This document shows, in pieces, positions 1 to 64,000 of a DNA stretch of 64,000 bases. Numbering within the stretch: the first letter of the stretch is position 1; each line of letters opens with the position of its first letter. The stretch is from Theocolax elegans (lineage: Eukaryota > Arthropoda > Insecta > Hymenoptera > Cerocephalidae): the NCBI GenBank assembly GCA_026168455.1, contig CM047425.1:27504256-27568255 (forward strand). The letters are read 5' to 3'. Both the position numbers and the translations under genes were made by a program. Under the pieces are notes generated by a model. The model searched no databases. It was not told the DNA's origin and saw only the letters and a program-made list of their open reading frames with translations.

Positions 1-1796
1 CATTAGATGTGAGATAAATGATGTGTGGTTGTCGTATTCAGCGTTAACCCTTCCACTCCACAGATACGTTTAATTCTAGTAACTTTTGGGATACCAGACA
101 CCGGAGAACGGATGAATTTTGATATATATATATAGATGATAAATCAAAAATAAAAATTTAATTTTTTTAACCACCTTTCTCACTTATTTTACACCTTTGT
201 AATAGAGTATGATGAAAAATGTGTAAAAACGTATATTTAACTGTGATAAAAAAAACAGAACGAATCATCAAATAAAATATAAAATTTTTAAATTTTGGTA
301 GTTTCCACGTACACCTTTTACAGGTTTTTACGTATCCCCTACACCTTTATTACATTTCCAATTTTACCCCCTCTTTACCCCACCTTCTCGCATTCGCCCG
401 GGGTTATGCCCGTGGAAAGAGGGACAACCTGTGGCCAAACCCGTTGGGATAAATGCCATTTAGGAAAACCTCCTCCGAGAAGGGCGGTGTATTCGAGAAC
501 AATTCTGTTTGGGTGGCAAGGTCACATTGCGTAGACTTTAACACCGAAACCGAATGCCTCACACCTCCCGCTCACGTTGTGGAATGTGAAAAAACACCTA
601 ACCGATCATTTAAGCTATTACATTAAATATATATATTCTATTATATATGTTATCAAAATTTATTAGAGTAATAGTACTGTTTTTGTCAGTGTTCGTATCA
701 CTGTGACCACTTTTTATTACCGAAAACCCCTATAAAATATTTTTAGAATTCTTCTACTAAACCCCCCTCTTACCCCCTACCACTCAATCATTACATGGGG
801 GATAAATTAAGACTGGTTGTCATATTCAATGTTGACCCTTCCTCCCACCTTCCTTCATCTTTAAAATAGGGGATAAAAAAGAGTGGTGGTCATATTGTTA
901 TTCACCTGTACCGAAACCCCTAAACTATTTTTGGAATCTTACTAATTTCATTTCCCCTCTCCCCCTCTTGCCCCTCCTCCATCTAGCAATAAATGGAGGA
1001 TAAATGAAGAGTGATTATCATATCGCTATTCACCGTAACCAAAAACCTCATCTTAGTCTTTTTAGAATAAAAAGAATGGTCGTCATATTCTAATTCATAT
1101 ATACCGATAACCTCTATAAAATATTAAAAAAATGTTTTAATTTTACCCCCCCCCCCTCATGACTCCTCCTGCACCTATCATTAGATGTGAGATAAATGAT
1201 GTGTGGTTGTCGTATTCAGCGTTAACCCTTCCACTCCACAGATACGTTTAATTCTAGTAACTTTTGGGATACCAGACACCGGAGAACGGATGAATTTTGA
1301 TATATATATATAGATGATAAATCAAAAATAAAAATTTAATTTTTTTAACCACCTTTCTCACTTATTTTACACCTTTGTAATAGAGTATGATGAAAAATGT
1401 GTAAAAACGTATATTTAACTGTGATAAAAAAAACAGAACGAATCATCAAATAAAATATAAAATTTTTTAAATTTTGGTAGTTTCCACGTACACCTTTTTA
1501 CAGGTTTTTACGTATCCCCTACACCTTTATTACATTTCCAATTTTACCCCCTCTTTACCCCACCTTCTCGCATTCGCCCGGGGTTATGCCCGTGGAAAGA
1601 GGGACAACCTGTGGCCAAACCCGTTGGGATAAATGCCATTTAGGAAAACCTCCTCCGAGAAGGGCGGTGTATTCGAGAACAATTCTGTTTGGGTGGCAAG
1701 GTCACATTGCGTAGACTTTAACACCGAAACCGAATGCCTCACACCTCCCGCTCACGTTGTGGAATGTGAAAAAACACCTAACCGATCATTTAAGCT
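1..1796. repeat. 1,178-bp tandem duplication with degenerate ~120-bp units
   Basis: Bases 1-616 reappear almost unchanged at 1179-1796, an offset of 1,178 bp. Between them (617-1178) lie about five degenerate units of 100-130 bp, each with a GGATAAAT-like start, a TCATATT core, an ACCGAAAACCCC-like block and a C-rich tail. Both long copies contain the same 5S-SINE at the same site, so the duplication postdates that SINE insertion. A related piece (GTTAACCCTTCCACTCCACA and GACACCGGAGAACGGATG) recurs near 3475-3575. No gene is visible. Confidence 0.85.
282..616 (-). mobile_element. 5S-derived SINE copy lacking its 5S head
   Basis: This is the tail and body of the SINE seen complete at 48533-48985, with the A-rich tail read as T on the plus strand near 282. 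It lacks the 5S-like promoter head: similarity stops at TTAAGCT (616) and sequence resembling the right flank of the 1460-1900 copy follows at once. The left flanking sequence AAATAAAATATA (270-281) is kept but its partner on the right is lost, so a deletion took the head and the right target duplication together. Confidence 0.8.
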
Positions 1797-1900
1797 AAGT
1801 CCGAGAACGGTCACCCATCCCAGTGCCAACCGCGCTCGGTGCTGCTTAACTTTCATAACCGGCCGAGGTGCGTTTCCGCCACTCCGCCACCGTGTCGGTC
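1460..1900 (-). mobile_element. 5S-rRNA-derived SINE (SINE3-like), near full length
   Basis: Read on the minus strand, the first ~105 bases (1900 down to about 1797) resemble 5S rRNA around its internal promoter: the block AGTTAAGCAGC, then GCGCGGTTGG and GGATGGGTGACCG align with eukaryotic 5S box A/IE/box C. A TGGCGGAGTGG block ahead of it also fits a tRNA-type A box. A non-5S body and a short A-rich tail follow. The element is flanked by AAATAAAATATA at 1448-1459 and 1901-1912, a 12-bp target-site duplication. The open frame crossing it on the plus strand is antisense and not a gene. Confidence 0.85.
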
Positions 1901-2164
1901 AAATAAAATATATATTACATTAAAATATATTATTTAAGTTATTAAAAATTATTAGACTGACAGTACTGCTTCAGTCTATGTTAGTATTACAGTGACCACT
2001 TTATTTTTACATTATTTATGTATGTAAGTAGTGACTATTATTTATTATTAATTACTTATAATATTACTTATAGGTATGTTCTTAATATAATAATTTAATT
2101 TGGTACAAAAATATACAAACATTGGAGTACTGGCAAAAGTGCTTACACACTTTTTTAATATTTT

Positions 2165-3470
2165 ATCCCGTAATTAGTGGAGTTAATCCGGAATACCCCA
2201 CGAATTCCCGAAATATCGAGGAAATCCCGTAATTAGTGAAGTTATCCCGACATATCCACTAAATCCCAAAATTAGTAAATTTATCCCGGCATACCTCAGA
2301 AATTATCGAAATATTAAGAAAATCTCGAAATTGGTGGAGTTATCCCGGAATACATAAAAAATTCCCGAAATACCACAGAAAATCCCGAAATACCATAGAA
2401 AATCTTGAAATAACCAGAAAATCCCGAAATTAGGGAATTTATCCCGAACATCCAGAAAATCCCGAAACATCCAGGAAATCCCGAAAGTGGTGCAGTTATC
2501 CCGGAATACGTCAGAAAATCCCGAAACATCCAGGAAATCCCGAAATCGGTCGATTTATCCCGAAATACCACAGAAAATTCCGAAACATCCAGGAAATCCT
2601 GAATATGGTGGATTTATTCCGGAATACCACAGAATATCCCGAAACATATAGGAAATCCCGAAAGTGATGGAGTTACCCGGAATACGTCAGAAAATCCCGA
2701 AACATCCAGAAAAACCCTCAATTAGTGAATTTATTCCAAAATGTCACAGAAAATCCCGAAACATCCAACAAATTCCGAAATTGGTGGATTTATTCCGGAA
2801 TACCACAGAATATCCCGATACATCTAGGAAATCCCGAAATTGGTGGTGTTATCCCGGAATACCACAGAAAATCCCGAAACATCCAGGAAGTCCCGAAATT
2901 GTTGGAGTTATCCCAGAACACGTCAGAAAATCTCGAAACATCCAGGAAATCCCGAAATTGGAGGAGTTATCCCGAAATACCACAAAAACCCGAAACTTGC
3001 AGGAAATCCCGAAATTGGTGGAGTTATTCCGGAATACTTAAGAAAATCCCGAAACATCCAGGAAAACCCTAAATTAGTGAAGATTTCCCGGCATATCTAA
3101 AAAATTACCGAATTATTTAGAAAATCCCGAAATTAGTGGTGTTATCCCGGAATATCTCAAACATTTCCAAAATATCCAGGAAATCCCGTATTTAGTGGAG
3201 TTATCCCGAAATACCACAGAAAAACCCGAGACTTGCAGGAAACCCCGAAATTGGTGGAGTTATTCCGGAATACTTAAGAAAATCCCGAAACATCCAGGAG
3301 AACCCTAAATTAATGAAGATTTCCCGGCATATCTAAGAAATTACCGAATTATTTAGAAAATCCCGAAATTAGTGGAGTTATCCCGGAATACCTCAAAAAT
3401 TCCCGAAATATCCAGGAAATCCCGCATTTAGTGGAGTTATCCCGAAATAATTCAGAAATTCCCGAAATAT
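2165..3470. repeat. ~59-bp degenerate minisatellite
   Basis: About twenty degenerate copies of a unit built from ATCCCGAAATTGGTGG, AGTTATCCCGGAATACC and ACAGAAAATCCCGAAAC. ATCCCGAAA-type words recur roughly every 25-35 bases. Open frames occur on both strands and in several frames because the unit is poor in stop codons; none has a recognisable domain, so I do not call genes. A few short CCGGACACC-type repeats at 3520-3565 close the block. Confidence 0.85.
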
Positions 3471-3589
3471 CAGTGTTAACCCTTCCACTCCACACATACT
3501 CTTCATTCTTACAACAGGAGACCAGACACCGCCGCGGGACACCGGACACCACCGCCGGACACCGGAGAACGGATGAATTTTAATATAAT

Positions 3590-4140
3590 ATAGAAGATTT
3601 TGGTTATAACAAATTATTTTATATTGTATTTCTTATAAGAAATATTACATTAAAATCCTTATAAATTAAAGAAATACGTTTACAACATTTAATATATTAA
3701 ATGTATATTCGATCCTTGATTTAAAAATAATGAATGTCACTCAGAATGTCACTCTCCTTTGCATAAAACAATAATATTTACTTACAAATTTCTATTGTAA
3801 AATATAACCATAATCTACAAGATCCTATATATATGCTAATTAAATAATTCGTATTTTATTGGATCTAAAATGTATAATGGTTAACAAAAAATTTAATAGC
3901 AAAAAAATAATCACTCGCTTACGCTTGCTATTTTTTTATTTTTTTATTTTTTGCTATTATTTGATTAGTGGTGTATTAAATAATATGAACCGTATTTCTG
4001 TCTATTAAAACGTAGTTCAGTATATAGATGAAAAACAAATAGTAATATTGTTAGAGTACCAATTTAATATAATAAAATATATATTGTAGGATTCTGTACG
4101 AAGTATTACATTAAATAAATAAATATACAGTAAATGTATG
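3590..4140. other. AT-rich stretch with no recognisable feature
   Basis: AT-rich sequence without a long frame, RNA gene or clear repeat. A short T-rich/A-rich inverted block lies near 3900-3960. Confidence 0.5.
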
Positions 4141-4149
4141 AGGCTCAAT

Positions 4150-4590
4150 ATGTTGACTCCCAGAAATATTAAGTCCCAAAAATTTTAACGGCAAAATCTA
4201 AGACTAAAATTTTTAAAATTTTTAAGACCCAAAACATTGAGTCCCAAAAATAATAAGTCCCAAAAGTTTTAACGGCAAAATCTAAGACTAAAATTTTTAA
4301 GGCCCAAAATGTTAAGCCCCAAAAATATTAAGTCCCAAAAGTTTCAACAGTAAAATCAAAGACTAAAATTTTTAAGACCCAAAATATTGAGTCCCAAAAA
4401 TATTAAGTCCCAAAAGTTTTAACGGCAAAATCTAAGACTAAAATTTTTAAGGCCCAAAATGTTAAGCCCAAAAATATTAAGTCCCAAAAGTTTTAACGGC
4501 TAAATCTAAGACTAAAATTTTTTAAGCCCAAAACGTTTAGTCCCAAAAATATTAAGTCCCAAAAGTTTCAACAGAAAAATCAAAGACTGT
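4150..4590. repeat. ~75-bp minisatellite
   Basis: About six copies of a unit with AAGTCCCAAAAGTTTTAACG, GCAAAATCTAAGACTAAA and AATTTTTAAGGCCCAAAA. Copies differ by short indels and substitutions. Not coding. Confidence 0.85.
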
Positions 4591-4666
4591 TACTAGTAAC
4601 AGTATTGTTGCTACACTACTTTTTAATCTCTAAGTTGCTTACAAACACAAAACAGTAGGTATAAGC

Positions 4667-4747
4667 AGTTATACCTGTTATATAATTGGATAAATACCTG
4701 AAACTTTTTATAATTCCAATAAATCCAATTATATAACAGGTATAACT
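4667..4747. repeat. Perfect 25-bp inverted repeat
   Basis: AGTTATACCTGTTATATAAT at 4667 and its reverse complement ending at 4747 form 25-bp perfect arms around a 31-base centre. It could be a very short MITE or a cruciform-forming site. Nothing else is visible in 4748-5380 apart from AT-rich sequence and an unsupported 62-codon frame. Confidence 0.8.
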
Positions 4748-5378
4748 AAAAGTATTAGACTTAAATGACAACTAAACAAAAATATCAGTAACTAACAATA
4801 AATAGTATATTTTAGTAATATTGAGGAATAATAGTGTCATATTGTTTAAATGCAAGTATACGGTTAGTCTGTTTTCTTCATAAAATGCATTCGTTCTCTT
4901 TTTTTAAGAAATTTGCCTAAAAACACCATAACTTTGTCTAAAATACTCTGCCGCACTCAAACTTTGCATTATTTTGAAGGTAATTAATCATCGATGAATT
5001 AGATTTTTGGATGGATAAAATATTTTTGATCGTACAACCCTTTTTTTTACTATAAAGGTTTTTATTGATTATAACTATATTCAATGTTTTAAAATAATAT
5101 AAATGAAATATTTCAACAAATTCTTCTTGAAATTAATAAACTTTTTCAAATTTAATGTATGTAAGAAAAAATTGTTAGATTTTGAGTTATTAAGTGATAA
5201 AAATGGCCAAAAAGTTAATTTTTTCAATAAATTCAATTTTTTGATTGGCTACAGCTTTGGTACTAATTGTAATTCAGGTCTAAAAATTTAGCTACACACT
5301 ATTCAAGTAGTTTCTTACTGATTCCATACATTAAAACCAAAGTTTATTTTTTAACTGGATCACTTCACATGGAATCTC

Positions 5379-5380
<2 letters not shown>

Positions 5381-5420
<40 letters not shown>
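5381..5420. repeat. (AT)n microsatellite, insertion site of foldback element
   Basis: An AT dinucleotide run ends at the left terminus of the foldback element; a shorter (AT)n run follows the right terminus at 7673. The element therefore sits in, or duplicated, a TA repeat. Confidence 0.8.
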
Positions 5421-5422
<2 letters not shown>

Positions 5423-7672
5423 GTGGTTCTCTGTGACATCGAAGATGAAAAAAATAAATATTGCTATAACTGTGGGAATATGTTTTAGAGGTATCCAGTA
5501 GTTCTCCTGAATTTTTTCAGATTTTTTCTGGGCCATTATTTTAAGTTACAGAGAGTCAAAGTTGACATTTTAGCACTTTTTTGCATTATATGCCCATTTT
5601 CATGAATTTTTAGCTCCTAGGGGATGCATTTTTCACTAAAAACATAAGTATGACTTTTTTTGTAAAATTTTCCGAACTTTTCATTAAAAATACTTTTAAA
5701 GACATAAATGTATGCTGTCACACTCTTGTAAGCCATTTAAACCTTAAATAGTGAAAATCAGCAATTCTGCTCCGGACTCTGGTAACCTAATACTGTCTAA
5801 AAGATGTCTTTTTATAGTCAGAAACTGCCTAAAAATTTCCAGAGTGGGTCTAAATAATTAAGATCACTTATGGTCAAAATATCCGGGAAAAGTGCCCGAA
5901 ATATTAATAGAAATGTATATTTGTTGCCTTATAACGATGAATCTAGTAGCATGATCATTGCAAAAAAATTTATGCACTTACCTTGGAATGGTAGAAAAGT
6001 ATCTCCACTTGTTTCAGTATCCATCTAATCCCCTGTAAGCTGCTAAAAATATAAATATTATTATAAAATTATAAAAAATTATTTTTTAAACATTTATAAT
6101 GCTGGATTTTTAGTTTTACATCCCTTACAAGAATTATAATACTAATCTGAAGGATTACTATAAAAGTATGAATATTATTATTATTATTATTCAGCAATAC
6201 ATTGTTTAGATTTCACAAACTTGTCACTGTCACGTTATCATATTATTCATTATAATTATATATCCGATTTATTTATATATCTTTTGTATTAAATACGTAT
6301 ATTCAGTTATTGTAATAATGATGTTTATATATTTATAGTAATCCTTCAGATTAGTATTATAATTCTTGTAAGGGCTGTAAAACTAAAAATTCAGCATTAT
6401 AAATGTTTAAAAATTAATTTTTTACATTTGTGTAATAATATTTGTATTTTTAGCAGCTTACAGGGGATTAGATGGATACTGAAACCAGTGGAGATACTTT
6501 TCTACCATTCCAAGGTAAGTGCATAAATTTTTTTGCAATGATCATGCTACTAGATTCATCGTTATAAGGCAACAAATATACATTTCTATTAATATTTCGG
6601 GCACTTTTCCCGGATATTTTGACCATAAGTGATCTTAATGATTTAGACCCACTCTGGAAATTTTAGGCAGTTTCTGACTATAAAAAGACATCTTTTAGAC
6701 AGTATTAGGTTATCAGAGTCCGGAGCAGAATTGCTGATTTCATTATTTAAGGTTTTAAATGGCTTACAAGAGTGTGACAGCATACATTATGTCTTTAAAA
6801 GTATTTTTAATGAAAAGTTCGGAAAATATTCACTTATCATATTATTCATTATAATTATATATCCGATTTATTTATATATCTTTTGTATTAAATACGTATA
6901 TTCAGTTATTGTAATAATGATGTTTATATATTTATAGTAATCCTTCAGATTAGTATTATAATTCTTGTAAGGGCTGTAAAACTAAAAATTCAGCATTATA
7001 AATGTTTAAAATAATTTTTTACATTTGTGTAATAATATTTGTATTTTTAGCAGCTTACAGGGGATTAGATGGATACTGAAACCAGTGGAGATACTTTTCT
7101 ACCATTCCAAGGTAAGTGCATAAATTTTTTTGCAATGATCATGCTACTAGATTCATCGTTATAAGGCAACAAATATACATTTCTATTAATATTTCGGGCA
7201 CTTTTCCCGGATATTTTGACCATAAGTGATCTTAATGATTTAGACCCACTCTGGAAATTTTTAGGCAGTTTCTGACTATAAAAAGACATCTTTTAGACAG
7301 TATTAGGTTATCAGAGTCCGGAGCAGAATTGCTGATTTTCATTATTTAAGGTTTAAATGGCTTACAAGAGTGTGACAGCATACATTTATGTCTTTAAAAG
7401 TATTTTTAATGAAAAGTTCGGAAAATTTTACAAAAAAAGTCATACTTATGTTTTTAGTGAAAAATGCATCCCCTGGGAGCTAAAAATTCATGAAAATGGG
7501 CATATAATGCAAAAAAGTGCTAAAATGTCAACTTTGACTCTCTGTAACTTAAAATAATGGCCCAGAAAAAATCTGAAAAAATTCAGGAGAACTACTGGAT
7601 AGCTCTAAAACATATTCCCACAGTTATAGCAATATTTATTTTTTTCATCTTCGATGTCACAGAGAACCACCC
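5421..7672. mobile_element. Foldback element with >600-bp terminal inverted repeats (family A)
   Basis: The left end GGGTGGTTCTCTGTGACATC is mirrored at the right end (GATGTCACAGAGAACCACCC, ending 7672). The arms run from 5421 to about 6166 and inward from 7672. A 599-bp tandem duplication inside (6235-6833 and 6834-7430) gives the right arm a second inner copy. No transposase is visible, so it is probably non-autonomous. Two small frames (66 codons plus, 74 codons minus) recur in the sister element at 32448-33792, but most differences between copies change the residue, which argues against coding. The superfamily is unknown. Confidence 0.85.
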
Positions 7673-7684
7673 ATATATATATAA

Positions 7685-9615
7685 TTAATATTCAAATATT
7701 TCTGAATAAACTACATTTTTTGTATAAATTTTTGCGTTTTCACTGAGGATAAGTTTTTTATTTCTATATTTTATTATATTATCATTTTTATTAATAGATT
7801 TATTATCTATAAATACTTTTAAATTATCCTTTGATGTTGTTCTTGATAAAGCTACGTATAATTGACCATGACTAAAAACAGGAGTATTTAAATATAAACC
7901 AACTTTGTCAAAGGATTGACCTTGAGCTTTGTTTATAGTCATAGCAAAGCTAAGTCTTATTGGAAATTGTCTTCTTATCATATGAAACGGAATTTCTTCT
8001 GATGATGGATATAAATCAATACGTGGTAATAATATTATCTTGACAGCATTTTACCTGTAATTATTTCTACTGTTATAACATACTGTTTCATATCCTTGAT
8101 TATCATTCTTGTTCCATTACATAGTCCACCATTGATATCTAAATTTCGCAAACAACTAACTATTGCACCCTTTTTTAATATTAATTTATGTGCAGGTAAT
8201 CCATTGGGTGTTAATGAATTTAAAAATTCTGTTGGGATTGATTCTTGTAATGTATCATTATCATCACTTTCTACTCTATCATCACTACAAAATGTATAAC
8301 TACATCCATCAATTTTTTCTACTCTATCTTCATTAAGTTTTAATACATTAGAATTTAAAGGCGATAATATTACTTTATTTTTTAATGTGGGATCATTAGG
8401 ATTTATCTTATCTCCAAAGATTTCTGTTATTAAATTGTTATCACAAATGAATTGCGTTGGTATTTCTTTGACATTGTTTTTTAATTCATATTTTGTTAAA
8501 TTTTTATTTTCTCCTATATCAAGTAACCACTTTTTGAAACTAGTATCTGGCTTTTGCAATCTTAAATTTTCAGTCAATGATAACCTTGAAAAATATGGCC
8601 ATAAACAACTTCTTTTGACGCAATAAGTTTCAATAATTTTAGTTTTATTTCCATGTGGCACTATTGGTAGTGTTTGTCTAAAGTCTCCAGAAGTTACAAT
8701 AATTTTATCTCCAAAAGGAAGATCATTTTTACACACATCTCGAGAAAATTTATCAATTTTTTCAAAAGCATATCTAGATACCATTGAAATTTCATCCCAA
8801 ATTATAATTTTAATATTTTTTAAGTAAGTACCATATTCTGAATTAGGACTAATATTGCATGTTGATTGTTCATTTATATTTAATGGTAATTTAAATGTAC
8901 TATGAACAGTTTTTCCATTAATTAATAAAGTAGCAGCAATACCAGTCCAAGCCATTGAAAGAAAAGGAATATTCATTGATATTAAATAATTAATAATTAC
9001 ATTATATAAATAACTTTTTCCACTACCACCAGGACCATCAATGAAATAATACTTATTTCCAATATTATCAATTGTTGCATTGATGATTAAATCATATATT
9101 TTCTTTTGATTAAATGTTAAAGAATTTATTAAAGTTTCTAAGGTATTAATATGATCATGTATATCTAATTCATCTTCATACTCTTTATTTACTTCATAAT
9201 TATCCATATTAGGTAAATGAAAATCATTTAATTTCATTCCATGTAACAATAAGATTTTTTCAATATTATACAAAGCTTTTTTTTCACCCTCAAATTCTGA
9301 TAATTTTGGATCCATAAAATGAATCTTATATTTATTATATAAATCCAAAGCATTAATTGGAGTTTGAAATACAAGAATAAATGCAAATAGTTTGCACATA
9401 GATTTAGGAAATTTGAATACTGCAGCTTCTGCTAAACATTTATCCCACTCATCATCAGTACTAATAATACCTCTCGATAAACAAGCAGTTTCATACGTAT
9501 CGTAAACTATACCATTTACAGTTCGGATATCGTCAAATGATTTTGCACCTCGTACATTTAATAATAATAGTATTAAGAAAAATGTTTCACGTTTATTTGG
9601 ATTTACGAAATACAT
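7685..9615 (-). pseudogene. Helitron Pif1-type helicase domain, frameshifted
   Basis: This is the C-terminal helicase half of a Helitron Rep/Hel protein, which in active elements unwinds DNA for rolling-circle transposition. In the 8035-9615 frame, Walker A GPGGSGKS is at residues 194-201 and Walker B WDEIS at about 273-277; a GDFRQTLP motif follows. The frame breaks near 8040 by a one- or two-base shift. The remaining motifs, [19 protein letters not shown] and YVALSR, continue in another frame (7685-7981). The apparent start at 9615 is not a true start: the reading frame continues upstream through two stops into the Rep half. The 3' Helitron terminus is not seen, because the foldback element lies just beyond 7685. 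Confidence 0.93.
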
Positions 9616-11019
9616 TCTACTTATAATAGGTTTATTAAAATGTTTTCTTTTAGTTCATGCTTTAATTTTTTTATTAAAAACATAATGATAAGGAATTTCA
9701 GTATATAGATATTGTGTTGCATTCTCGTCATCTTTATTTAATTTAAACCATGATGTTAATGTTGTATCTATATTTTTATCAATGAATGTATTTTATTGTC
9801 CTACTTGAAAAAATATATATTGTTCATTTTCTTTATGAACAGGTAATTTTATAATAGCATAAGATTGTTGATGTAATTTAAATTCCAAGATACGATACAT
9901 AGCCTCCGGTGCACATACATATCTAGTAGACAATTGTTGTGATATTTCATCATAATTATATATCTCTTTATTATTTTTATCCATATCATCATTAATGGCT
10001 TCCATTGTGAATTTTACAAAAGCAGTATCAGGACCCTTATGCAAATATTTAAATAAATATTTTATAGCTTTTATTGTATTACATATTTCTATGTTAATAT
10101 GACATTCTAACAATAATAATAAATATGGATTATATGGCACGACAAAACTATTATCTGCAATTCTATGTTTTGAATATATAATTTTATTATCATTATTTCT
10201 TCGGCGATAAGAAGGATAACCATCTGAATTAAAATTTGTTTGTTCAACATATGGTTTAGGAAACTTTTTTGTACAGCGTGTTTTATCTTCATTCATACAT
10301 ACACTATTTTTATTTTGCATTCCACAAGGACCATGTATCATATTATTTTTTACTATATTGTATAATCTTGGATATTTAATTTCATCAGGTATTTCAGCAC
10401 TTATAAGAGAATCAATTTGATCAACATCTCGTAATTTATCATCATTATGCAACCAAATTAACATGTGCATATGTGGTAATCCTCTTTTTTGAAATTCTAT
10501 CACATAAACATAACCTTTAACTTCTCCGAAAATACTTTTTTTTAAAAATACATTTTTAAAATTTTAACTTTTTGATTAAAAACGCGTGATATTAAATCCG
10601 GACGATCTATAGCTGTTTCATATGGTAACAAATTTTCTTAAATTTCTTTCCATGTAGGATTACATGTCATTGTGAGAAATATATCTGGTTTTCCATCAAC
10701 TTGTAATTGAGTCATTGAATCTAAATAATTTTGCTGTATTGCTCTGGGACTTCCTATATAGGTTGAAGGTAATATTATCAATCTTCCTATTTTAGAATGT
10801 TCAATATTTACTTTGTTATAAACATAATTCATCAATCCTTTATACATTTCAGTTCGTAATTCTTCTAGATGACTGCGCAAATAGTATAATCGACATCCTT
10901 TAATTCTTATCCATAAGTCAAAAATAAATTGTTGTGATATATTTTTTAAATTTAAACAAGGACTAAAATCATCACGTATACTTAATTTAAATGAATAATA
11001 TTGTAATATTGAAATATTA
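9616..11019 (-). pseudogene. Helitron Rep (HUH endonuclease) domain, interrupted
   Basis: This is the replication-initiator half of the same Helitron. In the 9793-10503 frame the HUH motif is H11-M12-H13 within GLPHMHMLIWL, and the two catalytic tyrosines are Y149 and Y153 in KYLFKYLHKG. A Cys block (GPCG, CMNED, RCTKKFPKP) lies between. Upstream, 10638-11019 encodes the conserved Helitron_like_N stretch, with words such as LQYYSFKL and QQFIFDLW. Defects are two stops between 9615 and 9793, a stop just after 10638 and a frameshift in the T-run near 10540-10560. At 11019 the frame is cut by the Penelope-like terminus; in-frame sequence appears to resume at 22269. Degenerate and surely inactive. 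Confidence 0.93.
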
Positions 11020-11275
11020 AATTAATTAATATTTTTATCGGTCTTACAGTCAATTATATGGGCAAACAGATTGCCCCTACTTATAATCACCCCCGAAGAA
11101 TCTATAAAAATAAAAATAAAAAATATAAAATATAAAAAATAAAAACACTAACTAAACATAAAAACAAATTATTAATAAAGCAATCTGACTGCCCCCCTGC
11201 ACCAAAAATCTACTAACCCCAAATATGATGTCCGACGTTTCGAGCTCGCTGCTGCTCCTCATCAGGGACTGAATT
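11020..11275 (-). mobile_element. Penelope-like terminal repeat (left, inverted copy)
   Basis: This 250-bp segment is repeated in inverted orientation at 21966-22220 and carries a hammerhead motif on the minus strand. It joins directly to a truncated Penelope-type GIY-YIG frame on the plus strand. A pLTR with inverted orientation next to a 5'-truncated body is a known Penelope-like arrangement. The word TAATATTGAAATATTA at 11004-11019 recurs directly at 22253-22268, a possible target duplication. Confidence 0.75.
11230..11269 (-). ncRNA. Hammerhead ribozyme, minimal type I (Penelope-like terminus)
   Basis: Read on the minus strand: stem I GTCC/GGAC, core CTGATGA, a single G, stem II GAGC/GCTC closing AGCAGCGA, core GAAA, then C-GTC with the cleavage site after the C. 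Stem III is only the palindrome ACGT with no loop, so activity would need dimerisation, as described for Penelope-like elements (Cervera and de la Peña). It is the mirror copy of 21968-22007. Confidence 0.85.
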
Positions 11276-11767
11276 GAAGAGAGAGTGAATCAAATTTATA
11301 ATAGTAAATTAAAAGTAAGAGTAGATATTAAAATTGATGCATTTGTTGTTATACCGTATGTTAGAAGTTTATCTGAAAGAGTAAGAAAAGAGTTTAAAAA
11401 ACTAGATATTCAAGTTTTCTTTAGAAATATTAATAATTTAAGTTTTTTGTTTAATAATTGTAAGGATATAGATAGAAAGGATGATAAATCTGGAGTTGTT
11501 TATAAAATAAATTGTATTGATTGTGATAAATGTTACATTGGTCAAACTAGTAGATATTTGAAAAAGAGAATTTATGAACATAAATATAGTCTGAGGAATG
11601 TATCTGTCACATCAGGTTTGAAAGAGCATTGTTTAGATTTTGATCATTCATTTGATTTTAAAAATGTAGAAATTTTAGAACAAAATATTATGAATAAATT
11701 TAAAAGAGAAAATCTTGAGAATATTCATATATTTAAGGGGGTGCCATACTGGATTATAACCGACTGA
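11276..11767 (+). pseudogene. Penelope-like element C-terminal GIY-YIG endonuclease fragment
   Basis: The 160-codon frame from 11285 encodes the end of a Penelope-like polyprotein: the RT-to-endonuclease linker (IPYVRSLSERV), then a GIY-YIG nuclease whose GVVYKI (70-75) and CYIGQT (83-88) form the GIY and YIG halves, with Cys77 and Cys80 between them and R90...KKRIYEHK after. This nuclease makes the target-DNA nick in integration. The open frame continues upstream to the terminal repeat without a start, so the whole reverse transcriptase is missing (5' truncation). The end of the frame passes through TTAAGGGGGTGCCATA, a word also found, inverted, at the inner edge of the right Penelope terminus (about 21781-21796), so the last residues may be read out of the element. 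Confidence 0.88.
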
Positions 11768-11807
11768 GTAAGGTAGATGCATTATTGCATTTAACGGACA
11801 TATTTTT

Positions 11808-12047
11808 GTTTTATTTGCAAAACGCAAATACAGAAGCACTAGATAATAACATAAAACGTATTTATACAAAGTTTGAAGTCAATATGTAAAGGACACCCTA
11901 AAAAAAGTTTGCACGGAAAAAATAGTCATTTTTCCGTGCAAACTTTTTTTAGGGTGTCCTTGTTGTATTGACCTGAAACTTTGTAGAAAGACATATTATA
12001 CCATTATCTAGTGCTTCTGTATTTGCGTTTTACATAATATTAACAAA
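11808..12047. mobile_element. Palindromic MITE-like element (~115-bp arms)
   Basis: The inner core has perfect 33-bp arms starting AAGGACACCCTAAAAAAAG around ATAGTCA. The homology continues outward with mismatches through ACTTTG, the GAAGCACTAGATAAT block and AAACGCAAATACAG, giving arms of ~115 bp. The left arm is cut by the junction of the 1.57-kb duplication in the second copy (from 13427). No coding capacity. Confidence 0.85.
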
Positions 12048-12361
12048 AAATAAATAGTTTATATTACTGATAAAGTTTGCTTAGTACCAATTTCGTCGAT
12101 AGAGTGCGCGACGCGCTTAGTCTGTGGTATTATACTTAGAGTGGAAGCACTTGCGCAAATAGTTGTTGCAAGATGGCGCTAAATACCATAACTAATATAC
12201 CGGGCATATGTCAATAAACAGAATTATAATAAATATCGTGTTTATGTATTGTAGAAAGACTAATTTGTTTTGCCAGTGCATCCGTTATTGTACATATATG
12301 TATCAAGATTAATGCTTGATATCATCATGTACTGCTACGTGTGTCATGGCACGTCATTCTG

Positions 12362-12395
<34 letters not shown>

Positions 12396-13935
12396 GCTCT
12401 CACTCCATCTCTCTCTCTCTCGCGCTCTCACTGTATCTCTCGCTCTCTCTCTCTTACTCAACAAGAGTATATATGCACTTGCGCATGCGCACCGATTGCG
12501 TCACCACTGACGAACTTCACGTGGATCGTGTCCCGTTCCAGGTTTACCAATGTCTCATCAGTAAAAAGAGACTTGTAAACATTACCTCGAATAACTCCTA
12601 GCTATCTAACGAGTTTTATTTTTAAAATATATCACACTTACATGTTCATTTTACCTTTATTATAACTATGGGAATTTGTTTAAATTATTATACAAATATT
12701 AGTAAAGTCGTGAATATAACTACTAACTGCATATGTATCTTATTTCGAATATACTCGTGTAAACAATTATAAATTATAATCAGAATTATAATCAGTACCA
12801 TCCAACACATGTGCTTATTGGCCCGTTTTATTTATTTAAAATACTTCCTTTTTACCATAGAAAATATAATCGACACTGCGCGGCACGCTCCCGCGAATGA
12901 GCGAACGCGGGAGCGTGCCTCGTAGTGTCCTGGTCGGGAATTTCGACTGAATAGGCAATTGCAAACGGTCTAAAAATTGTTTAAACCGGTAGGAAGTAAA
13001 ACTTGAATAGCTTAGTCAAGAATATATCTCCTTTCACCCATTTTAGTGACCCAAAATATTTATTTTTTACCGTAGAAAATATAATCGACACTGCGCGGCA
13101 CGCTCCCGCGAATGAGCGAACTCGGGAGCGTGCCTCGTAGTGTCCTGGTGGGGAATTTCGACTGAATCGGCAATTGCAAACGGTCTAAAAATTGTTTAAA
13201 CTGCTAGGAAGTAAAACTTGAATAGCTTAGACAAGAATATATCTCCTTTCACCCATTTTAGTGACCCAAAATATTTATTTTTTCCGTAAAAAATATAATC
13301 GACACTGCGCGGCACGCTCCCGCGAATGAGCGAACTCGGGAGCGTGCCTCGTAGTGTCCTGGTCGGGAATTTCGACTGAATCGGCAATTGCAAACGGTCT
13401 AAAAATTGTTTAAACCGGTAGGAAGTAAAACGTATTTATACAAAGTTTGAAGTCAATATGTAAAGGACACCCTAAAAAAAGTTTGCACGGAAAAAATAGT
13501 CATTTTTCCGTGCAAACTTTTTTTAGGGTGTCCTTGTTGTATTGACCTGAAACTTTGTAGAAAGACATATTATACCATTATCTAGTGCTTCTGTATTTGC
13601 GTTTTACATAATATTAACAAAAAATAAATAGTTTATATTACTGATAAAGTTTGCTTAGTACCAATTTCGTCGATAGAGTGCGCGACGCGCTTAGTCTGTG
13701 GTATTATACTTAGAGTGGAAGCACTTGCGCAAATAGTTGTTGCAAGATGGCGCTAAATACCATAACTAATATACCGGGCATATGTCAATAAACAGAATTA
13801 TAATAAATATCGTGTTTATGTATTGTAGAAAGACTAATTTGTTTTGCCAGTGCATCCGTTATTGTACATATATGTATCAAGATTAATGCTTGATATCATC
13901 ATGTACTGCTACGTGTGTCATGGCACGTCATTCTG

Positions 13936-13967
<32 letters not shown>

Positions 13968-14999
13968 GCTCTCACTCCATCTCTCTCTCTCTCGCGCTCT
14001 CACTGTATCTCTCGCTCTCTCTCTCTTACTCAACAAGAGTATATATGCACTTGCGCATGCGCACCGATTGCGTCACCACTGACGAACTTCACGTGGATCG
14101 TGTCCCGTTCCAGGTTTACCAATGTCTCATCAGTAAAAAGAGACTTGTAAACATTACCTCGAATAACTCCTAGCTATCTAACGAGTTTTATTTTTAAAAT
14201 ATATCACACTTACATGTTCATTTTACCTTTATTATAACTATGGGAATTTGTTTAAATTATTATACAAATATTAGTAAAGTCGTGAATATAACTACTAACT
14301 GCATATGTATCTTATTTCGAATATACTCGTGTAAACAATTATAAATTATAATCAGAATTATAATCAGTACCATCCAACACATGTGCTTATTGGCCCGTTT
14401 TATTTATTTAAAATACTTCCTTTTTACCATAGAAAATATAATCGACACTGCGCGGCACGCTCCCGCGAATGAGCGAACGCGGGAGCGTGCCTCGTAGTGT
14501 CCTGGTCGGGAATTTCGACTGAATAGGCAATTGCAAACGGTCTAAAAATTGTTTAAACCGGTAGGAAGTAAAACTTGAATAGCTTAGTCAAGAATATATC
14601 TCCTTTCACCCATTTTAGTGACCCAAAATATTTATTTTTTACCGTAGAAAATATAATCGACACTGCGCGGCACGCTCCCGCGAATGAGCGAACTCGGGAG
14701 CGTGCCTCGTAGTGTCCTGGTGGGGAATTTCGACTGAATCGGCAATTGCAAACGGTCTAAAAATTGTTTAAACTGCTAGGAAGTAAAACTTGAATAGCTT
14801 AGACAAGAATATATCTCCTTTCACCCATTTTAGTGACCCAAAATATTTATTTTTTCCGTAAAAAATATAATCGACACTGCGCGGCACGCTCCCGCGAATG
14901 AGCGAACTCGGGAGCGTGCCTCGTAGTGTCCTGGTCGGGAATTTCGACTGAATCGGCAATTGCAAACGGTCTAAAAATTGTTTAATCTGGTAGGAAGTA
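11853..14999. repeat. Near-identical 1.57-kb tandem duplication
   Basis: 11853-13426 is repeated at 13427-~14999, with an offset of 1,574 bp that drops to 1,572 after a CT tract two bases shorter. Each copy holds the MITE core, a (CT)n tract, ~500 bp of unique-looking sequence and 2-3 units of the 214-bp satellite. I noticed no difference besides the CT length, so it is very recent or an assembly artefact. Confidence 0.9.
12368..12453. repeat. (CT)n microsatellite (duplicated at ~13942-14027)
   Basis: An interrupted CT tract in both copies of the 1.57-kb duplication. It creates serine/leucine-rich frames that are not genes. Confidence 0.9.
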
Positions 15000-17930
15000 A
15001 AATTGAATAGCTTAGACAAGAATATATCTCCTTTCACCCATTTAAGTGACCCAAAATATTTATTTTTTCCGTCGAAAATATAATCGACACTGCGCGGCAC
15101 GCTCCCGCGAATGAGCGAGCTCGGGAGCGTGCCTCGTAGTGTCCTGGTCGGGAATTTCGACTGAATCGGCAATTGCAACGGTCTAAAAATTGTTTAAACT
15201 GCTAGGAAGTAAAACTTGAATAGCTTAGACAAGAATATATCTCCTTTCACCCATTTTAGTGACCCAAAATATTTATTTTTTCCGTAGAAAATATAATCGA
15301 CACTGCGCGGCACGCTCCCGCGAATGAGCGAACGCGGGAGCATGCCTCGTAGTGTCCTGGTCGGGAATTACGACTGAATCGGCAATTGTAAACGGTCTAA
15401 AAATTGTTTAAACTGGTAGGAAGTAAAACTTGAATAGCTTAGACAAGAATATATCTCCATTTGCCCATTTAAGTGACTCAAAATATTTATTTTTTACCGT
15501 AGAAAATATAATCGACACTGCGCGGCACGCTCCCGCGAATGAGCGAACTCGGGAGCGTGCCTCGTAGTGTCCTGGTCGGGAATTTCGACTGAATCGGCAA
15601 TTGCAAACGGTCTAAAAATTGTTTAATCTGGTAGGAAGTAAAATTGAATAGCTTAGACAAGAATATATCTCCTTTCACCCATTTAAGTGACCCAAAATAT
15701 TTATTTTTTCCGTAGAAAATATAATCGACACTGCGCGGCACGCTCCCGCGAAAGAGCGAACTCGGGAGCGTGCCTCGTAGTGTCCTGGTCGGGAATTTCG
15801 ACTGAATCGGCAATTGCAAACGGTCTAAAAATTGTTTAAACTGCTAGGAAGTAAAACTTGAATAGCTTAGACAAGAATATATCCCCTTTTGCCCATTTAA
15901 GTGACTCAAAATATTTATTTTTTACCGTAGAAAATATAATCGACACTGGGCGGCACGCTCCCGCGAATGAGCGAACTCGGGAGCGTGCCTCGTAGTGTCC
16001 TGGTCGGGAATTACGACTAAATCGGCAATTGCAAACGGTCTAAAAATTGTTTAATCTGGTAGGAAGTAAAATTGAATAGCTTAGACAAGAATATATCTCC
16101 TTTCACCCATTTTAGTGACCCAAAATATTTATTTTTTCCGTAGAAAATATAATCGACACTGCGCGGCACGCTCCCGCGAATGAGCGAACGCGGGAGCGTG
16201 CCTCGTAGTGTCCTGGTCGGGAATTACGACTGAATCGGCAATTGCAAACGGTCTAAAAATTGTTTAAACTGGTAGGAAGTAAAACTTGAATAGCTTAGTC
16301 AAGAATATATCTCCTTTCACCCATTTTAGTGACCCAAAATATTTATTTTTTACCGTAGAAAATATAATCGACACTGCGCGGCACGCTCCCGCGAATGAGC
16401 GAACTCGGGAGCGTGCCTCGTAGTGTCCTGGTCGGGAATTTCGACTGAATCGGCAATTGCAAACGGTCTAAAAATTGTTTAAACTGCTAGGAAGTAAAAC
16501 TTGAATAGCTTAGACAAGAATATATCTCCATTTGCCCATTTAAGTGACTCAAAATATTTATTTTTTACCGTAGAAAATATAATCGACACTGCGCGGCACG
16601 CTCCCGCGAATGAGCGAACTCGGGAGCGTGCCTCGTAGTGTCCTGGTCGGGAATTTCGACTGAATCGGCAATTGCAAACGGTCTAAAAATTGTTTAATCT
16701 GGTAGGAAGTAAAATTGAATAGCTTAGACAAGAATATATCTCCTTTCACCCATTTTAGTGACCCAAAATATTTATTTTTTCCGTAGAAAATATAATCGAC
16801 ACTGCGCGGCACGCTCCCGCGAATGTGCGAACGCGGGAGCGTGCCTCGTAGTGTCCTGGTCGGGAATTACGACTGAATCGGCAATTGTAAACGGTCTAAA
16901 AATTGTTTAAACTGGTAGGAAGTAAAACTTGAATAGCTTAGACAAGAATATATCTCCTTTCACCCATTTTAGTGACCCAAAATATTTATTTTTTCCGTAG
17001 AAAATATAATCGACACTGCGCGGCACGCTCCCGCGAATGAGCGAACGCGGGAGCGTGCCTCGAAGTGTCCTGGTCGGGAATTACGACTGAATCGGCAATT
17101 GCAAACGGTCTAAAAATTGTTTAAACTGGTAGGAAGTAAAACTTGAATAGCTTAGTCAAGAATATATCTCCTTTCATCCATTTTAGTGACTCAAAGTATT
17201 TATTTTTTCCGTAGAAAATATAATCGACACTGCGCGGCACGCTCCCGCGAATGAGCGAACGCGGGAGCGTGCCTCGTAGTGTCCTGGTCGGGAATTTCGA
17301 CTGAATCGGCAATTGCAAACGGTCTAAAAATTGTTTATTCTGGTAGGAAGTAAAATTGAATAGCTTAGACAAGAATATATCCCCTTTCAGCCATTTAAGT
17401 GACCTAAAATATTTATTTTTTCCGTAGAAAATATAATCGACACTGCGCGGCACGCTCCCGCGAATGAGCGAACGCGGGAGCGTGCCTCGTAGTGTCCTGG
17501 TCGGGAATTACGACTGAATCGGCAATTGTAAACGGTCTAAAAATTGTTTAAACTGGTAGGAAGTAAAACTTGAATGGCTTAGACAAGAATATATCTCCTT
17601 TCACCCATTTTAGTGACCCAAAATATTTATTTTTTCCGTAGAAAATATAATCGACACTGCGCGGCACGCTCCCGCGAATGAGCGAACGCGGGAGCGTGCC
17701 TCGTAGTGTCCTGGTCGGGAATTACGACTAAATCGGCAATTGCAAACGGTCTAAAAATTGTTTAAACTGCTAGGAAGTAAAACTTGAATAGCTTAGACAA
17801 GAATATATCTCCATTGGCCCATTTAAGTGACTCAAAATATTTATTTTTTACCGTAGAAAATATAATCGACACTGCACGGCACGCTCCCGCGAATGAGCGA
17901 ACGCGGGAGCGTGCCTCGCAGTGTTCTGGT
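12840..17930. repeat. 214-bp satellite, about 20 units, each with a GC-rich hairpin
   Basis: The word ATCGACACTGCGCGGCACG recurs near 12869, 13084, 13298, 14441, 14656 and then every 212-216 bases to 17867, with the 1.57-kb duplication breaking the series. Each unit carries a 22-bp inverted arm pair (CACTGCGCGGCACGCTCCCG and its partner ending TAGTG) around the 10-nt loop AATGAGCGAA, with about two mismatches. Units come in two types, CGCGGG (paired) and CTCGGG (one broken pair); the last six are all the paired type. Minus-strand frames span units by chance: 214 is not a multiple of three. Sequence at 17935-18240 is not repeat. Confidence 0.95.
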
Positions 17931-18189
17931 CTTCGATTTCAGGTAAATCATAATTATAATCGATTTAGAAATTTGTTCCTAGGCTTGGATGTAACATGTG
18001 ACTAATGCCATCATATACACAAGTTTATTTGCCCATTTTATTTTTAAAATTTATGTCATTTGTACTATTTGAATATAAATTAAACTCCCTATGCAATAAC
18101 ATGTGTATTATATTGCAATACTCATGGGTTCCCCCACTACACGCGTTCCGAATTCCCTATACTCGATATACGCAATCACCGTGCCGATA

Positions 18190-18250
18190 CGAGCACGGAC
18201 CGTGTGTATTCTGTGCGCGCGCGCTTGAATCTAGTTAGATTCAAGATGGC
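18190..18250 (+). promoter_or_regulatory. Possible GC-rich promoter with AAGATGGCGGC
   Basis: A GC-rich island in AT-rich DNA that ends with CAAGATGGCGGC at 18243. AAGATGGCGGC is the YY1-type initiator/start-codon motif of metazoan promoters. It stands at the first codon of the candidate small gene that follows. No TATA box is apparent. Inference only. Confidence 0.35.
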
Positions 18251-19686
18251 GGCAACTGAGCGCGGGCCAGCACGTAAACAATGTGCTTCGAGTAAGTTTC
18301 ACCATGTGCGCGCGATCCTTACCGTCGGGGACGTTACCCGGGCACTGACTCGGAGTGGTGTGTTTGTGAATGTGTTCATATACGCAAGTAGACGGCCCCC
18401 CAGGTGACGCAGTCCACTACGTTCACAGGTCTTCGGCGCGGTCAACAACGCAGCTGATCCCGGTGAAATTTTAAACGTTCATCATTTTATAAAGTATGCA
18501 CTATTTTAGTGCATTTGTAAGTACACTTCAATTATTTTCTTATTTACTTATTTAAATCAATTATCCATCTTCCTCTTATTAAATTCTATTCACTATTTAA
18601 TCCCTTTTGCTTCCTTATAGAGAAAGTTTTGTAATTGTGCAATTTTTTGACTCTCTAAAAACATGTTGTAAATATGTTTATTTATTTTTTTTTAATTATT
18701 TATCCCCCAAGTAGCTTTTTTTAAACACAATTTTCGATTTTTGAATAATTCATTTTTGGGTTGACTAAGTATATCTATTAGTTTTTTTGTTTTTTAAAAA
18801 AAAATTTGAATGATTTTGTTTTTTGTAAATTAATTAGCTAAATGAGCTAACAAAATGAATGTAAAGCAAAACTTTCTATGTCAGTTTTTATTTAGTCAAT
18901 AACTTATACATATGCAAATATGAATAATTTGTTTTTATGTAAATCACATTTGAATATTGAACAAAATTATAGGAATATTCTTTATGTTTGTGAAAAGATG
19001 TAGTGTTTTTTAAAAAACATGCTAATACAAAGGTATTCGTTTAACATTTTAAATATACTTTTTAAACAAATATAAATAATTTTAGATATATTGTAAAATA
19101 TTATTTATTTATAAGAAACGAAATATTTTTAGAAATATTATAAAATTTTGTTTTATATAATTAAATAATACTATATTTGAGTAATATATTACATATAGGA
19201 TCAACATTTTAATTTGAGGAAGTTACGTGCCAATTAATTGGCAGCTGTTTTTTTATTCTGTTGATAACTCCCTTTTGAATTTCATAAATTGAATATCCAG
19301 TATTCAATTACTTCTTCCAAAATACTTATTCACTTATACATTATTTTCCTTTTATATTCTATATTATATATTTTATTTACTTCCTACTTATTACATATAT
19401 GTCCCTACTAACCAATAAATAATTACTATTACGCAATATTAACATATTTCTTATTACAGATGCAGCGTGCCAAGGAGTAGCTGACAACGGCAAACCCCAC
19501 GGACACGCTGACACCGTACAACGTTCTGGATGTTCACGTCATCAACTTCATGTTCACCTTGTAAATACAGATAAGTATATTTACATGATATTACCTCTTA
19601 ATATTGAATACTTATTGATTAATATATATTTTTTTTATTTTCAGGTATCGTTTAGTGATGTGACTACATCACAGATCAAAGTGTGA
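18246..19686 (+). CDS. Candidate small three-exon gene, 62 residues, unknown function
   Basis: Three segments join in phase: exon 1 18246-18291 (ATG in an AAGATGGCG context, donor GTAAGT), exon 2 19460-19560 (acceptor TTATTACAG, donor GTAAAT) and exon 3 19645-19686 (acceptor TTTTATTTTCAG, stop TGA). Lengths 46, 101 and 42 total 189, exactly 63 codons, and no stop interrupts them. Exons 1 and 2 are GC-rich and the introns (1,168 and 84 bp) AT-rich, as expected of real exons here. The product begins MAATERGPARKQ and has no domain I recognise. It could be a chance frame in a noncoding spliced transcript, or part of a repeat. A diverged ~330-bp duplication begins close to exon 3. Confidence 0.35.
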
Positions 19687-19689
19687 TTT

Positions 19690-20230
19690 ATTCTAGATTA
19701 TAAATTCGGTTGACATATATTTATATTATCTGTTTTAAAGATACTTATGTTTTGAGAGATCAGCGTAGACGTATATCTATGTTTAACCAAAGATATTTTC
19801 CACGATTTCAAAATTAATCTCAAGAGAACCTACCACATATTATGTACATATGGACTTACTTCAAGGTTGGAACATGCAACCTATCTAGACACTCTTGAAA
19901 ATTAGTTATTTCATCTACTGCTTCATGATCCATCTATGTTTACACCTTACGTATCTGCAAGCGTTTTGGCGATTCAGATATATACACACCAGGTCAGTAA
20001 AGTTAAATGTATGATTTATACTAGATTTTGAAATACTGTTGTCGAATGTTTATTTTTCATGTTTTACAGATACTTTTCTGTGTCCAGAGATCGGCGTAGA
20101 TGTATATTTAGTGTTTAACCACAGATAAAATATTCCATAATGTCAATATTAATGTGAAGAGGATTTACCACATATTATATGCATATGGACTTAATTGGAC
20201 CTATATATTACATAGAAAAATACAGAAATA
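19690..20230. repeat. Diverged ~330-bp direct duplication
   Basis: GTGATTTATTCTAGAT (near 19683), AGATCAGCGTAGACGTATAT and CCACATATTATGTACATATG each have diverged partners ~310-340 bp downstream (TGATTTATACTAGAT, GATCGGCGTAGATGTATAT, CCACATATTATATGCATATG). The unit appears twice. No function visible; 20231-20330 is transitional. Confidence 0.7.
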
Positions 20231-20329
20231 TCGGGTCCCAGATGGTCTAAATAGGTGCATATTGGAAAGCAAAAATTAAGAGTATCAAATGGTCTAATCC
20301 ACTGAATAGTGAAATGCGTACTAATTGGT

Positions 20330-21150
20330 ACTATTCATAGCCTGTGTTCAAAGGGTGAAGCCAAACGAATACCACGAGTACTTGCATAACGAAATGCAAG
20401 GAATGTATTCAGCAAAGATAAAAAGGTTGAACCAAAACGAATATAACGAGTACTTACATAGCGAAATGTAAGGAATGAATTCAGTAAAGCTAAGAAGGAA
20501 TGAAGCAAATCGAATACCACGAGTACTTGCATAGCGAAATGCAAGGAATGTATTCAGTAAAGGTAAAAAAATTATTCAAATCGAATACCACGAGTACTTG
20601 TATAGCAAAATGCAAGAAATTTAGTTAGTAAAGGTAAAAAAGATTGAAGCAAAGCGAATACGACGAGTACTTGCATAGCGAAATGCAAGGAATGTATTCA
20701 GTATCGGTAAAAAAGATTGAAGCAAAACGAATACGACGAGTACTTGCATAACGAAATGCAAGGAATGTATTCAGTATCGGTAAAAAAGATTGAAGCAAAA
20801 TGAATACGACGAGTACTTACATAGCGAAATGTAAGGAATGTATTCAGTAAAGGTAAAAAAGGTTGAAACAAAATGAATACGACGAGTACTTACATAGCGA
20901 AATGTAAGGAATGTATTCAGTAAAGGTAACAGGTTGAAGCAAAATGAATACGACGAGTACTTGCATAGCGAAATGCAAGGAATGTATTCAATAAAGGCAA
21001 AAGATTGAAGCAAAACGAATACGACGAGTACTTGCATAGCGAAATGCAAGGAATGTATTCAGTATCGGTAAAAAAAGGTTGAATCAAAATGAATACGACG
21101 AGTACTTACATAGCGAAATGTAAGGAAAGTATTTAGTAAAGGTAAAAGGC
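20330..21150. repeat. 73-bp minisatellite with a covarying hairpin, ~11 units
   Basis: GAATACGACGAGTACTTGCA and GGAATGTATTCAGTAAAGG recur every 72-73 bases. Each unit holds a 7-bp inverted pair around AGCGAA. The stem is either CTTGCAT/ATGCAAG or CTTACAT/ATGTAAG, so both sides change together; a CTTGTAT/ATGCAAG unit would pair through G-U. A related stem CTGCAT/ATGCAG lies at 21180-21200. Confidence 0.9.
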
Positions 21151-21199
21151 TCTACTTACGTTTTAGATGGTATAGTCCGCTGCATAGAGAAATGCAGAA

Positions 21200-21780
21200 A
21201 TAAGTGTATTTACAGTAATATTCACTGCAGCAAATAAATGAAGTGAACGGTACAAATCACTACATTGCATAAAAAAGTAATATTTTAAATGTAACGCAAT
21301 CTGTTGTATGCCTTTTTTGATTAACACCTACTGACTACAATTGTTTCATAAATAAATATTTAAAATATATATTTAAAATATATATATTTAATTCTAATGT
21401 TTTAAGCAATCCGCTTGAAATTTTTCAGATTTTTAATTTAATATTATAAATATTATTTTTATTTTGAAAGATGCAGATTCCTATAATTTGGGTCTGACAT
21501 CCCGTCAACTAAATAAAATATACTAGTATTATCATCTATTTTGAGGTTATATTATATTACCGATACCATTATCGATAATTGTTGAGTTTGCATCCCCAAT
21601 GGTTTTTTTGTAAAATAATGCAATGCACAAAAAGATATTGGTAAATGAATATGATAGCTGGAATGTACGATTAGCGCCATCTACTGTAAGCTTATAGCGT
21701 AATATAATGTTATAACGGATGATGGCGCTGCTAGTACATTGCAGCTTACTACATTACCTACGCTTCGTCGATAGTTCTTC
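21200..21780. other. AT-rich stretch with no recognised feature
   Basis: No long frame, repeat array or RNA gene seen. It ends at the inner edge of the right Penelope-like terminus. Confidence 0.5.
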
Positions 21781-22252
21781 GCTATGGCACCCCCTTAAGA
21801 ATGATAAGAATGTTAATTTAATGTTAGAGTCAAGTAAATTAAATAAGATTTATCATCCTATCTTAACTTAGCTTAGTTTATTGGTGTGAATTTATTTAGG
21901 GTGGGTCCGTGGAGTGGGGAGGCTTTTTTGAGGGTTTAAATATCGTGTGGAATAGATTTTCATTTCAGTCCCTGATGAGGAGCAGCAGCGAGCTCGAAAC
22001 GTCGGACATCATATTTGGGGTTAGTAGATTTTTGGTGCAGGGGGGCAGTCAGATTGCTTTATTAATAATTTGTTTTTATGTTTAGTTAGTGTTTTTATTT
22101 TTTATATTTTATATTTTTTATTTTTATTTTTATAGATTCTTCGGGGGTGATTATAAGTAGGGGCAATCTGATTGCCCATATAATTGACTGTAAGACCGAT
22201 AAAAATATTAATTAATTTAGTTATACTACAGTCGACATAAGTAATATTTTAT
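21781..22252 (+). mobile_element. Penelope-like terminal repeat (right copy) with adjoining non-coding segment
   Basis: 21966-22220 is the inverted partner of 11020-11275. The segment 21797-21965 is non-coding, and the inner boundary carries the inverse of TTAAGGGGGTGCCATA also found at the end of the left copy. The outer edge is followed by TAATATTGAAATATTA (22253-22268), the direct partner of 11004-11019. Confidence 0.75.
21968..22007 (+). ncRNA. Hammerhead ribozyme, minimal type I (Penelope-like terminus)
   Basis: Stem I GTCC (21968-21971) / GGAC (22004-22007); core CTGATGA (21972-21978); G; stem II GAGC/GCTC; GAAA (21996-21999); C; GTC (22001-22003) with cleavage after C22003. Stem III is the loopless ACGT palindrome, implying function as a dimer. 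Identical 40-nt partner at 11230-11269. Confidence 0.88.
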
Positions 22253-22309
22253 TAATATTGAAATATTATTATATTTATTATCTGCTTTTAAACATTTCAT
22301 ATTTGGACA

Positions 22310-22511
22310 CCACCAGGGTCACCAAAAGGAAATATTAACGGATATAACATTGGGTCGAGATGTTTACTGAGAATATTTATTATCTGTGTTTTAAATAATT
22401 GTTACGATGATGAGGGTCACACAGTAGAAAAACACAAATTTTTACTTTTTTGTACAACGTTTCATCTGCTTATTTGCAGACCTCTTCAGGTACTATGACA
22501 CAGAACGAACG
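22310..22511 (-). mobile_element. Second Penelope-like terminal fragment
   Basis: Non-coding segment around a third hammerhead motif, different in sequence from the 11/22-kb pair. It separates the Helitron N-terminal segment (22512-25047) from in-frame Helitron sequence at 22269-22300, so it probably inserted in the same Helitron. Exact ends are not determined. Confidence 0.5.
22452..22493 (-). ncRNA. Hammerhead ribozyme, minimal type I (second family)
   Basis: Minus strand: stem I GTAC/GTAC; core CTGAAGA (fits CUGANGA); single G; 6-bp stem II GTCTGC/GCAGAT (one G-U) closing AAATAA; GAAA; C-GTT cleavage triplet. Like the 21968 motif it has one unpaired G before stem II and a minimal ACGT stem III, the Penelope-type architecture. 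Confidence 0.8.
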
Positions 22512-25047
22512 AAAACAATTAGTACTGCTCAAGGAGCTAAGTCGAATGATAAAAATATTTTATGTTTATGACAACAGTTAGTATATTTTTTATCATGTGA
22601 GATTTCATTTTTGAAGTGTTTTGAATTACAGAAATTACAATTATTATTTAAACTTCCTAAAAAATTTAATTCGATGGTGTTTTCAAAAAAATCTATATTT
22701 GCAATTAAACCTATCTTTGAATTTATATCTTTCGTATCACATTCTAATTCTGTGTTTGCTTTTCTTTTATTTTGTTTTAATTTCTTATGTTCATTTTGTT
22801 TTTTTTCATTTCATTCGTCATATTTGCTCTATCCGATCTTTCAGCATCCTTTATTTTCATTTCGTTCGTCGTTGCTATTCAATCCGCTCTTTTTTTATCA
22901 GCTTCCTTTATTTTCATTTCGTTCGTCGTTTCTATTCAATCCGCTCTTGTTTTATCAGCTTCCTTTATTCTCATTTCATTCGTCATTTCTGCTCTTTTCA
23001 TTCTTTTTCTTTCAGCTTCCTTTATTTTCATTTCATTCGTCATATTTGCTCTATCCGATCTTTTTCTTTCAGCTTCCCTTATTTTCATTTCGTTCGTCGT
23101 TTCTATTCAATCAGCTCTTGTTTTATCAGCTTCCTTTATTTTCATTACATTCGTCATTTCTGCTCTATTCATTCTTTTTCTTACAGCCTCCTTTATTTTC
23201 ATTCCATTTGTCATTTCTGTTATATTCGCTATTTTTCTTTCACCTTCCGTTATTTTCATTTCATTCGTTATTTCTGTTCCATGCGTTCTTTTTCTTTCAG
23301 CTTCCTTTATTCTCATTTCATTCGTCATTTCTGCTCTTTTCATTCTTTTTCTTTCAGCTTCCTTTATTTTCATTTCGTTCGTCGTTTCTATTCAATCCGC
23401 TCTTGTTTTATCAGCTTCCTTTATTTTCATTTCATTCGTCATTTCTGCACTATTCATTCTTTTTCTTGCAGCCTCCTTTATTTTTATTCCATTCGTCATT
23501 TCTGCTATATTCGCTATTTTTCTTTCAGCTTCCGTTATTTTCATTTCATTCGTTATTTCTGTTCCATGCGTTCTTTTTCTTTCAGCTTCCTTTATTCTCA
23601 TTTCATTCGTTATTTCTGCTGTATGTGCTCTTTTTCTTTCAGCATCCTTTATTTTCATTTCGTTCGTCATTTCTTCTCGATGTGCTTTTTTCTTTCAGCT
23701 TTCTTTATTTTCATTTCATTCGTCATTTCAGCTCTATTTATTCTTTTTCTTTCAGTTTTCTTCATTTTTGTTTCATTCGTCGTTTTGGTTCTATTCGCTC
23801 TTTTTCTATCAGATTCCTTTATTTTCATTTCATTTGCCAATTCTGCTGTATGTGCTCTTTTTCTTTCAGCTTCCTTTATTTTCATTTTATTCTTCATATT
23901 TGCTCTATACGCTTTTTTTCTTTTAGCTACCTTTATTTTCATTTCCTTCGTCATTTCTGCTCTATCCGATCTTTTTCTTTCAGCTTCCATTATTTTCATT
24001 CCTTCTCATTCTGCTCTATTCATTCTTTTTTCCTTGCAGCCTCCTTTTATTTTCATTCCATAACTTCATTTCTGCTATATTTTGCTTATTTTCTTTCGCT
24101 TCCTTATTTTTCATTTCATCGTTTTTTTCTTGTCCATGCGTTCTTTTTCTCAGCTTCCTTTATTCTCATTTTTTCCATTTCATTTCGTTTCTTTTAGCTA
24201 CCTTTATTTTCATTTCCTTCGTCATTTCTGCTCTATCCGATCTTTTTCTTTCAGCTTCCATTATTTTCATTTCCTTCATCATTTCTGCTCTATTCATTCT
24301 TTTTCTTGCAGCCTCCTTTATTTTCATTCCATACGTCATTTCTGCTATATTTGCTTATTTCTTTCAGCTTCCGTTATTTTCATTTCATTCGTTATTTCTT
24401 GTCCATGCGTTCTTTTTCTTTCAGCTTCCTTTATTCTCATTTCATTCGTCATTTCTGCTGTATGTGCTTATTTTCTTACAGCTTCCTTTATTTTCATTTC
24501 ATTCGTCATTTCAGCTCTATTCCTTCCTTTATTTTCATTTCATTTTTCATTTCTGCTCTTTCATTATTTTTCTTTCAGCTTCCTTTATTTTCATTTCGTT
24601 CGTCATGTCTGCTCAATGTGCTTTTTTTCTTTCAGCTTCATTTATTTTCATTTCATTCGTTATGTCAGCTCTATTTGCTCTTTTTCTTTCAGCTTCCTTT
24701 ACTTTCATTTCATTCGTCATTTTAGCTCTATTCACTCATTTTCTTTCAGCTTCCTTTATTTTCATTTCATATGTCCTTTCTGCTCTATACGCTCTTTTTC
24801 TTTCAGCTTCCTTTATTTTCATTTCATTGGTCATTTTTACCTTATCCTCTCTTTTTGTTACAGCTTCCTTTATTTTCATTTCATCTATCATTTTTTCTTT
24901 ATACGCTTGTTTTCTTTCTGATTCCTTTAAATTTGATAATATTTTAATATTTTTTAATTCGTCAAGTTCTTTTTCATTGGTATTATTATGAGCTGTTAAA
25001 TCAACAAGTTCTAAAAAAGTTTTAGGAATATTTATTGTATTTATCAT
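22512..25047 (-). pseudogene. Helitron-type N-terminal protein with ~38 repeats of 19 residues
   Basis: From a start at 25047 (MINTINIPKTFLELVDL), a ~40-residue unique segment leads into tandem 57-bp units coding for 19 residues, consensus EAERKRxNRAEMTNEMKIK: highly charged and predicted helical or coiled-coil. After the repeats the frame ends in a Cys/His motif, C-x2-C-x4-H then CC-x-K near 22600, matching the zinc motif of Helitron Rep N-termini, and stops near 22512. The frame is kept over 24736-25047 and 22800-23670 but is broken by indels around 23670-24735. Plausibly the 5' part of the Helitron whose Rep/Hel lies at 7685-11019, separated by later insertions. The plus-strand Phe/Ser-rich frames are its antisense. 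Confidence 0.75.
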
Positions 25048-26585
25048 AATAAATAAGAAGAAGAAATTAATACGTATTTTAATTAGCTCAAGCTGGCAAA
25101 AGATAAATCAAGACTTTGTTTAATTTGCTCAAGCATTAAATGCATTGAAAAATTAATAAATAGTTAGTTAAATAATAAAATATTGTCGGACATCCCTTAT
25201 GCCAGCCTGCAAATATTAATTATATGCAATAAAAAAATACTAATCAACGTATTTCTAAATATATTTTCGAAATTTTTAATTGAACCTTTTCTCTTTTTAA
25301 TTGAACCAACGTTAAAATGTTTAAAAAATCAGAAATTTATTTAAAAGATTAAAAAAACATTTATGAGAAATGGACTATGTATTACTGGCATACGAAGCAT
25401 GCGCGAAATCTTTCGACTATATTCAGGTTAGTTCCTACTCCGGCGGGAAGTACGAACTCGACAATAAGTATATGACCACATTCAAAACATCTGACAAATT
25501 CTTTTTTATTTATAAATTATAAACAAATTAATTAAAATTCTAAATTAATAAATAAGCCAAAATTCAAATGAGTAACATTAAAAAAAATAAATCCTTAACC
25601 GTAAGCCCCACACCAGGAGGCACAACTTAAATACAAGTTCTGATATTTTAACAGCGTATAGATGCGGTAGCCGTGAGCGTTATGGCGCACGCTATATGCA
25701 ACTGTTATTCAAAAAAGGTCTCGGGTTAGAAACTGTTCGAGACCTTCATTTTTTTTAAATATATTACATATAATATTTTTATCATTTTATTAAATTAAAA
25801 AAAATTACAATTTATGATACTGTCAACTGTTTTAATTTGTACTCAATGATTAATTTATTATATTGATTAATTAATTTAATAATTTATAAGGTACTTATGC
25901 GTACAAATGACAAAAATTGTATTTGGCCAAGAATTGTAAATCACACTTTTAGGTTATTAATTGACCTCCGGTCCTTTGAAATATCTTAGAATGATTCATC
26001 TCTCATTAAAATTATAACGTAGGAGTGAATTTATCCCCGTAGAGAGGTTAGCCCGGATATTGGGTTATTGGATATAAGGTTATTGGTTTTATATACGTTA
26101 TTCTATCGAATAACCTAAAATATAATAACCTTATTCAAATTTACATGATTAGATTTATAATACTGTCAACTGTTTTAATTTTTACTTAATAATTAATTTA
26201 TTATATTGACTATTTATATAATTATTAATATAATTTATAAACTATAATATATAAATATATAAACGTATGTGTGAACTTATGCGGACTCAAATTGTTTTGT
26301 CGATACTTTGCGGTTGTGTAGTAATCTCATATATAAAAATATATAAAGTACCTAATATATAAAAAACTTTCTCCATGAGGATGGATAGCGACTTATCCGA
26401 TTTTATGTCCAATGCTTGCGACGTAGATTATTTTAATTTTAATTTAGCGTGAATTATTATTTTACATATGTATTATCGGTTATATTACTTCTTCTTTAGT
26501 TGTCTAATTTATTTTATATGTTCTATTTTATATGATTAGAGCCATCCGGTTGTATCAACTTTGGCTCAAATAAATATAGTTATCA
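25048..26585. other. AT-rich intergenic stretch
   Basis: No gene recognised. A short hairpin AAGGTCTCG/CGAGACCTT lies at ~25718-25750. Moderately GC-rich islets at 25380-25460 and 25600-25700 hold no clear frame. Confidence 0.5.
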
Positions 26586-26593
26586 ATCGATCT

Positions 26594-26648
<55 letters not shown>

Positions 26649-26831
26649 ATTCTCCCTCTCACTCACTCTCTCTCTCTCTATCTCTCATTCTCCGTCTCAC
26701 TCACTCTCTCTCTCTATCTCTCATTCTCCCTCTCACTCACTCTCTCTCTCTCTATCTCTCATTCTCCCTCTCACTCACTCTCTCTCTCTATCTCTCATTC
26801 TCCCTCTCACTCATTCTCTCTCTCTCTATCT

Positions 26832-26873
<42 letters not shown>
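26586..26873. repeat. (CT)n compound microsatellite
   Basis: CTCTCT interspersed with TATCTCTCATTCTCCCTCTC units of about 40-60 bp. Continues after short non-LTR inserts at 27014-27100 and 27390-27527, up to the gap. Confidence 0.95.
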
Positions 26874-26874
<1 letters not shown>

Positions 26875-27013
26875 CGTTCTTGCGCTTTAGCAAATAATTA
26901 GAAGATTTTAATTTTAATATTTAATATTTATTGTAATTATTATTATGTAATTTGTGCTACTTTGGGGGCATGCCCCCGTAGCCTAATAAAGATGTATCAA
27001 TCAAACAATCAAT
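26874..27013 (+). mobile_element. 5'-truncated non-LTR retrotransposon 3' end in (CT)n
   Basis: About 140 bp of non-repeat sequence with (CT)n on both sides. It ends in AATAAAGATGTATCAATCAA and an (AATC)n tail directly joined to TCTC. The ending matches the 3' end of the RT element at 60005-61772. A GGGGGCATGCCCCC palindrome lies upstream of the end. Confidence 0.65.
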
Positions 27014-27015
27014 CT

Positions 27016-27055
<40 letters not shown>

Positions 27056-27100
27056 CTCTCTCTCTCATTCTCTCTATCTTTCTCTATATCTCTCATTCAT

Positions 27101-27389
27101 AGCTCGACCGTTCTAATTTTTAAGAGACGTCTATATGATTATCTCAGCAATAATGATGGCGCAAATCGATATTAGAAATTAAGATTAAATTGTGATACAT
27201 ACGTAGCTTAATTACGATACATTTTTTGTTTTTATTATTTACATTAGTAATTCTGAACACTTGTTCATGTTTTATACTTATGTTTTTATTTGTTATTATT
27301 TTTATTTATAAAATATTGTAAAATTGTTTTTTCTTTGTCTTAAGGTTAATTAATTTCCTAGGCATTAATAAATACTTTTTCAATCAATC
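27101..27389 (+). mobile_element. Second 5'-truncated non-LTR 3' end in (CT)n
   Basis: About 290 bp flanked by (CT)n, ending ATTAATAAATACTTTTT and then (CAAT)n joined to CTCTCT. Same tail type and same target as 26874-27013. Confidence 0.6.
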
Positions 27390-27527
27390 AATCTCTCTCT
27401 ATCTCTCATTCTCTCTCTCTCATTTTCTCTCCCTCATACTCTCTTGCTCCCTCACACAGACTCTCATTCTTACTCATTCTCAATATCGCACTCCCTCACT
27501 CTCCTTCATTCTTACTCGTTCTCTCTC

Positions 27528-27627
27528 NNNNNNNNNNNNNNNNNNNNNNNNNNNNNNNNNNNNNNNNNNNNNNNNNNNNNNNNNNNNNNNNNNNNNNNNN
27601 NNNNNNNNNNNNNNNNNNNNNNNNNNN
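27528..27627. other. Assembly gap, 100 N
   Basis: Exactly 100 N, the conventional size for a gap of unknown length. The left LTR-element copy is cut off here. Confidence 1.
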
Positions 27628-28352
27628 CAAATAATTATTTCACTAATTGTCGTCCCAAACAAAAATTTTTCAGCGAAATATATTTATTTTATCCTAAAAA
27701 GGACTAAATAAATAATTTATGTTGCTACCAAGTTGAAATAATTTATCTTTCCCTTTTTTAAATAAATTGAACGAAAAGGAAATGAAAATTTAATTATTTA
27801 ACTTGCTAACAAGTCTAAACAATTAAATTTATACACCGAATAATTTTACTCAAACACACCAAAAAAAAATTATAACCAATTATTTAACTAACAAACAAGT
27901 CTAAATATTTGGTAAAAATGTGTGGAGATATAATTTAAACACACAAAAAGAGAAAAGAAAGTTTTTAACATGTATTAAAATTTCACAGCAAATAACGAAT
28001 ACGAAATATTAGGTTAAATGCCGATCATTAAAATACATGCAAAAATATTCAATTATTTAACTCACTCTCGAGTCTAAATAATTATATTTTACAACTCTCG
28101 TATCTTTGCGGAACAATCACACAAAGATACTTAACATTAATTGTTTAACTTGCAACAAGTCTAAACAATTAACACGAGTTATAAAAAAAATTTTCTCACA
28201 CAAAAAAAAATTTCAAAAATATAATACAAGTATCGTGAACAGTAATACTCAATAAATACAAAATATTAAATTAAGTAATTACTGTCAGACAATTGTAATA
28301 CAAAAATAATTTTAATTATTTTACTCACACACGAGTTTAAATAATTAATATT

Positions 28353-28445
28353 ACAACTATTGTAACTTTGCGGCTGATTCACACAAAGTTACTTAATGTT
28401 AATTATTTAACTTGCAAACAAGTCTAAACAATTAACAATAGTTGT
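28353..28445 (-). ncRNA. Three-way-junction module in retrotransposon leader
   Basis: An outer stem (ACAACTATT with AATAGTTGT) encloses hairpin B (TAACTTTG/CAAAGTTA) and hairpin A (TTAATTATTTAACTTG pairing imperfectly with CAAGTCTAAACAATTAA). The homologous right-arm module is 62780-62872. Structural inference from the sequence; a role in packaging or translation is only a possibility. Confidence 0.55.
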
Positions 28446-29319
28446 AAAATATATTTTATTCACACACAAATAAAATGATATAACATATATTATAAATATA
28501 AATAGTAATAGATAATAAACGAATATTAAATTAAAATTACTACTATTATAATATATGTGGGTCAGGGAGGGGAGAAAGTAACAAAGAAATTTCTCTCTCG
28601 AACTCAAAAAAAAACCAATTGAATTGCCGCGTCCCGTATATAAAGATAAATTAAATATTTAATTCAAAAATTTTCTTTAAAAGGGAGGGGGTGGGGCAAC
28701 TACCTCTCCCGAAAGGATCTATTTGAAAACACTCTCACACCATAAATCTCAAATAAATCCCGCGCGGGAACGAATTTATTTTATTAAAACGAAATAAAAT
28801 AATTCGCCGCAGTGGTTTCTATCGGCGAAACCAGCTGCGAAGACTTATACACGCGAAGGGGCTAGGCGATCGCGCTATCTCTCTCACTCACCCACCTATA
28901 GCCCGCCTAGCACCTTATTCCGATTCCCCGCGACTAGGGATTCTCTCTCTCTCTCACTCCCACTCACGGGCGCAATCGGAGAGAGCCGATGATGATCGGC
29001 TCTCGCAAAGTCTTTCCCGTTCGCTATTCGGGGGGGATTCTCGCTGCCCGCGATCCGCGGCGCAAGCTACTCTCTCCCTACTTTGCCGCTCCCATACAAG
29101 CTAGGCAAAGTTCTCCCGTCAAGCTTGCGATCGAGAGAGACCGATCTCGGTGAGATCGGGCGCTTCCGGCTGAACACGGTCGCGCGCGAACTCTCTCTCG
29201 ATATACCGGTGTATGCCTCTCCTCGGATACCCGAGCAAGAGGGGGAATACTCCGGTATAGAGACGCGTCTCACACGCCGTCTCTCGCGCTCTCTCTCTCT
29301 CTCTCACTAACTCGAAATA

Positions 29320-29357
<38 letters not shown>

Positions 29358-29461
29358 ACTCAACCCGCTCACGTTTCGCCGCGACACTGCTCGCGCGCGA
29401 AAGATGGCCGACAATTATTCTTTAATTTAAATTTAACATCGGTGAGGACGAAACCGAAAGT

Positions 29462-29477
29462 CCTGTCACGGTCGCCA
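29462..29477 (-). promoter_or_regulatory. Primer-binding site, arginine-tRNA type
   Basis: TGGCGACCGTGACAGG on the minus strand, two bases after the LTR end. It is complementary to a tRNA 3' end with CCA; from memory this fits tRNA-Arg, the primer type of the mdg1/412 lineage. Confidence 0.7.
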
Positions 29478-29479
29478 TT

Positions 29480-30515
29480 TGTGACGTGGTATTCGCGCAC
29501 CCGATCTAATTTAATTAATTTTAATAATTAGAATTAATCGTTGGGCCGCGTTGCCCAATACCGCGCACACAATTAATTTATTTATCCGCGAACTGCGGGC
29601 TGTCGCCAGGAACACGAGTTCGCTGGGACGATCGGTATGGAGGATTCGGGCGATCCTCCTTGCCTCGACACGATTGATAAAAATTAAAGGATGTCGGCGG
29701 GAGCGGGGAGAATAAAATAAACACTCTTAATTAAAATAAAAAGAAATAAAACATTTATTTTAATTTACATTAACAATTGGCCATCCAGGCCTCGTGCCGC
29801 GACAAAGGTTGTTTCGCGCGGGCGGAGGTATCGGGAGCCAACCGGATCGAGATTCTCGCCTGCGGTTGACTTGACCCCGATTTCCGCTATTCGGGTACCG
29901 GCGTACCCGAATACACTCCCGAGGTCTCACACACACATACACTCTCGGGGTAATGGGGGGAACGCGCGGTAGTATAGAAAACACTTACCGGGATTCGCCC
30001 CGTGGATGGCCCAGCCGATCCTTGTCCCAGTGTCCTCCTGGGCAACGGAGGACCTACGTCGGCTGCGGTGGTGGAAGGCGGCCCTGTGCCGCGGCGAGTG
30101 CCTCGCGAACCGCGTCCGCACTCACACCAACACTCCCGTCCTTTACACACACACCAAATCACTCGCGGCTCACTCACGAGGATGTCCGGGTAGCCGATGG
30201 CTTTCGCGCCTCACGCGCCTTGTCAGCCAGAAAAACTCTCGATCGGTCCGGATATAGTTGTCCGCCTCGAGCGGCGGATCGGGACATACTACTTAGGCAA
30301 TCGCCTAATTTTCGAAAAAGGGATGAGAGTGGGGAACACACACACACTCGCGCTCTCATCCCTACGTACCATTGCGCGCGTAATTGTACACTTCGATCGA
30401 CGTAAACAAATGTCGTCGGTTGGCCTTGACATACCAAAGGCTCCGACGACTTACATTTAACAGAATTTAAATGCTTCGTTTGCCGCGAAAAGATTGTGTG
30501 ACGATTTCCGTCACA
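29480..30515 (-). mobile_element. LTR of mdg1/412-like retrotransposon (left copy, 1,036 bp)
   Basis: On the minus strand it begins TGTGACGG at 30515 and ends CGTCACA at 29480, giving matched TGTGAC...GTCACA termini, and is followed by the primer-binding site. The GC-rich middle contains short CA and CT tracts. It matches the plus-oriented LTR at 58787-59899 over its length with local divergence. Several frames of 60-150 codons cross it on both strands; none shows a domain. Confidence 0.85.
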
Positions 30516-31226
30516 ACATCTATAAATACATTTTAAATTTATTATTAGAACATAAATGTATATACAAAATAATAATTCTGCATACTATTATTACAATTCT
30601 AATTTTTATTATTATTATTTTATATAATAACAAAAACCACCAGCGGTGCTAGCACGAAGCGCCAGCTATAGCTCAGCCTCCCTAGTATGTAATGTTAATA
30701 TTATATCTGAAGAATGACAATCCCAAGCCTGTTTAATAGCAGAGGGAAATGTGATAAAAATTTCCAAACCATTTAAATTTCTACAAAAAACAATTGTAAG
30801 ACTAATTCAAGTAATTTATGCTGTTCTTTTAAATGATGGAATCAGAAAATAGCCAGCGAAAATTTAGAGTTTTTTTAGAAGTTTTGATTCCTTTTTGTTA
30901 TTTAATGTTTCTAATTTCGATTGTATACATTACGATCAAATTTTTTTTAATGTAAATAGGTGAAAGGCACCATCAACACATAACCATTTAGTATTATTGT
31001 AACGATCGTGCCTGGAATGTAAAAGCATATATAGCTTTTACATATTTCGGCCCCACTAGTTACACTTTAGAATAATAGAAATATAGCATTTTACACTACT
31101 CAAAGTGCAATTTTAGTTATTTACTCTCTTCAAAAGAGGAATTCTATTAATTTAATCTTTTCGAAAATAGTAAATTGACATTTTTATACTTTTTAGGTGC
31201 AGTTTTTACACTTTAGGATTTAGAGT
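30516..31226. other. AT-rich stretch with no recognised feature
   Basis: No frame, RNA gene or array identified between the LTR start and the tRNA-like foldback. Confidence 0.5.
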
Positions 31227-31303
31227 GCAAGCGAAAAAATACATTTTTAAATGCACATAATTTTAACTCATAAAAAAAAATAAAAAAAAATAAAAAAAAA
31301 TTT

Positions 31304-31376
31304 TCAATCCGCGGGAATTGAACCTTGGATCTTCAGCTCCGAAGGCTTGCTCTCTACCAACTGAGCTATTTTGTTG
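31304..31376 (-). tRNA. tRNA-like sequence (pol III A and B boxes), not a functional tRNA
   Basis: Minus strand: A box TAGCTCAGTTGG and B box GGTTCAATTCC with roughly correct spacing, then CCGCGGATTG and a T-run that could terminate pol III. The acceptor and T stems do not pair well and no convincing anticodon arm exists. Likely a tRNA-derived promoter module of the foldback. Confidence 0.6.
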
Positions 31377-31467
31377 TTCCTGTCATTAAATTAACTTTAG
31401 GTTATTAATTTCGGAGCATATTTTGATAGTAGTTTATAACCAAAAGTTAATTTAATGACAGGAACAA

Positions 31468-31536
31468 CAAAATAGCTCAGTTGGTAGAGAGTAAGCCTCC
31501 GGATCTATAAATCCAAGGTTCAATTCCCGCGGATTG
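31468..31536 (+). tRNA. tRNA-like sequence, mirror copy
   Basis: Plus-strand partner of 31304-31376 with the same A and B boxes. The middle differs (GGATCTATAAATCC forms a 4-bp stem with a short loop). Followed by T-rich sequence. Same judgement: tRNA-derived module, not a gene for translation. Confidence 0.6.
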
Positions 31537-31604
31537 AAAATTTTTTTTTATTTTTTTTTATTAGTTAAAATTTTGTGCATCTAAAAATGTTTTTTTTCGC
31601 TTGC

Positions 31605-31829
31605 CCAGGACATTTTTTAAATTTCTATATGAAATATATTTTTCAAAGGCATTTTCAACATTGCTCAAACGTTATCACAACGTTATTTCCACCTATATCG
31701 GCAACTTACATAAATCTTAGTAGACATATCCTAGGTTGTAGCAACGTTGCTCCAACATTTCAACAACTTTTATAACAACGTTGTAACGTTGTCAAAACAA
31801 CGTTGCTACAACTTTGTGTGCTAGTAGGG
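31605..31829. repeat. Cluster of AACGTT-centred short palindromes
   Basis: ACAACGTTG-type words occur about eight times in 220 bp (e.g. GTTATCACAACGTTATTTCC, CAACGTTGTAACGTTGTC). A similar self-complementary style (CAATATTG/ATTGCCAATAT) marks the arms of the 39-kb foldback and 37000-37070. Confidence 0.7.
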
Positions 31830-34144
31830 ATACGTATACTACTAGTCGCAAGCCCCCACCCGTCGGTCGAACTTATCGCCAGACGATAACTTCGGAAATA
31901 CCAGGCGCCAAGTTTACGCTAGGCATAAACTATTCACCAGGCGAATCCCCATGCATACGCCTGGTGTTCCCTATGCATTCGCCAGGCGTATATCTAAGCA
32001 TTCGCCAGGCGTATACCTATGCATTCGCCAGATGAATACCTATACATTCGCCAGACGAATACCTATGCATTCGCCAGACGAATACCTATGCATTCGCCAG
32101 ACGAATACCTATGCATTCGCCAGACGAATACCTATGCATTCGCCAGGCGTATACCTAAGCATTCGCTAGGCGTGTTCCTGTCTATTCACGAGGTGTATAT
32201 CTATGCATTTACCCGAATTCATCAGCATTCACCAGCAATCGCCAGTATTCGCTAGCATTCACCAGGATTTGCTAGCATTCACCAGCATTCGCTAGCATAC
32301 ACCAGCATTTGCCAGGAAGTGCTAGCGTTTCCATAGTTGCGTATCGAAATTTTTATAATTTTATTCTTTTTCTAAAGAAGATTTTTTATCCCTAATTGGA
32401 ATCAGCATAAATAAATTTTTATTTACCAAAATTAATATATATGTATGCGTGGTTCTCTGTGACATCATAGCTGAAAAAAATAAATTTTGCTATAACTGTG
32501 GGAATAGGTTTTAGAGGTACCCAGTAGTTCTCCTGAATTTTTTAAGATTTTTTCGGGGCAATTATTTTAAGTTACAGAGAGTCAAAGTTGACATTTTAGC
32601 ACTTTTTTGCATTACATGCCCATTTTCATGAATTTGTAGCTCCTAGGGGATGCATTTTTGACTAATTTTTCAGTGCATAAAACAATTTATGCACTCACCT
32701 CGGAGTGGTAGGAAAGTATCTCCACTTATTTCAGTATCCATCTAATCTCCTGTAAGCTGCTAAAAATACAAATATTATATAAATATAAAAAATTAATTTT
32801 TAATCATTTATAATGCTGGATTTTTAGTTTTACAACCCTTATAAGAATTATAATACTAATCTGAAGGATTACTATCAATATATAAACATCTTTTAATAAT
32901 GTACTTCTGAATTTATGTATTTAGTACAAAAAATATATAAACAAATCAGGTCTGAGATTATAATAAGTAATATGATTACGTGACAGTGATAAGTTTGTGA
33001 AATTGAAACAATGCATTGCTGAATAATAATAATAATAATATTGATACTTTTATAGTAATCCTACAGATTAGTATTATAATTCTTGTAAGGGTTGTAAAAC
33101 TAAAAATCCAGCATTATAAATGTTTAAGAATTAATTTTTTATATTTATATAATAATATTTGTATTTTTAGCAGCTTACAGGAGTTTAGATGGATACTGAA
33201 GCAAGTGGAGATACTTTTCTACCACTCCAAGGTGAGTGCATAAATTTTTTTGCAATGATCATGCTAATAGATTCATCGTTATAAGGCAACAAATATACAT
33301 TTCTATTAATATTTCGGGCACTTTTCCCAGATATTTTAACCATAAGTAATCTATATGATTTATACCCACTCTGGAAATTTATAGGCAGTTTATGACTATA
33401 AAAAGACATCTTTTAGACAGTATTAGGTTGCCAGAGTCCGGAGCAGAATTGCTGATTTTCACTATTTAAGGTTTAAATGGCTTACAAGAGTGTGACAGCA
33501 TACATTTATGTCTTTAAAAGTATCTTTAATGAAAAGTTCAGAAAATTTTACAAAACAAGTCATAGTTATGTTTTTAGTGAAAAATGCATCTCCTGGGAGC
33601 TACAAATTCATGAAAATGGGCATATATTGCAAAAAAGTGTTAAAATGTCAACTTTGACTCTCTGTAACTTAAAATAATGGCACCGAAAAAATCTGAAAAA
33701 ATTCGGGAGAACTACTGGATACCTCTAAAACATATTCCCACAGTTATAGCAATATTTATTTTTTTCATTTTCGATGTCACAGAGAAACACGCATATACCT
33801 ATATATTTACTTACAAAAAATTATAAATATAAGTAACCATGGAAACGCAAGCACTTCCTGGCAAATGCTGTTGTATGCTAACGAATGCTGGTGAATGCTA
33901 GCAAATCCTGGTGAATTCGGATAAATGCATAGATATACACCTGGTGAATACACAGGAACCCGCCTAGCGAATGCATAGGTATACGCCTGGCGAATGCATG
34001 GGTATACGCCTGGCGAATGCATAGGGAACGCCTGGCGCATGTATGAAGATTCGCCTGGTGAATAGTTTATGCCCAGCGTGGTCTTGGCGCCTGGTGATAA
34101 GTTCGAACGATGGATGGGGGCTTGCAACTAGTAGTATACGTATG
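31830..34144. mobile_element. Outer foldback element (family C) with 23-bp repeats, interrupted
   Basis: Ends ATACGTATACTACTAGTCGC (31830) and its inverse (ending 34144), then the GCAAGCCCCCA block. The arms (to ~32380 and from ~33820) contain a 23-bp minisatellite, CCTATGCATTCGCCAGACGA-type: about nine units in the left arm (31965-32170) and about four in the right (33930-34030). The centre is occupied by a complete family A foldback, so the insertion is nested. No transposase. Confidence 0.85.
32448..33792. mobile_element. Foldback element family A, second copy (nested)
   Basis: Ends GCGTGGTTCTCTGTGACAT and its inverse at 33792. Shares both arms and the 66- and 74-codon frames with 5421-7672 but is shorter (1,345 bp), lacking the internal 599-bp duplication. 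Sits inside the family C element. Confidence 0.88.
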
Positions 34145-34910
34145 CGTATGAGCGTGGGTATGCCCTTATGAATGATTCTAGTAGCCCAAACGCGCGTTAG
34201 GGAAGTCCGATGGAATAATTAGATCGTTTCTATTTTTACTTAAAATGCCAGCGTGATATGTAATGGCTGGAAATGAGCACCATAGTGCTTGATACATTAT
34301 AGTACCTTAATTAGGGAGTCTTTTAAATTTAAAATTGGTTTTATTTATGTAAAATAGCAAGGACTGCTCGCGTTAATTATAATATTATTTATAAGTATTG
34401 ATTGTCAATCGTTGCATTTGTTACAATAATTTTATTTTCTACGCAAACATAACTCAAGCTTTGATGTTATTTTATAATAAAATTTATAAATATCGTAATC
34501 CGAATGCTTGACTAAGAACATGACTTTCATTTCTTTTTAATGCTTTAAACACTATGCAATGAAACAATTCAACTACTGCATTAAATTTTTAGTGACTACA
34601 AAGTAAATATTGTTTTCTTTTTCCAGATGGACACAGTGCATCTTTGATTTTCATGTGATCGTGTAATTATAAATCAAGTTCGAGGCATCGTGAACTTATT
34701 GACGCTTGAAGCTTTGTTGGGTATAACATGGTATGGTTTAAGTGCAAGTTCTGTAGCTTTTAACTAACGCAGTTTAATTTAAACTTACTAAATACATTGC
34801 TACATTTGCATGTATCTTAAACACACCGGCATAGTTCACAACAAAGAAATAAACTTTAATTTTGATACTTCTTTATATTGATAAAATGCAGGCTACTACC
34901 TTAAACTTAC
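34145..34910. other. AT-rich stretch, no gene recognised
   Basis: A splice-acceptor-like TTTTTCCAG at ~34625 is followed by ATGGACACAGTGCATCTTTGA, a six-codon frame; not called. Nothing else supported. Confidence 0.4.
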
Positions 34911-35574
34911 AAGGGAAGTACATGACCTCTGGGAAACGGATTTCATCCTAACTTTGGTATGTCTTTTATAATATAAAAATATAAAGAAAGCCAAGTTATC
35001 TCTTGCCAATGGTCACTTTTACGGAAGTTATTCGACATCCAATAATAATAGCAGTAAAAATTACTTCCAATTCGGTCGCTTATAACTCGAAAACAAATAA
35101 AGATAAACAATCGAACCAAAAACCAGAAGAAAGTTGAGTTCAAGTAGATATGGTTTGAAAAAAATTGCTTAATTTGAAGCAAAGTTATGTAGAAAATAAG
35201 AAATTAAAGATTATTAGGCCAAAATTTAATATGAAAAATTTATTGTTTCTTTTGGCCTAATAATCTTTAATTTCTTATTTTCTACATAACTTTGCTTCAA
35301 ATTAAGCAATTTGAGCTTCTTTTTTTTCAAACCATATCTACTTGAACTCAACTTTCTTGTGGTTTCTGATTTGATTGTTTATCTTTATTTGTTTCCGAGT
35401 TACAAGCGACCGAATTGGAAGTAATTTTTACTGCTATTATTATTGGAAGTCGCATAACTTCCGTATAAGTGGCCATTGGCAAGAGATAACTTGGCTTTCT
35501 TCATATTTTTATATTATAAAAGACATAGCAAAGATAGGATGAGATCCGTTTCCCGGAGGTCATGTACTTCCCTT
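34911..35574. mobile_element. Foldback MITE, ~315-bp arms (family D)
   Basis: Starts AAGGGAAGTACATGACCTC and ends with its inverse at 35574. The arms mirror each other with ~92-95% identity around a ~30-base AT-rich centre (about 35225-35253). No coding sequence, no clear target duplication. Confidence 0.88.
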
Positions 35575-36044
35575 GTTAGTGTTTACTCGCTCATCAATTT
35601 TTTAAGCAGTTCAAGATTATACAAGCAAGCAATAGTGGATAAAGATTTTCGCAACTGAAACGTTCATTGCAGTGCTTCTACCTGCTGCAAAAGTGTTGCA
35701 TCTCTCTAGATTATCAACAAAGTTTAATAATAATATTAGTCCGCACGTACAATTTGATTTCTATTCTAGAGTTACTCGGACGAGAAAATCTAACCTAAAA
35801 ACACGGGTTTTACAGTTACTGTGAACACACTATATTTCTATGAATACAAAAACTTTATATAAAAAATATAAATTCAATTTTTAACATCCTAATAATAATG
35901 TACAAAAGACAATGAAAAACTACATTTAAATACTAAAATAACACAATATAGGATATTCCAAATGTTCCGGATTCCAGGATAATTCACAGGGTATATTATT
36001 TTGTGTAGGTGTCGAGGTACATCTATATTATATTAAACTGCTTC
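35575..36044. other. AT-rich stretch, no gene recognised
   Basis: Nothing beyond AT-rich sequence was identified. Confidence 0.4.
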
Positions 36045-36234
36045 CATCAAAAACCTTTCTCCCTTTCTGTGACGTCAATCTATTTGTATGACGTAATTGT
36101 CGAAGTGACGATATTTTTTGACAAATCGATGTATCACATGTTTTTTGACGCACTGTTGGGGGTTAATGTTTTTAGTTGCTTTTTTAAAAGGGGTAAAATT
36201 TGAAGGGGGAAGGGGTTGTGGTATGGGGTGTACC

Positions 36235-36735
36235 CTGACCACCTAGACATCGTCTTCAGGAAGTGACAATTTTTTTTGCATATTCAAGCAGGGTGGCACA
36301 CTACTTACCAGTAGACGATGTCCAGATGACCCGGAGGTCACCCTGACCACCTGGACATCGTCTTCAGGAAGTGACAATTTTTTTTGCATATTCATGCAGG
36401 GTGGCACACTACTTACCAGTAGACGATGTGCAGATGACCCGGAGGTCACCCTGACCACCTGGACATCGTCTTCAGGAAGTGACAATTTTTTTTGCATATT
36501 CAAGCAGGGTGGCACACTACTTACCAGTAGACGATGTCCAGATGACCCGGAGGTCACCCTGACCACCTGGACATCGTCCTCAGGTAGTGACAATTTTTTT
36601 TGCATATTCAAGCAGGGTGGCACACTACTTACCAGTAGACGATGTCCAGATGACCCGGAGGTCACCCTGACCATCTGGACATCGTCTTCAGGAAGTGACA
36701 ATTTTTTTACATATTCAAGCAGGTTGGCAATTCAA
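36235..36735. repeat. 108-bp tandem array (left), each unit with a 12-bp inverted repeat
   Basis: Just over four units with AGGAAGTGACAATTTTTTTT, AGGGTGGCACACTACTTACC and the inverted pair GACGATGTCCAG/CTGGACATCGTC that encloses GGTCACCCTGACC. As 108 is a multiple of three, frames of 128 and 152 codons run through on both strands, but they are repeat artefacts. Inverted units lie at 40585-40800 and a diverged one at 39815-39860. Confidence 0.9.
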
Positions 36736-37111
36736 AAACTTTTAAAGGCCGATTTCATTTCTAAAATCTCGGTAGTCTAAAGGTTAAAATGTAAAGTTTC
36801 CAAACCGAAAATATAAAAATGTGATTTGTGTTAATAGTACTTTGAGTAATAAATACCAAATACACTATAATTTTTTTCCCTTGAATGAGAATAGAGTACA
36901 GTCTTGTTTCCAAAACTTTCTTTTCTAAATAAATGCAAGGTTAAGAAAATACTCATTAGGTATAAAGGAATAGATACATTCCTACCCAGACAGCACTTCA
37001 TATTGCAGCGATATTGTTGGAATAATGTCATAATGCTACAATATTGTCAACATACATTGTCTGATTTTAGTATTTTATTAATTAATGAACGCATTAATGA
37101 GGATAATAATT

Positions 37112-37209
37112 TAAGCTAAAGAATTGTTGTATTGTCTTATGTTTTGACGAAAATTCGTACTATATTTCGAATTACCTATAACCAAATTTTTTAATTCTTT
37201 TGGATAAGT
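37112..37209 (-). pseudogene. Helitron Rep N-terminal fragment, downstream piece
   Basis: Minus strand reads a frame containing YPKELKNL and FRQNIRQYNNSLA, the conserved Helitron segment that follows the zinc motif. It continues the 38804-39031 fragment across the 1.59-kb insertion and is cut at ~37112 by a segment rich in CAATATTG-type words. Confidence 0.8.
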
Positions 37210-38803
37210 GGGTGAAAATCATCTAACGTGCACAATTGTGTAATAGTGAAATATATCCCATTATATCATATATGAAATTACGAATAATATATTCTAAGTA
37301 CAATATATGTAATTTAATGTAAGTCAGCCGTGAAACTTGATTAAAGTTGATTTTATTGCCAAGTTTAAGTTGCTTAAAGTTTGAAATGTAACGTCCCCTG
37401 GCTGTAAGAAGGCCATAATCGCATATTAACTGGTGCGATTATAGGCGTATTTCTTTATTTCAAAAACGGGTTCAAAACTTAATTGTTCATTTTGATAACC
37501 ACAATTAAAATCAAGTTGAAAATCTGAACATTTACTGATTTTTGAAGTGCACTTGCTGAACTTTGTAACAAACTTGTTATTAATAATAGCTGTGTTATGA
37601 TTAAAGTCTTTAAAATTAATTGTAAACATAAAATATTTTTCTGACCAGGTGAAATTGTTAACTTTTGGTTTACTTTAGAGGTAAAAATTTTATTTTTAAT
37701 ATTTCATGATGTTAAGCAAAAAATACGGGCATGTTTTTGTGGTAATTCAGCGGTTACCTTTTTTAATGTAATTCCTCTAGTAGAGTATAATTGGAAAACT
37801 AATAAATTTTTTAAAACCAATTCATAGAGTAAATTTCAGATAAAGTAACTACATAAAAACAGTATTATTCCGATGTGGAAATTTTGAATGTTAACGTAAT
37901 AAAATTTAGAAAACAATCTATGTAATCTCCCCTGGCATGTAACCTCCCCTGTCCAAATTTCTTTTATAACAAATAATCGATGCTGATCATTACATGCTTT
38001 ACTGTTTTGACTAAAAATAAACATTATTTCTTAACAATTGTTTTGTCCATTCAAAGGAACTATGCGAGTCCATCAATGGAAATGGAGTAGATGTGAGCCC
38101 AAAAAAATTAATTTTAATGAAGTAAGTTGTTACGAATGTAATTTGAATAGACAATGTGAACATTATCAATTAGGGTCGATCTCGTACGAAAATAAAACTC
38201 AGAAAAAAGGTAAAATTGTTATTTAAGATAAAAGAAGTCACTACTAAAAGAAATAATAAAAATATATAATTTATATTACAAATATAAAAATTATGTTAAA
38301 TTGATTATATGGAAACATTGCATATATTTTATAAATGGAAGAATTTGTTAATTAATTTTTTTTATTGTTATTATCAATTAGGTATAATTATATTCAATGT
38401 ATACTCCATAAAATATGTTTATTAAAACTTTCTATCCCTATTACAAAATCTCACGCGAGAAATTGATTTTTTATTATTTAGCAAATTTAAACACCTCTCC
38501 AATTGAAATATCACATGAGATTTTGGCATGAAATCTCACTTGAGATCTCACGTGAGATTTTGTATTAGGTATGTATTCAAGATGTTTATGTTTTATATAT
38601 CAAAATATATGTAATTCCCCTGGAATGTAAAAATGAAAAATCTTCAATACGTTGAGTAAATCAACTGATCCTGTATGCCCACTGTAAACAGGTACTCTAG
38701 AAACTGTAATTGGTCCAGAGAAACCAAAGATGTATAATTTTTTTCATTTTGTTTTCTTGCATATCACAACGTCAAATGTTCACGTTAGATGATTTTCACC
38801 CAT
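37210..38803. mobile_element. 1.59-kb TIR element inserted in a Helitron frame
   Basis: GGGTGAAAATCATCTAACGT at 37210 is inverted at the right end (38783-38802), ~21-bp TIRs. Flanking Helitron coding sequence lies on both sides, and GT occurs at both junctions (37208-37209, 38804-38805), a possible 2-bp duplication that would restore the Helitron frame. Words like GTAAnnTCCCCTGG recur at 37390, 37922, 37940 and 38611, possibly transposase-binding sites. An internal Cys/His-rich frame may be what remains of its protein. Superfamily not identified. Confidence 0.75.
38038..38226 (+). CDS. Cys/His-rich small frame inside TIR element, function unknown
   Basis: 62 codons with MRVHQWKW, then SCYECN and CEHYQLG: C-x2-C and C-x-H spacings that could bind zinc. 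It may be an exon: a pyrimidine-rich TTTTGTCCATTCAAAG lies before GAACTATGCG (38055) and an AAAG/GTAAAATT donor-like site near 38209. The whole frame sits inside the 1.59-kb element, so it is likely a transposase exon rather than a host gene. I do not recognise the family. Confidence 0.35.
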   Translation: MFCPFKGTMRVHQWKWSRCEPKKINFNEVSCYECNLNRQCEHYQLGSISYENKTQKKGKIVI

Positions 38804-39031
38804 GTAGGATTGTCAGGTAGCATTACTTTACCCATTTGACAACAACTTGAAAATAATTTATTTTTATTATATTCACATGAAAAATGTTTTGCATGGCAAT
38901 ATTTACAAATTTCAGACATTGTACCTAAATAATTTTCAATTATTAAAGATTCATTAAAATAATTATTTGCTATTTTACCATCATACATATTATTTTTTTT
39001 TTTTTTGTTTACTCTTAAGTTCTGCAATAAC
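38804..39031 (-). pseudogene. Helitron Rep N-terminal zinc motif fragment
   Basis: The minus-strand frame reads ENYLGTMSEICKYCHAKHF, then SSCCQMGKVMLP: the C-x2-C...H...CC motif of Helitron Rep N-termini. Compare the analogous motif at ~22600. At 39031 it is interrupted by the foldback, beyond which (39682-39740) an open segment with HDYESINENATPHL may be its continuation. Confidence 0.8.
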
Positions 39032-39681
39032 CCCGCGTAAAAATATAAACTATTGCCACTATATTGCCGAGCAATGGGCAATAGCTATTGCAAACATATT
39101 GCCAATATGTTGCCGCGACAATTGGCAATGTATTGCCAACATATCTCCAAAGGTACAATCGCCCATATATTTACCAAATATTGGCAATAGTTACTACCTT
39201 ACCTTTTGTAAACTATTATCAATATGTTGGCCATAGTTCATAAATTTAAAAAAAAATAAAAAAAAATATTAGCCAGCCGCGTGAAAGTTTGGTTAAAAAA
39301 TTTCTAAGTCCAAAATTTTATGAATTCAACTGTTCTTTATAGCCTGAAATTAACTCTTAATAACAAAATAACAAAATGGCTCAGTGGTAAAGAGTCAGCA
39401 TTCGGATCTAAAGATTGAAGGTTCAAATCCCGCGGCTGGCTAATATTTTTTTTTATTTTTTTTTTAAATTTATGAACTATGGCCAACATATTGATAATAG
39501 TTTACAAAAAGTAAGATAGTAACTATTGCCAATATTTGGTAAATATATGGGCGATTGTACCTTTGGAGATATGTTGGCAATACATTGCCAATTGTCGCCG
39601 CAACATATTGGCAATATGTTTGCAATAGCTATTGCCCATTGCTCGGCAATATAGTGGCAATAGTTTATATTTTTACGCGGG
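39032..39681. mobile_element. Foldback element with tRNA-like unit (family B relative)
   Basis: Ends CCCGCGTAAAAATATAAACT and its inverse at 39681. The ~250-bp arms are rich in ATTGCC/GGCAAT words, then an A-rich block AAAAAAAAATAAAAAAAAAT. The right arm contains a full tRNA-like segment; the left keeps only its last ~14 bases (GCCAGCCGCG). AC on both flanks could be a 2-bp duplication. Same layout as 31227-31604. Confidence 0.85.
39370..39440 (+). tRNA. tRNA-like sequence in foldback arm
   Basis: A box TGGCTCAGTGG, B box GGTTCAAATCC and a CCGCGGCTGGC end. The D-loop is short and acceptor pairing poor. Followed by an A/T-rich tract with T-runs. A tRNA-derived pol III module, not a working tRNA. 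Confidence 0.6.
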
Positions 39682-39984
39682 ACATCTAATTTTTTTTTTT
39701 AAATGAGGAGTAGCATTTTCATTTATTGACTCATAATCATGAACTTGAGTTTTTTAAAAAGAGTTAAAATAGGGTAAGGTGAGGGAATTAAAGGAGGATG
39801 GGTAGTTGACTTGGAGGTCATCCTGACCACCTGGGCATCGTCCTCGGGAAGTGACATTATTTTTTTGTTTTATAATTTTTTTGTTTAATTTCATTTTCCC
39901 TCTGCGATTACAGGCTTGGGACTGACATATATTGTTCATATATTTTGTTCAGTTCATATATTTTGTTCAATATATATTGTTCAT

Positions 39985-40575
39985 TTATTTTGAAATTTTG
40001 AGTGCTACTCTTTAAAGGTGCGGCTTATATGTATATTTGTAAATATTTGAATTAAGTGTGCACTTTAGATATGATTTTTTTTATTAATTAATTTATTTTT
40101 AACGCTTTGTTAAAAACTTAGCAATATTAGCGCTACGCTTTAAAGGTGCTGCTTCAATTTTTGAATTGTTCTATTGATGATTTATTTTAAAATTTTGAGC
40201 GCTACTCTTTAAAGGTGCTGCTTATATGTATATTTGTAAATATTTGAATTAAGTGTGCACTTTAGATATGATTTTTTTTATTAATTAATTTATTTTTAAC
40301 GCTTTGTTAAAAACTTAGCAATATTAGCGCTACGCTTTAAAGGTGCTGCTTCAATTTTTGAATTGTTCTATTGATGATTTATTTTAAAATTTTGAGCGCT
40401 ACTCTTTAAAGGTGCTGCTTATATGTATATTTGTAAATATTTGAATTAAGTGTGCACTTTAGATATGATTTTCTTTATTAATTAATTTATTTTTAACGCT
40501 TTGTTAAAAACTTAGCAATATTAGCGCTACGCTTTAAAAGTGCTGCTTCAATTTTTGAATTGTTATGTTGTTGAT
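39985..40575. repeat. 197-bp tandem repeat, three units
   Basis: GAGCGCTACTCTTTAAAGGT recurs at about 40000, 40197 and 40395 with the intervening sequence nearly identical; each unit has a second GCGCTACGCTTTAAAGG word. Confidence 0.9.
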
Positions 40576-40995
40576 TTATTTTTTTTTACCTCCGGGTCAT
40601 CTGGACATCGTCTACTGGTAAGTAGTGTACCACCCTGCTTGAATATGCAAAAAAAATTGTCACTTCCTGAACACGATGTCCAGGTGGTCAGGATGACCTC
40701 CGGGTCATCTGGACATCGTCTACTGGTAAGTAGTGTGCCACCCTGCTTGAATATGCAAAAAAAATTGTCACTTCCTGAAGACGATGTCTAGGTGGTCAGG
40801 GTACACCCCATACCACCACCCCTTCCCCCTTCAAATTTTACCCCTTTTAAAAAAACAACTAAAAACATTAACCCCCAACAGTGCGTCAAAAAACATGTGA
40901 TACATCTATTTATAAAAAAATATCGTCACATCGACAATTACGTCACACAAATAGATTGACGTCACAGAAAGGGAGAAAGGTTTTTGATGGAATTT

Positions 40996-42911
40996 AATTT
41001 TTATTTAAATTTAACTTTAACTTTAATTTTTTCTATTATATATTTTTAATATTTAATTTATTTAAAAAAAATAATAAAAAATAAATAAATAAATAAATAA
41101 ATAAATTAAAAAATAATAAATTAACTTTAATTTTTTTTTTTTTATATATATAGAACTTTTATCCTCCAAATGTTGAGCAATCGATAGGTGAAAATCAATC
41201 ATTAATAATTATAAATAATATTTTATTTTAAATTTTTATTTAAAAAAATTTTCTATTTTTCATGATTTTTATTTTTTGACATGATCAATTTACGAGAAAT
41301 TGCCCATATATACATGTAAAATCTAAATGTGCATAAATTAAAGGTTACCTAATTATCTTTTTTTATTGTATTCATACAATTGTAATTTTATTTATTTTTT
41401 CACATATAATAATTACAAAGGAAATAAGATTGGACAACGCCATAAGAATAATAATAATAATATAAAATCAAAGAGTGTGTTAATTGAAGAATAATAAAAT
41501 CCAATTATTATTGTAATTTTGTGCATTAAAAAATAGACAATAATAAATGTTAACAAATAAGTAAGATTATTATTACTTAGTATTAATATATTATATTTAT
41601 CTAAACTTTGAAAATGAAAAATTAAATCTAATAACTTTATAACTTCATATAGTTTAAATGTTTTCCTAATAATTAATATTGATACAACAAAAAAAATCAA
41701 AAGTTTAAATCGACCGAGGGAGCGTTAGCGACCGAGGTATTTGTTGCTAGTTCGAGAGTAATTTTCAACGAGAAATACGGTGGTGACCTTTATTTTGATC
41801 ATGGCAATGAGTTTCAAGGTAATTTCAAGGTCAATCTTTTTTCAAAAGGAAACCCCATTTTTAACTCCGGTAATCGAAGAGCGAAAAATTTTACGTTAGA
41901 ATACGTATTGACATTTAATTGACAACTAATTTTTCACGAGGAGTTCATGGTGCTTTATGTGACATTGAACCTTAGTTTTAAGGTCATTGCCAGGTCTACA
42001 TTTTTGCAACTGGTAAAACTTTTGCATTTCAATACTTACTAAATTCATGATAGAAACAATCTCTAGAGGTCAAATAAAGGTCATTATGGACATACCGCGG
42101 TAAGATCAACTAGATGGTCGTACTTGATGTATTAAAAGAATCATTCGAAATAATGTCTTAGCTGTGTCAATCGAAAAATCAACCAGAGTGCAAGCCTAAT
42201 TACAATTGTGGGTTTGGACAAAATATAAACTAGTGTTAGTGTTTTCTTTAATTTAGAAAATGAAGCTATAAAGTGGCAAACCAGTGTTAATATAATATAA
42301 TATAATAAGTTATACGTGTTTTACAATTTTAGCTATTGCCACACTCTATCTCTACACTAATTTGTCGGATAAAAACGTGTTGGGGTTTATTTTCAAGCTA
42401 TTTCAATTACTTTTCGTCTGAGTCAAACAGAATTTTAAAAATAACAACACGACATATATTGACTCTCAAAATACATAAAAAATTTGAAACATTTTTAAAA
42501 TAAGCTATTTTTAGACCCAAATTATGTAGTAGGGTGTCCAGCAGGTTCGACGATTCTGTATGTTTTGAGTATAAGTGATTGTAAGAAGACATAGCCTACC
42601 ACTTCCAAATACGTTTCAATTATTGCACTGTCCGAAGACACTTATTCATTATGGACGCGACTAACCAGAGAGATTGGTTGTAGTTACCTACTTCCAATCA
42701 TCATTCCGTCAGTTCCATGATCCGTAATTTGTAAACCCGCCCGGTAGCGAAAATAACTCTACTGCCATAAAGAAGGTTTCCGGGATGATGATTACTATTA
42801 GTATGATTATTATCATTATTATTCCATATATACGCACTAATTAAGTATATTGATAATTTTTTTTGTTTAATAAAATATTTCAACAAAAATGAATTACCTG
42901 TTTCATTACAG
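40996..42911. other. AT-rich sequence, possible intron of LDLa gene
   Basis: No gene recognised. 41740-42110 has degenerate CAAGGTCA/TTCAAGGT words. The end (42870-42911) looks like an intron 3' end with TTACCTGTTTCATTACAG. Confidence 0.4.
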
Positions 42912-43064
42912 ATCTTCAACGTACTAACAAAATCGAATATACAAGATGTAGCTCTGATGAATTTGAATGTTCAGATGGTTTGTGCATTAAACGATATGAA
43001 GTTTGTGATGGTTTGAAAAACTGTCCATATGGTGATGATGAGAGTAATTGCTCCTCACATATAA
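42912..43064 (+). CDS. LDL-receptor class A domain exon (host gene)
   Basis: The 153-bp segment sits between a clear acceptor (CTGTTTCATTACAG) and a donor (A/GTAAGTAAA). Read in phase 1 it encodes one complete LDLa module with six cysteines in order, C-x6-C-x5-C-x6-C-x5-C-x8-C: CSSDEFEC, DGLCI, the calcium-box word VCDG and GDDESNC. LDLa modules bind ligands or calcium in lipoprotein receptors and related secreted or membrane proteins. Exon length divisible by three with both introns in phase 1 is typical of shuffled LDLa exons. There is no in-frame stop. Neighbouring exons are not found in the window, so the gene cannot be named. Confidence 0.9.
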
Positions 43065-43128
43065 GTAAGTAAAACACTTTAGGAAAATCTTATTTTTGTA
43101 ATTAAAAAAAAACATATAAAAGTACATA

Positions 43129-43172
<44 letters not shown>

Positions 43173-43690
43173 GAAAATTGTATTGTTAAATATTACTGAA
43201 AAAATTTTTAACGAAAAATTATATTTTTCCCTATAACTAAATGAATAATTAAAAATTTCTTCGTTACTTTGCCACCAGCATAAATATATTGATGTATAAT
43301 ATAAAATATTCAGAATAAAGTGGGACAATTTAAAAAAATACGATATTTTAAGATCACTGTGTTCTATGACCATACACCGGACTCTATACTAAACAATAAC
43401 TCTAATCATCCTTGTACCGTATGCAATATTGCATCAAATATGCAATAAAATATTATATATTTTATGATTTTCGAAGGACCTCGTATAATGGCTTTATCAT
43501 ATGATCGGCTATTGCTTAGATTATTTTTGCCCATTTTCCCGAATTTGTTCTTCAAAACCCTTTATGTTACCAAAATTGAGCATTTTTAGATCCTAGACCC
43601 ATGAAAACTTCTATTTAGTTCACCATAAACAATTACGTATTTAATTTTCAAATAATTTGACCGGTTGCCAATTTACTCAGGGTATGGTCC
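43065..43690. other. Likely intron with (AT)n microsatellite
   Basis: AT-rich, with (AT)n at 43132-43171. Nothing else recognised; inferred to be intron downstream of the LDLa exon. Confidence 0.5.
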
Positions 43691-44085
43691 TTTGAAGTTG
43701 AGGGGATGTCGGAGCTATAGCCTCCGTTGCCAGACGCTCGATCTCAGAGGCACAGCGGCTAGGTGGCGAATTCGGCGATAAATGTACTTCAAACATAAAT
43801 TTTAAAAATTACAGCTATTTTGGCTGTTGTAATGTGCTTTTCCTCTTAGCTATGACAAAAATTGTTGTAACTACGTTATTATGATTGGCGAATGTTAAGT
43901 TTAATGTAATAGCATAGTTGCCATAATTTTAGTCATAGCTAGGGGGAACACCCTATAACAGCCAAAATAGCTGTAATTTTTAAAATTTATGTTTGAAGCA
44001 CATTTATCGTCGAATTTGCCACCTAACCGCAGCACCACTAGCATCAAGCGGCTATCGACGGACGTAATAGTTACATCCCCTTGAA
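43690..44085. mobile_element. Foldback MITE, ~190-bp arms (family E)
   Basis: Inverted arms with TTGAAGTTGAGGGGATGT near the left end and a GTTACATCCCCTTGAAGC counterpart at the right. The inner parts (AAATTACAGCTATTTTGGCT and its inverse) are highly similar and the outer parts diverged. No coding sequence. Confidence 0.8.
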
Positions 44086-44676
44086 GCAACAACTGTCATT
44101 TTCAGTTTCTAATGTAAAATTTTTCTTTTTCATTTCTTATTATTTTATCATTTATTTTTATTTTTTAATATATTACTATAGTTTTCTGATTAATTAATTT
44201 TTAATTTTTTATATTAATTAATTTTTTTGCTTTTATTATTATCCATTCACATTATATTGTTTTCTAATTTAGTACTTTGAATAAATGATTCATCTTATTT
44301 CATAGACCCAACATTTTTTAAATTTAACCTTTTATTTTGTAAATAATTCATATCTGCACTTTCTATTAATTTATCTATATAGAGCATAAATATTCTAAAA
44401 TTTCCTTTTCTTAAAAACATATTAGAATTTTAATTTATACATATAATTTGTTTTTATATGATAAATGAATTTATTGATCTCCACAAGACAAAGAAATATT
44501 CCTCACATCTCAAGTAAGGCGGACTGTATTAATACCAGCCACTTTATAAACCTCACAGGATGAGTGTTTGAAAAAAGACTGAGACAAGCTAGGTCAATTT
44601 AAAATTTAGTTAATTGTAGTATGAAATTAATAAAAACTTAATAAGACGGAAAACAAAAAAAAAAAAAAGAAAAAAT

Positions 44677-44743
44677 TGTATTTCGCCCTGAGTATGCCTG
44701 GTGCGCTCATCAGTAGAGTCCAGGCATCTCGTCTCTAGATACA
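44677..44743 (-). ncRNA. Hammerhead ribozyme type III, unit 1
   Basis: Minus strand: stem III TGTAT (44743-44739) / ATACA (44681-44677); C17 at 44738 with cleavage before 44737; stem I TAGAG/CTCTA with loop ACGAGATGCCTGGA; core CTGATGA; stem II starting GC/GC (third pair G-G mismatch) with ACCAGGCATACTCA in its loop; core GAA. The loops contain ATGCCTGG and CCAGGCAT, perfectly complementary, which fits loop-loop stabilisation. Confidence 0.93.
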
Positions 44744-45228
44744 GATGACAGATAAAAAAATTTTTGAAAACCAGCTGTATTCTGACGAGGAAGACATGGG
44801 GTATATATGCCCTACCGATAGCAAACTTTAATAAGTGCCACATATTAACAGGTAGCCCCCTAACGCACTTACATAGAACTAATGTCTTAATCGTCAGACT
44901 ATTGTTACATAAGGCATATTCGTGATCCAATGCCATATAATTTTAAAAATTTGAATTTTCCAACTATTAGAAAAATTCGTGAATTTATCGCTTGTTTATA
45001 TTATAAGTTATATGATAAATGAATTTATTGATCTCCACAAGCCAAAGAAATATTCCTCACATCTCAAGTAAGGCGGACTGTATTAATACCAGCCACTTTA
45101 TAAACCTCACAGGATGAGTGTTTGAAAAAAGACTGAGACAAGCTAGGTCAATATAAAATTTAGTTGATTGTAGTATGTAATTAATAAAAACTTAATAAGA
45201 CGGAAAACAAAAAAAAAAAAGATAAAAT

Positions 45229-45295
45229 TGTATTTCGCCCTGAGTATGCCTGGTGCGCTCATCAGTAGAGTCCAGGCATCTCGTCTCTAGATACA
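45229..45295 (-). ncRNA. Hammerhead ribozyme type III, unit 2
   Basis: Same 67-nt motif as unit 1, all core residues present. Confidence 0.93.
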
Positions 45296-45781
45296 GATGA
45301 CAGATAAAAAAATTTTTGAAAACCAGCTGTATTCTGACGAGGAAGACATGGGGTATATATGCCCTACCGATAGCAAACTTTAATAAGTGCCACATATTAA
45401 CAGGTAGCCCCCTAACGCACTTACATAGAACTAATGTCTTAATCGTCAGACTATTTTTACATAAGGCATATTCGTGATCCAATGCCATATAATTTTAAAA
45501 ATTTGAATTTTCCAACTATTAGAAAAATTCGTGAATTTATCGCTTGTTTATATTATAAGTTATATGATAAATGAATTTATTGATCTCCACAAGCCAAAGA
45601 AATATTCCTCACATCTCAAGTAAGGCGGACTGTATTAATACCAGCCACTTTATAAACCTCACAGGATGAGTGTTTGAAAAAAGACTGAGACAAGCTAGGT
45701 CAATTTAAAATTTAGTTAATTGTAGTATGAAATTAATAAAAACTTAATAAGACGGAAAACAAAAAAAAAAAAAGATAAAAT

Positions 45782-45848
45782 TGTATTTCGCCCTGAGTAT
45801 GCCTGGTGCGCTCATCAGTAGAGTCCAGGCATCTCGTCTCTAGATACA
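45782..45848 (-). ncRNA. Hammerhead ribozyme type III, unit 3
   Basis: Same 67-nt motif as unit 1, all core residues present. Confidence 0.93.
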
Positions 45849-46329
45849 GATGACAGATAAAAAAATTTTTGAAAACCAGCTGTATTCTGACGAGGAAGAC
45901 ATGGGGTATATATGCCCTACCGATAGCAAACTTTAATAAGTGCCACATATTAACAGGTAGCCCCCTAACGCACTTACATAGAACTAATGTCTTAATCGTC
46001 AGACTATTGTTACATAAGGCATATTCGTGATCCAATGCCATATAATTTTAAAAATTTGAATTTTCCAACTATTAGAAAAATTCGTGAATTTATCGCTTGT
46101 TTATATTATAAGTTATATGATAAATGAATTTATTGATCTCCACAAGACAAAGAAATATTCCTCACATCTCAAGTAAGGCGGACTGTATTAATACCAGCCA
46201 CTTTATAAACCTCACAGGATGAGTGTTTGAAAAAAGACTGAGACAAGCTAGGTCAATATAAAATTTAGTTGATTGTAGTATGTAATTAATAAAAACTTAA
46301 TAAGACGGAAAACAAAAAAAAAAAAAAAT

Positions 46330-46396
46330 TGTATTTCGCCCTGAGTATGCCTGGTGCGCTCATCAGTAGAGTCCAGGCATCTCGTCTCTAGATACA
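46330..46396 (-). ncRNA. Hammerhead ribozyme type III, unit 4
   Basis: Same 67-nt motif as unit 1, all core residues present. Confidence 0.93.
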
Positions 46397-46881
46397 GATG
46401 ACAGATAAAAAAATTTTTGAAAACCAGCTGTATTCTGACGAGGAAGACATGGGGTATATATGCCCTACCGATAGCAAACTTTAATAAGTGCCACATATTA
46501 ACAGGTAGCCCCCTAACGCACTTACATAGAACTAATGTCTTAATCGTCAGACTATTTTTACATAAGGCATATTCGTGATCCAATGCCATATAATTTTAAA
46601 AATTTGAATTTTCCAACTATTAGAAAAATTCGTGAATTTATCGCTTGTTTATATTATAAGTTATATGATAAATGAATTTATTGATCTCCACAAGCCAAAG
46701 AAATATTCCTCACATCTCAAGTAAGGCGGACTGTATTAATACCAGCCACTTTATAAACCTCACAGGATGAGTGTTTGAAAAAAGACTGAGACAAGCTAGG
46801 TCAATATAAAATTTAGTTGATTGTAGTATGTAATTAATAAAAACTTAATAAGACGGAAAACAAAAAAAAAAAAGATAAAAT

Positions 46882-46948
46882 TGTATTTCGCCCTGAGTAT
46901 GCCTGGTGCGCTCATCAGTAGAGTCCAGGCATCTCGTCTCTAGATACA
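46882..46948 (-). ncRNA. Hammerhead ribozyme type III, unit 5
   Basis: Same 67-nt motif as unit 1, all core residues present. Confidence 0.93.
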
Positions 46949-47269
46949 GATGACAGATAAAAAAATTTTTGAAAACCAGCTGTATTCTGACGAGGAAGAC
47001 ATGGGGTATATATGCCCTACCGATAGCAAACTTTAATAAGTGCCACATATTAACAGGTAGCCCCCTAACGCACTTACATAGAACTAATGTCTTAATCGTC
47101 AGACTATTTTTACATAAGGCATATTCGTGATCCAATGCCATATAATTTTAAAAATTTGAATTTTCCAACTATTAGAAAAATTCGTGAATTTATCGCTTGT
47201 TTATATTATAAGTTATATGATAAATGAATTTATTGATCTCCACAAGCCAAAGATTTTTTATCTGTCATC

Positions 47270-47336
47270 TGTATCTAGAGACGAGATGCCTGGACTCTAC
47301 TGATAAGCCCACCAGGCATACTCAGGGCGAAATACA
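47270..47336 (+). ncRNA. Hammerhead ribozyme, inactivated copy (G8 to A)
   Basis: Core reads CTGATAA instead of CTGATGA. G8 is a catalytic base of the hammerhead, so this copy should not cleave. Stem II here is fully paired GCCC/GGGC. Confidence 0.88.
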
Positions 47337-47823
47337 ATTTTTTCTTTTTTTTTTTTTTGTTTTCCGTCTTATTAAGTTTTTATTAATTTCATACTACAAT
47401 CAACTAAATTTTATATTGACCTAGCTTGTCTCAGTCTTTTTTCAAACACTCATCCTGTGAGGTTTATAAAGTGGCTGGTATTAATACAGTCCGCCTTACT
47501 TGAGATGTGAGGAATATTTTTTTGGCTTGTGGAGATCAATAAATTCATTTATCATATAACTTATAATATAAACAAGCGATAAATTCACGAATTTTTCTAA
47601 TAGTTGGAAAATTCAAATTTTTAAAATTATATGGCATTGGATCACGAATATGCCTTATGTAACAATAGTCTGACGATTAAGACATTAGTTCTATGTAAGT
47701 GCGTTAGGGGGCTACCTGTTAATATGTGGCACTTATTAAAGTTTGCTATCGGTAGGGCATATATACCCCATGTCTTCCTCGTCAGAATACAGCTGGTTTC
47801 CAAAAATTTTTTCATCTGTTATC

Positions 47824-47890
47824 TGTATCTAGAGACGAGATGCCTGGACTCTACTGATGAGCCCACCAGGCATACTCAGGGCGAAATACA
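47824..47890 (+). ncRNA. Hammerhead ribozyme type III, intact copy with 4-bp stem II
   Basis: TGTAT/ATACA, C17 at 47829, TAGAG/CTCTA, CTGATGA, stem II GCCC/GGGC fully paired, GAA. Probably the most stable version in the window. Confidence 0.95.
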
Positions 47891-48238
47891 ATTTTATCTT
47901 TTTTTTTTTTTGTTTTCCGTCTTATTAAGTTTTTATTAATTTCATACTACAATCAACTAAATTTTATATTGACCTAGCTTGTCTCAGTCTTTTTTCAAAC
48001 ACTCATCCTGTGAGGTTTATAAAGTGGCTGGTATTAATACAGTCCGCCTTACTTGAGATGTGAGGAATATTTCTTTGGCTTGTGGAGATCAATAAATTCT
48101 TTTATCATATAACTTATAATATAAACAAGCGATAAATTCACGAATTTTTCTAATAGTTGGAAAATTCAAATTTTTAAAATAATTTGTTTTTCTTATATAT
48201 TGTCGCATCCAACACAAAATTACATTATTATTTTTCAG

Positions 48239-48446
48239 AAAAATAATTTTACGCAGTAAAATTAAAAAGTGTTACCCAAAAAAAGACGCCAACGGTAAAA
48301 CTTATGCAGACGTAATTAAATCTGAGAAATATAAAAGTAAGCATAGACCCATTATCATCATTACGGCCAGAAATCAAATTAGAAAAATCAAAATGACTAA
48401 AATCATCAAAAATAAACTACAAAACGAAATTTTATTACGCTTTTAA
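48239..48446 (+). pseudogene. Possible non-LTR ORF1 fragment
   Basis: About 69 open codons after an acceptor-like ATTATTTTTCAG, containing GKTYADVIK and RPIIIITARNQ, which recall ORF1 (gag-like) proteins of R1/Jockey-type elements. No start. It may belong with the R1-type element downstream, split by the SINE. Weak evidence. Confidence 0.3.
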
Positions 48447-48532
48447 ATGAATACCTAACTAAAAATAAAAATATAACGAATTTATTTGAGGGCCTCGGTC
48501 TAAGAAGGGGTTTTGCGTAATATTATTCTATA

Positions 48533-48985
48533 AAAATTTTTTTTTTTTTTTTTAAATTTTGGTAGTTTCCACGTACACCTTTTTACAGGTTTTTACGTAT
48601 CCCCTACACCTTTATTCCATTTCCAATTTTACCCCCTTTTTACCCCACCTTCTCGCATTCGCCCGGGGTTATGCCCGTGGAGAGAGGGAAAACCTGTGGC
48701 CAAACCCGTTGGGATAAATGCCATTTAGGAAAACCTCCTCCGAGAAGGACGGTGTATTCGAGAACAATTCTGTTTGGGTGGCAAGGTCACATTGCGTAGA
48801 CTTTAACACCGAAACCGAATGCCTCACACCTCCCGCTCACGTTGTGGAATGTGAAAAAACACCTAACCGATCATTTAAGCTAAGCCCGAGAACGGTCACC
48901 CATCCAAGTGCCAACCGCGCTCGGTGCTGCTTAACTTTCATGACCGGCCGAGGTGCGCTTCCGCCACTCCGCCACCGTGTCGGTC
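48533..48985 (-). mobile_element. Complete 5S-derived SINE with 16-bp target duplication
   Basis: Flanked by GTAATATTATTCTATA at 48517-48532 and 48986-49001. Minus strand: a 5' head with TGGCGGAGTGG (A-box-like), then the 5S-like promoter region AGTTAAGCAGC...GGATGGGTGACCG, ~300-bp unrelated body and a 14-16-base A tail. The perfect duplication and long tail suggest recent insertion. It is transcribed, if at all, by pol III and would depend on an autonomous LINE for mobility. Confidence 0.95.
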
Positions 48986-49329
48986 GTAATATTATTCTAT
49001 ATTAATATTCGATAATATTCTATAGTACCTATTTTTAGTAAAAAAAAATTAGAAACTAAATTTTTTAAAAAGCAGAAAATAAATTTTTTGAAAACCATTT
49101 ATGGTAGATTTTTAAAAATTAAATCGTTCTAATTTAATCAATTATAACCGGATTGTCATAAAATTTGGTACGGATAGTTTGTCAGATCATAGCGTATCTC
49201 CTGAATTAACTAAATGGTAAAAAACCGGATATTGAGGGATATAATTAGAACTGTGCGGTGCGCGACTTAGTTTGCGTTTTTATCTCTGGTCATTTAAGCT
49301 AAATACATTATTTATTTTATATCTGATTG

Positions 49330-52300
49330 ATTATGATTTGGCAAATAAAGTCGCAAATGAAGTCGGAGAAGGATACGTTGATGTAACTCTAACCTCTCCA
49401 GACAAGGCACAAAGAATACAAAATTGGAAAGTGCAAGAAAACTGGACATCAACCATAGAGCAATAACATTTGAATTAGTGGAACAAGATCAGGGAGGTAG
49501 ATACAGGAAGCAAGAGTACATCAAAAGGTATATAACAAGCAAAGCGGACTGGGGATTGTTCATCAACACACTGAGAGAAAATTGGAACGCCCAACCGCAC
49601 CGTCAGGATATTGGTTCAACAATCGCTGGCATTAAAGATATAATAAATAGGATAAAAATAGCATGTGACAAAGCTATACCTATTAAGAACAAGACGAGTA
49701 GGAAAGTTCCATGGTGAAACAAAGAACTGACAAAGGCCAAAAATCATACAAACAGACTACGCAGGAAATTTCAAAGGGAGAGAGATCCGGACATAAGAGA
49801 ACGCGCAAAAATGACATATAGATTAGAGACTAATAGACACAGCCAAAATCCAAAAATAGGAAGAATTCGTGATCAAACAAGGAAATGATAATCCATGGAG
49901 CTTACCATACAAACTGGCGGCCAAAAAAGCTAGAGTCAAAGAAATCGCAAGTAACGTAAAGACAAACGATGACTACACAATGACCTGGAATGACACAGCA
50001 GAGAAAATCCTTCATCAACTTTTTCCAGACGATAATCTGGAGACAGAGACAAGGAATCAAAGAGAAGTAAGGCAACAAAACCAAAGATACTCAGCCGAAT
50101 TCAGCGAAACCAAAAGTTTTACAAGGCAGGAAATGGCGCAAGTAGTAAAAAAAATGAAACTAGGAGAAGCGCCAGGAATCGACTGTTTCGATCTGAAAAT
50201 AATAAGAGTTGCTCTCACAGTAGTTGGTGAAGAACTATAAAGGCTCTACAACAGTTGCCTAAAACTTGGTATATTTCCGAATACTTGGAAAACAGGTAAA
50301 ATAATAACAATAAAGAAGGGAAAAGAAAAAGACCCTGGTTTGATTAGTTCATACAGACCAATATGCCTGCTACCAGTTTTAGGAAAAATTCTGGAAGGTC
50401 TAATAATCAAAAAGTTAGAATGAATAGTGGAACCACGTCTGTTAGATAAACAATACGGTTTTAGAAAAGGAAGATCAACCGAAGATGCGATAGTGTACTT
50501 GAAGACCAAAATACACAACTCAAGCAACAGATACGTGCTCATAATGTTTCTAGATATAAAACGAGCATTTGACAATGTATGGTGGCCCGGAGAAAATAAG
50601 AATTTGAGAGGCATTAGCTGCCCCTGGAGACTGTACAATATCATTAGGGATAACCTCTGTAATAGCAAAGTTATTATAACGGAAGGTAGCAATTTTGCAA
50701 GCAAAAATGTGACAAAGGGATGCCCGCAGGGATCTCTACTAGGACCGATACTATGGAATATTGTATTTGACGAAATGCTTCACAAGCTAGACAGAGAAGG
50801 ACACGAGACGATAGCCTATGCAGATGATCAAGCCATTATAATAGAAGGAGAATCGCGTAAAGAACTAGAATGGCAAGGACAAATGGCCATAAGCATAATA
50901 AAGAAATGGAGTGAAAATATCAAAATTAAAAATGCCCCAGATAAGAACGCAATGTTATTAGCGAAGAGAACATTCCATCAAAAATGTTACCCACTAATCA
51001 GGATAAACGGACAAAGAATCAAAAGGCAGGAACCGTTTAAATATCTGGGTGTTTCATTTGGCAAAGGCCTTAGCGTTTAAACGCATGTTACGGAGATCTC
51101 AAAGAAAACCAGAGGAATATTCGAAATGCTGGTGTTTCTAGCTAGAGAGGAATAGGAATCAGGCTATTAATCTCTAGAAATAATATACAAGGAAGTGTTT
51201 ATACCTATAATCACATACGCGGCAGCAGGTTGATACGGGCTCACAAATAATGTCCAGAAAAAGAAACTCATAATGTCGCAAAAATATGCCCTGATGAAAA
51301 TCACAGGAGTATACAGAACCATCTCGGCTGAAGCCATTACGATTACTACGGATCACCTACCGATTGATTTGAAATGTGAGAGGAAGATCGGATTATATAG
51401 TATAAGAAAAGGAAAAGAATACCGATATAAAAATTTCACATTTCAATCGGAGCAGAGATCAGCAGAAGGCAACATTCAGAGAGAAAGAAAACTGTCGATA
51501 GAAAACCTAAATCAGGAAATAAGGAAGGAATGGCAGTTAATATGAGACAACACGATAAAGGGAAGAGACACATATGAGGTTATGCCTAGTATAGAAGAAA
51601 GAATGGCAAAGTTTTGGTTTAGACCGAGCAAATGGCTAATCCAAATACTCAGTGGACATGGAAATTTCCAAACTTTTAGGAAAAGATTCAATTTCGACGA
51701 GTCCGACCTATGCAGCTGCGGAGAGGTAGACACCCCGGAACATGCTTTATGGGGATGCATGAAGTACGAAACAATACGACACAAATATGTACAGGACATG
51801 GAAGAAGCAAAAATAAAAACACAAAAGGGATGATGACGACCAAAGAGGGAATAGCCAACCAAACCACGATTGTTAAAGACATTATGCTTGTAAAGATTGC
51901 TACCGAAGATCTAGAAAAAGACTTGGCTTTAACCGCGACAATAGCAGAGTTAGCAGCTCCAGAAGAAGACGAAGTATGAATGATAGACGTAGGCTCAGTT
52001 AATCTTCCAGAACTAGAAATAGGTAGAGAGAAAGGAAACGCATAAGTAAGCAGAGGGAGAAACCGAATGAGTGAAAGACGGAAGATAGCAGATAGGTCAA
52101 CATCGAAAGTCGAGCTAACAAATGTCGCACTAACAGTGGTAGCAGAACAGAGGTAATCTCGATATATTAGAGATGTTGTACTAACAAAAGCAATGACTAA
52201 TATTCCGGATAGGGAAACAAGGGTTTGAACAAGGGAATGAAAGTTGAGCAAAAGGAAAGAATGAATGAAAAAGCTCAGAATAAAAGGTAGGGTGAGTGAG

Positions 52301-52550
52301 AGAGTAGGTAGGAACTCCTTCTTTTAGAGTAGGTAAATAAAAAGAAAAGGAAGAAAGAAGAAAGAAGAGAGAAGTGTAGAAAGAAGAGAAAGGAAGAAAG
52401 AAGAGGAAAAATCCTCAAAGGCAGTTGGTCTTGCTCCCCTATGAAAAAATAAATAAATAAAGAAACAAAAACAAAAAATAAAAAATAAAACCGAAGTAAT
52501 AAATAAGAACAAATAAGTAATGCATAATCGCAAGAGCAATGCGTTAGGCA
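49330..52550 (+). pseudogene. R1-type non-LTR retrotransposon, 5'-truncated and decayed
   Basis: Starts in the endonuclease C-terminus (GYVDVTLTSP, then NHRAITFEL where the usual SDH motif has an Asn for Asp) and continues through the RT: FRKGRST, motif A FLDIKRAFD (Asp at 43 of the 50427 frame), motif B GCPQGSLLGP, motif C YADD (131-134). The C-terminus has CSCGEVDTPEHALWGCM, the Cys/His motif typical of R1-clade elements. Stops and shifts at ~49466, 49717, 50240, 50423, 51078 and 51545 make it dead. The ~570-bp 3' region after 51975 is purine-rich. No tail or target duplication was identified, so the boundaries are approximate. Confidence 0.88.
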
Positions 52551-52559
52551 CGATCTAGC

Positions 52560-54345
52560 TCGGTATTTTTTTTATGTCACACTCTGAATTAACACACAAA
52601 ATAAATATATACTGCTCGTAACAGTGCGGTAGCCACGCGGACGTTTGTTCTATTATCGTCAAACTTACCGTATTTAAACAAACGTATTTTTCCTGCGTTG
52701 CGGCGGCGGTACCTGTCCGTTCTACCAATTTAGTTAAGTGTTAGTCCGAAATCGAGATTTAGTTTCAGATAATAATCAACAAAAATTTCAAATATACGCG
52801 CTCCTAGGGTCACTAAAGGAATCATACATAGTATATAATTCTATTATTTAAAATCCGAATTGAATTAGAATAATAAATTGATTTTATTGATAAATATAAT
52901 AATATATAAAAGTGAAAAGGAACAATAATCAAAAATGACTAGCTGTCACCAAGATCTACGCTTGAAGCTTGAACTCGGTCACGGTCGATTGGTAGATAAA
53001 GGCTGTGAATATCACGAACTAAAAATACACAGTGCACGAGACTGGCATAGCGCAATAAATTAACTAATTATATTTTAGCGAAAAAAAAACACGGTCGCAT
53101 TAAGCGGTACCACTTACATTAATAGTTCTGGGATCTTCAATATATAACGATTGATCACTCTCTTCTTCACTCTCATTGAAGTATACGACATGTATTCTAT
53201 GACTGTTCTAGAGTCTTTCCATAGGGCAACATTGCACCGTCTAGCTGACAGTATTTGATTGCCCTGGTTCCTCCGTCATTCGACTTTTGCAACCCCTCAG
53301 GATTAAGTAGTTTTGTTCTAAATGATCCCAAGCGCTTCGGATTCGATTCGACATTCCGATAACTTTATAAGTCACGAAAGCCGTCGAGAGTCACCTATGG
53401 GATCGGTTTACCGCGATCGGAGGCCACTTGAACAGTGTACCGAAACTCGTTACGATGGCCCACCGCCTTGCGACGGCCAGCCTAGAGTCGTAATTCTCGG
53501 TGAGAATGCGGCGGTGTTTAGCTCCCCACCGTCGTCCGCTTTCGAACATAAGCGGCATCCGGGTCAACTTCGCTTCACCCGTCAAGCCTGCTTGCAACCA
53601 CATACCCCGCAGAGTCCAACCCAATACTGGGGACACGCTGGCGTTTCCGGTCGCCTATGCAACAAATTTGCGTGGCTACAGGTTAATTTTCCGTGCTAAG
53701 ATACACACCGCGAATGTAGAATCGGCCTCGAGATAAAATGCACTAACGCACACAACGATACAGCAAGCACAGGCGCTGCAAAACACGGGACTTGGAGGGA
53801 ACAACACCTGTCGTGTATCAAGGCGGTTGAACCTCTCCAGTCTCCATGTTATTCGGCCGTGTGCGTATCTTTCACGCACGAAGTCAATTTTACCCTTGTA
53901 GCCCCGACGAACTAGTGACTAGTAGCTACATCTTGTCAATCCGAGCCGATGCGAACATTACGCTCGTATTGCTCGAATTCGTCAAATGGTAAGGTGAACA
54001 ATACTTTACCGTTACATACTTTGTCAATCTAAGTAGAGCTTTGTTTTTGTTCTTTAGAAAACGATTTGATATATTTTGATGAAAAACAAATGAATATAAT
54101 ATTCAAGAAATGGTACCATGTTTTTTGATAAAGCGCGTAGTTCTGTGCATGTTTTTCTCTTATCAGAATGTAATTAAAATATTATTAATAAGAATAATAT
54201 TCTACTTAACGAAAATTATAGAATAATTTTATACAAGAAAATAATATTATATTTAATATAAATGACTGGAGATAGAGACATTAGTGTGCGAGCTAAGAAA
54301 ACAAATCTCTCATTGGAAGTTTTTTTTTTAATTTTAGTCATTTTC
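52560..54345. other. Unclassified, partly GC-rich sequence
   Basis: Mixed composition. 53300-53950 is GC-rich with overlapping frames up to 125 codons on both strands and no domain. It could be an LTR or leader of another element, or host regulatory DNA. Nothing further supported. Confidence 0.4.
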
Positions 54346-54349
54346 AACT

Positions 54350-54613
54350 TAACACGAGTGACACCAAAAGAAAGACTTTAACGGTACGAGTTTTCAATCC
54401 CCACTAACTAATGCGCGGAATCCCTTTTGGACTCTCGCGCGCGTTCTCCCCACGTGAGGCCCCCCACTTGAACCGGAAGAAAAATGGGGACCAATAGCGC
54501 GCTTCGGGCGCTTGCGCGCATTCTCCCCCTGTAAAAACCCCACTATAAACGGAAGGAAAGGGGGACCAATAATAAGTTCCGATAAACACTAATGAGTTGT
54601 TCGTTGGAACATC
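54350..54613 (-). mobile_element. BEL/Pao 3' LTR
   Basis: Directly repeated at 56539-57003. Minus strand begins TGTTCCAACGAACAACTCAT at 54613. Contains AACGGTACGAGTTTTCAATC and CTTTTGG...CTCGCGCGCGTTCTCCCCAC blocks shared with the right copy. The exact 3' limit is uncertain by a few bases. Confidence 0.75.
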
Positions 54614-56538
54614 CTCCTCCCGTTGCGAAGGGATGAGCAAAACGCATAACGTGGGAATTAAATGCTTGTTTCCCCCTTTTTTGTTTTTTTAAGCTACGTC
54701 TGGCAGCGGGTAGAGCTGCGTGATGTTGCATTTCAGAACGCCTTGTGCCGTTTTAAGCGTGACCACGCGAACGATGCCGTCATCTCCAGGATGCGTCTCG
54801 ATGACTACTCCTAGTCGCCAGCGCATGCATGGTTGATTCTTGTCGATGAGGATGACCACAGAGCCTTGTTTTATTTCGCCCTTGTTTGTATGCCATTTTT
54901 GTCTTTTTTGAAACTCCGAGAGGTACTCCAGTTGCCATTTTCGCCAGAAACTTTGACGCGCTATTGTTATAAATTCCCAAATTGAAAAGCGATTGTCTGG
55001 AACAAAAATCAAATTGGTTTCGGACAGCATGTTCAGAGGTCGGCGGACCAAGATATGCGCAGGTGTCAAGGCAAGAGGATCGTTAGGGTCGTTAGATAGA
55101 GAACACAGTGTCCGGGAATTCAAAATTGCCTCTATTTCGATGGTCAGAGTGTTAAGCTGCTCGAAAGTCAAAACCTGATCGCCCACGACCCGCCTAAAAT
55201 GGTGCTTGAAGCTTTTCACGGCAGCCTCCCATATGCCACCGAAATGTGGCGACGACGGAGGGTTGAAATGCCAGACAATGTTATTCGTGTGACATATGCG
55301 TTCACCTCACCGTGAAATTCGTTCGAATTAAACAAAGCGTATTATTCGCGTAGCTTATTGTTGGCTTCGACGAAGTTCATGCCGTTGTCCGAATAAATAT
55401 GTGATGGAATCGCGCGACGTCCGATGAAGCGTTTCAACGCTCCGAGAAAACCGTCCGCCGTCAAATCGCTGACGATCTCGATGTGCGCGGCCTTCGTCCA
55501 CATACAAACACGCAGCCATATGTTTGAACGCGTGCGCGATTACGCGAGTTTTCGCTCTTTAATATAAAAAGGTTCAAAGAAATCTATTCCGGTATGTGAA
55601 AATGCCTTACCTTAACGCGCGCGGCCGGTAAGTTTCCCATTTTACCCTGCATAGTCACCGGACGGTTACAAATGCACTCCACGCATCGTCTAACGATCCT
55701 GCGTACCTGGTTCTTTCCGTGGAGCAACCAAAATCGGTGACGTATTGCGTAAAGCGTAGTTTGGATCCCGGCATGATGTGTATTCCGGTGCGTTTCGCGA
55801 ATGATTAGATCCATTACATGATGATACGAGGGCAAAAGTATTGGATGTTCGTCAATGAAAGGATCGAATGAAGTAAGGCGCGTGTCCTTTATAGGTAAGG
55901 ATCCCTTGATTCGTTTTATCTCAAGACTAAACTGTTGAATTTGTATTAAACGCGAAATTCTTCGCTCTATATCAATTCGATCAGATACACCGATATTTTT
56001 ATTTTTGAAATTGTTGTCCCGACGAAATCGCAAACAGTACGCGATCGTATTCACAAGAGTCGAGTACGACGAGAATCGCTCAAACAACTTATTTTCAGTT
56101 GTCGTTGCGAGACAAATATTTTCCTTTAATCCGGGTAAGTCGGACACGACCGATTCAACACTCTTAGACGAGGCGTATTAGGAATGCTTAAGCCAAACAG
56201 GTCCCTCAAATCACCCTTTGTTCTTCAAAAAATCGGCGGGAAGCTGCCCTCGGGAAATTTTATCGGCCGGGTTGTCGTCTGTATGCACGTGGCGGCAATT
56301 AATTGAGTATGCGAGAGATTGGATCTCTGCCACGCGTCTGCCCTCAAATGCCTTCAAAACCTGTGGGATTTTTTAAGCCAACTAAGCATGATCGCAGAAT
56401 CCGTCCAGAAAACCGTCCGCGAGATCAGAGTCTCGAACATTGGTTTAGCCTCATTAAATAGACAGTATGTTGTTTATGCAACGCGAGACTATATATCGAA
56501 AGAAAAAAGAACACCAAAATGAACGATTAAACTAATCG
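54614..56538 (-). pseudogene. BEL/Pao pol remnant: RNase H end, integrase, DUF5641
   Basis: Reading from 56500 down: RNase H end (TDSAIMLSWL, then DNPADKISRGQLP near 56240), a linker, the integrase zinc module H-H-C-C (THHAGIQTTL, RFWLLHGKNQ, CVEC) in the 55584-56147 frame, the integrase core (TGIDFFEPFYIKERK, VSDLTADGFL, IYSDNG) in other frames at 55330-55610, then [10 protein letters not shown] and the DUF5641-type tail ending at 54689. Frameshifts lie at ~55580, 55330 and 55220 and stops upstream. Gag, protease and RT are absent, so the element is deleted between its 5' LTR and RNase H. No restored protein is implied. Confidence 0.9.
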
Positions 56539-57003
56539 ACACGAGTGACAACAAAAAAAAAGACTTTAACGGTACGAGTTTTCAATCTCCACTTATTAAT
56601 GCGCGGAATCCCTTTTGGAAACTCGCGCGCGTTCTCCCCACGCAAGGCCCCCCACTTGAACCGGAAGAAAAAGGGTAACCAATAGCGCGCTCCGGGCGGT
56701 CGCGTGCATTCTGCCCCCGTAGGAACCCCACTATACAAGGAAGGAAAGGGGGACCAATGATAGGTTCCGATAAACACTCCCCTTTAATTTTGGCGGCAAA
56801 AGCGCGCGGCTATTTGGTAGCGTAAGCGCATGGGCTTAACCTTCAGACTGCCGGCATGGCTCATATATGAGCCACCTGTGACCTTGACAACTACTCTAGA
56901 GATATGAGGTATTTTTATGTATAAATTTTGCACATCAAAAATATCAATTTATAAGGCAAAAATGCCGGCAGTCTAAAGGTTAATGAGTTGTTCGATGGAA
57001 CAA
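56539..57003 (-). mobile_element. BEL/Pao 5' LTR with nested MITE
   Basis: Copy of 54350-54613, starting TGTTCCATCGAACAACTCAT at 57003. It contains the 140-bp TTAA-flanked MITE and ~60 bp (TCCCCTTTAATTTTGGCGGC...) lacking in the left copy. Confidence 0.75.
56840..56979. mobile_element. piggyBac-type MITE, 140 bp
   Basis: TTAA at 56836-56839 and 56980-56983 flanks TIRs CCTTCAGACTGCCGGCA and its inverse TGCCGGCAGTCTAAAGG (one mismatch). TTAA duplication is diagnostic of piggyBac. The interior has the palindrome GGCTCATATATGAGCC. A similar right end GTAGTCTAAAGGTTAA lies at 36770-36786. Confidence 0.9.
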
Positions 57004-57339
57004 ATTATGAGGCAAAATTACACTTTTATAATACAGTTCTTTCGATTTATCATTGATTTCACAAAGTAAAGTATTCCAATTACTTTTATTCCTCATTTCA
57101 GAACTTTACTTTTTTACCGGCTTATACCACCGTTAGGTGTCGCCTACTTTAAAACACGTTCACTGGGGAGTAGATAAACGGCTCCGAATAAAGAAACTAC
57201 ACATTCAGCAATATCACACAAAACTCCGATCTCGGTCGCTTGACTCGTCCAATCCGAGGCACGTATTGTGTATGTATAGTGATGAATATCTCTCTCTCTC
57301 TCGTACTGCATTTGACCAGCTGGAAGTAGTATTTTAACC

Positions 57340-57680
57340 TTTAGAGGAGACCCATTAGAATCAAAATACCAAGAAATTATTCAAATTCATCTTCTGTAAG
57401 AGGATTCCAAGATTTTGTATGTGTATATCGTATTCCATTATCTTGAGTTTCATAACGATTCGTCTCGTCTACAATCATTTGAAGTAGTGATGATTAAAAA
57501 AAATAATTTTTGATCTACCTAAGTCTTTGATTGATAGATAAAGTACGGATCGTGAAAATTTCCATTTTCATCATAATTATCTTCAAAATTAATGTCATTA
57601 ATTTATTCATTTTCTAAGTTTTCTTCTACCTTTGGTTCAGATTTGCGATTACTCCACCCATCAAATTCTATTTTATCAAA
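57340..57680 (-). pseudogene. piggyBac transposase N-terminal remnant
   Basis: Minus strand, in shifting frames: an acidic region with FDGWSNRKSEPK, then IVDETNRYETQ and SWNPLTEDEFE followed by FLGILILMGL, the conserved start of the piggyBac (DDE_Tnp_1_7) domain. Stops and at least one frameshift. Just below lies TTAACCTTTAGAGG, which resembles the terminal motif of the 56840 MITE. The catalytic aspartates are not present. Confidence 0.75.
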
Positions 57681-57689
57681 GATAAGATA

Positions 57690-58786
57690 ATCTGATGAAT
57701 ATTTATATAACAACGTCAAAAAACTTATAATAATACAACAAATAAATGTGTACGTGTCCTATAAGAATTCTAATCGTAATAGATAATGAATCGATTGTAT
57801 TGATCTGCTACGAATTTAGTACAATCCAATTGTAATAAATGTTAGACCTCTAGATGAAAAAAGTACGTACTTTGTTGTTAATGCTTATAATTATTTATAT
57901 TTTGGACCTTGGATCTACATAGATAATAAAATGAATTTTCCGATACGCAGTATTACTTCGAACATACAATTAGCGCATCAAACAACCTAGACATAAATAA
58001 TTTTATAGACAAAAGATCGGAAAAAAAATTTTTTCTTGAAAGTAGGAATTTTCAAAGTCAAGAATCCTTTCAGGAATTTTGGCATTATTTTTTTCAAGCT
58101 CAGTGCATCAAAAAACTTAGATATCCACTCTTTCAAGCTAAAATACTAAAAAATATATATTTGACCTTGAAATGATAATTTTCAAGGTCAGAGATCTCTT
58201 CATAATTTTTTTTACTATTTTTTAAACACAACGTATCAAAAAACATATATATATACATATACATATTGGGAACATTACATAGCCAAAAAAATTTGACTTC
58301 GAAATGATGATTTTCAAAGTCAAGGACACCTTTAAAACTTTATTTTACTTTTTTCCTGTTATTAAGCACACCAATTTCACCTTAAAACATTCAAATAGAA
58401 CACCGTATACAGGAATAGCTGGAATATTAGAATTGTTCCATATAATAATATAAATCCTTATTAAATTGAGTTCGTCCAAATTTCTTCTATGATTCAGTTG
58501 CGGTATACGGGGACGTCGATGTCAAGAACACACCAAACCTCCACACACCTGATTTATAGTTCATTAAGTCCCCGAGCAGATGTCTTCGTACTAAGTTGAG
58601 CAACAAGCTTGAATATTACAGGTAATAATACAAATAATAGTATTGCTTTCATCTCTATTTTTATTATTTTGTGGAAGTATCATCCTAACGTCAGTTTATC
58701 TCTCCTTCTCCCTACTGTAACTAGGTTTTAACAGCCTACTACTTTCCTCGTATCTAGTTTCCATTCAACATTACTCATTTATATTG
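57690..58786. other. AT-rich sequence with degenerate TTGAAAATGATTTTCAA repeats
   Basis: 58010-58350 has three degenerate ~145-bp units, each with an inverted TTTCAAGGTC/GACCTTGAAA-type pair (e.g. around 58172-58200) and a GTATCAAAAAAC word. Otherwise nothing recognised. Confidence 0.55.
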
Positions 58787-59404
58787 TGTGACTGAAATCG
58801 TCACACAATCTATTCACGACGAATAGAATATTTAAATTCACGAATTGTAAGTCGTCGTAGCCTTTCGTATGTTAAGGCCAACGGACGACACTTGTTAGTT
58901 TTTCTACGAATGTACAATTACGCGCACGACTATACGTAGGGATGAGAGCCCGAAAGAGTGTGTGAGTTTCCCCAGTTTCATCCCTATTTCGGGAAATTAG
59001 CCGATCGCTTAATCAGTGTGTAATAATCCGTCGATCGGGAGGGATTATTGTATCTTGTATCCGTTCTGTACTGCTCGTGAGTGCCGAGAGTACACCCCAC
59101 CCAACTCTGTATTAAGCTCTGTGAATGGTTGTTCCGGAGCAGGGCTAAGTGTGGCGACTCGGGTGGAAGTACACGTGCGTCCTGTGAGTTTCAGTTTTGT
59201 GTGTGTGTGTCAAAGGACGGGGCCGTGCGCGTGTGATACCGCGGATCGCGACTCACTCGCCGCTGCAACGGCCGCCTTCACCACCTCAATTACGGGTCGT
59301 CCCCTTGTCTACGAGGTCGAGGAGTCGCCGAGGATCGGCTGCGCCATCCCCGAGGAGCGTCACTGGTGAGTACTTTATTTTACTATCGTGATCCTCCTCC
59401 CCCC

Positions 59405-59450
<46 letters not shown>

Positions 59451-59899
59451 ATCGGGAGTGTGTTCGGATACGACGGTATTCGAACAGTGGTTCCAGGGAG
59501 TGAAATCTGTCGCAGGCGAGGATCTCGATCCTACAGGTTTCCCGGGACTTCCGCCCGCGCGTATTTAATATTGTTGCGGCACACGGCCTGGATGGCCTTT
59601 TGTTAATTATATAATTAAAATAAATATTTCTATTATTTTATTTTAAATCTAAGTAATTATTATTTCTCCCTGCTCCTGCCGACTATTCATTTAATTTAAA
59701 ATATATCGCGTCGAGGCAAGGAGGATCGCCCGAATCCTCCATACTGTTCGTCCCAGTGAACTTGAGTTCCTGGCGACAGCCAGCGTCTTCGCGACAATAA
59801 AAATTAGTTTTGTATGTGGTATTGGGCAATACGGCCCAATTGTTAATTTTAATTAATAAAATAATTAATCTCACCGGGGTGCGCGAATACCACGTCACA
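58787..59899 (+). mobile_element. LTR of mdg1/412-like retrotransposon (right copy, 1,113 bp)
   Basis: Begins TGTGACTGAAATCGTCACAC and ends CCACGTCACA, with the primer-binding site two bases later. The inverted partner is 29480-30515. Contains a (GT)n tract at 59407-59449 and AATAAA-type words near 59620 that may serve for polyadenylation. The frames crossing it are not genes. Confidence 0.85.
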
Positions 59900-59901
59900 A
59901 A

Positions 59902-59917
59902 TGGCGACCGTGACAGG
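59902..59917 (+). promoter_or_regulatory. Primer-binding site, arginine-tRNA type
   Basis: TGGCGACCGTGACAGG, identical to the site at 29462-29477 and placed AA after the LTR end. Confidence 0.75.
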
Positions 59918-60004
59918 TTTCGTCCTCACCGATTTTAAATTAAAATAAAAGTGTCGGCCATCTTCGCGAGCAGTGTCGTGGCGAAACGTGAGCGGGTTGA
60001 GTTT

Positions 60005-61770
60005 TAGAGATTGATTGATTGAAATGTTTATTGGGCCATTATAGGGTAGAAACCCTATAGACACTAAAAGCTAACAGATACACGGATTAAAACGTTAAAA
60101 CTAAATAACAATATAAAATTCCAATAACAAAATATAAAATGCAAAACCTAGACAGAATAATAGTTAGATAAAATAAAAGAAAGTAAAATAAGATAAAATA
60201 AAATAAAATAAAATATATGTACAATTCGATGATAATTAATAAATAAATAAATTAAAAATTAAAAATAGATAACAAGAAAAATAAGTAAAAGAATATCTAA
60301 CGTTCGCAGTAAGCCGCAGTATAAAAGAATATAAACAATCTAACGTTCGCAATAAACTGCAGTATAAAAGAATATAAAGGAATGTAAACAATATGCGCAA
60401 TGGATAAATAAATAAATAATGACAAGAATTACCTATAATGACGTAATATATAACAAGAGAACAAACAACATTAAACCCAACTAGACTTGGACATCCAGGT
60501 GAGGGATGGACCGTAACGATATGCCTTCGTTCGCGACCCGCGTAGACCAGGCTGCCTGATCGAGCCCAAACAGATGATTGTGTAAAATGATCTTGAAATT
60601 GTCAGAAAATGATGGATCGAAGGTGAGTGTGGGAAAATGATTTAGGATGCGAGTGGAAGTAATGACAAAAGATCTATTTAAAGCTTCAGTGCGTGGAGGA
60701 AGATACATGAGTGACCTAGGGGGATGGCGGGAGGAGGAACGAGGAAAATGACCAGGGGTGTTGAGTATGGTGAAATGATCTGCTAGGTATGATGGTGATT
60801 TATGAGCAATGATGTTGAACGCCAGGGAACCAATGAGGTATGAGCGTCTAGACTCGACTGACAGCCACTTCAAACTCAGTCTAAACGGGGTTACATGGTC
60901 ACGTCTCGTTAAATTGCCCCATACAAATCTCACACAGGCATTTAGTAGCCTTTGTAATTTTAGATTTCTAGTCTGGTCCACATCATTGTAGGCCGCACAC
61001 GCGTAGTCGAAATGGGGAAAAATGAGAGCTTCCACTAGATTCTTGCGAAGTTTCATTGAAAGTGTCTTATTATAATATCGTGGTGAGTGTAACACTCCGT
61101 GAACACGCCTGGAGATTGACATGACTTGTTTTGACCAGTCGAGGATGGGTGTAATCAATAGGCCCAACGATTTTACCACATTTTCATAATCAAGAAAGTT
61201 ATCACACAATTTAACTCTCGGAGCAGTGTTCAGGTTAATACGAGATATAAATGCCTGACTACCCAGGATCATAACCTTCGTCTTTTTTACATTTAGTGAG
61301 AGGCCGTTTTCCGATGCCCACCTGGCTATCGCGTTAGCATCCTGAGATATGCGTTGAACACCATTTTCAATATCCGCTGGAAAAAACGAATGATAGATCT
61401 GGGCGTCATCGGCAAATAACATGTAGTTACTAAACTTAAGAACCTTAGGTAGGTCATTAATAAAGATGGAGAATAAGACCGGACCTAGAACACTGCCCTG
61501 AGGCACACCTGCGTTCACCTCGAGCCAGTCAGACAGCATGCCAACCTCATCCACAACGGCTTGCGTGCGACCTACAAGATATCTGTAGAACCAGTTGAGT
61601 ACGGTATCTGAGCAACCGATGTCACCCAACTTTCGAATAAGTTGATCGTGAGGGACTGTGTCAAAGGCCTTGGAGAAATCAAATAAGACTAAGATCGTAA
61701 TCATTCTGGAATCGATAGCTCGTCTTACATCGTCCAATACCCCTAGAAGAGCTGATTGAGTACTGTGACC

Positions 61771-61772
<2 letters not shown>
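60005..61772 (-). mobile_element. 5'-truncated non-LTR retrotransposon with (AATC)n tail
   Basis: The minus-strand frame 60481-61737 (418 codons) is an intact RT segment: motif A LVLFDFSKAFD (Asp20), motif B GVPQGSVLGP (77-86), motif C FADD (108-111), then a thumb and C-terminal region without an evident RNase H. Upstream codons to 61772 (HSTQSALLGVL) extend the RT domain; endonuclease and ORF1 are missing. The 3' UTR ends AATAAACATTTCAATCAATC and joins TCTCTAAAAC. The left leader copy shows the empty site, CAAAACTC next to (CT)n; flanks TTTAGAGA and TTGAGAGA fit a short target duplication. Clade uncertain; no frameshift in 418 codons suggests a young copy. Confidence 0.9.
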
Positions 61773-61822
<50 letters not shown>

Positions 61823-61931
61823 AATAGTACGTGTTAGAGTGAGAGTGTGAGCAAGAGAAACAGCGTGTGAGACGCGTGTCTAAACCGGTGTATTCCCCCT
61901 CTTGTTCGGGTATCCGAGGAGAGGTGTACAC

Positions 61932-62034
61932 CAGGGTTGCCAGATGGCGGTTTTTTCTCCTTGTTGCTCTTGCTTAATAAACATCAATATACGTAAGAGA
62001 GAAAAGGAAAAAAAATCGCCAACTGGTCACTCTG
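61932..62034. mobile_element. hAT-type MITE, 103 bp
   Basis: GTGTACAC at 61924-61931 and 62035-62042 is an 8-bp target duplication. The ends are CAGGGTTGCCAG and CTGGTCACTCTG (imperfect 12-bp TIRs with CAG...CTG). It is absent from the homologous position in the left leader, which proves insertion. Confidence 0.9.
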
Positions 62035-62779
62035 GTGTACACCGGTATATTGGGAGAGTTCGCGCGTGACCGTGTTCAACTGGAAGCGCCCGATCTCACC
62101 GAGATCGGTCTCTCCCGATCGCACGCTTGACGGGAGATCTTTGCCTAGCTTGTATGGGAGCGGTAAAGTAGGCAGAGAGTAGCTTGCGCCGTAGGCAGCG
62201 AGAACCCCCCCCCCCCCCCCTCGAACAGCGCGCAGGAAAGACTTCGCAAGAGCCGATCATCATCGGCTCTCTCCGATTGCGTCCGCGAGTGGGAATGAGA
62301 GAGATAGAGAATCCCGAGTCACGGGGAATCGGAGTTAAGTGCTAGGCGAGCTATTCGGTGTGGGAGTGAAATAATTTTCTCGTGTATAAAGTTTTTGCAG
62401 CTGGTTTCATTGAGAGAAACCACTGCCGCGAATTACTTTATTCAATTTTAATAAAATAAATTCGTTCCCGCTCGGGATCTAGTATATAATTTGGAGTGTG
62501 AGAGTAAAATACTAGATCCTTTCGGGAGAGGTAGCTGTTTCCTCCCCCCTACCGTTTTTACAGAAAATTATAAATAATTTCATTTTTTAATACACGGGAC
62601 GCAGCGAAACAATTCTTGTTGTTTTTTTTTTGAGTTCGAGAGCGAAATTTTTTTTGATGCTTTCTCCCCTCATTCACGTATATTATATATAGTAATATAA
62701 TTTAATAATTGTATATTTTTTATTACTAATTATTTTTATAATATATGTAATTTTTTTTTGTGTGTGAAAAAATATTTTC

Positions 62780-62872
62780 ACAACTACAGTTAATTATTTA
62801 AACTTGTTTGTAAGTAAAATAATTAACAGTAAGTAACTTTGTGTAAATCAGCCGCAAAGTTACAATAGTTGT
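62780..62872 (+). ncRNA. Three-way-junction module 1 in leader
   Basis: Outer stem ACAACTA/TAGTTGT. Hairpin A 62790-62826 (TTAATTATTTA...AAAATAATTAA). Hairpin B 62833-62863 (GTAACTTTG/CAAAGTTAC). The module matches 28353-28445 in the left copy, where the outer stem is longer. Confidence 0.55.
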
Positions 62873-63052
62873 AATATTTATTATTTAAACTCGTGTGTGA
62901 GTAAAATAATTAAAATTATTTTTATTGCAATTATCTGACAGTGATTACTTAATCTAATACTTGGTATTTATTAAGTGTTACTGCTCACGATATTTGTAAC
63001 ATATTTTTGAAAATTTTTGAGTGTGAGAAAATTTTTTTTGATAACTTGTGTT

Positions 63053-63123
63053 AATTGTTTAGACTTGTTGCAAGTTAAACAATTTATGTTAAGTATCTTT
63101 GTCTGATTGTTCCGCAAAGATAC
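63053..63123 (+). ncRNA. Hairpin pair, module 2 in leader
   Basis: Hairpin A 63053-63084: AATTGTTTAGACTTG with CAAGTTAAACAATT and loop TTG. Hairpin B 63093-63123: GTATCTTTG/CAAAGATAC. Relative to module 1 both sides of each stem have changed (A-T to G-C in A, A-T to T-A in B). Confidence 0.6.
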
Positions 63124-63139
63124 GAGAGTTGTAAAATAT

Positions 63140-63840
63140 AATTATTTAGACACAAGAGTGAGTTAAATAATTAAATTTATATTATTTTGCATGTATTTAA
63201 ATGATCGGCATCTAACCTAATATTTTGTATTCGTTATTTGCCGTGAAATTTTAATATATGTAAATACTTTCTTTTTTCTTCTGTTTGTTTAAATTATATC
63301 TACACACATTTTTACCAATTATTTAGACTTGTTTGTTAGTTAAATAATTGGTTATTAATTTTTTTTTCTTTTGGTGTGTTTGAGTAAAAGAATTCGGTGT
63401 ATGAATTTAATTATTTAGACTTGTTAGCAATTTAAACAATTAAATTTTCATTTCCTTTCGTTCAATTTATTTAAAAAAGGAAATATAAATTATTTCAACT
63501 TAGTAGCAACATAAATTATTTTATTTAGTCCTTTTTAGGATAAAATAAATATTTTTCGCTGGAAAAATTGTTGTTTGGGACGAGAACTAGTAAAATAATT
63601 ATTGTGTTGCAAACCATACGGAATTTACAACATTTCGTAAATACCCCTACTTTATTGAAATAATTTAATTAAATTTGTGTTTGTAGAGTAAATTATAAAG
63701 GTAAATTTTTTTTTTGGCTTGGATAAGCAAAATAATAAATGATGTCTTGGTGTGTGTGAATCACAAGACATTGTATTTATTTAAATATTTATTTTATAAT
63801 TAATTATTTAGACTCGTTAGAAAGATAAATAATTTAATTT
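63140..63840 (+). repeat. Further A-type hairpins in leader
   Basis: AATTATTTAGACnnnn...TAAATAATT stems recur at about 63140, 63317, 63410, 63486 and 63800, each 30-38 nt long, roughly every 100-200 bases. The stem sequence varies with partial compensation. Confidence 0.6.
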
Positions 63841-64000
63841 TTTTTTCTTTCTCGTTTCTTCCTTTATAATTTGCTGTTTGTTTTATATGTTGATAAATTG
63901 AAACTTAAAGTATTTCAATTTCCATAACAAAATAAATACTTCTTTCCGCCAGTGAGGAATCTGTTGGATTATAACTGGCGAGAGAGACATTTTGGGAAAT

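Follow-up and report, generated by a model that had tools for sequence, protein, structure and literature searches.

The 64-kb window analysed here, a single stretch of the Theocolax elegans genome, contains a short array of units of about 550 bp that bear hammerhead-like motifs and run outwards in opposite directions, which raises the question of what kind of element this is and how it entered the chromosome. We found that the array is bounded by a 13-bp target-site duplication, ATAATTTGTTTTT, at 44443-44455 and 48179-48191, which puts its true ends slightly outside those given in the original prediction. The left arm (44456-47251, minus strand, sense leftward) consists of head-to-tail units, one partial, four full and one partial, and its outer end lies at unit position 284 (site A). 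The right arm (47252-48178, plus strand, sense rightward) consists of a unit end, one full unit (47276-47829) and a partial unit, and its outer end lies at about unit position 351-358 (site B). The G+C content of the region is about 0.31-0.32, the only stop-to-stop frames of at least 110 amino acids within the array measure 110 and 115, and no open reading frame of the size of a reverse transcriptase with a GIY-YIG endonuclease is present in it. The array in the window is a non-coding, A/T-rich element of tandem units. Since its arms differ from each other by 1.59 per 100 sites, versus 0.48 among the minus-strand units, a single template molecule is no simple explanation of this copy.

Seven hammerhead-like motifs are found in the 64-kb window, five on the minus and two on the plus strand, between 44677 and 47890, with a unit spacing of 548-554 bp. 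All seven had been predicted to satisfy the full consensus; this holds for the plus-strand motif at 47824-47890, the sole fully consensus type III hammerhead of the window. In the five minus-strand motifs (44677-44743, 45229-45295, 45782-45848, 46330-46396 and 46882-46948) stem II is mismatched, GCGC facing GGGC, which leaves uninterrupted pairing only for its first two pairs, and the other plus-strand motif (47270-47336) carries the core mutation CTGATAA and is probably dead. The loop sequences ATGCCTGG and CCAGGCAT are indeed perfect complements, and the motif itself places cleavage at 44738/44737, as proposed. The flanking A-run noted earlier exists as a T-run on the ribozyme strand; it is located inside the unit, directly 3′ to the ribozyme, and so does not represent a poly(A) tail.

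A descriptor scan of the window returned 6 sites, every one inside this array, and the same descriptor gave 2 sites in 40 first-order Markov control sequences of window length (both strands). Searching the 64 kb with Rfam gave no match at the gathering score. Below it the type III family RF00008 matched, in keeping with the topology of the motifs: the complete copy (47824-47890) scored 32.8 bits (E 2.8e-4) and each of the five minus-strand copies 25.6 bits (E 0.029), while the core mutant (47270-47336) had no RF00008 match listed even at these lower scores. The gathering threshold is 48.5, and the best scores were 32.8 bits in the window and 42.9 among 14 genome matches. The original prediction had named the lack of an Infernal hit above threshold as grounds for refutation, and, formally, such a hit is absent for every listed copy. 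We, however, give more weight to covariation than to the Rfam score, because the loops of the Rfam model are short and those found here are 14 nt. The hammerhead motif is real but was overstated, and we regard its earlier description as partly confirmed.

Copies retrieved from the genome provide 149 unit junctions for family 1, to which the window array belongs; CTGATGA is present at 141 of them and the stem II pairing GCCC/GGGC at 127; in the commonest variant of this family, TGTAT/ATACA of stem III is exchanged as a pair for TATAT/ATATA. A second family, with an unrelated sequence and a 513-nt unit, has the same stems I-III and an 8-bp loop-loop pseudoknot (its loop complement extends to 12 nt; the loop-loop pairing of family 1 is 8 bp). 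In the comparison of the two families 97.3% of cells pair, and double changes are seen at 10 of 22 pairs, including 4 of the 8 pseudoknot pairs, a covariation that comes down, for the most part, to a single contrast of the two families, with family 1 contributing one paired change of its own; 16 of 500 shuffles matched the number of double-change pairs, and 500 of 500 matched on further pair types. Divergence in the ribozyme region is 0.85 versus 2.45 per 100 sites, which places it among the least diverged parts of the unit, as is unit 409-544. Conservation of the core and stems, with their covariation between families, bears out the type III reading, in which the two loops of the hammerhead form a Watson-Crick pseudoknot; the ribozyme is probably self-cutting. 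Pseudoknotted type III hammerheads are best known from plants and plant subviral RNAs. Misfolding of the core by the loop pairing, also named earlier as a ground for refutation, is a real risk, given that the nested form with paired loops has a predicted energy of -20.3 kcal/mol, versus -8.1 kcal/mol for the bare hammerhead without the pseudoknot, and that predicted folds of the whole circle also favour the loop hairpin. Exact ribozyme patterns gave 0 and 0 matches in viral contigs.

The layout of the window array recurs in the copies retrieved from the genome. All 31 two-armed arrays have outward-pointing (divergent) arms, a raw count, confined like the others to retrieved stretches (several listed family 1 arrays lie outside all counts), in which local duplications within S28 and S34 are each counted twice; removal of the second copies leaves 29. 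Within the unit, about 40 or 67 nt separate site A from site B. One outer end at A and one at B were found in 24 of 27 complete two-armed arrays and in all 3 completed later (27/30 in total; arrays cut by locus ends are excluded here and from the duplication counts), where the left end of S42 (unit 320) is classed as B by the wide band only and one end each of S8 and S23 falls in neither class. Of 27 arrays, 20 had flanks in common over at least 11 nt, versus 6 of 515 mis-paired controls, and each of the three later arrays had them in common over 13 nt; the flank duplications of the retrieved insertions are mostly 11-15 nt. Arrays of family 2 behave in the same way in layout, ends and shared flanks. 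We found no record of the pairing of A with B ends in the published literature. As dispersed insertions with target duplications, these copies uphold the earlier idea of a retrozyme spread by retroposition: the element is a dispersed, recently active, non-coding retroelement.

The same window also holds a Penelope-like insertion, which shows the same layout as the arrays. It is flanked by 16-bp target duplications (11004-11019 and 22253-22268), starts with an inverted pLTR (11020-11290, minus strand) whose outer end is at its own site A, continues with a Penelope-like GIY-YIG endonuclease fragment (11273-11767, plus strand) and finishes with a direct pLTR (21959-22252, plus strand) that carries a 33-nt 'tail' beyond site A and ends at its own site B. 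The two pLTRs are 99.2% identical over 261 nt. The inverted pLTR contains a motif that we take to be a minimal type I hammerhead, although a search extended to E 5 listed no hammerhead family for this pLTR. Adjoining the endonuclease fragment, no part of a reverse transcriptase was seen. Beyond A/T-rich stretches, the Penelope-like pLTR and the array units have no common sequence. Folding of the A-B region was significant for the pLTR only (z -3.4; units -0.1, -1.2 and -0.8), so that a stem-loop at site A common to both is no more than a hint. Copies of the endonuclease in the genome gave at least 150 matches, the full number scored among 4112 candidates, and some of these contain long open frames. 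Two relatives of the fragment carry the precomputed label PF26215, which our own domain scan did not list for them, and the reverse-transcriptase search gave as its one named relative Nesidiocoris tenuis (a bug; 41%).

This anatomy recalls what is reported for Penelope elements. In the parts of the biochemical study considered here, a Penelope protein cleaves and extends both strands in vitro and starts at two adjacent internal RNA sites, the 'tail' being the stretch between them (PMC11167929). Those parts report no strand difference in start site, whereas in our arrays A and B are almost always used once each. The portion of a second account that we drew on describes head-to-head pLTRs with a 31-bp tail on one end; the target duplications for which it states a size measure 8-10 bp, and some insertions have none (PMC3846280).

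The mirror-image layout points to a Penelope-type enzyme that copied a single repeating RNA simultaneously into the two ends of the cut chromosome. Taken jointly, a type III hammerhead retrozyme, priming on two strands at two sites and a Penelope-type enzyme make up the reading that we consider likely; that the template was a circular RNA we favour only slightly. The element would be a non-autonomous, non-coding RNA of about 550 nt with a type III hammerhead and a Watson-Crick loop-loop pseudoknot. Arrays would be transcribed, and the hammerheads would cut the transcript into monomers, to be ligated into circles. A Penelope-type reverse transcriptase/GIY-YIG endonuclease, which we infer because the insertion anatomy matches and Penelope-like endonuclease copies are abundant in the genome, would then nick both A/T-rich target strands roughly 11-13 bp apart, in line with the observed target duplications. 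The two T-rich 3′ ends would prime within the RNA at two fixed positions, A for one strand and B for the other, as the observed ends suggest, and each reverse transcriptase would circle the template a varying number of times, which may account for the multi-unit arms. Joining of the two cDNAs at varied unit positions, as seen at the junctions, would complete the mirror-image array. On this reading, the copy in the window is an insertion of the same kind whose ribozyme mutations arose later or were borne by the template.

Put more broadly, the RNA on which both target strands were primed would be circular or, failing that, multimeric. A linear multimeric transcript, used by the same element and enzyme with the hammerhead dispensable for insertion, is a variant of our reading, compatible with its other steps, and we hold it to be rather unlikely. 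A linear multimer could serve because, in the parts of the Penelope study considered, mutating the hammerhead left insertion in vitro unaffected and most of the RNA used was unprocessed (PMC11167929). The arrays S7, a mixture of two unit haplotypes, and S1, also mixed, are as expected of transcripts from heterogeneous arrays. Against this, the ribozyme sequence is conserved in most retrieved units, and an active ribozyme would be expected to cut the multimer into monomers, which would be incompatible with multi-unit arms. No substitutions separate the full units of S38, whether on the same arm or on opposite arms, and those of S10 differ by 0.11 per 100, while the T-run varies in length; this combination is consistent with a single monomer having been copied repeatedly, though it does not demand it. 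In a test of single templates, the nearest unit fell within the same array in only 52 of 88 cases, as no substitutions distinguish units that belong to different young arrays; a strict period-2 order of units, as a mark of a dimer template, was not seen.

Two-strand (twin) priming also differs from the foldback amplification suggested earlier, and is the better reading: the two outer ends do not match, one being A and the other B, and at most inner junctions the two arms meet at different positions of the unit. A DNA foldback-type transposon, with tandem units as long terminal inverted repeats and the ribozyme as passenger, would have palindromic arms, target duplications and a variable number of units, as we observe, and identical termini. 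The ends, however, are two different sequences with no common terminus, vary by several nucleotides and grade into A/T bases of the target. In addition, one-armed arrays exist (14/37 in family 1 and 5/13 in family 2, some cut by locus ends; 10 A and 3 B among classifiable outer ends), paired changes keep the ribozyme stems, and the Penelope-like insertion of the window follows the same grammar, which makes such a transposon improbable. Snap-back self-priming of one cDNA or antisense template, suggested for the same layout in rotifer Penelope elements in the portion of that account considered (PMC3846280), predicts near-equal junction positions, yet these were within 20 nt in only 3 of 31 listed junctions (S15, S16 and S33; the S17 junction is incompletely resolved), about the chance level, and snap-back would leave one A and one B end unexplained; we consider it very improbable. 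The label 'satellite' suits S24 and S35 (one-direction arrays, 5.1 and 3.3 per 100 divergent) and the long family 2 arrays on small contigs, but does not fit the retrieved insertions, which are short dispersed arrays with target duplications and fixed ends whose units recur without substitutions on different contigs, so that unequal exchange of ordinary satellite DNA with a chance or decaying hammerhead has a negligible probability. On these grounds we reject the plain satellite, the foldback transposon and snap-back. The original interpretation as a whole is partly supported.

The arrays can be set beside several known systems, each compared here from parts of its literature. Metazoan (non-LTR) retrozymes are likewise non-coding, A/T-rich, dispersed tandem units with hammerheads, for which Penelope enzymes have been proposed as movers, but they are of type I with units of 150-450 bp (Cervera and de la Pena 2020, PMC7229834), whereas the units here measure 513-554 bp and bear type III ribozymes whose pseudoknot is of Watson-Crick pairs. 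No LTR was noticed in the arrays. Because the topology is type III rather than type I, we do not file the arrays as a metazoan retrozyme, only as working like one; the word 'inverted' is absent from the text of PMC7229834, and the mirror-image A/B layout is not described in the parts considered. With Penelope-like elements (PMC3846280, PMC11167929) the arrays share head-to-head inverted terminal repeats, a tail at one end, two adjacent internal start sites and A/T-rich targets that are duplicated over a similar length; they differ in that no protein was seen, the arms are pure monomer repeats and a type III ribozyme takes the place of the minimal type I. Plant LTR retrozymes (PMC4918200), as described in PMC7229834, have a type III hammerhead, a similar monomer size and a proposed circular RNA intermediate, but are LTR elements probably moved by Gypsy machinery, in contrast to mirror-image arms with A/B ends. 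Type III hammerheads with a Watson-Crick loop 1-loop 2 pseudoknot also occur in animals, in delta-like agents (toad, termite) and dipteran genomes, with a 4-nt consensus pairing and larger helices (PMC7936874), versus 8 bp between terminal loops in tandem repeats here.

These protein-free arrays reduce the question of Penelope insertion, with its hammerheads, inverted repeats and one-sided tail, to RNA parts, and place pseudoknotted type III hammerheads in recently active retroelements of an insect. The two different fixed end sites in 27 of 30 complete two-armed insertions are a pattern that can be checked on purified enzyme. More tentatively, and with somewhat less than even confidence, we propose that Penelope-type enzymes integrate hammerhead-processed circles by concerted two-strand rolling-circle reverse transcription, in which the two protomers of a dimer would take a target strand each, starting at A and at B respectively, and that type III retrozymes may be their non-coding parasites. 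If true, this obligatory A/B division would explain why Penelope elements possess both a 'tail' and an inverted pLTR.

The array of family 1 (a non-coding unit of ~550 nt with a type III hammerhead) occupies window positions 44456-48178 and consists of two arms, that is, runs of head-to-tail units placed back to back, the left on the − strand and the right on the + strand. The original prediction, that seven motifs here fulfil the hammerhead consensus, was right about their number: the left arm has five with sense leftward, and the right arm two with sense rightward. It was too generous about their integrity, as just one of them, at 47824-47890, is complete, while five copies have a mismatch in stem II and one has a mutated core. 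At the gathering score, Rfam returned no match in the window; under relaxed settings the complete copy scored 32.8 bits with RF00008, and five others 25.6 bits each. A descriptor scan of the window found six sites, every one of them inside the array, against two sites in 40 random sequences as long as the window.

By eye, a MITE-like inverted repeat (43770-44030) lies immediately left of the array. To its right, the − strand at 48880-48980 resembles what we take to be the 3′ part of 5S rRNA, with no Rfam match at gathering. The window also holds Pif1/Helitron-like frames (8035-10563), a reverse transcriptase (50424-51080), DUF5641 and integrase zinc-binding frames, presumably BEL/Pao-like (54689-56177), and another reverse transcriptase (60481-61833). 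Tandem repeats of 214-215 bp with 95-96% matches are found at 14421-17931 and 12838-13431, and similar CT-rich arrays at 12363 and 13937. A near-perfect hairpin at 11884-11966 gave sub-threshold matches to microRNA families (mir-559, 51.6 bits against a gathering score of 95), on the other strand too, and is perhaps a small foldback element.

Of 149 family 1 unit junctions, 141 have the core CTGATGA and 127 have GCCC/GGGC as stem II; GCGC in stem II occurs five times, the same number as the left-arm copies of the window. In the commonest variant (87/149), stem III takes an alternative paired form, TATAT/ATATA. An RF00008 search of the genome gave 14 places, all belonging to a second family (family 2) with a 513-nt unit, whose loops in their common form are perfect 12-nt complements; by blastn the two families are only weakly similar (best E 0.02). 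No Rfam family matched the family 2 loci L039, L049 and L051. Divergence between arrays is lowest in the ribozyme region and at unit positions 409-544. We aligned 16 locus references (15 distinct) from both families over the three stems and an 8-bp loop-loop helix. Standard pairs filled 97.3% of the cells, compared with 29-49% for control helices slid by 1-3 columns, and both sides had changed in 10 of the 22 pairs. The paired percentage, the double-changed cells and the covariation score were each equalled in 0 of 500 shuffles; the number of double-changed pairs was less distinctive (16/500), and on further pair types the alignment did no better than chance (500/500). The covariation signal is mostly one contrast between the two families. 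The hammerhead may also compete with a second state: the loops paired as a plain hairpin have a predicted energy of −20.3 kcal/mol, versus −8.1 for the hammerhead without the pseudoknot (isolated loop-loop duplex, −12.8 kcal/mol), and predicted whole-circle folds select the loop hairpin.

Searches of the 658-Mb genome gave 205 unit matches for family 1 (27 of 1028 candidates) and 212 for family 2 (35 of 791); because only the best candidates were scored, the copy numbers are lower bounds. The fetched loci and the window were merged into 45 stretches; the arrays analysed number 50, 37 of family 1 and 13 of family 2. Eleven small contigs with one-direction family 2 arrays (C337, C455, C479, C535, C556, C657, C762, C901, C1034, C1219 and C360, the last being L039) each have a match starting at unit position 160, pointing to copies of a single larger locus.

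The fetched arrays represent insertions dispersed over the genome. Two arms were present in 31 of the 50, and in all 31 they point outward (29 if the locally duplicated second copies in stretches S28 and S34 are discounted). The flanks of 20 of the 27 complete two-armed arrays share at least 11 nt, as do only 6 of 515 mis-paired controls (mean sharing, 11.5 vs 5.1), though the shared stretches may contain a few nucleotides of arm; six of the 27 share 8 nt or fewer. The targets are 77% A/T (duplication plus 16 nt on each side, 20 sites), compared with about 66% in the window. Some units on different contigs are free of substitutions, disregarding gaps such as T-run length, and therefore the family moved recently.

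The outer ends of the arms fall at two fixed unit positions, A and B, near 284 and 351 in family 1 and near 290 and 330 in family 2. Exactly one A and one B end were found in 24 of the 27 complete two-armed arrays; none has two B ends, one has two A ends (S34, in its locally duplicated second copy), and two have an end outside both classes. Three further arrays, first cut by locus ends and then completed, follow the same rule, with one end of each class, and in every case their flanks have 13 nt in common. Where the outer end of a one-armed array could be classified, it was A in 10 and B in 3. S18 (C3:22373200) and S36 (C5:3199500), compared by eye, apparently occupy one and the same position in another repeat, with the A and B ends exchanged, so that this target sequence received two insertions, one in each polarity. 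The inner junctions are variable: the arm matches abut or overlap by 1-6 nt (once 25 nt, S38) in 15 of 31, and are separated by 2-34 nt in the other 16, where in S0, S17, S19 and S39 the intervening stretch finishes with a unit's last bases, so that the true gap is smaller. Snap-back copying is disfavoured, since in only three of the 31 junctions do the two sides differ by no more than 20 unit positions.

For comparison, the window contains a Penelope-like insertion (11004-22268) with head-to-head pLTRs and a 16-bp target duplication. Its left arm finishes at its own A site, and its right arm alone bears a 33-nt tail. The second pLTR, at 21959, is 99.2% identical to the inverted pLTR over 261 nt, and is separated from a GIY-YIG endonuclease fragment (Pfam PF01541, E 2.5e-5) by about 10 kb of other sequence, probably a later insertion. 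The pLTR contains a motif that is presumably a minimal type I hammerhead; no hammerhead is listed there by Rfam. Scoring among 4112 candidates gave at least 150 endonuclease matches in the genome. A hand count of the listed matches found 18 neighbouring pairs at most 6 kb apart, 13 divergent, 2 convergent and 3 same-direction (one-sided chance of at least 13 divergent among 15 opposite pairs, 0.004).

Animal retrozymes are described with type I hammerheads in the available part of PMC7229834. The available text of PMC7761336 and PMC7936874 refers to type III hammerheads in insects, in part as studies still being prepared; PMC7936874 states there that its atypical type was not found in hymenopterans, hemipterans or a cockroach. 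Animal type III retrozymes with mirror-image A/B insertions did not appear in the titles or abstract openings listed for published open-licence papers.

According to the available part of Frangieh et al. 2024 (PMC11167929), a Penelope protein in purified form cleaves both strands and extends them, favours targets rich in A/T, and begins at two neighbouring sites inside the RNA; the tail of genomic copies corresponds to the segment between these sites. In vitro, no strand difference was seen and the ribozyme was not needed. The A/B pairing in our genomic arrays exceeds what that part of the study reports. T-run length varies among nearly substitution-free units (12-15 at 0.11 substitutions per 100 in S10; 11-14 at 0.00 in S38), consistent with one sequence having been copied repeatedly. 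The divergence of the window's arms (1.59 per 100 sites) and the mixture of two haplotypes in S7 speak against a single template. Of the proposed mechanism, the outward-pointing arms, their A/B ends, the duplicated targets, the multi-unit arms and the variable junctions are directly observed. We infer that the units would be transcribed, cleave themselves and be ligated, and that the multi-unit arms would arise by rolling copying of a circular, or at least multimeric, RNA by a Penelope-type enzyme priming on two strands.
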